Shown: positions 1 to 64,000 of the stretch, piece after piece | Layout: each line of letters starts with the position of its first letter | How positions within the stretch are numbered: the first letter of the stretch is position 1 | DNA from: Symbiodinium natans | Lineage: Eukaryota; Sar; Dinophyceae; Suessiales; Symbiodiniaceae | DNA: 64,000 bases | Assembly (NCBI GenBank): GCA_905221605.1 | Contig: CAJNDS010002151.1 | Span: forward strand, 124,001 to 188,000 | Direction of reading: 5' to 3' | Notes under the pieces: model-generated | Database searches by the model: none | Seen by the model: the letters and a program-made list of their open reading frames with translations, nothing else | What the model was told of the DNA's origin: nothing | Translations under genes and position numbers: made by a program

Positions 1-62
1 TCTCGGGTTTAAAGTTTTAGGGTTTACGGTTTAGGGAACCCTGAACCCCAAACCTTGACAAG

Positions 63-154
63 GGCTGCGCTCTGATCTTCTCCGGCATTGGGGTGCTGTA
101 TGGCATCATCCAGCGCAGAGCTCTGCATGGTGGGCCTGAAAGTTTGAACTGGAG
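63..154 (+). CDS. Candidate internal exon with a membrane segment
   Basis: Open frame after an AG at 61-62 reads GCALIFSGIGVLYGIIQRR and on to LNWR. It ends at GAG|GTTTCT (GT at 155); AAC|GTAATC further on is an alternative donor. The segment ALIFSGIGVLYGII is hydrophobic enough to span a membrane. Telomere-like sequence precedes it. Family not recognised; the gene continues outside the window or into later exons. Confidence 0.45.
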
Positions 155-401
155 GTTTCTCAAAATTAACGTAATCAAGGGGTCGGAATAGTTGCTAATC
201 GTATTCCCTGATGGTCCCTTTCTAATATACGACAAAAACCCCCAAACCCCATTCTAATCATGAAGGCCCCTATATTTGCCCTTTTCGGAGGTTTCTGCTG
301 ATAAGGATTACAGTGTATTGTGGGAACCCCTATTTTTGCAAACACCCATCAACTATTTTCGGGAGCTCGGTCACTGCTGTTTCCTTTGGGCTGACTCGTA
401 G

Positions 402-509
402 TCCTATTCCCAAATTTGACGGCACGAGGTGTGCTCTCGTTGAGGGCGGAGATGGCAATGACATGTTGCTTGCAGCCCTGCCAGTCTTGTGGTATGACTT
501 GCAACCTGG
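402..509 (+). CDS. Candidate internal exon, unknown protein
   Basis: A pyrimidine-rich stretch ending in TAG (AG at 400-401) precedes the frame PIPKFDGTRCALVEGGDGND, which continues MLLAALPVLWYDLQP to a donor GG|GTAGGCC at 510. Codon use and lack of stops support coding; no family recognised. Confidence 0.45.
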
Positions 510-829
510 GTAGGCCTTCGGGTTTTTCGTATTTTCCCTTATTTGGTTTGTAAGTGGATCATCTTTAGGATTACTTGTCGGAGGGTTTAGAGGGCCAACA
601 TACCAACAGCGACTCGCTCATGCTGCTTGTGCATGTATGCGCTTTGCGTTTCCTTCTCAGCTATATAACTGCGGCTGTAGTTTAATTGGTACGGTTTATG
701 TGTGTTGCTGCGTACCGTGTCTGGGCACTTGAATGACCTAGTGCCGGGAGAACGCCAGTCGTTTTCTCGCGAACCATCGTTTGTCGTTGATCGAGAGTGG
801 TTCGAACTCGAACTCCTCCTCGGGTTCGC

Positions 830-970
830 ATGGCGTTAGCGCTTACAGAGGCTGTGATGTACAGATGGGCATCCCGCAAGCCTGCAGCAAGGTGCTTTTC
901 CGTAGAAGTGGGCGGGGAGTTCCTCGCAGCAGAGCTCGCGGCCAGGGAGATAGGCAGGAAAGCTTTCAGG
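830..970 (+). CDS. Candidate first coding exon (ATG start)
   Basis: An ATG opens a 47-codon frame, MALALTEAVMYRWASRKPAA then RCFSVEVGGEFLAAELAARE, closed by AGG|GTTTAGGG. The intron that follows therefore begins inside a TTTAGGG array. The 250 bp upstream hold no clear exon and may contain the 5' region, although a frame reading SREPSFVVDREWFELELLLG lies just before the ATG. Function unknown. Confidence 0.5.
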
Positions 971-972
971 GT

Positions 973-1030
973 TTAGGGTTCAGGGTTTGGCGTTTAGGGT
1001 TTAGAGTTTAGGGTTTAGGGTTTAGGGTTT
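973..1030 (+). repeat. TTTAGGG-like array
   Basis: Imperfect TTTAGGG units directly after the first-exon donor; probably the 5' part of an intron. Confidence 0.8.
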
Positions 1031-1231
1031 GGAAGGGAATCTGGGAAGTACATAAGTACGTCCCGTCGCGCAGAGCATGCAGCTTGGATGTTGCAGTTGC
1101 AAGAAAGTGATCCTGATGGAGGGTTGAACTGGCTCGGGCAATCTTGTTTCAGGGCATCTTGTTTCAGAAGGCGTTTGTGGAACGGAAACCATAAACCCAC
1201 TTCCCTTGTTTGGTTCATTCTCATGCCTCAG

Positions 1232-1294
1232 GAATTCGCTGCGTTTGCATAGATGTTGACCTGAACAGGCTCGCCGGCGAGATTCAGTGCTCAG
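1232..1294 (+). CDS. Weak candidate exon
   Basis: The acceptor TTCTCATGCCTCAG precedes the frame IRCVCIDVDLNRLAGEIQCS. The proposed donor is GA (TCAG|GATTG). Phase to neighbouring exons was not resolved. Confidence 0.3.
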
Positions 1295-1325
1295 GATTGA
1301 TAAGGACTTGCTGTCTCTAAACCCG

Positions 1326-1490
1326 TAGCTTCGTAGCAGAGTCGGTAGCCTTTAACCTTTTTGGGGGGCATTACAATCCTATATAATCCCAAAGGTCACG
1401 TAGCAGAGTAGGTAACCCTTAACCTTTTTGGGGAATCATCATCCATATATTATCCCAACGGTTGACCTTGAGTTTCCGCAGGAAACATGT
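1326..1490. mobile_element. Introner family B, two head-on partial copies
   Basis: Two successive copies of the pattern GTAGCAGAGT-GGTAACCTTTAACCTTTTTGGGG ... ATCCCAAAGGT are seen. The same pattern recurs at 14917, 23335, 28388, 31075 and 33240. It is short, non-coding and partly self-complementary. Confidence 0.55.
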
Positions 1491-1532
1491 AAGTTAGCGG
1501 TCTGTACGAAAGCCCGGAACCATTCGGGCTAG

Positions 1533-1624
1533 GATCTTCCAAAACCGCTTAATTAAGGACGACTTTATACCAAGGATCCTTATTCTGAATTCGGGTATAT
1601 TCCCGAATTAAGGGGTTTTGGAAG
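1533..1624 (+). mobile_element. Introner family D
   Basis: Palindromic element starting GATCTTCCAAAACC and ending GGTTTTGGAAG. Other copies lie near 30955, 46797 and 52874. A GA donor at the start and an AG acceptor at the end are built in. At 52874 the same arrangement gives a phase-consistent GA-AG intron. Confidence 0.6.
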
Positions 1625-1702
1625 ATCTGGGGAAGAAGCACCGTGCGGCACGTGGTGCAGTAGGAGCCTCCATGTTCCTGTTCGCTGAGTGTAGTTTCAT
1701 GG
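1625..1702 (+). CDS. Candidate exon squeezed between two introners
   Basis: Exactly between introner D (ends ...GGAAG) and introner G lies the frame LGKKHRAARGAVGASMFLFA, then ECSFM. The downstream donor would be GC (ATGG|GCTCTTAATATGG). A second frame, SGEEAPCGTWCSRSLHVPVR, is also open, so the phase is uncertain. Confidence 0.4.
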
Positions 1703-1815
1703 GCTCTTAATATGGTCCCTAACCTCCTTTGAAGAGTTCTGATGTGCGGGCCCTTACTTTGTATAGGGTACATAAGGGTGCCCTTCTAAGGGACCATATA
1801 ACAACCCCATCCCAG
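1703..1815 (+). mobile_element. Introner family G
   Basis: Terminal inverted repeats TGGTCCCTAACCTCC / AAGGGACCATA, ending CCCATCCCAG. Relatives lie at 25805, 45776 and 57306. At 57306 the element alone makes up a phase-consistent intron. Confidence 0.6.
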
Positions 1816-2083
1816 GGAGCTAAGTTCAAAGCAAGGGACCAGCAACAGAGTAATGATCACACTAATATACGAATGTACTGAATAGACGAAAATACTAATG
1901 GGCTAATATTATACAAAAAGACTTGTGCAGTAAAATATAAATACAAGAATGCAATACAGACACATAGGAGTCTGCTAATATACGAATACCCTGGGGCTCC
2001 AGGTATACAAATAATATCTACACCGGGGTCTATATTGATGCTTTAGGCTACTTGGGAAGGGGAGACAGTAAAGAACTGGTATA
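1816..2083. other. AT-rich stretch with nothing recognised
   Basis: No convincing exon, element or RNA gene. Many short ATA/TAT words and in-frame stops on both strands. Confidence 0.6.
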
Positions 2084-2199
2084 ACCTTATAAGGGACCAT
2101 GTACCTAAATTGGGAATACTTGGGCCTTAAAGTGCTTCCTATATAGGGACTTTAGGGGCCCATGTATACAATAACCGGATACATGGACCCTTAGGGTAA
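2084..2199. mobile_element. Introner family A
   Basis: Left end AAGGGACCATGTACCTAAAT, right end ACATGGACCCTTAGGG, loop with ACTTGGGCC...GGGACTTTAGGGGCCCA. Related copies: 11619, 11980, 29150, 49277, 51257, 54075, 57065 and 57800. No protein is encoded, so it is presumably non-autonomous. Confidence 0.65.
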
Positions 2200-2571
2200 G
2201 AATACGATACAGCCATATGCTACTTCAATAGTATCAGCCAGGGTTGTTGAGGCGCGACAGTCGGGCGGCTGCCAGGTAGGGTCCCCTCCACTGACCCCAC
2301 CATAGGGTTTAGGGTTTCGGGTTTCGGGTTTAGGGTTTTGGCTGGTCCGAGTCTGGTTCAAAAGGGTTTACTTAGGGTTTAGGGTTTAGGTGTTAAAACG
2401 GGGAGAAGTGGAAGTACAAGGGCCCTGATTTGGGTTCTGCGTACGCGAACTGCCCTTGACTATGCTTTCGTAGCAAGGCGCCTAAACCCTGGGCCAGAGA
2501 AACCTTACTAGAGATTCCCCCCAAAATCGGGCTCCCCTCCTAGAATCGAGCTCGAGCACATGGGGGAATGT

Positions 2572-2765
2572 TCCTAAAACCCTAACACCCTAACACCCTA
2601 ACACCCTAAAACCCTAAAACCCTAAAACCCTAAAACCCTAAAACCCTAAAACCCTAAACCCCTAAACCCCTAAAACCCTAAAACCCTAAACCCCTAAACC
2701 CCTAAAACCCTAAACCCCTAAACCCCTAAAACCCTAAACCCCTAAACCCCTAAAACCCTACACCC
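2572..2765. repeat. CCCTAAAA / CCCTAAAC array
   Basis: C-strand telomere-like repeats in 8-bp variants: first CCCTAACA, then CCCTAAAA, then alternating CCCCTAAA. Each variant occurs in blocks. Confidence 0.9.
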
Positions 2766-2777
2766 TAAGCCCCAAAG

Positions 2778-3183
2778 CTGCGCAGATTTTGGAGTCGACT
2801 TGGATGGGCGATCCTGCCGGGGTCTTACGTGCAGCGTACGAGCTGAGGCCCCTAACTTCTTACTGTTGCTTAGTAGGGAATGGGGGAATGAGGTACCCTA
2901 TGTAATCCCTTAAAGGGTATATATAGGGCCCGAATTCCATCATTCGATGCTAGCCAACAGTAAGTTTTTTGCAGTGCCGCATGAATTCGAGCAAAAAGAC
3001 GTACCGCAGGTGTAGGTTGCGACAAAGACTCGAGATCAACATGAATCCCACTGACTCTTTCAGGCCTTTACCTTGGAACGTGCTCAACTCTCTGATGTCA
3101 TGGTTGGCCCGCCGCCAAGGGGCCGTGTGGGGCGTTCAGGAGGAGGTCTTTTCCGGAGTGTTGTGATACCCATCCTTAATAGG
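2778..3183 (+). CDS. Three-exon gene segment, unknown protein
   Basis: Exons 2778-2847, 2961-3009 and 3064-3183 join in phase. Exon 1 reads AQILESTWMGDPAGVLRAAY-EL. Exon 2 reads KFFAVPHEFEQKDVPQ, with the junction codon AG|T. Exon 3 reads AFTLERAQLSDVMVGPPPRG and on to RSVVIPILNR. The introns are 2848-2960 (GC-AG; an introner I) and 3010-3063 (GT-AG, pyrimidine tract CCACTGACTCTTTCAG). Exon 3 ends AGG|GTTTAGGG. No family recognised. The phase agreement across both introns is the main support. Confidence 0.6.
2848..2960 (+). mobile_element. Introner family I forming an entire intron
   Basis: A GC-AG intron whose only recognisable content is the element GGAATGGGGGAATGAGGTACCC...TTAAAGGGTATATATAGGG. 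Related copies: 4672-4843, 30525, 32085 and 57180. Confidence 0.6.
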
Positions 3184-3517
3184 GTTTAGGGCTTAGGGTT
3201 GTGATATACTTTCCCTATCACATCATGATGCTGCGAAGCGCGTCCTCGCGGGAGCAACTACAGAATGTGGGGGTTTGGGGTTTAGGGTTTAGGGTTTAGG
3301 GTCCCAGCAAGCCCAAAGAGAGCACGAAGCAAGCTTGGTTGTCCCAAACTACCCCGAACAGTTTAAGCCCTAACCCAAAACCCTCAACTCAAGCAATCAG
3401 CAGACGGGCGGCGAAAGAAAAAATGCTCTGAACCCTAAACCCCGAACCCCGAACCCCGAAGACTGAGTTGAGGGAGGGACCACCTGAGCTCAGGCGTTTC
3501 CGCGCCTCTTCTTTCAG

Positions 3518-3778
3518 GCCGCCTTTTTTTGGATGCGCTGCCCCTTGGGGGTTGATGAGAAAGAGGGTTTAGGGTTTAGGGTTTAGGGTTGAGGGTTTTA
3601 CGGTTTACGATTGAGAGTTTAGGGTTTTAGGGTTTAGGGGCTTAGAACTGTGTAGGGATCATGAGAGGGTATGTTGTGTTTGCCCCAGTTGGGTTTGAGG
3701 GTGCCTTGTTTGTGAATTTGCTCAGAGGGCATTGGGGATTTTACAGGTTTGCGGGCCAACATCTTTTCCAAGGAGTCG
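3518..3778 (+). CDS. Two small candidate exons
   Basis: 3518-3566 follows the acceptor CTCTTCTTTCAG and reads AAFFWMRCPLGVDEKE before GG|GTTTAGGG. 3747-3778 follows ATTTTACAG and reads LRANIFSKES before G|GTATAG. A TTTAGGG array lies between them. They are probably part of the gene that continues at 3974; linkage not shown. Confidence 0.4.
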
Positions 3779-3900
3779 GTATAGAATGGGTTTACACGAA
3801 AATAGTGGACCCCCGATGTAGATCCCCAAATAGTAGGATCCCCTTAGAATATGAGCCCAAGAAGGTACCCCTCATTTCGCCCATGTCTAAGTCACGCGGT
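3779..3900. mobile_element. Introner family M-like element
   Basis: ACGAAAATAGTGGACCCCCG...ATCCCCAAATAGTAGGATCC...AAGGTACCCCTC recurs in variant form at 25265, 49830, 50310, 51370, 51811 and 55100. Confidence 0.45.
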
Positions 3901-3973
3901 TGAAGTCTAGGGCTCAAGATTTGAGAGCTTGTCGGGAAGTGCAGGGTTCAGGTTACGTTGATTTAGGGTGCAG

Positions 3974-4173
3974 ACGGTGTGCAGAAATGATGCGGAACAT
4001 TCTCGTGCCCCAAACCCTAGACCCTAGACCCTAGACCCTAGACCCTAAACCCTAAACCCTAAACCCTAAACCCTAAACCCTCCAACCTCGCGCAGTTTGT
4101 GTTCCCACCCTTTGGGACCATCGACGTGCTTGGCAGCATGTTTCTCCATGGTCGGATCCTCAGTGCTGCGAAG
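3974..4173 (+). CDS. Two-exon segment, unknown protein
   Basis: Exon 3974-4004 (RCAEMMRNIL, donor CTC|GTGCCC) and exon 4096-4173 (FVFPPFGTIDVLGSMFLHGR, then ILSAAK) are both in phase 0. The second has the acceptor CTCGCGCAG and the donor AAG|GTGGGG. The intron between them is mostly CCCTAGA/CCCTAAA repeats. The second exon is the clearer one. Confidence 0.55.
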
Positions 4174-4178
4174 GTGGG

Positions 4179-4198
4179 GGGGGGGGGGGGGGGGGGGC
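4179..4198. repeat. Poly-G tract
   Basis: A run of about 20 G directly after the AAG|GTGG donor. Similar runs of 13 or more G or C recur through the window. Confidence 0.9.
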
Positions 4199-4238
4199 CC
4201 AAGAAGTATTCAACAGACCCCCTAGAAATGAAGGGGGG

Positions 4239-4370
4239 GTATCCTAAACCCTAAACCCTAAACCCTAAACCCTAAACCCTAAACCCTAAACCCTAAACCC
4301 TAAACCCTAAACCCTAAACCCTAAACCCTAAACCCTAAACCCTAAACCCTATAAACCCTAAACCCTCGAG
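4239..4370. repeat. CCCTAAA array
   Basis: Near-perfect C-strand telomere-type repeat, about 17 units. Confidence 0.95.
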
Positions 4371-4543
4371 TATGTTGAATAATTCTTAGAGTGGGGCATC
4401 CAGAATGCAACCCTATAAGCCCCAGCCTATGGTCCACGCACCTAAATCGGGAATCCTTGGCTTTAGGGTTTAGGGTTTAGGGACTTTGGGGCCCAAGTAC
4501 ATAATTTGCACTCCCAACCCCTTTAACCCCTCGCTACCGACAG

Positions 4544-4968
4544 CACCCGCTCGCACGGGAATACCTAGGAGCATCTAAAGAAGTCAGTGGAGGAACCGAA
4601 CATGCAGAGGTGTTGTTTTTGGTTTGCGGCAGTTTTAGTGCCCGTGAGGGGCTTGAAAGGAACTGGACCATGTAATATAGGGGCCTGAAAAATTTGAATA
4701 GGGTTTTGGGGTTATTATGGTATAAGTACGAAGGTCGTAAATATTCCCACCCCTATAGTATCACCCATATCCCCCTACATATACCCTTAAAGGGATTACA
4801 TAGGGTACCTCATTCCCCTCCTTCCCTGCTAAGAACCAGCCAGGATGTATCACCAGCATCACCAAGGCAAGAGCTTTCCGCTGAAGACCTGGGTAGCTTT
4901 CATTTTGGCTGGCATGCTCTGGGCTCAGATCCTTTCAGAGGTGGGCTTTGACTCACTTTGTGGCTTCC
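4544..4968 (+). CDS. Two-exon segment with a membrane helix
   Basis: Exon 4544-4671 reads HPLAREYLGASKEVSGGTEH then AEVLFLVCGSFSAREGLERN and ends AT|GTAATATAGG. The intron 4672-4843 is an introner of family I. The exon from 4844 completes the codon AT|G and reads MYHQHHQGKSFPLKTWVAFI then LAGMLWAQILSEVGFDSL. TWVAFILAGMLWAQIL looks like a membrane segment. The 3' end lies between 4938 (GAG|GTGGGC) and 4968. Phase is kept across the introner. Confidence 0.6.
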
Positions 4969-5367
4969 AAACCCTAAACCCTAAACCCTAAACCCTAAAT
5001 CCTAAACCCTAAACCCTAAACCCTAGGTTGGGGCTAGGTGTCACCTGAGTTCCGGCAAAACGCAACATGTAAGGGCGACCTCTCTCCTGGTCAGATCAAC
5101 TATGAATTATAAGCCGTCCTCTGTCGGCCGTTCCCCCCTAACCCTGAACCCAACACCCTAAACCCTGAACCCTAATTAAACCCTAAGCCCCACGCCCCTA
5201 AACCTACACCACAATCTTCGGTTTTGCTTGGCGGCTTCTTCAGTCTCTTTCAGCTCTACGGTCTCTGAGAGTGTCGCTGAATTGCCCAACCCCGTACTTT
5301 CCCTGGAGCGCCCTAAACCCTAAACCTAAACCCGACAACCCAAAAACTCCCAATCCCTGGACCCAGA

Positions 5368-5470
5368 GTGGGCCCTTATTCCCCCTTTTCTTAGGGGCTT
5401 AGGTTCCCTTATAAGCCTCTCTAGACCAAAAAAGGGCACCCTCTTTATTCCTGGGCTACTCTTGGGCCTG
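5368..5470. mobile_element. Introner family H
   Basis: CCCTTATTCCCCCTTTTCTT...GGTTCCCTTATAAGCC...AAAAAAGGGCACCCT, also at 6405, 9165 and 9340. It resembles family C in layout. Confidence 0.5.
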
Positions 5471-5754
5471 GAATCTGTACCGTGGGGATGTTCGAAGTAA
5501 ACAAATTTCGAGTCGCTGATGTGGATTGTGGCGCCGCTTTTATTCACACTTACATAAATTGCACGATAGTTGTCCGTATGTTCTTTAGATTCATCCATTT
5601 TCCCCTGCCTAGGCGGGTGGCAAAACGTCAAGTTTTTCTAAACCCTATGCACCCTACCATAAACCCCACAAACCCAAAAAAGACCTAGAAGCGCCATAAA
5701 GCCCATTAAGCCCTATAGACCTGAAACCCAACAAGCTCTATAAACCCCAAACCG

Positions 5755-5915
5755 AGGTGCGCCAACTCTGACCCTGAACCCCAAACCCTGAACCCTAAAC
5801 CCCAAGCCCTAAACCCCAAACCCTAAACCCTAAACCCTAAACCCTATAAACCCTATATAAACCCTAAACCCTAAACCTAAACCCTAAGCCGCCCAGGTGC
5901 GCCAGCTTTGTGACC
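5755..5915 (+). repeat. Imperfect direct repeats around a CCCTAAA array
   Basis: AGGTGCGCCAACTCTGACC at 5755-5773 and AGGTGCGCCAGCTTTGTGAC(C) at 5895-5915 bracket about 120 bp of CCCTAAA-like repeat. AG|GT occurs at the same place in both copies. This matches the target-duplication layout at 14347 and 27995, but it is diverged and no upstream exon could be confirmed. Confidence 0.5.
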
Positions 5916-5973
5916 AACACTGTGCTGCGACTCCTTGGGTCGGGAATGGAAGCCGGAGCCGAGGCAGCCAAGG
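5897..5973 (+). CDS. Candidate exon, unknown protein
   Basis: Acceptor GCCGCCCAG, frame CASFVTNTVLRLLGSGMEAG then AEAAK, donor AAGG|GTTTAGGG that opens a TTTAGGG array. Confidence 0.55.
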
Positions 5974-6110
5974 GTTTAGGGTTTAGGGTTTAGGGTTTAG
6001 GGTTTAGGGTTTAGGGTTTAGGGTTTAGGGTTTTTGGGTCTGGGGTATGGGGTTTCGGGTCGAGGGTCGTGGGTTGAGGGTTTCGGGTTTGGGGTTTAGG
6101 GTCGCATTTG
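5974..6110 (+). repeat. TTTAGGG array
   Basis: About eight perfect TTTAGGG units, then degenerate variants. It supplies the GT donor of the exon before it. Confidence 0.9.
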
Positions 6111-6301
6111 GTGAAGAGTCTGGGTTCAGAAAGATGGTTTAGGGCTTCGGATAGTTTAGGGTTAACAGGGATTCGAGGGTTTTAAGGTTTCGAGTTTCTA
6201 GGGAAGGTTTCTAATCTAAGGTCTCTAGAGCTTAAGGTTTCTGAGGTTTTAAGGTTTAGGGTTGTAGGGTTTATCGTTTTCGGGTGGACAATCCCGCCCA
6301 G

Positions 6302-6343
6302 GGAGGGCCCGCCACAGAATCCAAGAAAGGCCGCAGTGCGAGG
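6302..6343 (+). CDS. Small candidate exon
   Basis: Acceptor CCGCCCAG, frame GGPATESKKGRSAR, possible GA donor AGG|GAGATT. A family H introner follows at 6405-6500. Confidence 0.35.
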
Positions 6344-6631
6344 GAGATTACCCTAAACCCTAAACCCTTGGGATTCTTTGCAACCCGGAAACCTCTGACC
6401 CCGAGTCCTCCTTTATTCCCCTTGTTTGGGGGCAATTTGGGGGGGTTCAGCTTCCCTGATAAGCCCCTGTAAACAAAAAAAGGCACCCCTTGTTCTTGTA
6501 GGTTGCTTTTGGGTCACCCTAAACCTTAAACCCTAAACCCTAAACCCTAAACCCTAAGCCCTAAACCCTAAACCCTAAACCCTAAACCCTAAAGACCCTT
6601 TTTTATTGAAACCGTCTCGCCGACTTCCCAG

Positions 6632-6717
6632 GGCGCCGGCGTGGTCACAGAGGAGCATCGAGACGAGGTTCAGGCTCGGTGGGCTCCCGACATCAGAACA
6701 TCGCGTTTCCTACTGGG
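6632..6717 (+). CDS. Candidate exon, unknown protein
   Basis: Acceptor GCCGACTTCCCAG, frame GAGVVTEEHRDEVQARWAPD then IRTSRFLL, donor GG|GTCAAAG. The frame is also open upstream to 6592. CCCTAAA arrays lie on both sides. Confidence 0.55.
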
Positions 6718-6736
6718 GTCAAAGAATCCTAAACCC

Positions 6737-6817
6737 TAGCCCTAAACCATAAACCCTAAACCCTAAACCCTAAACCCTAAACCCTAAACCCTAAACCCTA
6801 AACCCTAAACCCTAAAC
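6737..6817. repeat. CCCTAAA array
   Basis: About ten C-strand units. Confidence 0.9.
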
Positions 6818-7082
6818 CGGGGCGGCCTTGAGTGTTGGTCTACTGGGTTCGAAGGGTTCAAGGGTGCAGCATGAAGGGCCTTTGGGGAGTTGCTGTATGG
6901 AGGGTTTAGGGCTTAGGGGGAGTTGCGAGGACACCCCCCGCCCCCCCGTTGTGCCCTTGAGCATCTTATTGCTTTGAGGCAAGGAACATCCTAGTGAAAG
7001 TGGTCGGGGCAAGAGGCTAGGGGTTGCATACTGTGTCCTTAGCAAAAATTTTGTGCGGGCGCTCTACACGCAAGAAGTCTAG

Positions 7083-7546
7083 CAGGTATCAAAAAGGAGG
7101 ATCGCAGGTTGGCGCCTCGAAACCCAGGTTAAACTTGGTAGCCACTGGTACCCTTTACCCTTTTTTGTTTTTCTGGTTCTGGGTTCCCTTTTAAAGTAGC
7201 CAGCCCAAAAAAAGGTGCCCTTATTATAATGTAGTTACTGGGCTGCCAAGTAGAAGAGCTGATGCAAGTTCAGGGAATCTCGCGGCTGGTCAATTCCAAC
7301 CTGAAAGTCTGAACCACCATCAGGCATGGATCATGCTGGGGATCGAAATGCACCTGGCCCGGCCTGCTGTTCTCGCTATAGTTTAGGGTTTAGGGTTTAG
7401 GGTTCAGGGTCTCTTAACTCAGCAGATCAGAGATGAGAATGCAGAGCTATCATGTAGGGCTTTGCAGAGTTTACGGTTTGGGCGGGGTTTCCGTTGAAGT
7501 GCCGCACCACGTGGAGCGTTCAAGCCGTTTAGGGGCTCCCACACAG
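7083..7546 (+). CDS. Five-exon gene segment, unknown protein
   Basis: The exons are 7083-7137 (QVSKRRIAGWRLETQVKL), 7251-7288 (EELMQVQGISRL), 7324-7380 (AWIMLGIEMHLARPAVLAI), 7423-7468 (QIRDENAELSCRALQ) and 7500-7546 (PHHVERSSRLGAPTQ). All four junctions keep phase with GT-AG introns. Intron 1 (7138-7250) is introner C. Intron 2 (35 bp) and intron 4 (31 bp) are very short. Intron 3 carries TTTAGGG repeats. Exon 4 could form a short coiled coil. The position of intron 2 is uncertain: a donor at 7268 also keeps phase. Confidence 0.55.
7138..7250 (+). mobile_element. Introner family C forming an entire intron
   Basis: Inverted termini CTTGGTAGCC(CA)GTGGTACCC and GGTTACTGGGCTGCCAAG. The left end carries GTAGCC as donor and the right end CCAAG as acceptor. 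Copies: 11301, 15364, 25449, 52210 and 61013. Confidence 0.65.
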
Positions 7547-7569
7547 GTCGCACTTCCTTTAAGCCCTAA

Positions 7570-7680
7570 ACCTCGCGATGTTCCCCCTTATAATTATACT
7601 AACAGTCCCTACTAGGGATTATTTATCAGGGGGTACTAAAATCCGTATTAAAGGACGGTTAGTACAAGGCGGAACATCCT
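7570..7680. mobile_element. Introner family F
   Basis: GATGTTCCCCC...ACTAACAGTCCCTACTAGGGATT...GGACGGTTAGTA...GGAACATCC; inverted termini GGGATGTTCC/GGAACATCCC. Copies: 47905, 49539, 50016, 60026, 61925 and 62410. Confidence 0.65.
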
Positions 7681-7699
7681 TAAACCCCAACCGATTGAG

Positions 7700-7766
7700 G
7701 TATATCCTTCCTCAAGTCTACGATGCGGTAGCTGCGTCCAGAGACGAGGCGATGTACCGCACTTAG
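7700..7766 (+). CDS. Candidate terminal exon
   Basis: Frame YILPQVYDAVAASRDEAMYR-T followed by TAG at 7764-7766, just after an F introner. It is probably the last exon of the gene above, but the phase at this junction was not reconciled. Confidence 0.5.
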
Positions 7767-7899
7767 CATGCAGGACCGCCACCTTAGGTTCAGGGTTTGG
7801 GGCTTAGGGTTTAGGGTATATTGAGGTGTAGACAGAAATGGTTTTCGGGTTTTACGGTTTTAGGGCTTTAGGGATTCGGGTTTAGTTCGGGACCAATTA

Positions 7900-8003
7900 G
7901 GGTTTAGGGTTTAGGGTTTAGGGTTTAATTTGGCATTAGGGTTTAGGGTTTTAGGGTTTTAGGGTTTTAGGGTTTTAGGGTTTTAGGGTTTTAGGGTTTT
8001 GGG
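7900..8003 (+). repeat. TTTAGGG then TTTTAGGG array
   Basis: 7-bp units followed by a block of 8-bp TTTTAGGG units. Confidence 0.9.
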
Positions 8004-8010
8004 TCCAGAG

Positions 8011-8082
8011 CCAAGCTCAGAGGCAAGGTCTTGCAAGCGAGTGCCAGTAGCTGGAAGATGCAGGGAGTAGCAGGGCGATGCA
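8011..8082 (+). CDS. Candidate exon
   Basis: Acceptor TCCAGAG, frame KLRGKVLQASASSWKMQGVA then GRC, donor CA|GTTTAGGG inside the following repeat. Confidence 0.45.
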
Positions 8083-8135
8083 GTTTAGGGTTTAGGGTTT
8101 AGTAGGGTTTATAGGGTTTAGGGTTTAGGGTTTTC

Positions 8136-8222
8136 ATGTCAAAGTATGTGTCCACAATAATTGCCTCGCGAGCGAGAGATGTGAAAGGCGTCGAGCTTCG
8201 AGCTGACCCCCTGTTTTACGAC
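8136..8222 (+). CDS. Candidate exon, possibly first coding exon
   Basis: ATG opens MSKYVSTIIASRARDVKGVE then LRADPLFYD, with the donor GAC|GTATGC. It lies directly after a TTTAGGG array, so it could instead be an internal exon without a visible acceptor. Confidence 0.5.
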
Positions 8223-8343
8223 GTATGCGTACTCAAAATGCAGAATCCTAAATCCTAATCCCTAAACCCTAAACCATAAACCCTATTAATTAAAGGTTTT
8301 TTTTGGGGCTCTTGGTGGTGCATTCTGCATCCGCCTCGTTGAG

Positions 8344-8406
8344 GTACCGCTCGATGGTGAGCAAGTGCACGGGCCTCAGCGAGCTCACGTCATTCGCCGA
8401 GGATCC
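8344..8406 (+). CDS. Candidate exon
   Basis: Acceptor CCTCGTTGAG, frame YRSMVSKCTGLSELTSFAED, donor CC|GTTTAGGG. The frame is open further upstream (VVHSASASLR). Confidence 0.45.
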
Positions 8407-8591
8407 GTTTAGGGTTTAAAGGCCTCCGTGGCCGTAATTATGAAACCCTTTTGGGGTGTCGGGTTTAGGGTTAGGGTTAAACCTACACCATACAAAGAAT
8501 GGGCACGGCCTTAACTATATAACCCTTATCCCTCATGAAACCCTAGAATATAGGGTTTGCAGGGTTTAGGGGCTTAGCACCATCTTCCCAG

Positions 8592-8624
8592 TTTGCGAAT
8601 GGCTTGGAATTTTGGGTCGAGGAG
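8592..8624 (+). CDS. Small candidate exon
   Basis: Acceptor CACCATCTTCCCAG, frame FANGLEFWVEE, donor GAG|GTTGGC. Antisense frames over this region are judged to be shadows. Confidence 0.4.
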
Positions 8625-8715
8625 GTTGGCGCCTGCTGAGGCAAAGAATTCACTGTCGCTCGCACAGTCGTAGTCGCGGCTTGGCTGAATAGCAGATGTT
8701 GTGGTTGACTTCCAG

Positions 8716-8799
8716 GTGCACCAATCCCGCAATCCCTGAGTGCTAGGAAAGAACTGGCGGCAAGAACCAAAACTCATGCATGGCTGCATGATTTGACCT
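8716..8799 (+). CDS. Candidate exon
   Basis: Acceptor TTGACTTCCAG, frame APIPQSLSARKELAARTKTH then AWLHDLT, donor ACCT|GTTTTG. A TGA lies just upstream in the same frame, which supports the acceptor. Confidence 0.5.
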
Positions 8800-9154
8800 G
8801 TTTTGACCCTAAACCCTGAGCCCTAAACCCTAGAAACCACCTTCAGAAGGCTTCCGTTGCAAACCATGTTAAATAAACCACCTTTCTTTCGCAGCCGTTT
8901 GTCTTTCCCCTCTGTTGAACTCAGCACGGGGGCCGTCACCCTAAACCCTAAGCCCTAAGCCCTAAACCCTAAACCCTAAACCCTAAACGTCACTCTGCCA
9001 CATTGCAAAGCATTCGATTGGAAAGCCCCGTCCCCCTTTTGCTAGGACCCAGAGTAGGTAAACCCGAAACCCTAAACCCTTTAGGGTTTAGGGTGATTTA
9101 GGGGTTAGGGTTTAGGGTTTAGGGTGGGTTGAGAAGAAAAAATGTCCAGGAACT

Positions 9155-9395
9155 TAGGAGCCAGAGTAGACCCTTATTCCCTTTTATAAGGAATTGGGTT
9201 CCCTTACAAGCCCCTTTTCAAACCATAAAGGGCACTTTGTTTCCCATACATGACATAACTATAATGGGAGTATTTCGCATGTATCAGGGGTAGGGGAGAG
9301 GGGGTTGAACATTAGGGGGAGGGGACTAGTACTAGGACCCAGAGCCAGCCCTCTTGCACTTTTTCTCAGGTTCCCTGATAAGCCCTTTAGAGCCT
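9155..9395. mobile_element. Two family H introner copies
   Basis: CCCTTATTCCCTTTTATAAG...AAAGGGCACTTTG at 9165-9245 and a second, truncated copy at about 9340-9395. The sequence between them is not recognised. Confidence 0.45.
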
Positions 9396-9479
9396 AGGGG
9401 TTGTCGGATTTAGGTTTAATTCAGGTCGGTTACATGTACTTTGGTTCCTTCCCGAAAAAAAAGTTATGGTCGGGTTCAG

Positions 9480-9895
9480 GTGTTTGGTTGACGGGTAGCT
9501 TGTAGACTGCCTTTTCAAAACTAAACCCTAAATAATCCCCAAGCCCTAGAACCTAAACCCGCTAAACTCCCTGAATCCCAGCACCAAAGAAACCCAATAT
9601 AAACCCTGTGAATCCCGAAAAACCCGGTAAACACTATAAACCCTAAACCCTACAATTAAACCCCATTAGCACCAAAAAGTCCTAAGCCTGCACCATAACA
9701 AATCCCTACCAAGCCTCCTCCCTATCCTTTTCACCCCCTAACCCCTACTTGCAAACCCGAAAGCCCTAAATCACCCGAAACCCCCTGCATTCATATGCCC
9801 TAAACCCCATAAACCGTAACCTCCCCGAACCAAAGAAACCCCTAAACCCTAAATCCTAAACCGAAAACCCTAAACCCTAAACCCTTAACCTGAGC
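9480..9895. repeat. Strongly degenerate CCCTAAA-like region
   Basis: Words such as ACCCTAAAT, AACCCTGTGAATCC and ACCCTATAAACC dominate. No exon seen. Confidence 0.6.
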
Positions 9896-10015
9896 TACAC
9901 GGAGCTTTTGCCAAGCATCCGAGGTCGGTGCTGGCCATGCAAACGGCATCCTCCAGCGCGTTCCCTTCCTGTGTTTTGGGGTTTCGGATTGAGGTTTTAG
10001 CAGCTCATTTACTAG

Positions 10016-10053
10016 CTTTCACTCGTCAAGCTTTTTCATCGTGTGATGGAGCA
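10016..10053 (+). CDS. Small candidate exon
   Basis: Acceptor CATTTACTAG, frame LSLVKLFHRVME, donor CA|GTACCC. An earlier frame (ELHGAFAKHPRSVLAMQTAS, about 9892-9952) may be another exon of the same gene. Confidence 0.4.
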
Positions 10054-10217
10054 GTACCCACCTACCCAGAGAATCCCAGAACATTAGGATTATATACACT
10101 TGCCATTTTCAGCCGCACTTTCAGCCCAAAGCCTTGAGCCAAAAACTCCACCCATACCCAAAACTCCATTGGTGGGGAGGGAGACGGGGAGCGGGGAGGG
10201 TGGGGGGAGGGGCGGGG

Positions 10218-10337
10218 GGGTGCCTTGCCCACTAAGGTTGTGCCTTGTCCGCTAAGGTTTGTGCCTATGCCCACTGAGATATTTATATTTATATTTATAT
10301 TTATATTTATATTTATATTTATATTTATATTTATATA
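10218..10337. repeat. Short tandem repeat and (ATATTT)n microsatellite
   Basis: Three copies of a unit like GTGCCTTGCCCACTAAGGTT, then about nine ATATTT units. Confidence 0.9.
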
Positions 10338-10445
10338 TGTAGTAAGAGGGTTTAGGACTGCAAGGTTCCCCTGAACCCTCTATGCCCTGAACTTGGAGGC
10401 AGGGTTTAGGGTTTAGGGTTTAGGGTTTGGGGTTTAGGGTTTAAG

Positions 10446-10485
10446 GTCTGCCCGGAGTGATGCTGGTTAAGCACGTCCACCGGAG
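10446..10485 (+). CDS. Small candidate exon
   Basis: TTTAGGGTTTAAG acts as the acceptor of a repeat-derived intron. Frame LPGVMLVKHVHR, donor AG|GTAATA. A further frame, SELESYEYCSNHAQTAYSLQ, at about 10581-10650 may be the next exon. Confidence 0.4.
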
Positions 10486-10979
10486 GTAATACAAGTAATT
10501 ATCCCAACGTACCAAAAAAGTCATTCTAGTTCGTTGTACGAGGAATAAAGTTAAGAAGTACTAGTAGTGGCCAGCAAGTCAGAGCTCGAATCGTATGAGT
10601 ACTGCTCTAACCATGCTCAAACGGCCTATAGCCTCCAAGTTGCAGCCAAAACACTAAACCCTAAACCCTAAACCCTAAACCCTTATTATGAGCGCGCTTG
10701 GAGGCCAACCCTAAACCCTAAACCCCAAACCCTAAACCCTAAATCTCCAGAGCCTAAGCCCTGAGACCCTAAAACCCTAAACCCTTTTGAACTCTGGGGA
10801 CCATGCTCGCGAGACCAAGGTCCACAAGTTCGGTCTTTGAGGGCATCGCGGAGCCTTCTGACTCCCTGGCTAGTGAGTTTAGGGGGTTTAGGTAACCCTA
10901 AACCCTAAACCCTAAACCCTAAACCCTAAACCCTAAACCCTAAACTTGGGGTTAAGGTTTAGGGTTTAGAGGGCTAGAG

Positions 10980-11577
10980 TCCAGTGATCACGAAGCAAGA
11001 CCTGAACGAGCAGCGTCACCGGCGAAACAAACAGTGCATGGCCACGTGCCGGGGTCTTGCAGGCGACTTCCAAGACTGCCCCTCTTGGTGTGCCAATGTC
11101 ACAACCCTAAACCCTAAACCCTAAACCCTAAACCCTAAACCCCAAATACATAAGGAGGCTCAGAGACCTTGCAGGCGCGCACGTGGCAAGTGTGCTGGAG
11201 GTTGCAGGCTCGAGTCCGAAGGAGGCAGGAGTCTGCCAAATCTGCTTGGGGTTTAGGGTTTAGGGGTTAGGGTTTAGGGTTTAGGGTTTAGGCTTTAGGG
11301 GTAGCCCAGTGGTACCCTTTTACTCTTTTTTTTTTTTATAGGTTCCCTTAAAAACAAATAACCAAACCAGAAAAGGGTGCCCTTGTTGTAATATGGTTAC
11401 TGGGCTGCCAAGTCTGCTGGGGCTGACGTCACAGAGGAATGGGTCCCAGAGGCTTGAGAGTCCGGCGTCCCACCTTCGAATTCTGTCAGCATTGGCGGTT
11501 TCAAGGGAGAGCGTAGTGCCTCTCTCTACATTGTAGATCAAGGTCTGTGCTGTCCACGGCGTTTTTATGCAAACTGA
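10980..11577 (+). CDS. Four-exon gene 3' part, unknown protein
   Basis: Exons 10980-11087, 11155-11250, 11413-11451 and 11490-11577 keep phase through three introns. They read PVITKQDLNEQRHRRNKQCM then ATCRGLAGDFQDCPS; RLRDLAGAHVASVLEVAGSS then PKEAGVCQIC; LLGLTSQRNGSQ; and IGGFKGERSASLYIVDQGLC then CPRRFYAN plus TGA. Intron 1 is a CCCTAAA array. Intron 2 joins a TTTAGGG array to introner C. Intron 3 is a 38-bp GC-AG intron. The first exon has four closely spaced Cys. A different frame through exon 2 (Cys/Arg-rich) also fits exon 1, so this is a working model. Confidence 0.5.
11301..11412 (+). mobile_element. Introner family C in an intron
   Basis: GTAGCCCAGTGGTACCC...GGTTACTGGGCTGCCAAG, directly downstream of a TTTAGGG array within the same proposed intron. 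Confidence 0.65.
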
Positions 11578-11618
11578 TGTCATGCGGGTAACGGAAACGA
11601 GGGTATCTTGGCCAGCAA

Positions 11619-11700
11619 TTACCCTAAGGGTCGATGTACCTAAGTAGAAAAATACTGGGCCCCTATTTGGGTACATGGACCCTTAGGGTTATCGTTGTAG
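11619..11700 (+). mobile_element. Introner family A, short copy
   Basis: TTACCCTAAGGGTCGATGTA...TACATGGACCCTTAGGGTTA; ends near an AG at 11699-11700. Confidence 0.6.
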
Positions 11701-11730
11701 ACAGGCAGCCAAAGTTGTGTTGCCTAGATC

Positions 11731-14700
11731 ATGCGGCATGCTGCAGCTCTGGCGCTTCTCTACTGCTGCCGCATCATTCTTGCCGCAAATACCTACATGG
11801 CGCCTGGGCACAGAGACGCAAAGGTGTTCGTTTTTTTTATATAAGCTACTCGCAAACATGCCCTCTAACTTCAATACAGGAATAGTAGCAACTTGGGATC
11901 TCAGTAGCGTAGCTAGTTGTTCCCATTGGTCAACAGTTTTCGCCTAGCTTAGTTTATATGCCGACCTGTAACTTCCCATGAACGTCCATGTACTTCATTG
12001 TTATAATATATACTTGGGCCCAAAAGTCCCCAAAATGGAGATACTTTACGGCCCAAGTATTCCCTATTTAGGTACATGGACCCTTACAGGCACTTACAGG
12101 TCAAGGCCGCTATAGGCGGATGTGCCGTCTTGCTTGTATTTTCTGCTTTTGTTTCTGCATATCAGGGGGCGGCCCTTTGTAAGGTGCCCTTATCAGACCC
12201 TAGAGACCTCAAGTAGAGCTCCACCCATCTCCGAAATGCGCAGGCACAGTACGCGAAATTCCGGACGCGGCAGACAAGGGTTCCTGATGCTGACGCTGTG
12301 GCCCTGAGGGAGGTCTACTTATTCGACCCGGATCAAGGTCAGATTGATCTAAGCAGTGCAACAGCAACCAACCCTGGAGGCAGCAATTGGTTCGGCGAAC
12401 ACCCTCCAAGTTTAGCCATCGATGATGCGTTTTCGAAATGGTACGACTCAAACCGGCAAGATCTAATTATCAGTCTGGCTGCTCCCACTGCGATAGCGTA
12501 CTGCGGACTGCAACTGGCTGAGGATTGGCCATCACGAGACCCCGTCCTTTGGGAGTTTCTCTTATCCCAAGACGGTCAGACCTGGCTGCTGGTGTATGAA
12601 AACACAGACGCGGCCGACGTGCCCGATGTTCGAAGTCATAAGCTGCTGCACCTGCCACTGGCCGCACTCTGGCGCGACTTCCTGTTTGAGGCAACCGCCG
12701 TCCGAAGTCTGACAGATGGCTCATATCAAGTCCAGGTGGGGGAATTGCAATTCTGGGATGGAGCTTCTCCGCCTGCGCAGATAGACTTCTCTGCATCTGG
12801 AGCTACTGCCACCTCCTGGGAAAATGCAGGAACGAGTCCCGTCGGTGGGGAGCCCGGAAAGGCCATTGACGGAGACCTTACCACAAGCTGGGTGGAGTCC
12901 GAGGAGTCTGCTGGTCAGCAGTTGATTCTAGGAAGGCCTGTGGGATATTTTCCATGTTCCCTTATTGGGTTGAAGACGATCATATTCAGGAATACCCTAA
13001 GCGCAAAGCCCTAAACCCTAAACCCTATTTTTCAAAGGTGTTTGCCATCCCAGGATAGCACTGCACATCAGCTTCCCGAGCTATGTGCATCTATCGAGCT
13101 GGAGCTGGGTTACTGGGAGTGACACCTCCAGTGACCCTCTGCAATGGAATTTGTGGGGGCTCTACATAGAAACAGGGAACAACAACATGGTCCAGCTCCA
13201 CAAGCAAACTAGCGACTTCGCGGTGCCTGTGAGCCGGGGAGTGTCTGTTGGAAGTCTCAGCATTGCCGCCTGGGAGTTCACATCAACTACCACTTCATCC
13301 TCGGCGACGCGCTCAAGCACATCCTCAAGCACAAAATCGGCCAGCAGCAGCACATCTACGTCAAGTTCGTCGACCAGATCTACCTCCGGCACATCTACGT
13401 CAAGTTTGTCGACCACGTCGACCTCCTCGGCCACGTCGACCTCCAGCAGCAGCACATTTACGTCAAGTCTGTCGGCCACGTCGACCTCCAGCAGCAGCAC
13501 ATTTACGTCAAGTTCGTCGGCCACGTCGACCTCCAGCAGCAGCACATCTACGTCAAGTTCGTCGACCGCGTCGATCTCATCGATCACGTGGACCTCCAGC
13601 AGCAGCGTATCTACAACGCCGACACATAGCACGACAACAACAACTTCCACATCCATAAGCCAGACACGGACAACCGTGACCGTAACGCCTGGTGATGCTG
13701 CTGTTCTTGCAGCCCTGCTAGGCCAGGCAGTGGCAAGCCTGGAAGGCAGCCAGGAGGAAGCTAGCCAGAATCTTTTCACATCCATCAACTTCTCGCAGTC
13801 GGAAGCATATGGCGTGGTTGCGCAGTCGCCTGGCACTGGGACGATTCCGGTCGTAACTGCATTGCTTCGAGCTGGACCAGACGACAGGGCAGCGGGCTCC
13901 ATGCAGGTGTCTGCAGGCACATATGCCCTGCGGATTCCCACCGCCCTGTTTACCTCCGCAAGTGAACCTGACTACTTGGCGGTCAGTGTAGCTGAGCTAC
14001 AACCTGGAGACGAGATTACCGAACTCATGGAGGCTTCGACAAAGGCTTCTGGAGACGTTCTGGCCACTGGTCCAGTGAGTATAAAGCTGCGCAGTTTGGA
14101 GCAGAACATCAATGGAACGCTGGCAGCGCCCATGCAATTCCAGCTCACTCTTCCCAACACGAGTAACATGAGTCGTTTAGCATGCATGTATTGGGATGAT
14201 GCTGGGCAACAGTGGTCGGACAAAGGTATGACGACCACCTTGGGTCCTGAGGGCATGCTGGAGTGTGCCACAACTCACCTCTCCATTTTTGCTGCCATAT
14301 TAAGGGCCATTGTCGCCACCTTGGTTTGCAGCAACGCCGCCGGCATCTTCTCCTTGCAAGGCCTGAACCCTAAACCCTAAACCCTATAAGCCCTATAAAC
14401 CCTATAAACCCCATAAACCCTCTAAACCCTAAACCCTTCTCTTTGCAAGGCCTGCAGTCGCTAGTCAAGCTGCATTGGGCATCACAGCCTCCCGCCATCG
14501 TCCTGTGGAGCACCATCTTGGTTGGGAGCTGTCTGCTGTGCGTTGCGAAATGCGTGGACCTGAAGCATCTGGAACAGGTGGACATGCTGGAAGGAGACCT
14601 CCTCTCAGACTGTAGTCTACCAAGAATAAGAAGAAGGAAAAGAGTAAGAATCAGAATCGGAATAGTCACAAAAGTCATCTTCAAGAGGTTTTTTTTAGGG

Positions 14701-16297
14701 TTTAGGGTTTAGGGTTTAGGGTATAGGGTTTAGGGTATAGGGTATAGGGTTTAGGGTTCAGGATTAAAGGCCCATCCCGGTCCATGGAAGGATTCCGGCG
14801 CATCAAGATCTTGCGCTCGGCGGGCTCGGCCAAGCGAGGCTGCATGGCGGACCTGAAGGAGTTGCTCTTGCCATCGGAAAGGGTGGCCAGCCAGCTTCTG
14901 AAAAGGAAGATGCTTGGTAGTAGAGTAGGTAACCTTTATAACCTTTTTGGAGCAATAGAATCCCCGTATAATCCCAAAGGTTAACCTTATTAGTTCCCCT
15001 AGGTTCTGGACAAGCAAGGATGGGAGTGGGAGTAGGTGAGCTGGAGCAGCTGCACACAGTCAGTGGCGTCACAAGCTGGCATTTGCAAGCCCGGGCCATC
15101 TTGTCAGACTTCGCGCGGCAGAGGTCGGTGGCCAAGCTGGCATTTCTGTACCAGGCGCACTGTCGTTGGTTCAGCTTCCTGTCGCCGTCGTTGAAGGCCA
15201 GCTGCTCCCAGCGATGCAGCGTGCTTGTGGCCAAGCTCTACAGCGGCTGGGCCATCGCGGCCGTCTTCTACGGCTCCACAGCGCTAGCTCCAGGCCAACC
15301 CGAATGTGATGTTCCCGCCGCCTTGTTGGACAAGATCGTTCGCAGTGCTGTCATTGCCTCTTCGTAGCCCAGTGGTACCCTTTACCCTTTTTTTGTGGTT
15401 AAGGGTTCCCTTATAAAATAACCAACCCAAAAAAGGGTGCCCTTGTTATAATATTGTTATTGGGCTACCCTACACCCTAAACGCCTAAACCCCTAAACCC
15501 CTAAACCCCCTTTTGTGGTTACTGGGCTCCCAAGGCTTGGATATCTGCAGTGTTCGGCTCGTTGCCCTTCGTGCTGTTGTTGGCGGTCATGAACCTTGGG
15601 GGGTACAACTCCCCAGCTTTGTTGACCAGGATCCTATATCCCCCTTGGGAATCATTCTTTATCTTTTGTTTATTTAAAAATCAAAAGGATATTAACACTT
15701 ATTAAAAGCATATGCTTTTTTTATGAAGGTTCTAGGGGGAGTAGAGGATCTTCTGGGGATACATGACGGTCCACCTGCTGTTCTGCATCATGGTCGTCAG
15801 CATCTTCCTGGCAAGCGTCAGCCCGGCAGATGGGGAGAAGTTCTTGCTATCCTCCCTGACCAACTTGCTGACCCTCAGTAGCTGAATGAGCACACTTTAC
15901 ACTTTTTGGGATACTATAATCCCCTATAGAACTGAAAGTTTACACGGAGGTTTTTGGGGGCTTGTGAACTCAGCAACTTAAGGACCTCATTGCTGGTTCA
16001 ACCGGTGCTTCTGTCGCTGCTCTTTGGAACCTGCTTGCTTCCCCGAGCTGATGCTCTTGACAGGCTAGTTCAGTGGCAACTTGGGCTCAGATCCCACGTC
16101 TTAACTTGAAGATCTCAAGCCTGGGGTTTCGGGTTTAGTTAGTTGCAAAAAGGGTTTCGGAGGAAGGATCACCCTAAACCCTAAACCCTAAACCCCAGGG
16201 AACTTTAGCAGCACTCTCCATGCCCAGGCCGAGCGAGGACAAGCTCGAGGTACGTGTTGCGAACGCCACTGGGCTCTCTGAGATGTGGAACTCTTAG
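11731..16297 (+). CDS. Discoidin-GAIN/GPS multi-pass membrane protein
   Basis: Proposed exons: 11731-11823, 12100-12183, 12217-12935, 13054-14360, 14450-14687, 14762-14916, 15015-15349, 15535-15629, 15747-15869, 15983 to about 16069, and 16199-16297 (TAG). Phase is kept at all junctions. From the N-terminus: a hydrophobic stretch (CAVLLVFSAFVSA); a discoidin-like domain (LREVYLFD ... AIDDAFSKWYD ... YQVQVGELQFWD); a second one (AIDGDLTTSW ... SSDPLQWNLWGLYIETG); a Ser/Thr-rich stalk of about 100 residues; a GAIN-like region; a GPS-like motif (CMYWDDAGQQWSDKG then CATTHLSIFA); and several membrane helices (IVLWSTILVGSCLLCVA, FGSLPFVLLLAVMN, TVHLLFCIMVVSIFLASV, LLVQPVLLSLLFGTCLL). This layout is known in polycystin-1/adhesion-receptor-like surface proteins. 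The length of exon 13054-14360 contrasts with the tiny exons elsewhere. The start codon and the last two exons are less sure. Confidence 0.65.
11980..12090 (+). mobile_element. Introner family A in an intron
   Basis: ACGTCCATGTAC...TTTAGGTACATGGACCCTTA between exons 11731-11823 and 12100-12183. Confidence 0.6.
13288..13640 (+). repeat. Ser/Thr-rich coding tandem repeat
   Basis: Imperfect repeats of about 60 bp encode TSTSSSS-type units (mucin-like stalk). All three plus frames and an antisense frame are open here because of the repeat; only the Ser/Thr frame is continuous with the flanking domains. Confidence 0.8.
14347..14454 (+). repeat. 19-bp direct repeats flanking a 70-bp telomere-like insert
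   Basis: CTTCTCCTTGCAAGGCCTG (14347-14365) and CTTCTCTTTGCAAGGCCTG (14436-14454) differ at one base. The 70 bp between them (14366-14435) is only CCCTAAA/CCCTATAAA-type repeat. Confidence 0.9.
14361..14449 (+). other. Telomere-repeat intron, GC-AG
   Basis: The donor GCAAG|GCCTG lies in the first direct repeat and the acceptor GCAAG|GCCTG at the same point in the second. Removing these 89 bp keeps the frame (...FSLQ-G-LQSLVKLHW...). The intron thus has duplicated target plus telomere-like repeat and nothing else. Confidence 0.7.
14688..14761 (+). other. Telomere-repeat intron, GT-AG
   Basis: GTTTTTTTTAGGG followed by TTTAGGG/TATAGGG units and ending GGGTTCAG. Splicing joins KVIFK-R-IKGPSRSMEGF in phase. 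No clear flanking duplication remains. Confidence 0.65.
14917..15014 (+). mobile_element. Introner family B forming an intron
   Basis: GTAGTAGAGTAGGTAACC...AAAGGTTAACC...GGTTCTGGACAAG. The exons around it join as KML-A-RMGVGVGELEQL. Confidence 0.6.
15364..15466 (+). mobile_element. Introner family C inside an intron
   Basis: GTAGCCCAGTGGTACCC...ATTGGGCTACC. A second truncated C end (GGTTACTGGGCTCCCAAG) follows at 15516-15534. The phase-consistent donor is GTCATT at 15350, a few bases upstream of the element. Confidence 0.6.
15630..15746 (+). mobile_element. Introner family K forming a GA-AG intron
   Basis: ACCAG|GATCCTATATCCCCC...TCTAGGGGGAGTAGAG|GATC. GATC is duplicated at both ends, and the copy at the left supplies the GA donor. 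The joined frame is LLT-R-IFWGYMTVHL. Confidence 0.55.
15870..15982 (+). mobile_element. Introner (B-like) forming a GA-AG intron
   Basis: CT|GACCCTCAGTAGCTG...AACTTAAG|GACCTCATTG. GACC(C)TCA is present at both ends, consistent with a short target duplication. Phase is kept with the GA donor. Confidence 0.5.
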
Positions 16298-16299
16298 GG

Positions 16300-16323
16300 T
16301 TTAGGGTTTAGGGTTTAGGGTTT
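16300..16323 (+). repeat. TTTAGGG array at the 3' junction of LINE-1
   Basis: Three TTTAGGG units ending TTT directly against the element tail GATTGTG. Confidence 0.9.
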
Positions 16324-16350
16324 GATTGTGATTGTGATTGTGATTGTGAG
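16324..16350 (-). repeat. LINE-1 3' tail microsatellite
   Basis: Four GATTGT units on the plus strand, (ACAATC)n on the element strand. Tandem-repeat tails are typical of several LINE clades that do not use poly(A). Confidence 0.8.
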
Positions 16351-16545
16351 TTGTCATGGGTGCCTGTACCGGCACCTGGGCCGCCACAAGTTTTTTGTAC
16401 TTGCGGGGTCCGCACAGGACGCGGCAAAGGCCGTGCCCCGGCTTATCAACCTCTCCGAGCGCCACCACCCAGAAGGTCAACGGGCCAGCGGGGGGGTTTG
16501 ACTTATGATCCAAGACACCGAGATTCCATGTTACTTGCATTTTGC

Positions 16546-19500
16546 TTATCTTCGCGCCCGATCTGGGAGCACTGGCGCAGCAGCCACTACAGCGCATAGG
16601 CCCACGAATCTTATTCGCTTAGCCAATTGGTCCTCGTCTCCCTCGGCCGAGAGACAGGAGGTAGCATCGCCATTCAAGAGCTCTCGCCGGTATTGCTCAG
16701 TTGCCACGCATCTCTGCAAGATGTGTTGTAAGCCTACCTGCGCTTCAAGGCATCCGGGGCAGGTGGGCACCGTCGCCGGATTGTTTGGCCATCCCCACAG
16801 TGAAAGAGGCAGTGCCCCAGTCAACCTGCAGAGTGTCCAGGCCGTGTGAAATTTCCAAATTGTGCGACTCCAAGGTGCCCAACGTAAGGCGTTTGCCGAG
16901 CTCTTGCAGGGACACAGGAAGCGGGCACCAAGCGCCGACACCCCTGAAGTCCCCGCAGCGAGCTGTGCAGCAAACCACCTGACCTCGTGCTTCTCGATCG
17001 CTGGTTGGAGGCACTCGCGCTTCCACTTTTTTACAGCCTCTTTCCGGAGCTCACTTGAGTCTAGTGAAAGCCTTCGGAATGTAGCGAAACTTATGAAATC
17101 AGATTTAACCTGCAACTCCCGCTCCAGGCTGGCGGCGTGGTCCAGCCACGTGGCACCTGTAACTTTGCCAGATGCTCGCACAGCCTGTTCAACTGCATTT
17201 GGGCACGGCAGAATCAACAAGCGAGCTCTCGCAGTGCACACCCGCTGGGCCCACCGCAGTCCCAGACGAACAGGCACGTTCAAAGTTGCTAGGAGGCGGG
17301 CGTGGCCACCGGTGCCCAATGACAGCTCTCGTCCAGAGGATACAAGCCTTTTTAAGGCCTGGTATTGTGCCTCGTTCAATCTGCCAATTACGCCCTGCCA
17401 TCCCAAGTGAGAGCTTGCAAGGCACTCACTGCCCGAGAGAATAGCAGCTTCCACTCGCGAGAAAAACTGAGCCACCTGGAGAGGCAATCCTAGCCCGAGA
17501 CTCGTCATAGCTGAGCCGAGCTCCATTGCCAGCGAGATTGTCCTGGCACACACCGTTTCTAGCTGTTGGGCCAGCGACAGTGCGTCATCAATTACAGGTC
17601 CCAATACCTGCATAGTCTTCACTGCGCACACCTGCTCATCTCCGAGTCTGCCTAAATCATGATCGGCAGGCATGCGTGTCCCAACTGTCAGGACAGACGC
17701 CCGCTTTTTCCCCCCCTTGAACTTATGCTTCCAGGAGGCCGCAAAACTATCAAGTTTGAGGTTGGCCTCTTTTAAACTTTGCAAAGAAGAAAGTAAGAAA
17801 AAACTATCATCAACGAACTGTACCAGCGGTTGTCGGCATGATGCCCACAGGTCCAGCACCATGAGTCTCTGCGCCACGGAGAGTTTCTGCAAAGCCTCGC
17901 GCAATTCTTCTTCTGGAGTGGAGGCGGAGTAGCAAGCCATAAAACCTTGAACAGATTCCCACAGGCTGTCATGGTGGGAAGATTCAGGCTCATCCGGCGC
18001 CGTTGCTCGGCTAAACGCTCTGCACACTGCTCGGGGGACATCTAGGCCCACCCCATGGCTACATTCAAGAACCGCATCCGCTAAACCTCTAACCAAGGCA
18101 CCAAAAAGATGCACGGCAGCACGTTTTCCTTGACCAAGACCGTGAGTCTTAATGTTAATGAGGTCACTTACTAGTGGCCCGATGCGGACTCGGACAGGGT
18201 CGTTTTCAAGGGCCGCATCTGCAAGGAGCCTAAGGCGCCCCCCAACGCCCGCATGTGCAATGTTTAGCCGGACACCATCCCTCCATGCCAAATCGTATCC
18301 TTGTTGCAAGTCGACCTTTTCTAGGTAAGTCCGTAGTCCAAGGTTGGAACGGATCTGGAGAGCCATGAGGATGCCTATGGTCAACAGTCCTGCGTCGTAC
18401 TTCCCTCCTGCTTGCTCGGGGCCACTAAATTGTTCCAACTTGCTTTTTGTCTTGCGGAGCCAAAGGGCATCCAAGATTCCAACTAGATCGTCAGTGTACC
18501 CGATGGGTCGCACGTTCTCAGTGTTCGTCACCACGTCTGGCCCTGCCTTCCTGATCGGCGTGACTTCCCGCCACCATAGTGTTGAAACCAAACCCAGAGC
18601 TGCGGCCAAGTTGCAGATTGCCCAGGTAACAAGAAGGGAGCTGTCGTCAGCTACCTTTACAGCAGCCCTGGGGAAATGCAAGGTACTCTTGCTCGTCTTC
18701 TCTGCGCGCACCACCGCTTTCACATCCAGGACCTCAAACGTGTCGTCAGTCTCAGCCCTGGTATCTCTCAAGGCCTTTTTGCGAAACTCTCTCACTTCGG
18801 CCTCCACTGCCAAGTGGAATGGCCCTGGCTTACAATTACACACCTCAGCCCTAGCTAGGAGTTCATTTTTGAGTACATCAAGCGTGTCACTTAGGCCAAG
18901 GACCTCGCCCGAGGCTATGTCTCGGAACGCTGTTTTTAAAACCGACTTGGGTTTTAGGAGGCTGGAGAGACACTGTTCCGCTTCTCCATGACGTCCCTGC
19001 GCCCGCAACATGTGATACTGGTCCAAGACTCGCTCTGTGCGCTTGTCTGTAATTGGCATTTCGCTCGTCTGGGCGCCAAGTGGTAGCTCAGCAATTTGGC
19101 TATTGGTGCTGATCTCTTGCGCGGGGCTTATTAGTTGAAGAAGCTGCTGGTGGTGATTTAAGGAAGGGGGAAAACGGTCCCTACGAGGAGGCTTCACAAC
19201 AGCAAGACCTGAAAAATGCCCTGCTAAGCAAAACAGTACTGCACGGTACCATACTGCACGGTCCAAGATTGCGAGTCGCATGCCTCGTCTACGGCCATCT
19301 GCAACCCACGATCTGATCGTTTCAAGACGAGAAGCCAGGCCCGCCCAGCCAGCTAAAAACTCAAACGCATGCTTAAGAGATCCCAAGGCGCAGCCCCAAT
19401 CAGCATTACTATCCCATCTAGAAGCCCCGGTTGACTTGTCTGGTGAAACTATTACTTTGCCTGGCAAGGTTGCAAGGATCAGTGCATGATCAGAGCGAAC

Positions 19501-20646
19501 TGGCCCTTCACCTGGACGGGTCACCAGAACATTGATCTGCATGCCTCCTGAGAAAGCAACAATGGCCGTGCCAGATTTATGGGTAAGCACGCCCAGAGGG
19601 TTAGTCACCTGACAGTTGAAGGCATGCCTCTGCTGAATCATACTTTGGAGTTCTCTGTCAAACGCAGCCTCAAGATGTTCGTTGGCTGGTGACAACCATG
19701 AGAAATGAGCATTAAAGTCCCCAATCACACCAACATCCCACCCAAGGTAATTTGGCTGAGCTCTCAGTGACTCCCACTCAGCGAGGCGATCTCGCCAAAA
19801 AGCGCGTTTTGTCGCTACTGGGTAGCCTTTGTGCGGCGCGTACACGCAAAGCAGGAGAAGGCTACGCTGGTCAGAGTCTGGCGTTGCAGGCCACTCCAAC
19901 CATACGCTACGTTCGTCCCCTACCCCGGCCACAGGAACCACTAGATGGGAAGCTTCCTTTAAAATTAAAGCAGCGACTGTGGTACGTTCCACCGAACGTT
20001 CCCCTGCCCACACGTAGCCTGACCACTCAGGCCACACGGCCCCTGGGGCCAGGCAGGGTTCCTGAAGACTTGCTACGACCACACCATGGGCATGCAGCTC
20101 TGCAGTGAGCGCAGCAATGTGGAAGTCGTTGGTTTCGTAACTACAAAAACGCGCAAAAGCGCCGGCTATGTTAAAACTTGCCACCACCCTTGGCAAATCG
20201 CAGGGCGCTGGCTTTGCGCCCTGCATTTGGCTCTTTGCGTCAACTGCGCCCTCCCATGGCCCATAAATTTTGCTTAGGGGAAGCCCGTCAGCCAATGACT
20301 GCATTCTCTTTTCGCACCTTTTAAGGGCTTTGTTCAGGAAGGCATCAAAAGCAACGCAAAGCTGCATCTCCGTAGGCAATTCACTCAAACCGTGCGCCGG
20401 CTGTGTTTGCAGCAAAGCTCGCAGATCACGTCTGCAACAGAGAGCCCTCCACTTGCGTGCTGCTGGGGCCTCCTGATCTGGTCCAAGAAAGTCGCCTTGT
20501 AACACTGTTCCAATTTGCTCACATGCAAGGTTCAGCTTTTGTCTCCCAGCCCACTGGGCAAGGTTCTCACCAGTAGTGAGCTTCCCTAAATCATCTTCAG
20601 CATCCATGGTGCTCATCTGCCAGAGAGGCTCAGGCCAGGTGAACAA
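16546..20646 (-). CDS. LINE-1 ORF2: APE endonuclease and reverse transcriptase
   Basis: 1366 residues without interruption. The N-terminal half has an APE-type endonuclease (SLQEPCLAPGAVWPEW, VGVIGDFNAHFSWL, and later RSDHALILATL). The RT follows with motif A YLEKVDLQQGYDLAWR, motif B HGLGQGKRAAVHLFG and motif C LVQFVDDSFFLLSS. The C-terminus has a CCHC knuckle, CPGCLEAQVGLQHILQRC. Known role: nicks target DNA and primes reverse transcription of the element RNA there. FVDD instead of the more usual YADD/FADD is a divergent catalytic box. No RNase H domain. Antisense ORFs here are shadows. Confidence 0.85.
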   Translation of the reverse strand: MFTWPEPLWQMSTMDAEDDLGKLTTGENLAQWAGRQKLNLACEQIGTVLQGDFLGPDQEAPAARKWRALCCRRDLRALLQTQPAHGLSELPTEMQLCVAFDAFLNKALKRCEKRMQSLADGLPLSKIYGPWEGAVDAKSQMQGAKPAPCDLPRVVASFNIAGAFARFCSYETNDFHIAALTAELHAHGVVVASLQEPCLAPGAVWPEWSGYVWAGERSVERTTVAALILKEASHLVVPVAGVGDERSVWLEWPATPDSDQRSLLLLCVYAPHKGYPVATKRAFWRDRLAEWESLRAQPNYLGWDVGVIGDFNAHFSWLSPANEHLEAAFDRELQSMIQQRHAFNCQVTNPLGVLTHKSGTAIVAFSGGMQINVLVTRPGEGPVRSDHALILATLPGKVIVSPDKSTGASRWDSNADWGCALGSLKHAFEFLAGWAGLASRLETIRSWVADGRRRGMRLAILDRAVWYRAVLFCLAGHFSGLAVVKPPRRDRFPPSLNHHQQLLQLISPAQEISTNSQIAELPLGAQTSEMPITDKRTERVLDQYHMLRAQGRHGEAEQCLSSLLKPKSVLKTAFRDIASGEVLGLSDTLDVLKNELLARAEVCNCKPGPFHLAVEAEVREFRKKALRDTRAETDDTFEVLDVKAVVRAEKTSKSTLHFPRAAVKVADDSSLLVTWAICNLAAALGLVSTLWWREVTPIRKAGPDVVTNTENVRPIGYTDDLVGILDALWLRKTKSKLEQFSGPEQAGGKYDAGLLTIGILMALQIRSNLGLRTYLEKVDLQQGYDLAWRDGVRLNIAHAGVGGRLRLLADAALENDPVRVRIGPLVSDLINIKTHGLGQGKRAAVHLFGALVRGLADAVLECSHGVGLDVPRAVCRAFSRATAPDEPESSHHDSLWESVQGFMACYSASTPEEELREALQKLSVAQRLMVLDLWASCRQPLVQFVDDSFFLLSSLQSLKEANLKLDSFAASWKHKFKGGKKRASVLTVGTRMPADHDLGRLGDEQVCAVKTMQVLGPVIDDALSLAQQLETVCARTISLAMELGSAMTSLGLGLPLQVAQFFSRVEAAILSGSECLASSHLGWQGVIGRLNEAQYQALKRLVSSGRELSLGTGGHARLLATLNVPVRLGLRWAQRVCTARARLLILPCPNAVEQAVRASGKVTGATWLDHAASLERELQVKSDFISFATFRRLSLDSSELRKEAVKKWKRECLQPAIEKHEVRWFAAQLAAGTSGVSALGARFLCPCKSSANALRWAPWSRTIWKFHTAWTLCRLTGALPLSLWGWPNNPATVPTCPGCLEAQVGLQHILQRCVATEQYRRELLNGDATSCLSAEGDEDQLAKRIRFVGLCAVVAAAPVLPDRARR

Positions 20647-20744
20647 GACATGAGTTTAAGCCACACAAGGCCTCTCCAGCCAATCTCAAAACGAGGTTGA
20701 ATGAGAAGCGTAAGGAGACACAAGGCTCACACTCACGCACGCAC

Positions 20745-20853
20745 TCAAGCAAAACACGCACACACACACACACAGACAGACACAGGGGGGGGGGGGAAGG
20801 GGGAGAACAAGAAAGCGCGCGAAACACGCAAAGCACGCCAGAACAGCGCACAC

Positions 20854-20884
<31 letters not shown>

Positions 20885-21430
20885 GGGCACACGGGCACAA
20901 GGGCACACGGGCACACGCGCACACGTGCGCAAAAACACGCACACGCACACGCACCCGCACACACACAGCCACACACACACAGACAGACACACACACACAC
21001 ACAGACACACACAGACACACACAGACACACACAGACACACACACAGACACACACAGACACACACAGACACACACAGACACACACAGACACACACAGACAC
21101 ACCCAGACACACACAGACACACACACAGACACACACAGACACACACAGACACACACAGACACACACACAGACACACACACAGACACACACAGACACACAG
21201 ACACACACAGACACACACAGACACACACACACACCCAGACACACACAGACACACACAGACACACACAGACACACACAGACACACACAGACACACACAGAC
21301 ACACACAGACACACACAGACACACACAGACACACACAGACACACACAGACACACACAGACACACACAGAGACACACACACACACACACACACCGACGCAC
21401 ACTCCAACACGCCCCCCCACCCCCACACAC
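20745..21430. repeat. (CACACACAGA)n block inside LINE-1
   Basis: About 680 bp of CA-rich simple repeat between ORF1 and ORF2, dominated by a 10-bp ACACACACAG-type unit and preceded by CACG and GGGCACAC blocks. All frames are open on both strands, so the long Thr/His or Cys/Val ORFs are not taken as genes. Confidence 0.9.
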
Positions 21431-21579
21431 AAGGCCAAACTGCAACAAGCAGCCCCTCTCACCAAGCAAAACTCTGCAAGTTGTATGCTCATCTGCTGCA
21501 AAGTGCTTTCTCAACATGAAGCATTCAGGGTACAGAGGCATTTTTCTTCACAACGCTGGCGGACTCATATGCTTGCGAG

Positions 21580-22488
21580 CTAGCCTCGGGGCAGGTACTT
21601 CATGATGTCAATGTCGACTGCGGCTACATTGATGGGGGAGGCGTTCCCGACGGGTCCGAACTTTGCAATGATGGGCGCCACGAAGTCCACTAGGTTCTGG
21701 CGCGTGCTTTGTATTGTCAGAACCTTGGACTCCACCGTGTACTGTAGGGACATCTTGCTGACCTTTCTAAAAGATGCACGGGCTGGGACATGCAGTCTGA
21801 AGACCACCTTACGGCTGTCCCCTCCCTTTTCTGCAAACCATGTTGACGCAGGGGGCCGCTTCCACACCTTTCCTTCCTCCTCCACCAGCCACTCAACTTC
21901 CACCTTCGGGCTGCCATTGAATAAGTCCTGAACACGTAATGCGACATCCTTGGGTGATTTGACCGGTTGGTCGAAAGTCAAACATAGCTGGGTAGCGGCC
22001 CCTGTCGCTTTCCCCTGGGCTGTGTTCTGGAAAGCATCAGTGATCGATTTGAGGCACTGCTGCACATGTTTCTGCGCCAGGTTGACTTGTCCTCTGTCGT
22101 AACGAGGTGTGTAGACCGTGCGGCCTTTGCTGGGGCTAGCTACCCTAGGCGACTTACTCTCTGGATCCAACTCTTTGATCAGGCTGGCAACGGTGTCCTT
22201 CAGCAGCCTAAGAGCTGCAGATGCCGACAGTCTATCGCTGTGATCTTCAATCTGGTCACAGCACATTCGCATAGTGCCTAGGATCTCTTCAATCTGTTCC
22301 TGGTTCATGTCATCGGCAGACTTGACGGGTGTGCGTGGGGCAGCAGTATGTTTTGCCGCTGCTTTCGGTCGGCTCGCATTTCTGAAACGCCGGGAGTCAG
22401 AGCGGCTGCGGCTTCTATCAAAGTGCTTAGGTCTACTTCCGCGTGCAGACGCTCTAGACAATCTTTCCCGCGAATCATCTCTCCACAT
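21580..22488 (-). CDS. LINE-1 ORF1: Arg/Ser-rich nucleic-acid-binding candidate
   Basis: About 302 residues from MWRDDSRERLSRASARGSRP. The N-terminus is rich in SR/RS and basic residues and the C-terminal part is a folded-looking region (VVFRLHVPARASFRKVSKMS). The frame extends further upstream, but the extra part is low complexity with poly-Phe, so the internal Met is preferred. ORF1 products of LINEs usually coat the RNA; no zinc knuckle is seen. Confidence 0.65.
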   Translation of the reverse strand: MWRDDSRERLSRASARGSRPKHFDRSRSRSDSRRFRNASRPKAAAKHTAAPRTPVKSADDMNQEQIEEILGTMRMCCDQIEDHSDRLSASAALRLLKDTVASLIKELDPESKSPRVASPSKGRTVYTPRYDRGQVNLAQKHVQQCLKSITDAFQNTAQGKATGAATQLCLTFDQPVKSPKDVALRVQDLFNGSPKVEVEWLVEEEGKVWKRPPASTWFAEKGGDSRKVVFRLHVPARASFRKVSKMSLQYTVESKVLTIQSTRQNLVDFVAPIIAKFGPVGNASPINVAAVDIDIMKYLPRG

Positions 22489-22739
22489 TCTTGCAAAGAG
22501 AAGAACTACGTTGGGGGACAAAAACGGAAGGCCAAACAAAAAAGATTCGAGCCTCAGAGCGAACAAACAAAAAAAAAAACAAAGGCAACAACCCCCCAAC
22601 CCCCCCTCCAAAAAAAAACAAAAAAAAAAAAAACAAGCAACATGGGCAGTAAAACTTGCATGCACTGCACTCGCTTTGCGGCCTTGAGGTAAAAAGTGGG
22701 GGCCAAGAACGTGCACTCAAAACAAGACCTCAAAGAAAT

Positions 22740-23040
22740 GCGTCATGTATGTGAGGCCGGCGTGTGTGTGCGCGCAAACGGACGGCGTGTGCACACTGCA
22801 TGTTTGTACACTCAGCGCCATGTGTGTAAGGCCAGCGTGTGCGTGCGCGCAAGCGGCCGGCGTGTGCAAAGTGTATGTCAGTGCGCTCAAACCAAAAGCT
22901 CCACATGTGTGTAAGGCCGGCGTGTGCATGCGTGCCAGCGGCCGGCGTGTGCACGGTGCATGTTAGTTTGCCCAAGCCAAGTGCGTCGAGTCTGTCAGGC
23001 TGGCATGTGTGTGCGCAAACGGCAGCGTGTACATCATGCA
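22740..23040 (-). repeat. Four tandem 5' monomers of LINE-1
   Basis: Four diverged copies of an about 75-90 bp unit containing ATGTGTGTAAGGCCGGCGTG and GCGGCCGGCGTGTGC. They occupy the 5' UTR, like the promoter monomers of some LINEs. The role is inferred. Confidence 0.7.
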
Positions 23041-23139
23041 TAGTAAAGGGTTTAGGGGCCCCTTCAAAGTTGACGCATCAGCCATCTGAGATCTGAGGGT
23101 CGACCAGCCGAGGCATGCCAAGGCCAGGTCAAAAAAAAA

Positions 23140-23260
23140 ATGTCAAAAGCGGAAATCAAGAATGCCTGCGGCATCTGCACTGCATGTGCAAGCATGCTGG
23201 GTCTTGTGGACCCTACAAACCCTGACGAATTCGACCCTCGCCCCGCAAAGGCTTCAGCGG
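23140..23260 (+). CDS. Candidate exon, possibly with start codon
   Basis: ATG opens MSKAEIKNACGICTACASML then GLVDPTNPDEFDPRPAKASA, with the donor GCGG|GTTTAGGG. Three Cys in CGICTAC could bind metal. A small exon (KPGCKR) may follow at 23285. Confidence 0.5.
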
Positions 23261-23334
23261 GTTTAGGGTTTAGGGTTTGCCCAAGCCCGGATGCAAAAGG
23301 GTTTAGGGTTTAGGGTTTAGAGTGTATCAACTTA

Positions 23335-23446
23335 TGCTTGTAGAGCAGGTAACGACTCTAATTTTTTCCCGGGCAAGGGGGGGCATTACAGTCCCTATGT
23401 ATCCCCAAAGGGTTACTCTTTGGTTCCTTAGGCTATTGGACAACTA
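23335..23446. mobile_element. Introner family B
   Basis: GTAGAGCAGGTAACGACTC...CCCCAAAGGGTTACTC...CTATTGGACAACTAAG. Confidence 0.55.
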
Positions 23447-23522
23447 AGGCAAGGGCTTTCGGTTTTTTTGATATCCCTAAACCCTATAAACCCTAAACAC
23501 TAGACCCTAAAGGGGGTCTTAG

Positions 23523-23606
23523 TTGTCGGTCTTGACCGATCACTCTTCTGCATGGCGAGGCGTGCTTTGGCAGTCAGAATCCACACCCAAGCATTTAGAG
23601 TGTTTT
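23523..23606 (+). CDS. Weak candidate exon
   Basis: Open frame VVGLDRSLFCMARRALAVRI then HTQAFRVF and TAG. Boundaries not fixed. Confidence 0.3.
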
Positions 23607-23618
23607 AGGGTATGAATT

Positions 23619-23735
23619 CTACCCGTGCAGCCCAGCTGAGCTCTTTCTTGGACACTAAACCGGGTTTAGGGTTTAATTCAGCAAAAAGGGTATAGGTCTA
23701 CCGGTAAAGCCTGCTGCGCTCTTTCTTGGACACCA
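23619..23735 (+). repeat. Diverged about 38-bp direct repeat around a TTTAGGG-bearing insert
   Basis: Both copies share GCTCTTTCTTGGACAC and flanking CTACC-GT. They enclose about 40 bp with TTTAGGG. Same layout as the telomere-repeat introns, but older or less exact. Confidence 0.45.
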
Positions 23736-23862
23736 AGGTTTCTGTTCCAGTTGAGCAGCTGCAGGCATCGAGACGACTGGACTCGCAGTTGGCTACGACC
23801 GTCGTCGCCCAGGTCTTCGGCGATCCGTCTAGCGCCTTTGCTTCCAGAATCCTCAGGGCCCA
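23707..23862 (+). CDS. Candidate exon
   Basis: After GGTAAAG the frame reads LLRSFLDTKVSVPVEQLQAS then RRLDSQLATTVVAQVFGDPS and SAFASRILRAHE. The 3' end lies in or before a TTTATAGGG array. Family not recognised. Confidence 0.55.
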
Positions 23863-23874
23863 TGAGTTTTTTTC

Positions 23875-24014
23875 GGGTTTATAGGGTTTATAGGGTTTGT
23901 AGGGTTTGTAGGGTTTATAGGGTTTATAGGGTTTATAGGGTTTATAGGGTTTATAGGGTTTGTAGGGTTTGTAGGGTTTGTAGGGTTTGTAGGGTTTGTA
24001 GGGTTTGTAGGGTT
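23875..24014 (+). repeat. 9-bp TTTATAGGG / TTTGTAGGG array
   Basis: Fourteen or so 9-bp units in three homogeneous blocks (TTTATAGGG, TTTGTAGGG). It encodes KPY-type repeats antisense, not taken as a gene. Confidence 0.95.
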
Positions 24015-24184
24015 TAGGATTTTGCATATACCTGAGCCCTCAAGCTGCTACGATCTCAAAACCCCTTTAAGACCCAACTAGCACGATACAGGTATACCCT
24101 AGGTGTAAGTTCGGATTCAGAGGCTATGTGGGGAGAGGGCTTGTCACGTCGAACTCTTCTTAAAACGGGTGTCCCAGAGCACGA

Positions 24185-24424
24185 ATGGTTATGACTGACA
24201 ACCCCCCCTCCCCCTCTCAATCCTACTACCCCGGGTGTCTTGAAGCCGGCCCTATAGACCTCTTGAACCCCCTCACCCTGAACCTCCTTAGCCCTTTTGA
24301 CGCCACAAAGACCTCTGAAGATCTAAACCCTCAGCCCAGTACCGTAGCAGGGCAGAAGACCCACGACCAGATGCCGCGCCATGATCTCTTCATCTCCTCC
24401 GAGATAAACCTTAAATACGTTTAG
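24185..24424 (+). CDS. Candidate coding region, unknown
   Basis: Open frame of 79 codons. Its 3' half, AGQKTHDQMPRHDLFISSEI, after an AG at the GTAG in ACCGTAG, is the most gene-like part. The 5' half is proline-rich and could be intronic. Confidence 0.35.
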   Translation: MVMTDNPPSPSQSYYPGCLEAGPIDLLNPLTLNLLSPFDATKTSEDLNPQPSTVAGQKTHDQMPRHDLFISSEINLKYV

Positions 24425-24892
24425 GGTTTAGGGTTTAGGGTTTAGGGTTTCAGGGTTTCAGGGTTTCAGGGTTTAGGGTTTTAGGGTTTTAGGGTTTTAG
24501 GGTTTTAGGGTTTTAGGGTTTTAGGGTTTCAGGGTTTTAGGGTTTCAGGGTTTCAGGGTTTCAGGGTTTCAGGGTTTAGGGTTTAGGGTTTAGGGTTTTA
24601 GGGTTTTAGGGTTTTAGGGTTTTAGGGTTTTAGGGTTTTAGGGTTTTAGGGTTTCAGGGTTTTAGGGTTTCAGGGTTTCAGGGTTTCAGGGTTTGAGGGT
24701 TTGAGGGTTTTAGGGTTTTAGGGTTTTAGGGTTTTAGGGTTTAGGGTTTCAGGGTTTTAGGGTTTTAGGGTTTTAGGGTTTTAGGGTTTTAGGGTTTTAG
24801 GGTTTTAGTAGGGTTTTAGTAGGGTTTTAGTGGGTTTTAGTAGGGTTTAGTAGGGTTTTAGGGTTTTAGGGTTTTAGGGTTTTAGGGTGTAG
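24420..24892 (+). repeat. Long mixed TTTAGGG / TTTTAGGG / TTTCAGGG array
   Basis: About 470 bp, the longest array of the window. Blocks of TTTAGGG, TTTTAGGG and TTTCAGGG alternate in a higher-order pattern, ending in TTTTAGTAGGG units. Confidence 0.95.
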
Positions 24893-25079
24893 GGTCTGCG
24901 GCCAAAAGGCGGATGAGCCAAATGGCTTGTCGGCTTATCGGGCAAGAAATCAGTTACACTTGCCTAATTTTGTTCAAGCAATCATCTCTCATCATTCTTC
25001 ATCATGATTTACAGAACATCGGGAGGGAGGGAGAGAGAGAGAGAGACGGTCAACTTTTCGTTCAAGAAGAAAAAGAATC

Positions 25080-25213
25080 TTTCGTTCACGGGACTCTCGC
25101 TTAGATCCGTGCCCCAGTTTGCCCGCATTGCCGGGTTGGGGAGTTGGGCTTCGAAGCGTTTTGATATGGCTTGAATGTTGAGGGTCGCCCGTTTTTTGAG
25201 ACCGATCCGGTTA
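25080..25213 (-). CDS. Candidate exon on the minus strand
   Basis: The minus frame after the acceptor CAACCACCAG reads RIGLKKRATLNIQAISKRFE then AQLPNPAMRANWGTDLSESP. This is one of few stretches where the minus strand looks clearly better than the plus. It suggests a minus-strand gene spanning about 25.0-25.7 kb. Confidence 0.5.
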
Positions 25214-25381
25214 CTGGTGGTTGGGAGCAGGCCGCGTAGCCCCATATATGCCATATGGGCCTTCCCAAAGTAGTGGTACGTACCCCTTTTTATACCCCAG
25301 CTGGAATAGAATCCCCTTAGAGGGACCCCCAAAAAGGGTACCACTATTTTCGGAAACCCCCCCCCCCCGCCCCCAATTATC

Positions 25382-25443
25382 GGCTCTTTGAGCATTTCAA
25401 ATCCAGGTGCCATCACGCTGAGGCCCGACCCGGGGAACTGCTG
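25382..25443 (-). CDS. Candidate exon on the minus strand
   Basis: Reads QQFPGSGLSVMAPGFEMLKE after a CCCAG acceptor at the edge of introner C; possible GA donor. It lies between introner C (25449) and an introner M (25265). Confidence 0.45.
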
Positions 25444-25448
25444 CTGGG

Positions 25449-25553
25449 TAGCCCAGTGGTACCCTTTACCCTTTTTTTGCGTTCTGGGTTTCCTTGTAAA
25501 GTACCCGACCAAGAAGAGGTACCCTTATTATGAGATGTCTACTGGGCTACTAA
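25449..25553 (-). mobile_element. Introner family C within a minus-strand gene
   Basis: GTAGCCCAGTGGTACCC...CTACTGGGCTACTAAG on the plus strand. Flanking exons are on the minus strand, so the palindromic family can act in either orientation. Confidence 0.55.
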
Positions 25554-25562
25554 GGCTTTCAC

Positions 25563-25598
25563 TCAGGCAACTCCATCTTTCTGGCGAAGAGCCAGGCA
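25563..25598 (-). CDS. Small candidate exon on the minus strand
   Basis: Acceptor TTCTTCCCCCCAG, frame AWLFARKMELP, donor GA|GTGAAAG. A Cys-pair frame (QTSTCPDCFKAP) further upstream on the minus strand may be another exon. Confidence 0.4.
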   Translation of the reverse strand, partial: CLALRQKDGVA

Positions 25599-25804
25599 CT
25601 GGGGGGAAGAACGGGGGGGCAGAGATGAGTCAGCTAGGGGCCTTGAAACAGTCTGGGCATGTGGAGGTCTGGGTTTGCGATTCTTCGGTTTGCCCCCTAA
25701 AACCCGAAACCCTAAACTCTACACCCCCCAAAAAGGGTTTCGGAGAAGAGGCTGGGGTAAAAAGGGCACAAGAGTACACGTCGGGGCCCGCGCCTCGGAT
25801 CTTA

Positions 25805-25935
25805 TGGTCCCTTACCTCCTTCAAAGGGTTCTGAAGTATGGGCCCTTGGGTTTTCTAGGGAAGATAAGGGGTATAGACGGAACCCCTTTAGGGCCCATAC
25901 TACGGGACCATGTAACTACCCTGAGAATGATCTTT
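25805..25935. mobile_element. Introner family G
   Basis: ATGGTCCCTTACCTCC...GGGCCCATACTACGGGACCA...CCCTGAG. Confidence 0.6.
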
Positions 25936-25965
25936 CACGTCAGCCTCCGGTCGGGAAAGTGTTTC

Positions 25966-26014
25966 GGGTTTAGGGTTTAGGGTTTAGGGTTTAGGGTTTA
26001 GGGTTTAGGATTTA
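25966..26014 (+). repeat. TTTAGGG array
   Basis: Six units. Confidence 0.9.
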
Positions 26015-26290
26015 GGGGTTTCAGGGCTTGCCGGGCAACCGCTAGTTGGGACGTAGAGCGAACTGCCTTGACATTTGCTAAGTGTCACTTACTTAGGCTA
26101 TAATGCGTGGGCACTTGAGGGACTTCGAAGTGGGTTAGCAGTACAGTCATAATTTGTTAATAAGTACCATGAACCTCCAAGTACCGAGCAAGCCGAAAAC
26201 TCTGAAACGAAGATGCTTCCTTATTCGGTGGGTATGGGTCATTCATTCTTCGACGTGCACAGGCGCTAGAGGGGGAAAACATCCAAAAGC
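26015..26290. other. No gene recognised
   Basis: Unique sequence with stops in all frames. Possibly intergenic between the minus-strand gene and the plus-strand exons that follow. Confidence 0.5.
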
Positions 26291-26529
26291 CCTGAACCCT
26301 AAACCCGAAACCCTAAATTTGAAACCCTAAGCCCCACTTCCCCTTCCAGCCACAGCACCGATTGTATAGGGGCTTGTATAGGGGAATCAGATTAAGGTCC
26401 CCTTCTATAGGGGTCCCTCCTTATATCCCTTGGGAAGGGAAGCCGCGACCCTCCCAAACCCAAACCCTAAACCCTAAACCCTGTAACATTAAGCATTAAA
26501 CGGGCGGTGCTTTGCGAAGTTGAAGTCAG

Positions 26530-26592
26530 GTTCTGTTGTTTTCCATCCTGATCTTCGAGATGCGCAAGAGGCCAGCAGTGGCTCTAGAATAG
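26530..26592 (+). CDS. Candidate terminal exon with hydrophobic start
   Basis: Acceptor GAAGTTGAAGTCAG, frame VLLFSILIFEMRKRPAVALE, stop TAG at 26590-26592. Confidence 0.5.
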   Translation, partial: VLLFSILIFEMRKRPAVALE

Positions 26593-26696
26593 GGTGTAGA
26601 GTGTGCAGGGTTTATAGGGTTTCGGGCAGTTTAGGGTTTAGCCCCCCCGCCCCTCCCCAGGGTTTAGGTTTTAGGGTTTAGGGCAAAGGGTTTAGG

Positions 26697-26815
26697 GTTA
26701 CTAACCCCCCTAGGTTCTCCCCTTAAATAACCTTAACAAGGCTTAATTATCCCTAAATAGCCTTAATTATGGGGGAACCTAGGGGGGGAGTATAGAGGGG
26801 AGTAATAGGGGAACC
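26697..26815. mobile_element. Introner family K
   Basis: ACCCCCCTAGGTTCTCCCC...AGGCTTAATTATCCC...GGGGAACCTAGGGGGGG; copies at 15630 and 30673. Confidence 0.55.
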
Positions 26816-27010
26816 CACGAGATTTGGCGGGGAGGTCTACCAAAACAGGGCTAGAGTAGCGGCTATTGTAGGGGTTACAGTATGTCTAGTGGGACATGCT
26901 TCCCCACTGTGACATGCCCAATTCTGGGAAGGTTCCGTTTGCGGCATAGGGTTTAGGGTTTAGGGTTTAGGGTTTAGGGTTTAGGGTTTAGGCTTATCTT
27001 GAAGCTTCAG

Positions 27011-28212
27011 CGGCAGAACAGATGGCTAAACCCCTTCAGAACTGAGCTTCTCAAAATCTGCCTTGCATCTTCCGCTGATGAGGACTACGCACGAGTTCCA
27101 TTCTGTGATCTTGGGGAATGATGTGCTGGCGGGCTTCAGTGGCTTTCTGCCCTTGTATGTGTCGGGCAAGAAGTCTCCGTGTGCTGAAGTCCAGCTGACG
27201 ATGGAGATGCCAAAATTAATGAGCAAGGAGGACGGGAACACTGCTGCTAGTACTTGATGTTTTCATTATATTTTCTAAGCGTAATCTTCTAATAATCTTC
27301 TAATTCTTAGGCTCAATTACAAAGAAATTTTCTAATAATCTTCTACTTCTTAGGGTCAATGCAACAAGTCATGTCAAATGCTGCCGAGACAGGCAATGCT
27401 GGATTCCGTGGAGGACGAGTGCAACGAACCTCCGACTCTTAAGGCGGTCTGGCATTCGGCCCTTTTGCCCCAGGGCTCCACCCTAAACCCTAAACCCTAA
27501 ACCCTAAACCCTAAACCCTAAACCCTAAACTCTTGTTGTATGTACTCTATTTAGGGACTCGGGGGCTGGGTTTGAGATTCCAGCGTTTTCTCAGCTTGTT
27601 CCTGAACCCTGCAAAGTCCCGTTAGCCCCTCGCGCCGGCCGGAAGGCGGTCGCCATTCAAGTTGCCATTCCGGTGAGTGACAACCAGCATGAGGAGAAGC
27701 CACAGAAGGCTCGACCGGCGACTCGGTCTAGTGTCCCAGGGTTTTTTGGTTAGGGTTTAGGGTTTAGGGCTTAGGGTTTAGGGTTTAGGGTTTAGGGTTT
27801 AGGGCAGTTTAGGGTTTAGGGTTTAGGGTTTAGGGTTTAGGGTTTAGGGTTTAGGGTTTAGGGTTTAGGGTTTAGGGTTTAGGGTTTAGGGGTTCAAAAG
27901 GGTTGATCTGCACAGGGCACCCTTTGAGAACTCTCGAGGATGCTCGTTAGCCAAAGCCCAATGCTCCCGCCCAAAACGAGTGGATCTCCTCCATGTTGAA
28001 GGCCCTTCCTACTCAACTATAAGGCTAGGGTTTAGGGTTTAGGGTTTAGGGTTTAGGGTTTAGGGTTTAGGGTTTAGGGTTTAGGGTTTAGGGTTTAGGG
28101 TTTAGGGTTGAAGGCCCTTCCTACTCAACTATAAGGCTAGCCCTACGGCCCCCTTGGAGGTTGGCAGCCCCCAAAAATCAACTTGTAGGCCCTCAACCCC
28201 ATGAGCCTTACA
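27011..28212 (+). CDS. Five-exon gene with telomere-repeat introns, unknown protein
   Basis: Exons 27011-27094 (RQNRWLNPFRTELLKICLAS), 27369-27474 (SCQMLPRQAMLDSVEDECNE then PPTLKAVWHSALLPQ), 27584-27740 (FSQLVPEPCKVPLAPRAGRK then AVAIQVAIPVSDNQHEEKPQ), 27916-28023 (APFENSRGCSLAKAQCSRPK then RVDLLHVEGPSYSTI) and 28136-28212 (LALRPPWRLAAPKNQLVGPQ). Each junction keeps phase. Introns 27475-27583 (GC-AG), 27741-27915 (GT-AG) and 28024-28135 (GC-AG) carry or consist of TTTAGGG/CCCTAAA arrays. The first junction is less certain, because 27120-27256 holds another open frame (GFLPLYVSGKKSPCAEVQLT) that could be an extra exon. No domain recognised. Confidence 0.65.
27276..27360 (+). repeat. Direct repeat in the first intron
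   Basis: TCTAATAATCTTCTA(A/C)TTCTTAGG occurs twice in AT-rich sequence. Confidence 0.8.
27741..27915 (+). other. Telomere-repeat intron, GT-AG
   Basis: Starts GTTTTTTGGTTAGGG, continues as about 20 TTTAGGG units and ends TTGATCTGCACAG. Phase is kept between VPG and APFENS. Confidence 0.65.
27995..28140 (+). repeat. Perfect 34-bp direct repeats flanking a TTTAGGG array
   Basis: Copies at 27995-28028 and 28107-28140 are identical, both starting GTTGAAGGCC and ending AAGGCTAG. The 78 bp between them (28029-28106) is pure (TTTAGGG)n. The array is therefore an insertion that duplicated its target. Confidence 0.95.
28024..28135 (+). other. Telomere-repeat intron created inside a duplicated target, GC-AG
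   Basis: Donor ATAAG|GCTAG in the first 34-bp copy, acceptor TATAAG|GCTAG in the second. Removing the 112 bp restores the uninterrupted frame STI-R-LALRPPW exactly. The second copy also gives a pyrimidine-rich tract (CCCTTCCTACTC) before the acceptor. Confidence 0.75.
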
Positions 28213-28214
28213 GC

Positions 28215-28276
28215 TAAACCCTAAACCCTAAACCCTAAACCCTAAACCCTAAACCCTAAACCCTAAACCCTAAACC
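28215..28276. repeat. CCCTAAA array
   Basis: About nine units. Confidence 0.95.
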
Positions 28277-28288
28277 CCCCTTATCGCC

Positions 28289-28328
28289 ATGGCCAGGCTG
28301 ATGCTGCGACTCCGGAGGAAAAGCCCAG
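28289..28328 (+). CDS. Weak candidate exon
   Basis: Frame MARLMLRLRRKSP with a possible GC donor CCAG|GCAAGG. Boundaries uncertain. Confidence 0.3.
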
Positions 28329-28387
28329 GCAAGGCTGAGCCAGCCCCTGTGTCTCTGTGTTTGCCAGGATGAGGGTACAGCCTAGTA

Positions 28388-28486
28388 GTAGAGTAGGTAA
28401 CCTTTAACCTTTTTTGGGGTAGCAGAATCCCCTTAAAATCCCAAAGGTTAACCTTGAATTCCCCCAGGTTACTGGACAACTAAGAC
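28388..28486. mobile_element. Introner family B
   Basis: GTAGTAGAGTAGGTAACC...CAAAGGTTAACC...GTTACTGGACAACTAAG. Confidence 0.65.
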
Positions 28487-28504
28487 AGTGGCCCGTCCTG
28501 GTGT

Positions 28505-28936
28505 GTGACCTTACGCAGACAACAGATTGGGGGCCGGGGTGGGAACCGCTCCCGCACGCTCGCGCGCATGCACCCTGAGTCTGCAAAATGCCTGCTTCCA
28601 GGTGGCTGTGACTTTACTGTTCTTCCATCTTCGTTGCCATCGTTGCGTTTGTTTAGCCTAAATGTTAGCCTATCGTTTCCCAACTGTTTTGGTCGTCATT
28701 TAGGTTCCAACCTAAATTCTGCAAGGTATCGGAAACCCAAGGACAGCACTGTGCTGTTGAATCATCACGAGGCATCTCCGTGTCGCAACGGGACTTGCGC
28801 GAGCTTGTGGTCAAGCCTGTTGCGCATACCTGTTTTCCCTTTTGCTTTGGTCATCGCTGAAGATGTGTGCTGTGTGCACTCTTGTGAATGTGGGCTTACG
28901 CTGGAGAACCACACATGGGTAGAGCGCGTAATTGGT
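28505..28936 (+). CDS. Open frame of doubtful coding status
   Basis: A 149-codon frame without repeat interruption. Its end reads ALVIAEDVCCVHSCECGLTL. The middle is low in coding character. Could be a 3' untranslated region or an unrecognised exon. Confidence 0.2.
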
Positions 28937-29019
28937 TTAGGGTTTAGGGTTTAGGGTTTAGGGTTTAGGGTTAAACCCTAAACCCTAAACCCTAAACCCT
29001 AAACCCTAAACCCTAAACT
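28937..29019. repeat. Head-to-head (TTTAGGG)n(CCCTAAA)n palindrome
   Basis: Five TTTAGGG units meet six CCCTAAA units at GGGTTAAACCC (about 28972). This is the layout of a telomere-telomere fusion and could fold into a hairpin. Confidence 0.9.
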
Positions 29020-29149
29020 TGGTCCATGACCTTCCACGCAGGCCCAAGCAATGATGCTTGTTTAAGACTTGATAGACATCAAGAGGTCACCACTCCCGAA
29101 GCCGCGTCCTGCGCAAGGCACAGTTCGCAAGCCAACCTTTTCATACACT

Positions 29150-29260
29150 CCCTAAGGGCCCATGTACCTAAATAGGGAATACTTAGGCCTGAAAGTACCT
29201 CCTATATAGGGACTTTGGGCCCAAGTATTGCCTGTTTAGGTACATGGACCCTCAGGGACT
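29150..29260. mobile_element. Introner family A
   Basis: CCCTAAGGGCCCATGTACC...TTTAGGTACATGGACCCTCA. Confidence 0.65.
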
Positions 29261-29269
29261 GTAACTCAG

Positions 29270-29400
29270 GTATTAAAAGAGCCAACCCGTCTGCTGCCAC
29301 AGCAGCGTCTTGCGGTAGCCACCCCTTACCCGAAGCCTTGCAAGATGGAAGCAGTTTGCCCGAGCCGACCCACTTGTCAAGCAACCTTGACCTGAAAAAC
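29270..29400 (+). CDS. Candidate exon
   Basis: Acceptor ACTGTAACTCAG, donor AAC|GTAAAC. Two frames are open: IKRANPSAATAASCGSHPLP... and VLKEPTRLLPQQRLAVATPY.... The second joins in phase to an open frame before the introner (EVTTPEAASCARHSSQANLF). Frame unresolved. Confidence 0.4.
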
Positions 29401-29419
29401 GTAAACTTTCAGCCTTAAA

Positions 29420-30250
29420 CCCAACCCCAATCCTGAAACCTGAAACCCTCAGGCCCCAATTTTTCAATGTTTTCAGGTGAAGTGTTTACCACACGAGCGC
29501 TGCACTGTTGTGCTAGTGTCTCACATGAAGGTAAAGTTTGTCACACAAGTAACAAGCAATGCATTCCTCGTCCTCAACACCGAGCCACGATGTATCAAAC
29601 AATACTGCGTGGCACACACACACTCTCTCTCACACTCTCACGTACAAGAGTAAAGCAAACCTACCCCTGCTGCCCGAAAGAAATCACATCACAAAAACGT
29701 TGCACAATGCAAGCCGAACATAGACCCCCACAGACCCGAGCCTAACGCGACACACCTGTGATGTTTCAAGTAAGAACCACAAGTAGGTTTTACACACATT
29801 TGGTATGCTCCAGCGTTTGTTTGTTCAGTGTTTTCCCTGTAAAAGGTTAGCTCTTTGGCGGCTTTGCGCTATGCATTTCTTATGCAGCAAAGAATTGTTT
29901 GACGCATGCGTGTTCTTTTTTCTGATGTTTTAGTTTCGGTGAAAGTTCAAGTATTTGATGTCCGAAATTCTTGGTTCAGGTTAAACATCGAGTCCAAAAA
30001 CTCAGGTGTTTTGGAGATTCAGGGCGCGCGCAGGCATGCACACGGACAACAACTCCTGACACCACAGGCCTGCGGCCAACTTGCAATCAGCACCCCTGGA
30101 GCCACGCCCGCATCAGGCGCTGCCGACAAGGTCGGGTGTGGGGGGGTGGATGTGGATGTGGAGTCATTCATTGCTTGCTCCTGTACCTCTGTTTTCTCCT
30201 ATTCTTCGTTCTTAGTTCCATGCCACCTTCTTGGGGGCCTCAAATAACCC
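29420..30250 (+). other. Repeat-poor stretch without a resolved gene
   Basis: Contains open frames at 29467-29745 and 29906-30247 and no TTTAGGG. Composition (many CA/TG words, TTTGTTTGTT) looks like UTR or intergenic sequence. Nothing recognised. Confidence 0.4.
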
Positions 30251-30374
30251 ACCCCTGAACCCTAAGCCCTAAACCCTAAACCCTAAATCCCTAAACCCTA
30301 AACCCTAAGCCCTAAGCCCTAAATCCCTAAACCCTAAACCCCAAACCCTCTAGGCCCTATAAGCCCTAAATTAG

Positions 30375-30468
30375 ACCACTTGAAGGTCGGAACTCGCTCC
30401 GGAAGCTGAATTCCCACCGCCTGGGCAGGGAAGGCGGTCTCAGAGAAGGGCTTGCCTATCGGTTCTTA
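30375..30468 (+). CDS. Candidate exon
   Basis: Acceptor CCCTAAATTAG, frame PLEGRNSLRKLNSHRLGREG then GLREGLAYRFL, donor TTA|GTAGGGTTTAGGG. Confidence 0.5.
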
Positions 30469-30524
30469 GTAGGGTTTAGGGTTTAGTAGGGTTTAGGGTT
30501 TAGGGTAGGTGCCAGAAATCGAAT

Positions 30525-30596
30525 CCCTCATACTTAAAGGGTGCAACATGTAAGGGTGATATGAAGTAACTAATTCGGTTCCCTGCTAAGAGCAAG
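30525..30596. mobile_element. Introner family I
   Basis: CTTAAAGGGTGCAACATGTAAGGG...TTCCCTGCTAAGAGCAAG. Confidence 0.45.
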
Positions 30597-30854
30597 CCGG
30601 TGCATTGGGCTTACAAGGCTTGCCACTCACTATGAGGAAGGCTGCGGGTTCTCCAGCATCAATGGTTTCATGGATTCCCCTACTACACCCCCCCCCCCCC
30701 CCTCTACTACCTTCCCCTAGCTTCGCCCCATGATTAAGGCTATTTAGGGATAATCAAGCTTACTTGAGGCTATTTAAGGGGAGGTGTAGAGGGGGGGTAG
30801 CAGGGAAACCAATGGTGGTTGGGTGTTGAGCCGCTGCGTCATTTTCTGCCTTGG
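30597..30854 (+). CDS. Two-exon segment across a K introner
   Basis: Exon 30597-30672 (RCIGLTRLATHYEEGCGFSS then INGFM) ends ATG|GATTCCCC (GA donor). Exon 30804-30854 (GNQWWLGVEPLRHFLPW) follows GTAGCAG and ends TGG|GTGTTTAG. Phase is kept. The intron 30673-30803 is a family K introner with a poly-C centre. Confidence 0.5.
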
Positions 30855-30954
30855 GTGTTTAGGGTTTAGGGTTTAGGGTTTCGGTGGGGTCTAGATGGCG
30901 GGGCCCTTACTACTCACTAAGCCGAAGTTTTCCCTTCAGGACCCCAAACCTATG

Positions 30955-31059
30955 CCCAAAACCCCTTAGTTGAGGTATATACCCGAATTCATAATATGTT
31001 CATAATAAGGATCCTTAATATAAAATAGGGTGTATTCCTGAATTAAGGGGTTTTGGAAG
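30955..31059 (+). mobile_element. Introner family D
   Basis: AAAACCCCTTAGTTGAGG...TTAAGGGGTTTTGGAAG. Confidence 0.6.
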
Positions 31060-31561
31060 ATCTGGGTGTTCTTAGTATTAGAGTAGGTCTCCTTTAACCA
31101 TTTTAACTTTTTTGGGGTAAAATCATCGCCTTAATTACAATCCCAAAGGTTAACCTTTAGTTCCCCTAGGTACTGGACAACTAGGCTATGAATATAGAAG
31201 CCCACGATGGCATTCTTGGGCAGCCAAAGAAAAAAGCACGTCTGGGGCTCTCATGGCAACTCCGCATCTACGTGGAATCTCAACCTTAAGAACGTAAAAC
31301 CTACGTGTTTGTAGGGTTCTCGAGAATCCTACAAGGGGACTTCTACTAAGAACCTACAAAAACAAGTGGGTTTTGGGTTCTTACCCAAAGAGCCCAATAC
31401 CCCGTAATTAAGGAATATTCCTTAAATCATATTAAGGATCCCTATGTAAATTCAGCAATATTCCTGAATTAAGGGATGTTGGGCTCTTTGGGTTAAAGAA
31501 AGCCCTCGCGCTCCTGGGTCGTTTGTGTTTTGTGCTCATTTGGAGCCCTTGCGACTACTGA
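31060..31561 (+). CDS. Three-exon 3' end of a gene, including a 15-nt microexon
   Basis: Exons 31060-31074 (IWVFL), 31185-31271 (AMNIEAHDGILGQPKKKARL then GLSWQLRIY) and 31499-31561 (KALALLGRLCFVLIWSPCDY, stop TGA). All are in phase 0. The microexon sits between introner D and introner B. The second intron holds introners L and E side by side. The C-terminus is hydrophobic (LCFVLIW). Confidence 0.55.
31075..31184 (+). mobile_element. Introner family B forming an intron
   Basis: GTATTAGAGTAGGTCTCC...AAAGGTTAACC...ACTGGACAACTAG. Confidence 0.6.
31286..31498 (+). mobile_element. Adjacent introners L and E
   Basis: L: CCTTAAGAACGTAAAACC...GGGTTTTGGGTTCTTA (copy at 55555). E: CCCAAAGAGCCCAATACCCC...GGGCTCTTTGGGTTAAAG (copies at 47758, 52380 and 55022). 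Confidence 0.55.
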
Positions 31562-31921
31562 ACCCCCTAAACCCTAAACCCTAAACCCTCATTGATTTCA
31601 AATTCAAAGGCTTCAGGCTCGGGGATTGATGGGTTCCGGAGCGCGGAGGCACGAAAATTCGAAGGCTTAAGGCCCCTTAAATCGCGAATATTTACCGGGG
31701 GGGGCCCCTAAATCCCGAAAATTTATCCCAAGCAACTCTCCAACCCAAACTCCGAAGCCTCCTATACCGAAGAAAGGCGCCAAAGCATGAAACCCCTCGG
31801 CCACCGAACCCTAAACCCTAATCCCTAAAGCCTAAATCCTAAACCCTAAACCCTAAACCCCAATCCCTAAACCCTAAATCCTAAACCCTCAACGTTAAAC
31901 CGTGGAGGCAAGAAGTCCTAG

Positions 31922-32009
31922 TATCGCCAGCCCAATCACCACGATGCCGACCTCGCATGGGCCCGTGCTTGCAGCCGCAGGTTGGATTGGGCTTATACTG
32001 GGCTTCTAG
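31922..32009 (+). CDS. Candidate terminal exon with membrane anchor
   Basis: Acceptor AAGTCCTAG, frame IASPITTMPTSHGPVLAAAG then WIGLILGF and TAG. A PNHHDADLAWARACS frame overlaps as an alternative. Confidence 0.4.
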
Positions 32010-32302
32010 TATAGGGTTTAGGGTTTAGGGTTGGGGGTTTGGGGTTTGGGGTTTAGGGTTTAGGGTTTAGGGCTCCTAGTAGGGAATGGGGGAATGAGGT
32101 CCCTCATTTTATGAATCCCGTAAAAAGGGTATAGACTACTACGAGCCAGTGGGTTGGGGTTGGGCACTGGAACTTAGGCTTTGCTTATCGCCGATGCTGG
32201 GTCTGTTCTTCACTTCAGTTTAGGGTTTAGGATTTAGGGTTTAAGGTCTAGGGTTTAGGGTTTAGAGTGTAATGTGTCACCTTGTTCCGGGGGTGGGTTT
32301 AG

Positions 32303-32549
32303 AATTGCTCTCGAGGGCTCGAGCTTCATTTCGCCACTCGCAGCCTCACCGCAGCGCTGGAGGAAGTTGGCCTTCAAGGCACAGCCGGATGCCTCACCCC
32401 CTAAACCCTAAACCCTAAACCCTAAACCCTAAACCCTAAACCCTAAACCCTAAACCCTAAACCCTAAACCCTAAACCCTGCTGCCAGCAGCAGAGTGCGT
32501 CCCCGGCGCCGCCCTGACCCAGAAGGCCGCCAGTCCCAGGTGGCACCAG
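32303..32549 (+). CDS. Two-exon segment across a CCCTAAA intron
   Basis: Exon 32303-32390 (NCSRGLELHFATRSLTAALE then EVGLQGTAG) and exon 32488-32549 (AECVPGAALTQKAASPRWHQ) join in phase, with the junction codon T|CA, through the GC-AG intron 32391-32487. The donor of exon 2 is CAG|GTGTCC. Confidence 0.5.
32391..32487 (+). other. Telomere-repeat intron, GC-AG
   Basis: GCCTCACCC, then about eleven CCCTAAA units, then CTGCTGCCAG. C-strand orientation relative to the gene; no clear duplication at the ends. Confidence 0.55.
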
Positions 32550-33239
32550 GTGTCCTGGTACCAGGATGGGCTATTCCGCCTGAAAATACGCAGAACTTAC
32601 TGGCTCAAAACCCAACTTTTCAACTTTTGGGCTTAGTTTATTCTGAAAGTTTCAACTTTTATTTCCTTCGGTTTTGGGCCAGTAAGATAGTCAATCCTAT
32701 ATAGGCCCCTTTTAGCGGGTTACAGGGTACAATAGCCCGTCCTGCTAACCGAGATTGGAAAGACGCAAGCGGCGCCTGAAAGCAGTGAACACAGGGGCTC
32801 ACGCGTTGAAGCCATGCGCAACTTGGTCCTCGCTGGTTTTAGGGTTTGGGTTTTACCGGGTGAGATCCTCTTATAGGGAATCTACTTCCATCTGCTTCCC
32901 TCATTGTTTCAAAATCTAGGCTTGGGAATACTCGAAGCTAGTCGAATGTAGTTTGTCTTGATTCCCTGGTGGTTGGAGTAAGAGGCCTCAATCGAAGCGA
33001 ATGAATACTTGCGTTCCCTATTGTTTCGGGTTTAAGGTTAAGGGTTTTGGGAGGGACAAGCCTGTGCAAAAGGAAGGGTTCATAGGAGGGCTGCTGTGCG
33101 AAGATCTGTTCCCAAAACGCTGTAACCGGGGGGGGGGGGGGGGGGGGTAGCAAACCCGAAAACGTTCTGAAGCCCTTAAACCATGAACCTTACTTAGACT
33201 CCCCAGTAGTACATGTTGTTTTGCCCTTTTAGGGTTTGG

Positions 33240-33340
33240 GGTTAGTAGAGTAGGGAACATTTGACCTTTTTGAGGCATTGAGTTCCCTAAAATCCCAAAA
33301 GGTAAATTTTCGTTCCCCTGGGATACTGGACAACAAAGAA
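33240..33340. mobile_element. Introner family B
   Basis: GTAGAGTAGGGAACATTTGACC...CCCAAAAGGTAAATTTTC...GGATACTGGACAACAAAG. Confidence 0.55.
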
Positions 33341-33589
33341 GTACCCCAAAAGATGCCCTGCATTCCCCCATAACACCTAGGCCCTAGAGTCCCCTAAACC
33401 CTAAATTTAGGGATTTAGGGTTTAGGGGTGTTAATCCCTAAACCTAAAAACCTAAAACGCTAGACCCTCTTCGGCCCTGGCATCTTTCTTTAGACCCCAC
33501 GGTGCGTCGGAGCAACAGGTTTAGGGGAGGGCTGCCACCACATGCCTCCAGACGCGAATAACACGGAAGCCCCGCCTACTCCTTCCTAA

Positions 33590-33633
33590 ACCCCTAAACC
33601 CTAAACCCTAAACCCTAAACCCTAAACCCTAAA
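33590..33633 (+). repeat. CCCTAAA array at the 5' junction of LINE-2
   Basis: Units end CCCTAAA directly against the spliced-leader relic. Confidence 0.95.
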
Positions 33634-33657
33634 TGGCTCAAGCCATTTTGGCTCAAG
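33634..33657 (+). other. Tandem dinoflagellate spliced-leader relic
   Basis: TGGCTCAAG followed by CCATTTTGGCTCAAG. The second unit equals the 3' 15 nt of the conserved dinoflagellate leader, and the first is the end of another. Such truncated tandems are known where a trans-spliced mRNA was reverse transcribed and later trans-spliced again at the AG within the old leader. Confidence 0.85.
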
Positions 33658-33789
33658 GCTCAAAGGTCCTGGGAAATCGACGAACTGTGAGGGGTTTCCC
33701 CGGGGATTTCGGTTTCATCCCTTCTCCCGCTTTCCCTTTCCCTCTTCTCCTCTTTCTTTCTTCTCCTCCCTTCTTCGTCTGGTCCGGTC

Positions 33790-34800
33790 ATGTCCACCCC
33801 AAATGAGGAAGCCCGGAAGAAAATCCCTCTCCTGAGCCATCATGGGAGTGTACTCGAGAGGAGCTCTGGGGTGAGTGCACCAACTGCAGTAAGTGACAAC
33901 AGGGGAGGAGGAAGTGGGCAAAGACGAAAGATCCCCCCTCTAACCGAAATGATTGAGAGTTCGGAGAGGGGCAGACTCGATAGAGATGCTGACAAGAAGG
34001 ACAAGAACGGCAGAGACAGAGACCGAAACCGAGAGAAAGAGAGAGAGGCCGATTCCTTTCCGCTGGGACTGCGGAACGATGCCACACTGCCAGGAAGAGT
34101 TGTCGAGAGACCTCTGAACCTCAGGGGATTCCCTACAGGAGGAGAAATAGAGACAACCCATGCCTCTTCGAAAGCCAGGGACTCAGATGCCATGGTAACA
34201 CATGGACGGGGAACGAAGGAGCCTCTCGACTCGGATCTCCTTGGCCTGCATGTTCCTGCACCCAGTAATGCCATGCGAGAAGCAATTTCCCCCCCGCCTG
34301 CCACCAGAACCCCCAACCTCCTTGTTGCCTCGGGGTCTGCAGGAATTGTATCTAGCGATGAAGACAAAGCCTGTGCTAAAAGCCCCAACCCCAAAAAGCC
34401 TAAACTGGATGGGGAAGATCGTAGCACAGGAATTGTTGACGTGACAGATGCTGACATGACAAATGTGGAGCCCCTGCCACTGCCGGGATTTGGAGGTCGA
34501 TGTGTGAGTGCCATGAACCCGACCCTGGAAACGTATGATCTCACCGATGGTGACACTGAGGTTGAAGAGGACCTCCGGACAGATAAGAAAGACAAGCAAG
34601 AGTTGAGCGAAGACATCAAGGATGAACTAGGAATGGCCAATATGGGGCCTGCTGAGAAAGCAGCCCTTGCAGCAGCGATGGCCGCTGGTGCCCCGCCTGC
34701 AGAACAGGGGTCGCTTCCCCCGATTGGGGAACAGGCGCCGCATTCCCCGACTAAGGAACAGAGTGGGAATTCCACTGACGCTGGCCCACCGAGTTACTGA
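33790..34800 (+). CDS. LINE-2 ORF1
   Basis: 336 residues from MSTPNEEARKKIPLLSHHGS to TDAGPPSY. It is highly charged, with a KKDKNGRDRDRNREKEREAD stretch, an NLS-like NPKKPKLDGED and a long acidic region (DGDTEVEEDLRTDKKDKQEL). Predicted largely disordered. Inferred RNA-binding coat protein by position only. Preceded by a pyrimidine-rich 5' UTR of about 130 bp. Confidence 0.65.
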   Translation: MSTPNEEARKKIPLLSHHGSVLERSSGVSAPTAVSDNRGGGSGQRRKIPPLTEMIESSERGRLDRDADKKDKNGRDRDRNREKEREADSFPLGLRNDATLPGRVVERPLNLRGFPTGGEIETTHASSKARDSDAMVTHGRGTKEPLDSDLLGLHVPAPSNAMREAISPPPATRTPNLLVASGSAGIVSSDEDKACAKSPNPKKPKLDGEDRSTGIVDVTDADMTNVEPLPLPGFGGRCVSAMNPTLETYDLTDGDTEVEEDLRTDKKDKQELSEDIKDELGMANMGPAEKAALAAAMAAGAPPAEQGSLPPIGEQAPHSPTKEQSGNSTDAGPPSY

Positions 34801-34802
34801 GG

Positions 34803-35383
34803 TGCAAATTCTTCCTGCAGGCCTGGCACTTAAATTAAAGCATGCTGGAATTCAAACCCTTTTAATTAGTATGCACTTGCCTCATACACAAAGAGAAGAC
34901 TGCTTGCAAGTATGGACAGACATGATGCATGCCCTGCAATCCCTGACTGCCAAAATTCGATTGCATGATACCGTTGTAATTGGAGCCGACACGAATTACG
35001 AACTTCTAGAGCATGTACCCCGCACTCACCATAGCGATGAACGAGCTATGATGTGGCAGATGCTAAAGCGGGACTTAGGACTCTCCTGCACAAAACCGCA
35101 GGAAGACACATGGTCCGACACCAGGGGTGCCTCGTCAAAGATAGACTTCCTGTGCTACCGCAGTCCTTGCTTAGAAACCGTTTGCCAATCAGTGGTTCCG
35201 GACTCAGATTCGCTCCTTGGGAGTGACCACAAGGCGGTGACAGTTGGCTTTCGCACACTGAGAACCCCCCCTGTCAAAACCCGCAAACACCAGTCACACA
35301 AATGTGGCAAGTGGAGGGTCAATGTAGCTAAAGCGCTTGAAGAACTAGCAGCCATTCCCCCAGATGACTCGAGCAACCCGTAA
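34803..35383 (+). pseudogene. LINE-2 endonuclease, truncated and out of frame
   Basis: The frame reads PAGLALKLKHAGIQTLLISM, VVIGADTNYELLEHV, RGASSKIDFLCY and LLGSDHKAVTVGFR. The GADTN and SDH motifs fit the C-terminal two thirds of an APE-type endonuclease. The N-terminal third is missing at the junction with ORF1, and TAA at 35381-35383 breaks the link to the RT. Described as found, not repaired. Confidence 0.7.
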
Positions 35384-35484
35384 AGCATTCTAGAGCGAGT
35401 TGCAAATAAAGCAGCTTTCAGAGACAGAAGCTGTAGATACCAGGACCCTCCGGCGGTTAAAGATCTACAGGTGCGGAAGCGCGG

Positions 35485-38054
35485 GCCCTAGCACTAGAAA
35501 TTGCTCGTGAGAGAGCCAAATCCAAACAGGCGTGGATGGAAGACATCCTGGTACGGAGCTCACAGGGAGACTACACGGCTATCTCCTACCTGAAAAAGCG
35601 GCAGTCGGCACAAAGCACCCAAAGCTCCTACATCATTCGGGCAGGAGGAGAGGACAGAGCGATTGCTGACCTTAGAAGCTTCTATCAGAAAGAATACACG
35701 CCAGTCGACCGAATCAATCAGGGCCTAGCAGAGGCAATGTATTGTCGTAGGGCTGGGATGTCGGACAAGCCACAGGACATCACAGTGGACGAAATCCTAG
35801 AAGCCCTTGCCAAATGTAAGCATGGCAAGAGCACGGGAATGGATGGAGTTCCCTATGAATTGATACAGGTCTTTATGCAATCAAGCCATGCCCACAATGT
35901 AGCCAAGTTCCTGACTGAGGTCCTCAACGATGAAAGACCCACCCCCAAGGAATGGCTCATAGGACAGATTTCCTTGTTGCCCAAAAAGCCCGAGCCTCGC
36001 GTGCCTCGAGACTTGAGGCCAATCTGCCTCTCGGCCGCTATGGGGAAAATATATACCAAAATCTTGTGGATGCGGATTAGACAGCACTGTAATGATCCCA
36101 AAGCAAACCAACTCTCGGAATGCCAGGGGCCCAAGGCCTGGATGGAGCTGCTACGGTGCAGCATGTTGTGAGACTAAGCCAGGAATGGGGAGAACCGCTA
36201 GTAGCCATGAGAATTGATATCTCCCAGGCCTTCGATACTCTGAGGCACGAAGCGGTGAGCACGTGGCTAGCGAGCCTAGGACCCCTTCGAGAGAGTCATG
36301 CACTCCTGCAGGTGATTGTATCCACCAGCATCCAACTGCACTTTGGATCAGCCCAGTGGGTGCAAAAGCTTCACCAAGGCTTGTTGCAAGGAAGCCCCTA
36401 CAGTGCGGAGGTATTCAGCCGTGTCCTCGATTGGTTTGTAGGAATTGCATATGAAACCTGGGAACGTGATGAAAATACGTGGCTACAGAGTGCAGGTAAG
36501 AAACTGTTCTGTGTGATCTACGCTGATGACCTTGTCTTGTTTGCGACGAGTCACGCACAAATGAGACGCATGCTGGAACACCTCAAAAGCCTCCTGGCCA
36601 CAATAGGACTACACATTGCGCTTGAAAAGTGTGCCTACATAAAATCGCCTGACCTACCTGACGAACCTATAGACATTGAAGACACCGTTGTTCCACTAGT
36701 CTCGCATTTTGTCTTCCTAGGTGTCCTGATAGGATTTGGAGTTCAGTGCCAAGATGTCTTGGCTGCTCGGCTTGTCCAGACGGTCAACGCGTTCCATGGC
36801 TACTTCAGCATTCTCACGAGAGCCGAATCGCCTGTCCGGAAGAGACTGCAGCTACTCAACACCTTTATCACCTCTCGGTGGAGATGGATGTCGGGCTGCT
36901 TTCGTCCCGTGACTGCGGTTAGAAAGATGCTGGACAGACTTCACACGAACATGCTCATGAGTATCTGCAGACTCAAGGACGATGTCTTTGCAGGGGTCAC
37001 AGGTAATTGGGTGGTAAAGCGACGGGCATGCAGAATGATTGCACAACTAGTGGGGCATGCCACGTGGTCAGGCACTCATGCACAGATGTTCTTTAGGTAC
37101 TGGGGACATGTTGCCAGACGCACTGATGGCAACAACCCAGTGCATCAGGCCATTTCCATCAAGAGCTCGCCTTGGCAGTGGACGAACCCCGCACAGAGAC
37201 GGACCCTAGGATCCTGGCCCAACACGGAGAGATTCCTCCAGCTTGCATGGACCAAGCATCGTAAAGCAGCTCAGCCATTCTGGTGGGTCAGGGCAGCCCA
37301 GGATAGACAGATTTGGAGCGAATTTTCTGAAGAGTGGTTAGCAGACAAACAACTCAAACCTGACACCCACTACCCCGACATTGGGAAGGTCGATCTACAG
37401 GATCGGATGCTCCTGCAGATGGGGGAGGTGTTTACTCTCCTACCCATGCGGCATTTGCCGGTGGAAGAACCGTATCCTTCTAACCTCCAAATTATGCAGG
37501 TTCCTGAATTTGATGCTGAAGCCGAAACCAGGTCAATGCATACGGTTCGCTTTGTCACTGATGGAAGCTCCAGGCAAGGTGTCGGGGGATGGGCGGTTGT
37601 CATGGCGACCCCCATGTCCGAACTCTCGCAGGCGATAGTTTGCTATGGCAAACTACCGGGCAAGAGCACGAACATTAGAGCGGAGATTGCTGCTATCAGC
37701 CAAGCCTTCAAACTTGCGAAAGAGTTCCATGTGTGGAACCCCTCCATACCGATTGAAGTGTGGACTGACTCGCTCTTTGTGATCCATGTGTTGCACGACT
37801 ACTACTATACAGCATTGAATGCCATGGAAATGTCAGAAGCTCAGCGACTGTGGTGTGAAGTCTCGAGTTTTGTGCACCTACGGCATGTGCGAGCACATAC
37901 AGGCGTTGCCCTGAATGAGATGGCAGACGTGTATGCAAAACAAGCCCTAAACCTACAACACACGCGTCGTGTCTTTCGTACACAAGACTGTAGGAGAGCA
38001 CACATCTGTGATCCAGCCAGTACTCCCCCACAAGTTTGGCTGTGGGAGAACTAG
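35485..38054 (+). pseudogene. LINE-2 reverse transcriptase and RNase H, frame-shifted
   Basis: The first part (to about 36150) has ALAKCKHGKSTGMDGVPYEL and RPICLSAAMGKIYTKILWMR. A frameshift near 36120-36170 leads to the palm domain: MRIDISQAFDTLRHEA (motif A), HQGLLQGSPYSAEVFSR (B) and FCVIYADDLVLFA (C). RNase H follows: FVTDGSSRQGVGGWAVV, STNIRAEIAAISQAF, VWTDSLFVIHV and HVRAHTGVALNEMADVYAKQ, all four catalytic positions present. An EN-RT-RNH layout is typical of I/R1-like and many protist LINEs. Confidence 0.85.
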
Positions 38055-38268
38055 AGAAGCCAGCATGGGAAGGGGCAGATGTGAGGGGGGGGGGGGCGGG
38101 TCGAGCAAGTAAATGCCTCAACACCTCACTTGCCTCATTTTCCTGTCCATGCAGCGTTTTGATCTACAACATAGTGATCCCCTTGATCTGTAGATTCGCG
38201 CTTTCATATCTCCATATCATGGCAGATGTTGCACTGGACCACATGCCACTCCACTTCCGGACTGGCTG

Positions 38269-39456
38269 ATGCGTGGCGCTCTCCCGGACAGCATGGATAC
38301 CCTCCTGCTGACGATTGTGACGGCGGTGATTCTGGGCATCGTGTCTGGACCCATCATGACCAAGACCCTACCTACCCTTCTGAAATGGTTGTGGAGGCAA
38401 GTTGTTAAAGTGGCCCGCTTCCCGGTCCAAGCTGCACGATATGGCTACCGTACCTGTTGCTGTCGTGGACGTGCCTCGACTGATCCCCAACAAGGAGCTC
38501 AATCAGACAGCCAAGGCCAACAATGGGCCCCACGGCACACGATGCAGGAGCATGTGGATGCTTTCTGGGAGGATGTCAGTGGAAGCCTGAAAAGCATGAC
38601 CACTCTGGTTACGGACCTCTGGAAGGAGACGAGCCGCAGCTGTGGCGAGCTGAAAATAGCCCAGCACCAAGCTGCCACGACGCTCAAGGACTCCCTTGCA
38701 GAGATAACCAAGACGGTTGAGAAGGCCTTGGAGTCGGCGGTTCGTCATGTTGAGAAGGTGCAGTTCCCGAGCCCCACCGCGGTGACGAGCATTGTGGAGC
38801 AATCTCGTACGGCCTTGCTCCAACAAGTCGGTGCCAAACTGGAAGAGCTGAGCTCAGCCCTGCAGACCGTGATGGTTGGGCACCAACGCCAATCTGCACA
38901 AAACATGGACAAGATCAGGCAAGAAGTCGTCCAACGAAGCAGGGAATTGGAGACCTACGACAAGCAACAAGATCAGCACAGTCGCAAGCAGCTAGAGGGC
39001 CTCAAGGAGATCCAGGTTGCCGTGGAAAAGATCCAGGAGACATTGGCGGGCCACACTCACGTCCTGGCCAAGCTGGAAGACATGACGGGCAAGCAAGAAG
39101 TTGCCATGGGACGGTTCGCAGAAGCAATTGACAGGATCCGGACCATGACGGAGGACAACTCGGCAGATGCAGAGAAGATCCTTGCAAGCTTGGAAGGTGT
39201 CCATGAGCGACTGGGCCCGGCCCCGCCATTCCGACAGCCTCCCCTGCCCAGGCAAACCCAAGGCCCGCCAGCGTCAGGAGGGCAAGACTATGGACAGGGG
39301 ACAACAGGCAACTGGACGGGAGTCAGACCGATCCAGCTAGCCCAGGCGATCCCGGCGATCCCAGTGCAACCGGCGAGTGGCACCATGCAAGTGAGTAACT
39401 CTCGCGGAGAGATTCTCCGAGTTGTGCTTGATCACCTGACGGGACCCAATCCCTAG
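38269..39456 (+). CDS. LINE-2 ORF3: membrane segment plus coiled coil
   Basis: 395 residues, intact, 214 bp after the RNase H stop. Residues 9-30 (MDTLLLTIVTAVILGIVSGP) form a likely membrane segment, followed by basic KWLWRQVVKVARF and a Cys triplet (TCCCRG). Residues about 100-310 are rich in heptad-like Glu/Lys/Gln/Leu (LGYKEI-type pattern, e.g. QLEGLKEIQVAVEKIQETLA), so a long coiled coil. The tail is Pro/Gln/Gly-rich. Not a known LINE protein. Position inside the SL-to-poly(A) unit suggests it travels with the element. Confidence 0.6.
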   Translation: MRGALPDSMDTLLLTIVTAVILGIVSGPIMTKTLPTLLKWLWRQVVKVARFPVQAARYGYRTCCCRGRASTDPQQGAQSDSQGQQWAPRHTMQEHVDAFWEDVSGSLKSMTTLVTDLWKETSRSCGELKIAQHQAATTLKDSLAEITKTVEKALESAVRHVEKVQFPSPTAVTSIVEQSRTALLQQVGAKLEELSSALQTVMVGHQRQSAQNMDKIRQEVVQRSRELETYDKQQDQHSRKQLEGLKEIQVAVEKIQETLAGHTHVLAKLEDMTGKQEVAMGRFAEAIDRIRTMTEDNSADAEKILASLEGVHERLGPAPPFRQPPLPRQTQGPPASGGQDYGQGTTGNWTGVRPIQLAQAIPAIPVQPASGTMQVSNSRGEILRVVLDHLTGPNP

Positions 39457-39999
39457 CTGCGTAGCGTTCAACTTCTGATGCTTGCTGCAATGAGTGCATG
39501 TGCATGTGCATGAGTGTAAGTCTTTTGCATTTTTGCATGTGCACGCAGCAAGCCACACTGGAATGCATGCATGGGTAGCCTTTAATTCGTAATTCAAGAT
39601 TCACATTTGCCTGTTGCAACCTACCTCCGCAACCCTAAACCCCCCCCCTTTTTTTTCCGTCCTCTTTCCTGGGGGTATCCATCCATGTACAAGAGCTTGA
39701 CGGCAAAGGAGGAGTACTGGGGATAGTTTGTTAGTCCACTTTAGTCAGTCCACTTATTTTGTTTCAGGCTGAACCGACCCTTCCCCCTTGTACGAAAGCC
39801 CGGATGGATCCCAGGAGTATGCATTTGCAAAGAGTAATTCATTAGGCTACTATGAGATGAGCGCGCCGGCAGAATGCGGTAGCACAGGAGCCTGAGTCCC
39901 TGGATGTGACAAATTTCGACCGCCTCCCTTCCCCCCCCCCCTGAGGTTTGGGTACATATGAACTGGACTCTTGTACCTCTTCCCCATAACCCTTTTTGC

Positions 40000-40130
40000 C
40001 TATGATGTGCCCTGACCTTTGTTTCGACCGACATAAGCTGACCTGCACTCCTGCAAACCCTGAGTGTGAAGACAGAATATAGGCTGACTTGCACCCCTAC
40101 AAACCTTGAGTGCGCAGACCGAATGCTTTA
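40000..40130 (+). repeat. Two-copy tandem repeat
   Basis: CTGAC(C/T)TGCAC(T/C)CCT(G/A)CAAACC(C/T)TGAGTG occurs twice, about 55 bp apart. Confidence 0.7.
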
Positions 40131-40350
40131 TCCATCACCTACCAATGATGCCCTGTAAACCCCCCCGTCCCCCCCCCTAAACCACTGTCTGTCTGTCATT
40201 GAGTGCATCAACCCTAGACCTCGTTGGTGTAAGCTGAGATCAACCCAATTGAGCTACCCATGACTTATGCAGTGATAACCCCCTACGGACCCTGGGTGAG
40301 AAAGCCGAAGGAAATATCCATCATCCGCCTACGAAGCCCTGTACAGATGT

Positions 40351-41616
40351 TTGCAGTCGTCCGCAACTTTTGGATGCCAGGCTGAAAGGTGTTCTACAAC
40401 ACGCTTACTCCCCGCCTTTCCCTCCTCGGTCCTGCCAAGTCCACCCGTGGTCGCACCACCTGAAAGTCCAACGTCAACCTGCAGCGTTTGTGCTGAGGGG
40501 GTTTGTGAGATGATGGAAAACCTCCCTGCCCCGGTGCAAACTGTCACTGCTGAACATGATGCTGAACAGACCACCCAAATTGACGTTTCGGATGATGACT
40601 GTGAAGCTGACTGTGAGATTGTAGACGATATTCCAGTTGGGGAAAAGGTCGTGAGTCCGTACCACCTAGGGGGAGAGGACGAAAATCGAACAACAAACAC
40701 ATCAGCCTGTAGTGCGCGTCAAGCATGCATCCCGAATGCCCATCTCCTCTTCACAGATGTGTACCATGCCAAGACACCTGAGGTTGAGACATTTGCAAGG
40801 GACGCGCTGCATGAGCAGGGTCTAGTAGCCAGGAAAACACAGCTGTTGGAACTGTGGAGATTACTGCCAAGTGCAGCCAAGCTCAGATTCAGGTCAAGCA
40901 GACATGTCATGTGCCAGTTTGGTATGAGCTCACGCTCGTCCGCCGTGCCCACCAAGGCTGCAACCCTCTACCCCTTTGCAACCCTACTGCTGACCCGAAT
41001 CGTCCGAGAGACCTTCCCGAACCATCTCTTGACCACTGTGTGCCTCAAAGAAAACTGCAAATCTGTGAGCACGGGGGTCCATAAAGACCTGACCAATGCA
41101 CCGCTCCCCACTGCAATCCTAGGGATTGCAGGGACTGAGGATTGTGGAATATGGATTGAGGACTCGCAAGGCAACTGTCAGATGGAGCATGAAGGCAAGC
41201 ACCTCAGAGGGACGATTCGAAGTATTGACCTGGGCATCACCTTCTCGGCCCGGCACTTGTGGCATTGTAATGTCGTGAGTAAGGACGAGGAGAGAGGCAT
41301 GCGCTTGGTCTTGATTGCATACGTTGGACGGAATGTAGCATCGTGTCAGCCCAAACTCTCTCTTTGGCTTAGTGAGTTCTGTTTTTCGAGACCCAACCAA
41401 GCCCAACTTGAAGCAGCCATGCATGATGTCTACATTGAAGGCAAGTCGTACAGGCAAAGCCGACTGCTCGTACGGAGATCATCACTCAGTACAGGAGCCT
41501 CCTTCCTGCAGGTTGATACCAGCAGAACTGGAGCTGAACATGAGCATCATCATAGGGCACAGCAACGGAAAGCCCCAAGACTAGACAGCTCGGCAAGACT
41601 TCCCCCACGGAGCTGA
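40351..41616 (+). CDS. LINE-2 ORF4: 2OG-Fe(II) dioxygenase-like protein
   Basis: 421 residues. The C-terminal half reads VSTGVHKDLTNAPLPTAILG, GIWIEDSQGNCQ, SARHLWHCNVVSKDEERGMR and LVLIAYVGRN. HxD, a distal His in HLWH, and an Arg in the last strand are in the order expected for the double-stranded beta-helix of 2-oxoglutarate/Fe(II) dioxygenases (AlkB/prolyl-hydroxylase-like). The N-terminal third is acidic and Cys-rich (CSVCAEGVCEMM). The real start may be internal (MMENLPAPVQTV). The domain call rests on motif order only; the substrate is unknown. Confidence 0.5.
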   Translation: MQSSATFGCQAERCSTTRLLPAFPSSVLPSPPVVAPPESPTSTCSVCAEGVCEMMENLPAPVQTVTAEHDAEQTTQIDVSDDDCEADCEIVDDIPVGEKVVSPYHLGGEDENRTTNTSACSARQACIPNAHLLFTDVYHAKTPEVETFARDALHEQGLVARKTQLLELWRLLPSAAKLRFRSSRHVMCQFGMSSRSSAVPTKAATLYPFATLLLTRIVRETFPNHLLTTVCLKENCKSVSTGVHKDLTNAPLPTAILGIAGTEDCGIWIEDSQGNCQMEHEGKHLRGTIRSIDLGITFSARHLWHCNVVSKDEERGMRLVLIAYVGRNVASCQPKLSLWLSEFCFSRPNQAQLEAAMHDVYIEGKSYRQSRLLVRRSSLSTGASFLQVDTSRTGAEHEHHHRAQQRKAPRLDSSARLPPRS

Positions 41617-41718
41617 GAGAAGACAGGGCTCATCAGGGCAGTGCGAGAGGGATAGGAGAGAGGAGAGCACGTTTTTGTTTTGCATGCAAAAGCATGTTGT
41701 GAGCACGACGGATAGGAG

Positions 41719-42540
41719 GTGGCAAACGGAAGTGTAATTGGAAGCGTGTTTTTGCAGCTGAATATACATAAAACACATGCACACATGCAGTCTTTCTGTC
41801 TGTCCGACTTCTCCACTCTGTCTGCCCACCTTCTTTCTCCTCTCTCTCCCAGTTCGGGGTTTGTATCTTCTACTTCCCCCGTGAATACCGTACCTTTACG
41901 TCTTAGTTACGTTTTATCTACCTTTCCCCTATATGAGGTATTTGACTTCCCACAAACCAGGTTAAGTTTGTCTAACGGAAACCTCCCGATGACAGCCATG
42001 GCCCCTTGCTGTGTCTGGTCTATGGAAGCTGCCTCAGTCGGTGCCTCGACAATGGAGCAGAGGGAGACATGCCTTCTGGATTTGGCCAAAATATGGAGCA
42101 AGTCCTTGACAACACAAATGTGATGGATGAGCATATCCTGAACATGGAGGACGAAACACGGGTGAAGCCTGACACCCCTACTGAGATTCCATGGCTGGTG
42201 GAATCTGCGAACCGGCTCTTTCTGCTGAAACCCCGTGCGACTGGAATGGTGCATAGAACTGGCATAAAGGAGGTCAGGGGCTGAAGGCCCCTGAACTGCA
42301 CAGCACACTCACTCTGTGCATGGTGCTCCTGTGGGCAATCTGCAGGGTGCCTTGCGACTGGGCAAAGGGGGTGCCCCAGTCTACAGAGTCACCAAAGTGT
42401 GCTGTGCAAGGAAGCCATGGGAATTCAGACGATTGGGGCCTGGCCGATATCGATCGGGCAATCAGGTGTGGCTGACACCAGACGACAGCACTGACGTGCG
42501 TGTGCCAACTGCCAAAACTGCACCAGGTGACAGTGAGTAA
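41719..42540 (+). pseudogene. Possible decayed coding region in LINE-2
   Basis: Frames 41719-42123, 42006-42284 (EHILNMEDETRVKPDTPTEI) and 42316-42540 (APVYRVTKVCCARKPWEFRR) follow one another in different frames, as expected for one decayed ORF. No family recognised. Confidence 0.3.
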
Positions 42541-43091
42541 TTAACGAAGCTGTGAATTCGTGATTCTTGCATCTCAGCCATTCGATTAATTAAATACTGG
42601 AATTCAGGAATTTATGAATTCATGAAATTTGAATTACCGAATCAGCATCGAAGTAGCCGCATGCTGCTGGCTGGGGGGTTCGAAGTCCTCCATTGCATGC
42701 CTGCACCCCAGAAGCTCCGGAATTCGTCTGCATGTTTTTCTTGCGTAGCAGTACACAAATTAGTTTGCATGTTTCTACATCGAATGTGGTATACCATTTG
42801 GAGCATGTTTCCCCTGCATGGCAGTCCGATGTCTGGAAGATCTGTATGAACTGTAAGCGCTGTGCCTACCCTTTTGTTTCGTTTTGTTTTGGGGTGCTCG
42901 TACCATTGCTTGACACATCACATCAAAGTGCCAACTTGCCCTGCACTTGTACATAGCAAAGCATCGCCGAGAGAGTAGAGTGAAGCCGCCCCTCCTTGCC
43001 CCTTTTGGTCTGGTTATACTAGTCCTGACCCTTCTTTCTTCAGTGGAGTGGCGGATAAGCTCAACACGTCTTTGAACTAGTGAATGCCCAA

Positions 43092-43720
43092 TACTGAAGG
43101 CTTGGAGTGGAGAGTGACTCGAGCGTTTGGATCGATGTGGTGATGGGTTGAGGCAGGTGTTGTGTGTGTCATTGTTGGGATCCATGTGGTTTTTCGGGCT
43201 TGCTGCGGTAGCAGACTCGAAGCCTTCAGCTACGGGAGTTTTGCGTACCAGCGTAGGCCTGACCCGCAAAGTAGCTCTGGCTCTGAGCCTGCGAATTTCA
43301 AGGTTTGAAGAGGCCTAGAGCTAGGAACTGGAGGCAAACCCTGCTGAGCCATCACTGCACATGTGCTTACTGTTAATTAGTGGTTGAGTAGGTGTAGACA
43401 CCCATACGGACGTGAACCTGAGGGCTAGGGATTGCCGGCCTTGCCTGCACCTTGTGGCCCAGTGGAATGCGTGAGACATCCACTGGACAGCTGAGCTGAG
43501 TGTTTTCGAAGCTTTGGCCCGTGCTGGGTGTAGGCTCGGAGTGGAGAGAGTGACTCCAGCGTGTGGATCGATGTGGTACTAGGTTGCTGTGGTGCTGTGG
43601 CCTGTCTCATTGTTGGGATCCATGTGGTTTCTGGGCTTGCTGTGGTGGTAGACTTGGAGCCTCAGCTTGCACCAAGGGCCTGTACAAAAAAGCGAGGCCA
43701 ACTCCTGGCCGGTGTCAAAC
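43092..43720 (+). repeat. Two diverged direct repeats in the LINE-2 3' part
   Basis: GGATCGATGTGGT, CATTGTTGGGATCCATGTGG and following GGCTTGCTG recur at about 43092-43290 and about 43520-43715. Confidence 0.75.
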
Positions 43721-44456
43721 CTCAGCTGGGAGGATGGTAGATGAAGTCCATAGGACGTGTTTCCATCTTCTGGTGAGAGTGGCTCTGCCTCCTTGTCGGG
43801 ACACCTCTTGTACCGTTTGTGTTTTAGAACACTGGTTGCTTTACCTGATGAGTGCCTGACCTGGTTTAGGAGCTGCCTCTCGGGTAGTGTCCCACAGCTA
43901 TCACTGTACAAGAGCTTAGTCATGATGGGAGGACTGGGATGTATTAGTGCTTTCTTGGGGGTTTATTTTGACTTGTGTATTGATTGTTAGGTCGTTTTTG
44001 TCTGATTTGTACTCCCATACATACAAGCCAGATAGCAGGACTACTGCTTGAACCGTAGACCCGTGGTGGCGTGCAGAGAGGCATATGTGGCCTACTTGTG
44101 GGTGCTGTTGGTGCAACCCTTGGAGAATTATACATGTCTAAAGGCCTCGTATAGCCGGAGGGCAGCTGCACGGGTCAGATGCAAAGCTACCGCTTTTGAG
44201 GTGGCGTTGACGCCTTTCTCCTCCTTGGAGACCATGGGGGATGGAGTTCTGGGTTTTGTGGCGTGTTTGGAATATATGTAGTCTTTGGTTATCTGTGGGA
44301 ACTTTGGGCTACTTGGTACTCCGTTCTCCCCCACGTGGTCCCCCTGTTTTTACGCTAACTTTAAAAGCGCCCCCAAAACTTGAAGGAACAGTATGACCGG
44401 TATTAGTCCCTGCAACGTGGCCTGAGTGTCAGCTAGGCGGGTGGCAAAAAAAAAAA

Positions 44457-44475
44457 CCTAAACCCTAAACCCTTG
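44457..44475 (+). repeat. CCCTAAA repeat at the 3' junction of LINE-2
   Basis: CCTAAACCCTAAACCC directly after the poly(A) run. Confidence 0.9.
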
Positions 44476-44675
44476 CCAAGTGGCAAGAAATCATCCTCGA
44501 GTCCTCGAGTACCCGGAAAAAAAGCCTTAAAAACCCGAAGCCACAAGGTCACCCTAACCCCAAACCCCTCAACTTTAGGGTTCAGGGTTTTGGGGTTTAG
44601 GGTTTAAGGTTCTGGGTCAGTGCTTGGTGGTCCCAGCTGATGCTCAGAGCCTTGGTTCAAGACAGGGTTCTGGGT

Positions 44676-44795
44676 TAGGGTTTAGGGTTTATAGGGTTTA
44701 GGGTTTAGGGCTTAGGGCTTAGGGCTTAGGGCTTAGGGCTTAGGGTTTAGGGTTTAGGGTTTAGGGCTTAGGGCTTAGGGCTTAGGGTTTAGGGG
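44676..44795 (+). repeat. TTTAGGG / CTTAGGG array
   Basis: Blocks of CTTAGGG (5 units, then 3) within TTTAGGG. Confidence 0.9.
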
Positions 44796-44809
44796 TAACA
44801 ACAACCAAG

Positions 44810-44888
44810 AACATCACGAGCCTTTGGTGCAGGTGCGGGCTATCGGAGCCCCCTCGCCCAGGTCACAGCTCAGAAGTGTCCGAGAGCC
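44810..44888 (+). CDS. Candidate exon with consensus donor
   Basis: Acceptor ACAACAACCAAG, frame HHEPLVQVRAIGAPSPRSQL then RSVRE, donor CC|GTGAGT. Confidence 0.5.
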
Positions 44889-45082
44889 GTGAGTTTACCG
44901 GGACTCTCCGGCTTGGAGTTTAGGGTTTAGGGTTTGGGGTTTAGGGTTTAGGGTTTAGGGTTTAGGGTTTAGCCCATGAAGCAAGCAAGGATACTGAGTA
45001 CACCGAGTACACTGCTCGGTTCCGGATTTCCGGGTTTGTACAGTTGAAGGGGGGGAGCGTAGACCAGAGCACATGTCGACTT

Positions 45083-45515
45083 GCGTACAAGCTGCGTTTT
45101 CTGTTTGTTTTCTGGAGCTTCCGCAGCTATTGCACGTAAGCGGAAACGCCCAAACGCCTGCGAATCGTATCATCGTGGCGGGCATCTGGGTGACTCCGGA
45201 CTCCCTAAACTTAGAAACCCTAAACCCTATATGGGTACAAGGTGCGTTTTCTGTTTGTTTTCTGGAGCTTCTGCGGCTATTGCACGTAAGCGGAAACGCC
45301 CAAACGCCTACGAATCGTATCATCGTGGCGGGTATTTGGGTGACTCTGGACTCCCTAAACCCTAAATCCTATATGCGTACAAGGTGCGTTTTCTGTTTGT
45401 TTTCTGGAGCTTCCGCGGCTATTGCACGTAAGCCGCAAACGCCCAAGCGCCTACGAATCGTATCATCGTGGCGGGTATCTGGGTGACTCCGGACTCCCTA
45501 AACCATAAACCCTGA
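45083..45515 (+). repeat. Tandem triplication of an about 140-150 bp unit
   Basis: Three copies (from about 45083, 45234 and 45375) share GCGTTTTCTGTTTGTTTTCT, GCTATTGCACGTAAGC and CGAATCGTATCATCGTGGCG. Each copy ends in CCCTAAA-like sequence. The first two spacings are multiples of three, and a frame repeats as FSVCFLEL..LLHVSGNAQT; a second frame is open too. Possibly a repeated exon with GTAAGC donors. Confidence 0.85.
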
Positions 45516-45564
45516 ACCCTGAACCCTAAACCCTATGTCCGGGTGACTTCAATTTCCTGGCTAG

Positions 45565-45644
45565 CCCCTGAGGGCAGCTTGGAATTGCTGGATGACGCTT
45601 TGGTGAACTCTCAGACTCCCGAATTAACGACCCTAGCGTTTCGA
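45565..45644 (+). CDS. Candidate exon
   Basis: Acceptor CAATTTCCTGGCTAG, frame PEGSLELLDDALVNSQTPEL then TTLAFR, donor CGA|GTCTTAGGG. Confidence 0.55.
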
Positions 45645-45775
45645 GTCTTAGGGTTTAGGGTTTATAGGGTTTAGGGTTAGGGTTTAGGGTTAAGGGTTTA
45701 GGGTTTAGGGTTTAGGGTTTATAGGGTTTAAAACAAAGTTTAGGGTGTAGGGTGTAGGGTTTATGTTCCCTCAAT

Positions 45776-45911
45776 CTGGTCCCTTACCTTCTTTAAAGAG
45801 TTCTTAAGTATGGGCCCTTGTTTTTCTTTATATAGTCTATAAGGGGTATATCAGGGGTCCCCATTTAACCATTTTAGGGCCCACATGAGGGGACCATGTA
45901 ACAACCCTAAG
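45776..45911. mobile_element. Introner family G
   Basis: GGTCCCTTACCTTCTTTAAAG...GGGGACCATGTAACAACCCTAAG. Confidence 0.6.
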
Positions 45912-46242
45912 ATCCAGCCCTCCTGGAACCTCAACCCATACAGACTTTGGAAAGACATACTTTCACCATGATCTCAGCTCCAAGACGTTGGCACCGGACC
46001 TGCTGGAAAAGCAGTGTGTAATTAGAATGGATGCACTGACGAGATCGAATTATTTTTTTTAAGTGCCACCCGAGCACATCGCCAACCAGCACGTTTAAGA
46101 CGCGCGGCGGGCGTTTCAATTGCCAGCTTGCATGGCACAACTAGTGCAGCTAAACGTGGCACAGGACATTATGCTGCAAAAGGTTTTTTCCCCAAGCGGT
46201 GTGTCAACAGTAATTCAGGGCTTCCAACTGCTAGGAGGGTAG
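45912..46242 (+). CDS. Two-exon 3' end of a gene, unknown protein
   Basis: Exon 45912-46015 (SSPPGTSTHTDFGKTYFHHD then LSSKTLAPDLLEKQ) starts right after introner G. Exon 46127-46242 (CMAQLVQLNVAQDIMLQKVF then SPSGVSTVIQGFQLLGG, TAG) joins in phase with the donor T|GTGTAA. The intron 46016-46126 has no recognised element. Confidence 0.55.
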
Positions 46243-46264
46243 GAGGATGATGTAGAATCCCCTA

Positions 46265-46410
46265 AAACGGTCCTTCATATGATTGACACGGGCATTACAA
46301 GACCTAATAGCCCGGGCCGAACCTGGGGGACCAAATGAAGCCTAAAATTGGGGGTCGTATACCCTATACTTCTATAATCCCTATTGTAGTACATGAACCC
46401 TAAACCCTTA
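46265..46410. mobile_element. Unclassified palindromic element
   Basis: ACAAGACCTAATAGCCCGGG...GTCGTATACCCTATAC...AATCCCTATTGTAGTACATG. A relative at about 60385-60540 is split by a CCCTAAA array. Confidence 0.4.
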
Positions 46411-46509
46411 AGGCCGGCTTCCGCGGCTCGGAACCCGGCTTTTTTTCCTCTCGAAGCCGGTAGGGGGGGTTTAGGGTTTAGGGTTTAGGTTTTAAAGTTT
46501 AGGGTTTAG

Positions 46510-46563
46510 GGCTGCTCGCATCTCGGGCGAACATCGCATTCTCGCAGGGGCAGGGTTCTGTTG
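46510..46563 (+). CDS. Small candidate exon
   Basis: TTTAG of the repeat acts as acceptor. Frame LLASRANIAFSQGQGSV, donor G|GTAAAA. Confidence 0.4.
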
Positions 46564-46715
46564 GTAAAAATTACCCTAAACCCTAAACGACGCGCGCCGG
46601 TCCTTCTGGCTCCGAGCGTGAGTGTAGGGCATTAGCTGCCAGTGCCCGATGAGCAGTGCTGCATCGACAACTGTTTAGGGTTTAGGGTTTAGTGGGTCAT
46701 GTAGAACAGCATGTC

Positions 46716-46796
46716 GGATGCACATGAACAGCACCACGCAGCCACACGCGGCCCCTGTGCTTGCATCCCCAGCAGAAGACGCGCTCTATCATTGAA
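46716..46796 (+). CDS. Candidate exon before introner D
   Basis: Frame SDAHEQHHAATRGPCACIPS then RRRALSLKG after CATGTAGAACAG. Boundaries approximate. Confidence 0.35.
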
Positions 46797-46951
46797 GGGT
46801 TTGGCTTTTAAACCCCTTAACTAAGGATTATACTCTAATTTATACTAAGAATCTTATTATGAGTTAGGGTATATTCCTTAATTTTATACTAAGAATCTTA
46901 TTCTGAATTAGGGTATATTCCTTAGTTAAGGGGCTTTGGAAGATCTGGGTT
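46797..46951. mobile_element. Introner family D, extended copy
   Basis: CTTTTAAACCCCTTAACTAAGG...TTATTCTGAATTAGGG...GGGGCTTTGGAAG, with the inner TTTATACTAAGAATCTTATT duplicated. Confidence 0.6.
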
Positions 46952-47184
46952 GAGATCGCCTGATCGCAGTGATGGCTTCAGACCACGGCGGCCGACGACC
47001 CGGCTTCCAAGGGCTTCGGGTTTCCGGACGCAGGGTTTCGGGTTCAGGGTCTAGGGTTTCGGGTTTAGGGTTTAGGGTTTAGGGGTTCCGGACGCAGGGT
47101 TTCGGGTTCAGGGTCGAGGCTCGCAGGGTGTACGGTTCAGGGCCTATAGGTGTTAGGGCTCAAGGCTCAAGGCCTAGTCCAGAG

Positions 47185-47280
47185 GCGTGCCCTATGCCCA
47201 AGACGGAGAATACGTCGGAAAAGTGAGAGAGCTTGAGGCGGGTGGTTTAAGGCGTGCGGTGTTGGGCCGCAGGGCATGGA
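47185..47280 (+). CDS. Candidate exon
   Basis: Acceptor CTAGTCCAGAG, frame VPYAQDGEYVGKVRELEAGG then LRRAVLGRRAW, donor A|GTCCAAG. Confidence 0.5.
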
Positions 47281-47392
47281 GTCCAAGTTTTAGGGTTTAG
47301 GGTTTAGGGTTTTAGGGTTTTAGGGTTTAGGGTTTTAGGTTTTAGGGTTTAGGGTTTAGGGTTTAGGGTTTAGGGTTTAGGGTTTAGGGTAT
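47281..47392 (+). repeat. TTTAGGG / TTTTAGGG array
   Basis: About 14 units; lies in the intron after the exon above. Confidence 0.9.
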
Positions 47393-47443
47393 ATGGATTG
47401 GGTGAACTTTAGATTTGTTTGGTAATGTTATGGGATTCTGTAG

Positions 47444-47485
47444 GCGGGTGGGCATTTTCCTGTCGCTTGAAAAGCGGCTAGACGA
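47444..47485 (+). CDS. Small candidate exon
   Basis: Acceptor GGGATTCTGTAG, frame RVGIFLSLEKRLD, donor GA|GTGAAAGC. Confidence 0.4.
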
Positions 47486-47716
47486 GTGAAAGCTTAACAT
47501 GAGATGTTGAACGCTCAACCCTAAACCCTAACCCCAAACTCGAACTACAAAACCCTAAACCCTAAACCCTGGACGACCCTAAACCCGAAACCTAAACCCT
47601 AACCCCAAACTCGAACTACAAATCCCTAAACCCTAAGCCCTAAACCCCAAACTCGAACTACACTACAAGACTGCACAGTTAACATCTTCGGACCGGCGCC
47701 CACCCATCCGCCGCAG

Positions 47717-47757
47717 AGACCAGCGCCCTACGCCTGGGGCTTGGGGGCTTCCGGGGC
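47717..47757 (+). CDS. Small candidate exon next to introner E
   Basis: Acceptor CATCCGCCGCAG, frame RPAPYAWGLGASG, donor GC|GTACCC provided by the introner edge. Confidence 0.4.
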
Positions 47758-47869
47758 GTACCCAAAGAGCTCAATACCCCTTAATTAAGGAAGACACCTT
47801 AAATCATAGTAAGGATCCCTAGATGAATTAAGCAACATTCCCTGATTAAGGGATATTGGGCTCTTTCAG
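47758..47869 (+). mobile_element. Introner family E
   Basis: GTACCCAAAGAGCTCAATACC...TTGGGCTCTTTCAG. Confidence 0.6.
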
Positions 47870-47899
47870 TAGGGTTTAACTGAAAGAGTTTAGGGGTTG

Positions 47900-47998
47900 G
47901 GGATGTTCCCTCTTCTACTAACAGTCGGTTAGAGATTATCATAGGGGGCACTACGATGCCTAAATTAAGGACTGTTAGTATATCGAGGAACATCCCAA
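47900..47998. mobile_element. Introner family F
   Basis: GGGGATGTTCCCTCTTCTAC...ACTGTTAGTATATCGAGGAACATCCC. Confidence 0.65.
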
Positions 47999-48029
47999 GT
48001 TTGAGGCTTTAAAGGGTTTACCTGAAAGG

Positions 48030-48215
48030 GCTTAGGGCTTTTTCCGGGTACAAGGAGGGAACCCTTAATCTTATTCGCCTCTATAACCCCCTATATATAT
48101 ATACACATATACATATATATATATATAAATATACACTGTATAGTCCCCTACATAACCCCTGCATACCCTAAAGTCCTTTATAAGGGCCCCACCTTTAGTC
48201 CCTTGAGATTTAAAG
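48030..48215. other. Unclassified element with AT-rich core
   Basis: AGGGAACCCTTAATCTTATTC...TATATATATACACATATACA...AGTCCTTTATAAGGGCCCC. Non-coding; may be another introner. Confidence 0.35.
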
Positions 48216-48389
48216 CGTTTAGGTAATCAACCCCAAACCCTGAACGCTAATCCCCAGACCCCAAACCAAACCCCAAACCCCAAATCGCAAAGCCCAAACC
48301 GCAAACCGCAACCCCCAAACCCCAAACCCTAAACCTTTCTGGAAGCTAGGGAGAAGAAACAGGTATTGTTCCCGCAAGTCAGGGTTAAG

Positions 48390-48441
48390 TGGTCACGCTC
48401 GGACCAGCCAGTCCAAGCTCTGCCAGAGCCAGCGAGATAGG
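48390..48441 (+). CDS. Candidate exon
   Basis: Acceptor CAGGGTTAAG, frame VTLGPASPSSARASEI, donor GG|GTTTAGGG. Confidence 0.4.
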
Positions 48442-48550
48442 GTTTAGGGTTTAGGGTTTAGGGTTTCGAGTTTAGGGTTTTGGGTTTAGAATTTAGGGTC
48501 TAGGGTTTAGGGTTCAGCGTTGGGGTTTGGGGGGGGATCCAGTTCTGTAG

Positions 48551-48695
48551 TTCCGGACGACTTGGGACTCAGATTCCCTTTGTCATGGCTTGGGTCCTTT
48601 GCTTCACTCAACCCAAATTATCACTGCACCTTCAAGCCCCCTAGGTCTTCTAAGCAGGTTGCGTTACAAGAAAGCTTCTAGTTACTTAGTTGGGG
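48551..48695 (+). CDS. Candidate exon
   Basis: Acceptor CCAGTTCTGTAG, long open frame FRTTWDSDSLCHGLGPLLHS then TQIITAPSSPLGLLSRLRYK. 3' end uncertain. A further short frame (MDPRKPCRDTCKMHG) at about 48750 may be another exon. Confidence 0.45.
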
Positions 48696-48989
48696 TTATA
48701 AGCACCCTAAACCCTAAACCCTAAACCCTGTGTATTCCTACCTTTCTCATGGATCCCCGAAAGCCCTGCCGAGACACTTGTAAGATGCATGGGGGGAAGG
48801 GGTTAAGCTTAGGGAAAAGGGGAAATAGGGTTTAGGATTTCGGGTTTTAGGGTTTTGGGGTTTTCGGGTTTTAGGGTTTTAGGGTGTGTTTCTGGGGGGT
48901 GAGGGGGGGGGGGGGGGGGGTTGTCACATCGGGTTTAGGGTTCAGGGCCACTGCCAGCGGTAAAACCTGCAACCGAGCCAATGCCGTAA

Positions 48990-49187
48990 ACCCTAGACCC
49001 TAAACCTAAACCCCTAAACCCCTAAACCCCTGAACCCCTAAACCCCTAAACCCCTAAACCCCTAACCCCCTAAACCCCTAAACCCCTAAACCCCTAAACC
49101 CCTAAACCCCTAAACCCCTAAACCCCTAAACCCCTAAACCCCAAACCCTAAACCCTAAACCCTAACCCCCTAAACCCTAAACCCTAA
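48990..49187. repeat. 8-bp CCCCTAAA array
   Basis: About 18 nearly uniform CCCCTAAA units, then 7-bp units. Confidence 0.95.
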
Positions 49188-49188
49188 G

Positions 49189-49538
49189 TGCCCACTGAGA
49201 CGCTGGGGGAAGCCATCAAAGATGGTGTCCGCGAAGTGTCTGCCAAGATCGCCCGCTCGGATCGGGACTCGGAGATGTTCATTACCCTAAGGGTCCATGT
49301 ACCTAAACAGGGACTACTTGGGCCCCAAAGTCCCTATATAGGAGGTACTTTCAGGCCCAAGTGCTCCCTATTTAGGTACGACCCTTAGGGTTATAGAGTG
49401 CTTGCAGTAGGTGATTTAGACGATTTTCTGGGTTTCTTCATGCTGCGTGAAGGTTCGGGGCTTTTTCTGGCATGTTTGGGCCCAAGCAGTATCAAAATCT
49501 TTTCGGTTGGTCATTCAACAAAGTCTACCGCTTGGGAT
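49189..49538 (+). CDS. Two-exon segment across introner A, unknown protein
   Basis: Exon 49189-49276 (PTETLGEAIKDGVREVSAKI then ARSDRDSE) and exon 49397-49538 (VLAVGDLDDFLGFFMLREGS then GLFLACLGPSSIKIFSVGHS) join in phase (AT|A). The intron 49277-49396 is introner A with the donor GTTCATT and the acceptor GGGTTATAG. The second exon ends GAT|GTTCC at the edge of introner F. A short exon (RHRCQVEPQ, 49693-49720, donor G|GTAAGC) follows in phase. Confidence 0.6.
49277..49396 (+). mobile_element. Introner family A forming an intron
   Basis: ATTACCCTAAGGGTCCATGT...TTTAGGTACGACCCTTAGGG. Confidence 0.65.
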
Positions 49539-49660
49539 GTTCCTCCGTATACCAACAGTCCTTAATATAGGAACTAGAGTACCCCCTATTTTCATCCCTA
49601 TTCAGGATTGATTGTTAGTATAATTCAGGGGGAACATCCCAATCTACCGCCCCGCTTCGA
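49531..49660 (+). mobile_element. Introner family F with 8-bp flanking duplication
   Basis: TTGGGATGTTCC at 49532 and GGAACATCCCAA at 49641 bound the element. TCTACCGC occurs on both outer sides, as expected for a target-site duplication. Confidence 0.65.
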
Positions 49661-50490
49661 GCCTACCCTTTCTTGCACTCTTGTCTCTGCAGAGACATCG
49701 TTGCCAAGTAGAGCCACAAGGTAAGCCCCTGAATGCTGGCCCGAACTTCAACAAACAACCTGGCACTTCAAGCAGCAACTGACGACTCCCGTAGTTTAAG
49801 GACCACATGAACAATAAAAGGGTTTATGGTTTCGTATACCCTAGTAGGGATTTTAGTAGCCTAGAGTATCTTCCGGAACTAGGGGTACCCCGAAATATAC
49901 CCCAACATACTAGAATCCCTCTAAGAGGGCCCCCAAAAAAGAATACTCCCCCCCCCCCCCCCTTTTTCCTTTTTTCGGAAACCCCCATGTGGCCCCCCAA
50001 TTTTAAGGCTCATGTATACCAACAGTCCTGAAAAGGGATTCTAGTACCCGCTATTTTAATCCCTATTCAGGACTGCTAGTATAATTCAGGGGGAACATCC
50101 CGACGTACCGCCCTGCTTCGAGCCACCCCTTGTTTTCATTCTTGCCTCTGCCAAGACATCGGTGCCAAGTAGAGCGTAAGACGCAGTTCACCCCTGAATG
50201 CTGGCCCGAACTTCAACAAGCAAGCCAAGAACCTTGCCCACTTCAAGCAGCAACTGACGACTCGCTTACGTCAAGGACCACACGAACCCTAAAAGGGGTT
50301 GTGGTTCGTATATTTTAGCAGATATTATAGCGGTCTACGGAATATGGGAATTTCCGGAACTAGGGGTACCCCGAAATATACCCCAAAATACTACTAGAAT
50401 CCCTTTAAGAGGGCCCCCAAAAAGAATCCCCCCCCCCCCCCCCTTTTTCGGAAACCCCCGGCCCGTGTGGCCCCCCACTTTTAAGGCTCA
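49549..50490 (+). repeat. Tandem duplication of an about 470-bp unit with an exon
   Basis: Both copies contain an F introner half, CGCTTCGAGCC, a RHRCQVE-coding exon start, CCCCTGAATGCTGGCCCGAAC and an M introner with a poly-C tract. Copy 1 and copy 2 have diverged by indels, so that different frames are open after RHRCQVE (copy 2: SPLNAGPNFNKQAKNLAHFK or KTQFTPECWPELQQASQEPC). Confidence 0.75.
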
Positions 50491-50644
50491 TTTGGCCCCC
50501 AAGGGTTGTTACCCTAAATAAACCCTAAACCCTAAACCCTAAACCCTAAACCCCTAAACCTAAACCCCTGAATCCTAAGCCCTCAAACCCTAAACCCTAA
50601 ACCCCAAACCCCAAACCCTAAACCCTAAACCCTAAACCGCTTAG

Positions 50645-50716
50645 GTGGGCGGCTGGTTTGGCAGGCCCAGTGCGGAGGAGGCAGCCCGCGAGCATGAGCC
50701 TGGCGCTGAAGCAGGG
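50645..50716 (+). CDS. Candidate exon
   Basis: Acceptor AACCGCTTAG, frame VGGWFGRPSAEEAAREHEPG then AEAG, GC donor GGG|GCTTGC. CCCTAAA lies before it and a J-like half element with poly-C after it. Confidence 0.5.
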
Positions 50717-51256
50717 GCTTGCTTTCCTAATTGCTTAAGAACCCCCCCCCCCCCCCCGGGTTTAGGGTTTAGCGTTTAGCGTTTAGGGTTTAGGGTTTAG
50801 ATTTTCGGGTTTAGGGTTTAGGGTTTCGGGTATATAAGACAAAATGTAGGGAGCTTCATGTGTTTTGAATCTTGGTGGGCTGGCAAATAGTAGCTCGGGG
50901 CTTAGGGCTTGGAGCTTGAATGAATAGAATAGGTTTAATTTGGGGTGGGTAAATTATGGTATAGTTATACAGCGGCCATAGGGGAAAATTATGAATCATG
51001 ATTCCGACCCCTATATTATCTGGGGCTTTGGTTTTATCATTGCTGAGGGACTGGTAGGTAACCTGGAAACTTTTTGGCCGTGTAGAATCCAACAAAATAT
51101 GAAAGGTAGGAAAACCGAGCTTGGGAGTTGGAACTTGTTGGGTATCTGTACTTCTTAGGAAGAGTATAACTGGGACTCTCTTTACCTACAGTTTAGTAAC
51201 TACCCCTTAGTTGGTAGGTATAACCCATAAGACTGTAGACCATCCCAGGTAAAGCT

Positions 51257-51495
51257 TACCCCAAGGGCCCATGCACCTAAAGAGGGAGGGACGACTTGGG
51301 GCCTCAACTTACCTCCTATTTAGGCACTTTTGGGGCCCAAGTATATGGGGGTTTTACAAACATACGGGACCCTTAATATAGATCCCCAAATAGTAGGATT
51401 CCCTTTTTTCAGTACCCACATAAGGTACCCGGAGTTTCGGAGCCCCCCCCCCCCCCCCCCCATATAAAAATGAGGTACATGGACCCTTAAGGTTT
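51257..51495. mobile_element. Introner A with a nested M-like element
   Basis: CCCAAGGGCCCATGCACC and TACATGGACCCTTAAGG bracket a sequence that itself carries ATAGATCCCCAAATAGTAGG and a 16-bp poly-C. One introner inserted in another. Confidence 0.5.
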
Positions 51496-51512
51496 ACCTT
51501 CATATCTCGAAG

Positions 51513-51661
51513 GCCATTGGAGAAGCCAGCAGTGGTACGGCAAGGGTTTAGGTTTCAGGGTTTTGGGCTTAGGGCTCAGGGCCCAGGGCTTCGCGTTAGG
51601 TTTCCATTTGCACTGGGGGGTTCGAGTGTTTGTTGGATTGTATCACGGCCAAAAGAACACA
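51513..51661 (+). CDS. Two-exon segment across a 54-bp TTTAGGG-like intron
   Basis: Exon 51513-51545 (HWRSQQWYGK) and exon 51600-51661 (FHLHWGVRVFVGLYHGQKNT) join in phase (G|GT) through 51546-51599, which is TTTAGGG-like throughout. Confidence 0.5.
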
Positions 51662-51735
51662 GTGGCCCCCCAAACCCTAAACCCTAAACCCTAAACCCTA
51701 AACCCTAAACCCTAAACCTAGCTTGCACACTCAAG

Positions 51736-51984
51736 CGCACCAGCAAACCAGCACGAGCCAACATGCAACATGAAATGCTTGGCAGCTTCCCCCCATCCTT
51801 CTTCATGTGGGTGGTTCTCTAAAATATGGGTACCGTTTTGGGGATTCCTTCTATTTTCGCGTGCCGTACTCTGTAGGGGACCCCAGAACCAAGACGTCCT
51901 TCTTGAGGTTCGCCTCCTTCCGACCTTGGGCGGGGCATGGCCGGCAGCCCAGCACGAGGGCTCAAGATGTGTTGACGCTACTTG
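51736..51984 (+). CDS. Two-exon segment across introner M
   Basis: Exon 51736-51810 (RTSKPARANMQHEMLGSFPP then SFFMW, donor TGG|GTGG) and exon 51887-51984 (NQDVLLEVRLLPTLGGAWPA then AQHEGSRCVDA) join in phase 0. The intron 51811-51886 is family M. Confidence 0.45.
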
Positions 51985-52209
51985 GTGGATGCCCTATAAA
52001 CCTGAAGCCCTAAACCCTAAACCCTAAGCCCTAAAAACCCTAAACCCTAAACTCTAAACCCTAAACCCGAAACCCTAAACCCTAAACCCTAAGCCCTCAA
52101 CCCTAAACCCTAACCCTAAATCCAAAACCCCAAACCCTAAACCCGAAACCCTAAACCATCCCAACGCGGGCCCCCAAATCCTCAGCTCCGTCATCGGGGC
52201 TTAGGCTTG

Positions 52210-52338
52210 GTAGCCCAGTGGTACTCTTTTCCCTTTTTTTTGCTTTTGGTTTAGGGTTTAGGGTTTAGGGTTTAGGGTTTAGGGTTTAGGGTTTAGGGTT
52301 CAGGGTGCCCTTATTATAAATTGGTTACTGGGCTACCA
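52210..52338. mobile_element. Introner family C with a TTTAGGG array in its centre
   Basis: GTAGCCCAGTGGTACTC and GTTACTGGGCTACCAAG ends are intact, but 52248-52307 is pure TTTAGGG in place of the usual loop. Confidence 0.75.
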
Positions 52339-52379
52339 AGTGGGGTTTGGGGCTTATAGGGTTGACTCAAAAAGGGGAC

Positions 52380-52539
52380 CCAACGAGCCCAATACCACTT
52401 CAGTAAGGAAAATGCCTTAAACTGTATTCAGGACCCCAGAAAGATTTTATGTATGGAATATACCTGAAACCATATGTTGGATCCATAAATTATGGAAGAT
52501 TCCCTAGTTAAGGCACATTGGGCTCTTTGGGTATCTCAG
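52380..52539 (+). mobile_element. Introner family E, long copy
   Basis: CCCAACGAGCCCAATACC...CATTGGGCTCTTTGGGTATCTCAG. Confidence 0.55.
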
Positions 52540-53035
52540 GCCCGAGCCGCTGCAGTCCTGGGTCAAGAGAGAAAGGGTTTCTGAGTGTGCACAGGGCGAT
52601 ATCCGAGCCGAGAAGGGTTTAGGGTTTAGGGTCTATGGGGTTTAGGGTTTGTGTATAGGGTTCAGGGCTCAGGGCTCAGGGTTCAGGGTTGTTCAGGGTT
52701 CAGGGTTCAGGGTTTAAGGTTTAGGGTTTAGGGTTTAGTGTTTAGGGTTTAGGACAGCGGCAACGACTCTGCGCTTGCAGCTTCCTGTCAGTTGTGAGGC
52801 TGATACGTGGCCAGTGCGGCTAGCAGTCATCGCTCCGCCGCACCTCTATCGACCTACCAGATGTTTCTTCACAGATCTTCCAAAACCCCTGAATTAAGGT
52901 ATATACCCTAATCTATACTAAGGATCATGATTATGAATTGGGGTATATACCTTAATTAAGAGGTTTTGGAAGATCTGGGTTCTCATAATCCCTAAATCAG
53001 CTAGTCAAGCTGCAAACAAGAAAAAACCCACCTGA
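52540..53035 (+). CDS. Three-exon segment, repeat intron plus GA-AG introner intron
   Basis: Exons 52540-52616 (PEPLQSWVKRERVSECAQGD then IRAEK), 52758-52873 (ATTLRLQLPVSCEADTWPVR then LAVIAPPHLYRPTRCFFT) and 52973-53035 (IWVLIIPKSASQAANKKKPT, TGA) keep phase. Intron 1 (52617-52757) is TTTAGGG-like. Intron 2 (52874-52972) is introner D with the donor ACA|GATCTTCC. The third exon may instead end at A|GTCAAG and continue in phase into 53067-53168 (GDIPVEPHLFWSFGPKPGQK then AKINLGRFSLRPT). Confidence 0.6.
52617..52757 (+). other. Telomere-like-repeat intron, GT-AG
   Basis: GTTTAGGGTTTAGGG..., with TTCAGGG and CTCAGGG variants, ending TTTAGGACAG. Confidence 0.6.
52874..52972 (+). mobile_element. 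Introner family D forming a GA-AG intron
   Basis: GATCTTCCAAAACCCC...AGGTTTTGGAAG, phase kept on both sides. Confidence 0.6.
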
Positions 53036-53066
53036 AGCCCCTAAGCCTTACACTTACAAGCTTCAG

Positions 53067-53168
53067 CTGGAGACATCCCGGTAGAACCTCATCTCTTCTG
53101 GTCTTTCGGCCCGAAGCCAGGACAAAAGGCCAAAATCAACCTTGGCAGGTTCAGCCTAAGGCCTACGG
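53067..53168 (+). CDS. Candidate exon
   Basis: Acceptor CAAGCTTCAG, frame GDIPVEPHLFWSFGPKPGQK then AKINLGRFSLRPT, donor G|GTCTATGTACC at an A introner. Clear coding character. Confidence 0.55.
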
Positions 53169-53317
53169 GTCTATGTACCTCATTCTGTACTTGGGCGCCC
53201 ACTGCTTTGAGGCCCAAGTCGTCCCTATCTAGGTCCCCCAAACCCTAAACCATCTTAAACCATACACCGTCCTAAACCCTAAAACCCTAAACCCTCCTAA
53301 ACCCTAAACCCTAAGAG

Positions 53318-53406
53318 GGATCATGCTCTGTCAAGGTCAGCTGCAAGGTCAGATGGGTGGCCTTGGGGGACCGGTGGGCCATGCCTCAGCCCCCAGAAAG
53401 CACAGG
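53318..53406 (+). CDS. Candidate exon
   Basis: Frame IMLCQGQLQGQMGGLGGPVG then HASAPRKHR, donor AGG|GTTGAGGG. A frame VPWGSIYLRFGAVCPTFRVY at 53513 may be the next exon. Confidence 0.5.
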
Positions 53407-53423
53407 GTTGAGGGTTTAGGGTT

Positions 53424-53514
53424 TAGGGAGGGGCTTGTTGGGGGTTTAGGGTTTAGGGTTTAGGGTTTAGGGTTTAGGGTTTAGGGTTTAGGGTTTAGGG
53501 TTTAGGGTTTAGGG
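53424..53514 (+). repeat. TTTAGGG array
   Basis: About ten perfect units. Confidence 0.95.
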
Positions 53515-53664
53515 TTCCCTGGGGCTCCATTTACCTACGATTTGGGGCTGTGTGCCCTACATTTAGGGTGTATTACAACCTGCTGACCTTCTTGCGACCA
53601 GGGGTGTGAACGATTGGGGATTCGCAGGGTCAGACGATGAGTCCTTTACTTTAACACACCCCTA

Positions 53665-53759
53665 ACTCTCAGTTATCGCCTACTTGTAGGTTTATGGGTA
53701 CTTGTAAGCCCAATATGGGGCTTATAAGTACGGTTAGAACTGGGGGGCATAAGTACAAG
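53665..53759 (+). mobile_element. Introner family N
   Basis: Palindrome TACTTGTAGGTTTATGGGTA...GCTTATAAGTAC...ATAAGTACAAG, followed at once by an exon; related element at 62960-63073. Confidence 0.45.
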
Positions 53760-53964
53760 GAGTGAACGTCGGTTCAGACATGCGGGCTTCAACAAAGAAA
53801 CAGCACCTAGTTTCCAGTTCAAGAGAAGTGTCCGCCCCGTGATCAAGAAGCAGCTCTGGCAAGATGCCATGTCTCCCCGCTCCTCCCCCCTCCTCCTGCC
53901 CCCCTCCCCAATCATTAATTACATGGCACCTGATCCCTTACGGCGAAGTTGTGATCGTAGTTAG
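53760..53964 (+). CDS. Candidate terminal exon, 67 codons
   Basis: Starts after CATAAGTACAAG. Frame SERRFRHAGFNKETAPSFQF, KRSVRPVIKKQLWQDAMSPR and IINYMAPDPLRRSCDRS, then TAG. The basic/proline content and length make it one of the clearer exons. The minus-strand ORF here is a shadow. A further frame, HAKVQRFESGTTLESF, at 53970-54028 suggests the exon may stop earlier and splice on. Confidence 0.55.
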
Positions 53965-54074
53965 TTTTCCTCCGGCACGCCAAGGTGCAGCGGTTCGAGT
54001 CAGGCACCACTCTTGAAAGCTTTCGGCCCTAAACCCTGAACCCTAAGCCCTAAACCCTAGGCCCTAAGCCCTTA

Positions 54075-54187
54075 CCCTAGGGTCCATGTACCTAAATGGG
54101 GAGTACTAGGGCCTTAAAGTACCTCCTATATAGGGATTCTGGGGCCCAAGAGAACCCTGTTTAGGTACATGGACCCTTAGGGTAAGC
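54075..54187. mobile_element. Introner family A, well preserved
   Basis: TACCCTAGGGTCCATGTACC...TTTAGGTACATGGACCCTTA. Confidence 0.7.
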
Positions 54188-54456
54188 CCTTAAAGCTCTT
54201 CTTGCCCAATGCTCCTTGAGCTTTTGTGTGTTTCCTGTCTCCTGACCCAGTCCTGAGTAACCTTAGCTTGCGTACAGCATTGCGGCAGGGCTTCATTCCT
54301 TAGGGACTAAAATGAACCTAAAAGGGTTTAGGGTTTAGGGTTCATATACCTAGCTTCGTAGGAATTGTAGTAGTAACGGGTATGTGAGCCCAATTTCAGG
54401 TGTAGGGTTCGTTTGGTCCCGAAGATTCTCTGCACAAGATCCATCATCATCCCAAG

Positions 54457-54656
54457 AACCCACCTTGCTATGCCCGACCCTCACACTTTAACAGTAACAG
54501 CAAACTGCATTCAAGCTACGTGCAAAGCCCCATAAGCCCTAAACCGCATACCCTGCCACAGGTTCTCCTGCACCGTCGCCCCCCTCTTTCGCGAATCCAG
54601 CACCGGCATCCCCGATCCCCTCGCTTGCCCCACGCAGCCCAGAGCAGCTGACTCAG
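54457..54656 (+). CDS. Two candidate exons
   Basis: 54457-54516: NPPCYARPSHFNSNSKLHSS then Y, donor TAC|GTGCAAAG. 54562-54656: acceptor CCTGCCACAG, proline-rich SPAPSPPSFANPAPASPIPS then LAPRSPEQLTQ, GC donor CAG|GCTTTAGGG. Confidence 0.5.
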
Positions 54657-54689
54657 GCTTTAGGGTCTAGGGTTCAGGGTTCAGGGTTT

Positions 54690-54800
54690 ATTCCACTTTC
54701 TATTCAAACGTGTTTTCTACTGGCCACTAGGTGCTTGAAGAATGTATTCAATTTATGTTATCTATCATTTTGTTTATTGAAATTGTTTAAATTATTTAGG
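54690..54800. other. AT-rich stretch, nothing recognised
   Basis: TTTATGTTATCTATCATTTT and similar; no exon seen. Confidence 0.5.
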
Positions 54801-54979
54801 GTTTAGGGTTTAGACCTTCAATACCCAAAATGAGACCCTGGTCACCCCAGCTTTGAACGGGAAACAGGCGAGTCTTTTCTCCGCAGTGTGCTGAGAAACT
54901 AGGGAGCTCTTTGGTTGTGTTCTGTGTGTGTGTGTGTTCTGTGTGTGAGTGGAATTGTCCCAGGGGCCAAGGAGCTTTA

Positions 54980-55022
54980 GAACAAGGTGCTGCGGGTGGA
55001 GTTCTTACTTGCAGAGGCTACA
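54980..55022 (+). CDS. Small candidate exon
   Basis: Acceptor GGAGCTTTAG, frame NKVLRVEFLLAEAT, ending at introner E. Confidence 0.35.
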
Positions 55023-55280
55023 CCCAAAGAGCCCAATACCCCTGAGTTTCAGGAATATACCCTAAAGAATACTAAGGGCCCCTATAAGTTGAGGCATATT
55101 CCTACATCGGGGTGCACGAAAAGAGGGGACTCCTAATATCGATCCCCATGTAGTAGGATCCCCTTACAATAAGGACCCCAATAACCAAATTTAGGGTTTA
55201 GGGTTTAGGGTCTAGGGTTTAGGGTTAGGGTTATAGGAACCCCTTTAAGGCCCAAGTATATACTACATAGGTACATGGAC
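55022..55280. mobile_element. Introner E/M/A fragments with a TTTAGGG insert
   Basis: CCCAAAGAGCCCAATACCCC (E end), ATCGATCCCCATGTAGTAGG (M) and TAGGTACATGGACCC (A end), with TTTAGGG repeat at 55190-55232. Nested insertions. Confidence 0.45.
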
Positions 55281-55339
55281 CCTTTGGGCAAAGGAACTGG
55301 GACGCTGCACCTTTTCATAAGTCGCAACCGTCTTTTCGG

Positions 55340-55378
55340 TGTTTTTTTTTTTTTTTTTTTTTTGGGGGGGGGGGGGGT
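55340..55378. repeat. Poly-T followed by poly-G
   Basis: 24 T then 13 G. Confidence 0.9.
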
Positions 55379-55417
55379 GTTAGGCTTTTCAACTGCTTTT
55401 TCTTTTTCTCAAAGGAG

Positions 55418-55480
55418 TTCAGGAATTCAGAGATGAAGAGCCGCCACCGTATATGAGCATGGGCTGTTTCGCCTTATAAC
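55418..55480 (+). CDS. Candidate terminal exon
   Basis: Acceptor TTCTTTTTCTCAAAG, frame VQEFRDEEPPPYMSMGCFAL then TAA; GTATAT in the middle is a possible donor. Confidence 0.4.
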
Positions 55481-55554
55481 CCCCATCGCCAATGCTATTA
55501 AGGGCCTTTTGAAGGGGCTATAGAGTATAATCGCCCATGCAGGTACCTAGTTAT

Positions 55555-55660
55555 TATACCTTAAGAAGCCCAAAACCCACTTTTTTCTAGGTTCTTAGTA
55601 GAAATCCCCTTATAGGATTCTTGGGGGTTTCGGGTTCTTAAGGTATACTGTGCCCCAAAG
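55555..55660. mobile_element. Introner family L, reverse orientation
   Basis: CCTTAAGAAGCCCAAAACCC...GGGTTCTTAAGG. Confidence 0.5.
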
Positions 55661-55903
55661 TATCATTTCAACGCACCTCAGAGGCCAGACTCCAACTGTC
55701 TTAGGGTTTAGGGTTTAGGGTTCAGGGTTTAGGGTTTAGGGTTTAGGGTCAGACCCTAGGTACAGTCGGGCCTTTGTTCCAGACTTCTGGGCGGCGCATC
55801 AGTACTTGTAGGGGTGATGGCAGAAGTTACATAACGTCCTAAACCCTAAGCCCTAAACCCTGAACCCTGAACCCTGAATCCTGAACCCCAAGCCCTAAGC
55901 GAG

Positions 55904-55985
55904 GTGCTTTGTTAAACACCCCCGAGTCCATGTTGCGATCCGTGGGGTGGTGCGCACTGCTTCTGAAGCGTCAGTTCGAGATAGG
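55904..55985 (+). CDS. Candidate exon
   Basis: Frame RCFVKHPRVHVAIRGVVRTA then SEASVRDRS. CCCTAAA-like repeat lies on both sides; splice sites not fixed. Confidence 0.4.
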
Positions 55986-56108
55986 AGCCCTAAGCCCAAA
56001 ACGTTTCTGCCCCCGAGATCCTATGCGATAAGCCCCTATAGAATCTCTCAGCACCCTAGACCCAAAGCCCTAAATCCCTCATAATCCCTACACCCTAAAT
56101 CCTTACAG

Positions 56109-56231
56109 CTGGTTACCTGCCACCATCTGGAGCCAAGGCCAACTCTGCTGCTGCAACCCAGGCCTATGCAGGTGCCATGAATTTTCGGATGAGCGCAAAG
56201 ACCCTTGAGCAGTGGGCAGCACTTGAAATTT
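56109..56231 (+). CDS. Candidate exon, clear coding character
   Basis: Acceptor ATCCTTACAG, frame GYLPPSGAKANSAAATQAYA then GAMNFRMSAKTLEQWAALEI, donor T|GTTTAGGG at the start of a repeat array. Confidence 0.6.
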
Positions 56232-56283
56232 GTTTAGGGTTTAGGGTTTCGGTTTAGGGTTTGGGGTTTGGGGTTTGGGGTTT

Positions 56284-56588
56284 GGGGTTTGGGGATTTAC
56301 TGTTGGGAGGACTACTCTGGCATTACGCCAGGCAAATGCAAGGCCTTTCGGAAGGTGCAGAAGCACCAAGCACCCCCCCAAGCCCTCGAAACCCGTTTTT
56401 TCGGGGGGTGGGGGGGGGGTGGGGGGTGGGAGGGGCAACGACAGCCCGACCATCCGTTGAGGGCGCAGGGATAGAAAGAGACGTGCTTTTGGGGTTTCTG
56501 GTTGAGGGCATAGGGTCCCGAATGCGATCCCACTTTGTTTGCACATCGTTTCCAGAAGACCTGTCCTTTCAGGCTCCCGAATGGTAGG
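56284..56588 (+). CDS. 3' end of a gene, two exons
   Basis: 56284 to about 56400 reads IYCWEDYSGITPGKCKAFRK then VQKHQAPPQALETR. From about 56450 to 56588 the frame is SVEGAGIERDVLLGFLVEGI then GSRMRSHFVCTSFPEDLSFQ-APEW and TAG. A G-rich stretch separates them. Splice sites inside the G-rich part were not resolved. Confidence 0.5.
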
Positions 56589-56712
56589 CTGAAAACCTCG
56601 AATCACCGCTCCCAACATCTTTTTGGATCTTTTTGGCACATTCCGAACCCTAAACCCTAGCCCTAAACCCTCAAAGAGATCGTGCTCAACGCCTGCGGGG
56701 GGGGGGGGGGGG

Positions 56713-56796
56713 GGCAAAGCCTGAACAGTCCCAAGTGGAAGGTGTCAGGAGGCTACAATCGAATGGTCCGGGGCTTGGTCCTCTCTGGGAGAGAAC
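56713..56796 (+). CDS. Candidate exon, frame ambiguous
   Basis: After GGGGGCAAAG two frames are open: LNSPKWKVSGGYNRMVRGLV and KPEQSQVEGVRRLQSNGPGL. Confidence 0.35.
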
Positions 56797-56930
56797 CCTA
56801 AACCTTAAACCCCACACCCTGAACCCTACACTCCTACACCCCACACATCCCCACACCCTAAACCCTACACCGCGTCTAGTCTCGCGGGTGGCTAATGGCA
56901 CCTTCCCAAGAGTTAGGATTAAGGGTTTAG

Positions 56931-56977
56931 GCTTCCACCGGCACACGCCATTCCGCAACGATGGCCCCTTCTCCAAG
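56931..56977 (+). CDS. Small candidate exon
   Basis: TTAAGGGTTTAG acts as acceptor. Frame FHRHTPFRNDGPFSK, donor AAG|GTACAACC. Confidence 0.45.
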
Positions 56978-57179
56978 GTACAACCCCTAGAACCCTAAAC
57001 CCTAAACCCCTAAGGTACAGCCATGTGCAGCGCCCTGGATATTCCCCCCCTCCCCCCCGAAACAGGGTCCATGTACCGAAAACGGAAGACTTGGGCCGTA
57101 AAGTGCTTCTTGTATAGGGACCTCGAGGCCCAAGTATAAAATAGTGCGGTACATGGCCCGTTAAAGAGATGAGGGAACC

Positions 57180-57240
57180 AGACCCCCTATGGGGGGGATA
57201 TGTAAGGTACCCAGTTGCTTCATTTCCTACTAAGGACCAG
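57180..57240. mobile_element. Introner family I
   Basis: GGGAACCAGACCCCCTATGG...TCATTTCCTACTAAGGACCAG, ending at an exon. Confidence 0.45.
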
Positions 57241-57490
57241 GAGAAAGCAAAAGTAGTGCGCCCATAGGAGAGGCGGTGGTCAAGAATTCTAAGGGTAGCT
57301 ACATGGTCCCCATGGTTCCTTAGGGTATATAAGGGGTATAGACGGGGTACCCAATGAAGGGCCCATATTAAGGGACCATGTACTTACCCTGAGAGAACGG
57401 CAAAGGCAAAGGCTGCGAATGCCCCCCCGCCTCACCCAGGGGTCTCTACATGCCATGGGCCTCCAGAACGGCCCTTGCCCACCTTGAAAC
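57241..57490 (+). CDS. Two-exon segment across introner G
   Basis: Exon 57241-57305 (ESKSSAPIGEAVVKNSKGSY then M) and exon 57394 to about 57490 (RTAKAKAANAPPPHPGVSTC) are in phase 0. The intron 57306-57393 is exactly introner G (GTCCCC...CCCTGAG). Confidence 0.5.
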
Positions 57491-57504
57491 CCCCAAACCC
57501 TCGG

Positions 57505-57563
57505 GTTTGGGGTTTAGGGTCTAGGGTCTAGGGTCTAGGGTCTAGGGTCTAGGGTCTAGGGTT
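57505..57563 (+). repeat. TCTAGGG array
   Basis: Seven uniform TCTAGGG units, a local variant of TTTAGGG. Confidence 0.95.
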
Positions 57564-57592
57564 AAACCCCTAAACCCTAGAAACCCCTTTAG

Positions 57593-57714
57593 CAGCCTGG
57601 CTCTTGGGCCCAAAGGTTGGGCCGCCAGAGACCTTCCCTTTTCGGCATCCCGAAGACACGGCCGGCACGGCCATGAGCCTTTGCTTGAATGATACCATCA
57701 TGGGTTTCCCCTGA
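57593..57714 (+). CDS. Candidate terminal exon
   Basis: Acceptor AACCCCTTTAG, frame AWLLGPKVGPPETFPFRHPE then DTAGTAMSLCLNDTIMGFP and TGA. Confidence 0.5.
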
Positions 57715-57719
57715 GGTTT

Positions 57720-58200
57720 AGGTTTAGGGTCTATACTACCTAGGTTCCCCCCCTTGCTTAGCCTGGGGGGGTGGGGGGGTGGGGTGGGGCAGTATAGTTT
57801 CGTAAGCCCTCCCCGTATTACTTGGGCCCAAGCAAGTGCCTAAGTAGATCGCAGGTTGAGGCTCCCAATCGTCCCTCTTTAGGTGCATGGACCCTTAGGG
57901 TAAGCCTTATGTGGGTTTAGGGTTTAGGGTTTAGGGTTTAGGGTTTAGGGTTTAGGGTTTAGTTAGGGCTAAACTGTAGGTAAATAGAGTCCCAGGCCCG
58001 ACTTAGGGACTGGGTAGGTAGCCTTTATCTAGAGTCCTTTGAAATCTAAAAGGTGAACCTGTTGTGGGTTAGGGTATACAGCCCCTAAGCCTACGGGTCC
58101 ACTCATTATGATATACTTTGGCCCCAACGTCCCGAAATTGGAGGTTCTTTAGGGCCCAAGCAGTCCCTATTTCGGCCTCAGGGCAAGTTGTCTTTGCGAT
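57720..58200. mobile_element. Cluster of K-, A- and B-like introner remnants
   Basis: CTATACTACCTAGGTTCCCC...CCTGGGGGGG (K-like), TTAGGTGCATGGACCCTTAG (A end), GGTAGGTAGCCTTTATCTAG (B-like) and a TTTAGGG array at 57914-57962. No exon seen. Confidence 0.4.
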
Positions 58201-58221
58201 TTGGGGTGTAACCTGGAGAAC

Positions 58222-58470
58222 CTAAAACCTCTTTTTTGGTAGGCTACCTAGAAATCTCCTAGTAATGACCCACGAAAATGGAGGTTCGGAGTTCTTACCG
58301 CACTTGGTTAGATGAATGCAGTTCATGTCTAGGCAGGCTTTTCTTAGGATTTGATAGTTCTTGTCACTTGTCCCTTGTTTGGCATCAGTGGACCTCGCAA
58401 TGTGCCATAGGGTTGCAAGGGTCAAATCTAGATCAGGGCTCGGTTCTAAGGTTGGCTCTCGAACCCTAAA
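58222..58470. CDS. Open frames on both strands, strand unresolved
   Basis: Minus: TLATLWHIARSTDAKQGTSD then KNYQILRKACLDMNCIHLTK. Plus: MEVRSSYRTWLDECSSCLGR. Both look coding, and neighbours are on the plus strand. Confidence 0.3.
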
Positions 58471-58600
58471 CCCTACACCCTAAACCCCAAACCCTAGACC
58501 CTAAACCCTAAAGATTAAACCATGTCGACTCACTGCCTTTGCCTGCTTATTTCTTTCTTTCTGTCTCTCTAACTCTCCAACTCTCTCGCTCTCGACAAAG

Positions 58601-58747
58601 AAACATCGCTATGCGCATCCGCACACCCTCGAATGACCCCTTCAGTTCTAGCTGCGCTTTGCGGCTAGGACGGCAGCGAAACCGCCAGCCGTGGAACCCG
58701 GTGTCGCCAAGGACGGATGTTTTGGCTTTGATTCAATGGGTTGCAGG
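58601..58747 (+). CDS. Candidate exon with long pyrimidine tract
   Basis: TTTCTTTCTTTCTGTCTCTC... ends CTCGACAAAG. Frame RIRTPSNDPFSSSCALRLGR then QRNRQPWNPVSPRTDVLALI-QWVA, donor GG|GTAGGA. A second frame (MLAAFKTVLEHVGLLFCFML, 58755-58858, TAG) may be a following terminal exon. Confidence 0.5.
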
Positions 58748-58898
58748 GTAGGACATGCTGGCTGCTTTCAAGACGGTGCTTGAACACGTGGGCTTGTTAT
58801 TTTGTTTCATGCTGGTGCCCCCAGTATATACCCCAGTCCCAGTCCAGAGGCTTTCATAGTCACCCTAAACCCTAAACCCTAAACCCTCCTCACACGAG

Positions 58899-59020
58899 CT
58901 TTGCTAGTATTGGTCCTCGTGGCACAGGGCTCACGAGCATGAGTTGCATGGCCCTTGACTGCGAGGGAAAGATGCTGGCTCCGCTGGACGAGGTGCCTTC
59001 GAATTGCAAGACTCCTGCAT
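58899..59020 (+). CDS. Candidate exon, clear coding character
   Basis: Acceptor CCTCACACGAG, frame FASIGPRGTGLTSMSCMALD then CEGKMLAPLDEVPSNCKTPA, donor T|GTGGGG. Confidence 0.55.
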
Positions 59021-59087
59021 GTGGGGTTCAGGGTTTAGGGTTTAGGGTTTAGGGATTAGGGTTTAGGGTTTAGGGTTTAGGGCCAGG

Positions 59088-59105
59088 GTGGGGGGGGGGG
59101 GGGGT
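59088..59105. repeat. Poly-G tract
   Basis: 16 or more G. Confidence 0.9.
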
Positions 59106-59116
59106 GCTTGTCCAAG

Positions 59117-59424
59117 AATTAGATGGCATGCCCGACATCAAATGCTGGCACGGGATCCAAGTTCCCGCTGCTAGTGTGAGAGGCTCGCTGGTGACGATCA
59201 GACCTGCTCAGTCAAGCAGTCATTGACATCATCTTGATGGCTACTATTTGCTTAAGAACCCCAAAAGAAATAAACAGCAACAAACCCCTATATTAACCTT
59301 AATCAGGAAGAGTATTTTCATTTTTTCGGGGCTCTTAAGCAAGCAGTAGATGGTACAGCTTCTTGCCGAGGTGCTGGGCCATTACCTCCGTGACAAAACA
59401 GGAGGCATGGTTTCCAAGTTTGCT
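59117..59424 (+). CDS. Three-exon segment across introner J
   Basis: Exons 59117-59173 (LDGMPDIKCWHGIQVPAA), 59202-59239 (LLSQAVIDIILM) and 59350-59424 (MVQLLAEVLGHYLRDKTGGM then VSKFA) keep phase. Intron 1 would be only 28 bp, so it is doubtful. Intron 2 (59240-59349, GC-AG) is introner J (GCTACTATTTGCTTAAG...CTTAAGCAAGCAGTAG). Confidence 0.45.
59240..59349 (+). mobile_element. Introner family J
   Basis: Inverted ends TACTATTTGCTTAAGAACCCC and GGGGCTCTTAAGCAAGCAGTA; second copy at 61540-61735. Confidence 0.65.
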
Positions 59425-59491
59425 GTGTGACCCATGTCTTCAGCATGCGCTGCCTTGCATCACTGCGTGATCGTGGTTTTGTAGTTGGCGG

Positions 59492-59493
<2 letters not shown>

Positions 59494-59536
<43 letters not shown>
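59494..59536. repeat. Poly-G tract, longest of the window
   Basis: About 43 consecutive G after GGGGAGG. Possibly inexact in the assembly. Confidence 0.85.
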
Positions 59537-59537
<1 letters not shown>

Positions 59538-59599
59538 GTAAACCCTAAACCGTAAATCTTAAACCCTAAACACTGAACCCTAAACCCTAAACCGCGTGG

Positions 59600-59692
59600 C
59601 ATCTTGGGAGACGTTTCTGCAAGGCACTCGCCTGCGCAGACGTCAACATGCCCATGGATTCTGAGCTTCGTACCAGGCATTGCACGGACTGC
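59600..59692 (+). CDS. Candidate exon
   Basis: Frame RFCKALACADVNMPMDSELR then TRHCTDCPKS, with Cys pairs. CCCTAAA-like repeat lies on both sides. Other frames are open as well. Confidence 0.4.
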
Positions 59693-59800
59693 CCTAAATC
59701 CTGATCCCTGAACCCTAAACCCTAAACCCTAAACCTTGAACCCTGAACCCTAAACCCTAAACCCTAAACCCTGAACCCTACACTAAACGCACAACTCCAG

Positions 59801-59912
59801 GTGGCGAGGGCATGCACGTGTTCGACATGGCGGCTGGGGCCCCGCATGTCCGGGCAGCTCTTGGATGTTCTGATCGAGCCAATACTCGAACTTGATTGTT
59901 CAGGGTTGGGAT
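59801..59912 (+). CDS. Candidate exon
   Basis: Acceptor CACAACTCCAG, frame VARACTCSTWRLGPRMSGQL then LDVLIEPILELDCSGLG, donor T|GTTCCC at the edge of a truncated F introner. Confidence 0.5.
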
Positions 59913-59929
59913 GTTCCCGCTTAGCTTAG

Positions 59930-60025
59930 GATTTAGGGTTTAGGGTTCAGGGTTTAGGGTTTAGGGTTTAGGGTTTAGGGTTTAGGGTTTAGGGTTTAGG
60001 GTTTAGGGTTTAGGGTTTAGGGTTA
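59930..60025 (+). repeat. TTTAGGG array between two F introner ends
   Basis: Twelve or so units placed between GGGATGTTCCC (59908) and GGATGTTCCTCC (60026). Confidence 0.9.
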
Positions 60026-60118
60026 GGATGTTCCTCCTTTTTTTCTAACAGTCCTTAATAGGGATTATAGTATCCCCATTATATGATGATCCCTACTATT
60101 AAGGACTGTCGGTCCGGC
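60026..60118. mobile_element. Introner family F
   Basis: GGATGTTCCTCC...CTAACAGTCCTTAATAGGG...TATTAAGGACTGTCGG. Confidence 0.6.
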
Positions 60119-60353
60119 AAGGAGGCGAAGTGAGCAGAACTAGCCCCCCCCCCACCCCCCCTGCGCAGCTAGTCCTTGCAGCAAGCAAGCAAGCCCCTTG
60201 AGCTCCAATCTGCAAATAAGCCGACCAAGAGATCCGGGCCCTAACCTCAATACGCTTCTGCATACACCTTAGAACTTCAACGCCCTTTTGCCGCGACTTA
60301 AAATCCCTATAGCCCCAAACCTTATACCCACAAGAATCATAAGAAGCTCTGGA

Positions 60354-60557
60354 GCATGGACGGCCATCTCCTAGACGAACAAAACTGGGATCATACACCC
60401 TATACTACGATAATCCCTAAACCCTAAACCCTAAACCCTAAACCCTAAACCCTAAACCCTAAACCCTAAACCCTAAACCCTAAACCCTAAACCCTAAACC
60501 CTAAACCCTAAACCCTAAACCCTATCAGGGTACATGAACCATGGACCGCCATCTCCT
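60354..60557 (+). repeat. 18-bp near-repeat around a CCCTAAA array and element half
   Basis: CATGGACGGCCATCTCCT (60355) and CATGGACCGCCATCTCCT (60540) differ by one base. Between them lie an element half and about 16 CCCTAAA units (60414-60524). Confidence 0.55.
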
Positions 60558-62573
60558 GGTCCCCCCGGACCGCTGGTGCATCACGCGCAGCGAGTTCTTC
60601 GCCTTCATCGAGGTGCGGTTTAGGGTTTAGGGTTTAGGGTTTAGGGTTTAGGGTTTAGGGTTTAGGGTTTAGGGTTTAGGGTTTAGGGTTTAGGGTTTAG
60701 GCCGCAGAGTACTGTGCATCTCCTGCCTTCCCCGAGTTTGCTGAAGATATATACGTGTAAGGGTCTGGGAACATGAGGAGCCATGGTCTCTATATACCCA
60801 AGTAGCCCCAAAGTAAGCCCTACATAACCCCTCTTGAATAGCCCGCCCTGAGGAAGTGCGCTTGCTCTGGAAGCTCGACAAAATTCCTGACGGCGATCGC
60901 CCGAACCCGTCGCACAGCGATCCAAACCATGGGCCCAACCTCTACCAGGCAGGGTTTAGGGTTTAGGGTTTGGGGTGTCGGGTTTCGGGTTTAGGGTTTA
61001 GGAGGTGGGTCTTGGTGGCCCAGTGGTACCCTCTACCCCCTTTGTTTTTGTTCCAGGTTCCCTTATAATTGACTTTAACCGTAACCAACCCCAAAATGGG
61101 TGCCTGCTTTATTATTTACTTTAAACGTAACGAATCCCCAAATGGGTGTTGCCTTATACTATGGTTACTGGGCTACCAAGAGTTGAGGATTTAGGGTTTT
61201 TTCTCTGGTCTCGAATGCCAAACCGTAAACCCCAAACCAGTGTTCCCACTTGAGAGGGCGACACCACGCCCACCCAACCTGAAACCTTTAGTCACTTCTG
61301 AGGACCACACCCCAAGCTAGTGAAGCCCTGTAACGCGGAACAATGCCCGTTTGGAGGTTCCGGCTACTTATTCCGTCCCCCCCCCCCATGACCCTCCTTA
61401 GACCCAAGTAAAGCTGCTCCGAAGACCCTTAGGGTGTGCTTCGGCCCCTAACAGTCCTCGAAGTAGGTTACAAGCAGACGTTCTACTTGGGCTGAACCTT
61501 CAAGCATGCTTGGGAGCTCGCAGGGCCATCATGTCCTACTATTTGCTTAAGAACCCAAAAGTTAAAGAAATAAACAAATAGATAGATAAATAAATAAATA
61601 TATATATATATATATGCAATAGTAATATTCATAGTAATGGTCGTAATAATTACGAATGATCCCTACGTTTCCCTTATAAGGAAGAGTCTTTTTTAGATTT
61701 TTTTCTTGGGGGGGGGTTCTTATGCAAATAGTAGTATCACTAAACCCTAAACCCTAAACCCTAACCCCCCCCCCCCCCACAATTGGAGGTGAACGAGCAC
61801 TACGTGAAGCCTGTGACCTGCGCAGCCGGGGGCATGTCCTATGCGTTGATGAAGCATGCGGAAGGCTTGCCCTGCCAGGCTGGTCCTACTAGGGTTTAGG
61901 GTTTAGGGTTTAGGGATACCTTAAAAGTTCCCCCTTAAACTAGCAGTCCTTAATGGGGATTAGAATAGGGGGGGGGGGGGTGGTCCTATCATCGACATTA
62001 AGGACTGTTAGTATAAGGGGGAACAGCCCAAGGAATACCCTTGCTTGGAGGCTTCTATGCCCAAGTATAACCGAACTTATAAGCCCCTTATAAGTCCTCT
62101 AAGTAGGTGTTAGAAGTAGTCACATAGTTGGGGTTACGAGTAAAGTCCAGCTCCAATAAACCCATTTCACAACAAAGAACCGGGCATTTCCCACAATAGG
62201 GGAACCTCTGACAAACCAACATACGTCTTGCTCCCCTTCGGTATTCGCGGCTTGCCCTGGAAAAGAGACTGGGTTCAACAAAGTCGTTTGGGGCTCAGGG
62301 TTGAGGACGAAAAGTCTGGGTCCTTCTAACGAAACAACAAAAAGGGGCTCGAAACCAAAATGCCAGAGCCCCTAAACGCTGAACCCTTGAATTCTGCTCA
62401 TTGCCCTTATGCTAACAGTCCTTAGTAGGGATTTGAATAGGGGGTACTGTAGTCCCTATTTCCGACTGTTCGTATACGGGGGAACATCCCAATTGCCGCA
62501 GGTCTTTTTGTCCCATGCTTGGGCCGAGGGCCTCTTCGAGCTCGGAGACTTAGCTGCTCGGACGCCCCAGCGG
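60541..62573 (+). CDS. Four-exon gene with SHAWAEG motif
   Basis: Exons 60541-60612 (MDRHLLVPPDRWCITRSEFF then AFIE), 60853-60948 (EVRLLWKLDKIPDGDRPNPS then HSDPNHGPNLYQ), 61789-61878 (VNEHYVKPVTCAAGGMSYAL then MKHAEGLPCQ) and 62502-62573 (VFLSHAWAEGLFELGDLAAR). All junctions are phase 0. The introns are GT-AG (60613-60852, TTTAGGG plus others), GC-AG (60949-61788, introners C and J and a poly-C tract before the acceptor) and GC-AG (61879-62501, TTTAGGG plus two F introners). I recall similar SHxWxE-type sequences in hypothetical protist proteins, but no function can be given. The ATG sits in ACCATGG. The 3' end of the last exon is uncertain and the gene probably continues. Confidence 0.7.
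61013..61182 (+). mobile_element. Introner family C, inner part duplicated
   Basis: GTGGCCCAGTGGTACCC...GGTTACTGGGCTACCAAG with AACCAACCCCAAAATGGGTG-like segment twice. Confidence 0.6.
61540..61738 (+). mobile_element. Introner family J, long copy
   Basis: CTACTATTTGCTTAAGAACCC...GGGTTCTTATGCAAATAGTAG with an AT microsatellite core. Confidence 0.6.
61920..62492 (+). mobile_element. Two F introners within one intron
   Basis: 61920-62030 (GTTCCCCCTTAAACTAGCAG...GGGGGAACAGCCC) and 62400-62492 (CTAACAGTCCTTAGTAGGG...GGGGGAACATCCC). The sequence between them (62035-62395) has no recognised feature. Confidence 0.6.
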
Positions 62574-62675
62574 GTTGAGAAGGGCTGTTTGGGGGTTTAG
62601 GGTTTAGGGTTTACGGTTCGTTCAGCGGGCGGTGGGGTTGGCTGTGTATGGGAAAAGTTTTGGACAGGCCTAAGC

Positions 62676-62696
62676 CCGAAGCAGGTTTGGCTCAAG
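62676..62696 (+). other. Possible decayed spliced-leader match
   Basis: CCGAAGCAGGTTTGGCTCAAG matches the leader at about 17 of 21 positions. Could be chance; no retrogene recognised around it. Confidence 0.2.
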
Positions 62697-62872
62697 CATG
62701 AAGCATGTGCACTGTGATGTCGGCCGGCGGCTAACCCGCCATTGTTGAGTTTGCAATTGACAGGGGTAGGCTTGAACAGAATACATGTTTTATTTTCTTT
62801 TCACTATTCCCCTATAATCCTTATAACACCATAAAAATTGTGTTTTGTTATGGGCCCCCAAACCTACCCCAG

Positions 62873-63259
62873 TAGAGCAGAGGTCAAAGCCCCTCAAATG
62901 CAGGCGCTTGCGGTAAGATGGGCTCCGCAAGCCAGAATCCCCGAAGCGCCTAAGCTCAGGTAAGCAACAGTCCCAAAGGGTCCTAAGTACCCATATGGGG
63001 GACACTTACCCAAACCATACTAGTAACTCCTATTAAAGAAACCATCTACTTTTTACTATATAGGTACTTATAGGACCCTCTGGGAGTGCGCTCCACGGTG
63101 TTGACGAAAGCTCGAAGCACAAAAGCTGAAATCACGCAAGGCTTGAAGTGCGCAAGCTCGCGGAAGCAAAACCCCTTTTTGTTGGCAAGAAGTCCTGGTT
63201 GGGCTTTAGAATTAAGAACGCCGCTCAAGATCGGCGCGATGCTGAGATACGGCATATAA
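62873..63259 (+). CDS. Two-exon 3' end of a gene, unknown protein
   Basis: Exon 62873-62914 (RAEVKAPQMQALA, donor GCG|GTAAGA; CAG|GTAAGC at 62960 is an alternative) and exon 63074-63259 (DPLGVRSTVLTKARSTKAEI then TQGLKCASSRKQNPFLLARS, PGWALELRTPLKIGAMLRYG-I, TAA). Acceptor TACTTATAG. The intron contains an N-like introner (GGGTCCTAAGTACC...GGTACTTATAGGACC). The antisense frame over the last exon is also open, so the strand is not fully certain. Confidence 0.45.
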
Positions 63260-63764
63260 ACCCTAAACCTGTAAGCCCCGGACCATGCAGCCTGTAACCC
63301 CTCTAACCTATAAACCCTAAATCCTATGGACCCTATAAACCCTATAATCCCTCTAACCTATGAACCCTAAACCCTAAGAAGCTATAAACCGTAAACCCTA
63401 AACCCTAAACCCTAAACCCTAAAGCCTACACTTCTAGACCCTAAACCCTACATCCCCCTTAACCCAGGTGAGCCGTGGCTGGCCGCGCCTACAGGGACTG
63501 GTCAACGTGTTCCCGGGCTGATCTCGCACTTTTGGGGTTAGGTCCTCTCAGGGTTTAGGGTTTAGGGTTTAGGGTTCAGGGGTTTTCTTGCTTCGCTTGT
63601 CTTTCCCTATCAAACCCTGGCATAACTGTACAATCCCGTCTAGCAACCCTACATAAACCCTATATGACCCTGCATAAACCTATATAAGCCCTATATACAC
63701 CCTCAACGCTAAACTCTAAACACTAAACCCTGAACCCTAACCCTAAACCCTCAAAGCCTGAAAG

Positions 63765-63868
63765 CATATCAGCCCCTGGGGCGTCATATGCCGAAGCTAG
63801 CGTGGGAGATGTGTTGATTGCTGCTGTGTGGCGCGAGGTTGAAGGGGTCCTCTGCACATTTTGCACAG
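63765..63868 (+). CDS. Candidate exon, clear coding character
   Basis: Acceptor CAAAGCCTGAAAG, frame ISAPGASYAEASVGDVLIAA then VWREVEGVLCTFCT, donor G|GTAGGCC. Confidence 0.55.
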
Positions 63869-63887
63869 GTAGGCCACTAGAAAGGGG

Positions 63888-63945
63888 TATACATGTATAT
63901 GTGTGTATATACATGTTTACATATATATATATATATTCATGTGTC
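63888..63945. repeat. TA/TG microsatellite
   Basis: ATACATGTATATGTGTGTATATACATG...ATATATATATAT. Confidence 0.9.
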
Positions 63946-64000
63946 TGTATGCCGTTGATTTTTACAGGTTTAGGGTTGAGGTCCAGAGGGCGAAAGGGAG

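Follow-up and report, generated by a model that had tools for sequence, protein, structure and literature searches.

How new introns originate has long been asked, and the agents documented to produce them en masse are transposon-like introners. Introns can also be gained by double-strand break repair, in which filler DNA placed between short direct repeats becomes the intron. In mammals, telomere repeats are inserted at double-strand breaks, some of them with duplication of the target, which available passages of PMC2246262 report for 6 of 130 rodent and 4 of 25 primate loci, together with a register match at 67–80% of the insertions; as far as those passages go, target duplication at telomere-repeat insertions is therefore not new. 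Dinoflagellate introns with GC-AG or GA-AG ends have likewise been described (PMC11453091, in the portion available). Searches of the open-licence literature, within the text that they returned, yielded no paper on telomere repeats and intron gain, on telomeric repeats with introns in Symbiodinium or on interstitial telomeric repeats in dinoflagellates; the accessible parts of PMC11782384 and PMC9498494 hold nothing on the subject, and neither "telomer" nor "double-strand" occurs in the text of PMC9860276. The original prediction, made from the sequence alone, had called telomere repeat as an intron-making insert a case not yet established; this agrees with the absence of a paper in these searches, but the accompanying target duplication was already known in mammals. 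A telomere-repeat intron with a readable target duplication would suggest that the cell's repair and telomere machinery can make introns.

The window, by which we mean the whole stretch of Symbiodinium natans DNA that was analysed (64,000 nucleotides), contains on the plus strand an inserted TTTAGGG array of 78 bp (28029–28106), bracketed by two copies of a 34-bp target duplication (27995–28028 and 28107–28140, plus strand) that agree at 34 of 34 bases, which confirms the first element of the original prediction. Counted in register, the array runs from 28026 to 28109 and comprises 84 bp, that is, 12 perfect TTTAGGG units. The 34-bp copy fits the array register for 3 nt at each end (TAG on the right, GTT on the left), which leaves either boundary uncertain within 3 nt; outside the register, the duplication amounts to 28 bp. 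The locus is pure telomere repeat inserted into unrelated DNA, as in the mammalian interstitial type. As an array it is not unusual, being one of 144 in the window, and its flanking repeat is the strongest among the window arrays whether these are counted as 144 or, by another definition, as 119. When the assembly (759,417,921 bases in 2543 contigs) was searched with a 94-nt query starting with the focal copy, the matches listed comprised all 94 nt once and 34 nt once more, both at the focal locus, and included no empty paralogous site of the array; this search scores the best candidates only, so a lone 34-mer elsewhere is still possible. A relic telomere or chromosome fusion was considered and rejected, as the same 34 bp stand on both sides, and the view that the array is an insertion with target duplication rather than a relic chromosome end has been upheld, since the same footprint recurs and five other arrays have empty paralogs, as described below.

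The array lies in a plus-strand gene (12217–31992), which we take to be polycystin-like, and in which 12217 marks no more than where an open frame with an F5/8C domain starts. This open frame (12217–13014), searched alone, gives the F5/8C domain a score of 39.4; in the joined protein, Pfam assigns the domain 23.7 bits, which is under the curated cut-off of 28.2, and a Pfam search of the hand-joined protein found no GPS domain. The homologous part of the gene, from 13646 to about 31992, was followed exon by exon with tblastn and a spliced-alignment script. Residues 480–950 of the joined protein have at least six relatives among 8000 candidates scored, five of which show 98–100% coverage at 52–55% identity and carry GPS domain PF01825 in the annotation of the database, and three of the six bear Symbiodinium names. 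An array is present in 12 of the 17 introns listed for the gene, a list in which 16080–23722 is a bridge between two alignments and not a predicted intron, and in none of the 14 exons tested (overlap of more than 8 bp). Only one of the 17 introns, 14361–14449, is nearly all array, the next highest being 57% array. Three other introns with arrays (14594, 27444 and 30131) have in-register flanking repeats of 8–9 bp, and those of the remaining array-bearing introns measure 0–5 bp and those of the five array-free introns 3–6 bp.

Spliced alignment to the homologous protein P0005 placed the focal array inside one larger intron in all eight settings. In five of the eight, the intron ends were exactly 27709 and 28296 (AAG|GC...CAG|G), giving a predicted GC-AG intron of 588 bp on the plus strand that contains the focal array as well as the arrays 27725–27906 and 28213–28278, and that follows a predicted exon at 27646–27708 on the same strand (AVAIQVAIPVSDNQHEEKPQK). 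At the cheapest intron cost (two of the eight settings), 45 or 12 bases of 27892–28213 were used as exon, and 9 of 40 shuffled tails likewise put an exon within this interval. The right end of the intron is weakly supported: the exon at 28297 carries a score drop of 13 and was used by 5 of 40 shuffled tails.

The original prediction had instead made the focal array a new intron of its own, 28024–28135, lying between coding segments and spliced at the AAG|GC of both copies. Both copies do contain AAG|GC, a 70-codon frame is open over the join, the prediction for 14.4 kb (see below) is closely similar, and homologues are poorly conserved here, so that a lineage-specific exon is conceivable. The 34-mer holds two AAG|GC sites, however, which makes one such site weak evidence, and although splicing from copy to copy restores the frame as claimed, it does so by construction for any exact duplication and thus does not argue for coding. 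None of the eight spliced alignments gave the intron 28024–28135. The frame joined across this splice (70 codons) has a codon score of −0.195, whereas ten exons of the gene, scored in their true frame and left out in turn (nine matched by homologues and one with the F5/8C domain; the true frame was best in 9 of 10), range from 0.00 to 0.29. Of 329 windows taken as non-coding, 44 have an open plus frame, and in 64% of these the score equals or exceeds that of the joined frame. No candidate relative of the 70-residue flanking peptide was returned by a search that compares only proteins of similar length. An early hand model had also placed a near-pure array intron near 14690–14762 and treated a long open frame as coding, where the homologues give a 197-bp GA-AG intron (14594–14790) that merely contains an array; an open frame over an array is consequently no evidence of coding here, and for this reason the open frame at the focal site was not trusted. 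The interval 28024–28135 is, by prediction, not flanked by coding sequence. The claims that the 34-bp copies are coding sequence, whose open frame has a codon score in the range of DNA assumed to be non-coding, and that the array forms its own intron are accordingly not supported, the latter being given little chance. From the P0005 alignments, the weak codon score and the lack of a peptide relative, the focal insertion probably lengthened an existing intron rather than forming its own.

The arrangement that was expected at the focal site is instead predicted some distance upstream, at 14.4 kb in the same gene. A decayed telomere array of 70 bp, inserted in minus orientation (14366–14435), stands between two plus-strand copies of a 19-bp target duplication (14347–14365 and 14436–14454), which are identical at 18 of 19 positions and both encode FSLQGL. 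The AAG|GC within each copy supplies both splice sites of a predicted plus-strand GC-AG intron of 89 bp (14361–14449) that consists of the array plus one target copy (87% array by the array limits of the script) within conserved coding sequence. Spliced alignment to P0005 removed this intron in 16 of 16 settings, in which intron cost, splice bonus and donor set were varied, and P0006–P0009, with one setting each, gave it as an intron in four of four cases; a sixth relative, P0010, begins further on, and its coverage lies outside the site. The conserved coding sequence is thus interrupted where five homologous proteins are continuous, through SNAA(G/A)IFS(L/V)(Q/E)GLQSL, and reading through the array leads to a stop shortly past its start. 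With one mismatch between the copies and mutations in the array, this insertion looks older than that at the focal site and does not resemble an error of assembly. On the evidence of the duplication, we infer that the insertion created the predicted intron. The expectation that an array and its duplication yield an intron by way of an AAG|GC in each copy therefore fails at the focal site but fits 14361–14449, with five homologous proteins in its favour. RNA structure was considered as a feature of this intron and dismissed (z −0.07).

Introner-like sequences are also present. One repeated introner-like sequence (GTAGTAGAGTAGGTAACC...) occurs in the window at 14917, 28385, 31095, 1400 and 1332, and its copy at 14917 falls in a predicted intron (14909–15018). 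In a separate stretch (L020, 2000–4600), introner-like elements (CCTTGGGGAC...) with telomere arrays inside lie between ankyrin-repeat frames, and one further element of this stretch is related to copies without an array, which occur in the window and within a kinesin intron.

Telomere-type arrays are abundant in the DNA sampled. Of the 144 arrays in the window, 75 lie on the plus strand and 69 on the minus strand. In the first 12 sampled stretches (L012–L023; 113,362 bases, including 5,000 N in L023), exact heptamer arrays of at least 14 bp number 366 and cover 11,343 bases, or 10.0%, compared with 8.55% of the window. Coverage is uneven, from 0 to 24% per stretch, with none in 2 of the 12 stretches, and no array was found in 20 stretches of kinesin genes (14,620 bases, exons and introns), so that array introns look uncommon rather than pervasive in conserved genes. 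At about 32 arrays per 10 kb in the sample, and with filled and empty copies of repeat elements for some arrays, the genome offers a directly testable system. Two large retroelement-like stretches of the window (16300–23000 and 33700–44400) are nearly array-free; the former sits in the gene gap 16080–23722, and its (CAATCA)n tail runs into an array. Arrays of variant units (GGGTTTATA, GGGTCTA and CCTAAAAC) at 23875–24016, 57510–57562 and 2573–2768 suggest that arrays probably also grow by local copying. At 45082–45535, three units of ~150 bp are each followed by, or hold, a short telomere array, a pattern that suggests a single insertion and its later amplification, and at 28934–29018 two abutting head-to-head arrays resemble a telomere fusion point. 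TTTAGGG arrays also occur on five viral contigs of a public collection (L001–L005), which proved of no use to the question, and a scan of viral contigs with a retroelement protein found nothing.

Insertion with target duplication recurs in the sample. With telomere-like letters masked, an exact repeat of at least 8 bp lies within 10 bp of both edges in 6 of 119 window arrays, where 60 shuffles gave 0.08 on average; in the window plus 18 stretches (237,362 bases, six stretches beyond the first 12 being used for duplication counts only), such a repeat was found at 11 of 428 arrays against 0.75 in 12 shuffles. Masked counts miss duplications that end in the telomere register, such as that at L024 8815, and they are superseded by a score that allows the repeat to extend into the array register: by this score, 13 of 419 arrays (9 of the 428 having been dropped by an end and length filter) reach at least 10, against 0.68 expected (10 shuffles, largest 1.38). 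The array 47621–47652, one of the 13, was removed by hand from the list of clean sites because it lies within a tandem repeat with a period of about 42, and several others among the 13, such as a pair in L019, L024 3455 and window 59924, are short or in part resemble repeats. The clean duplications, a list that is our own choice, are those of the focal site (34/34), L020 8078 (31/32, with a few non-telomeric bases adjoining the array), L024 8815 (22/23), L024 2138 (20/21), the 14.4-kb site (18/19), L017 3764 (13/13) and, by eye, L029 5732 (18/21). The other 406 of the 419 arrays fall under the cut-off, without recognisable duplication; some of them may be old, and some may have arisen otherwise. 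The array at L024 2138–2174 (20/21, GAAG|GC) was tried as a further intron and set aside: frames of ~70–80 codons cross the join in two of six frames, the others stop, and the case is no stronger than the focal one.

Copies that lack the array allow the inserted state to be compared with an empty one. Both flanks of the 428 arrays were aligned by BLAST to the window and 38 loci, and an empty site was called where paired matches of at least 20 bp lay near each other and were separated by almost no telomere repeat. This approach identified an empty paralogous copy for 5 of the 428 arrays (11 pairs), three of which show the duplication by BLAST: on the empty copy, the overlap between the two flanks is 11 bp at L024 8815 (five pairs; 22–23 bp when the letters are read directly), 29–31 bp at L020 8078 (two pairs) and 18 bp at window 15466 (two pairs). 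At L024 1519 and L025 4535, the flanks do not overlap on the empty copy but leave net gaps of 8 and 4 bp, respectively, and at L024 1519 a 13-bp repeat is readable. A repeat-element copy in L020 holds an array absent from two related copies. Within the window, a plus-strand intron (15356–15534) contains a terminal-inverted-repeat element X with an array inserted near its 3′ end, and two empty copies of X in the window point to a duplication of about 18 bp. A short element with terminal inverted repeats (TAGCCCAGTGG..., about 105 bp) occurs in the window at 7134, 11301, 15364, 25443 and 52205, one copy lying within an intron and another apparently split by an array.

The priming-side register match, meaning the number of bases at the end of the first copy that agree with the TTTAGGG register, was scored at seven duplicated sites (others, such as L029, being left out) and measures 3 (focal), 2 (14.4 kb), 1, 6, 5, 0 and 2 nt. 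A match of at least 1 nt is thus present at 6 of 7 sites in this small, hand-picked sample, L017 being the exception, against an expected 25%, and the matches fit priming by telomerase. No preferred array phase was found at the starts or ends of 42 pure arrays. The duplication length at the seven sites varies from 13 to 34 bp, which is not the constant 3–9 bp of introners.

We consider it likely that the focal array arose in one event of insertion at a break within an existing intron, and that the same event in an exon with AAG|GC would yield an intron. A staggered break would leave 5′ overhangs of about 31–34 nt, and fill-in would then produce two target copies, as the perfect 34-bp repeat suggests. 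Telomerase would extend one filled-in 3′ end (...GGCTAG), of which TAG fits the TTTAGGG register, a step proposed because most of the other duplicated sites that were scored also show a register match; the gap could then be closed by end joining at a 3-nt match, GTT. A hit in an existing intron of the polycystin-like gene, as homology predicts for the focal site, would be spliced out with the rest of that intron. After a hit in an exon with AAG|GC in the duplicated stretch, the copies could supply the 5′ and 3′ splice sites, and the array plus one copy would be spliced away with the protein unchanged; 14361–14449, as predicted from homology, fits this outcome. It is a tentative further suggestion, which we would rather doubt than assert, that telomerase, in repairing breaks, keeps supplying new introns, in which case duplications with AG|GC or AG|GT turn into introns at once; if so, genome upkeep, and not a transposon, would feed intron gain.

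Two other routes of insertion, each of them unlikely in our estimation, share parts of this footprint. In target-primed reverse transcription, a retroelement- or telomerase-like enzyme would nick the target, prime on it and leave a variable duplication of the LINE type. LINE insertions have target duplications of variable length, which the lengths of 13–34 bp here recall, and reverse-transcriptase elements occur in the window, one (CAATCA)n tail running straight into a telomere array; however, no clear TTTAGGG tail stands at either of the two element ends read, and the array beside the (CAATCA)n tail may belong to the element or to the target. Alternatively, telomeric fragments or circles could have been captured in break repair without telomerase at the site, which was proposed earlier as an alternative (PMC2246262, in the passages available). 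Captured fragments could leave a similar footprint, and the lack of a preferred array phase speaks for this route, but the register matches at 6 of 7 sites, in a small and chosen sample, exceed what capture predicts.

Explanations without an insertion fare worse. That the 34-bp repeat was made by tandem duplication or slippage, and that the array grew later from a chance seed, is very improbable: telomere-type seeds are common here and some variant-unit arrays probably grow by local copying, but at several unrelated sites the array fills the space between the copies with little or nothing else, and where other arrays have empty paralogs, these carry the target just once. An assembly artefact, in which a gap between overlapping contig ends was misfilled with telomere repeat, would account for a perfect 34-bp repeat around a low-complexity tract, and the 5,000 N of L023 are possibly such a gap, or a withheld stretch; the recurrence of the footprint across contigs and the older examples with mutated copies and arrays (14.4 kb, 18/19) nevertheless reduce it to a most remote chance. 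Insertion at a break, with telomerase extending one end, is the reading that we retain as likely.

In this reading, the insertions share with mammalian interstitial telomeric sequences a one-step insertion into unrelated DNA, duplication of the target in a minority of cases and a register match (PMC2246262, in the passages available), and they differ in that the arrays make up about 10% of the sampled DNA, the duplications reach 34 bp and one array constitutes a predicted intron. With introners, the predicted 14.4-kb intron would share insertion into coding sequence, splice sites drawn from the duplicated target or a neighbouring exon and an mRNA that is usually unchanged; introners, however, form families of similar copies, some with 3–9 bp duplications and terminal inverted repeats (PMC9860276, in the part available), whereas at the 14.4-kb locus the inserted DNA is telomere repeat and the duplication is 19 bp. 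The splice type predicted for 14361–14449 is that of the dinoflagellate GC/GA-AG introns, from which the intron differs in content (PMC11453091, in the part available). The layout is the same as in intron gain by break repair, the filler here being telomere repeat.
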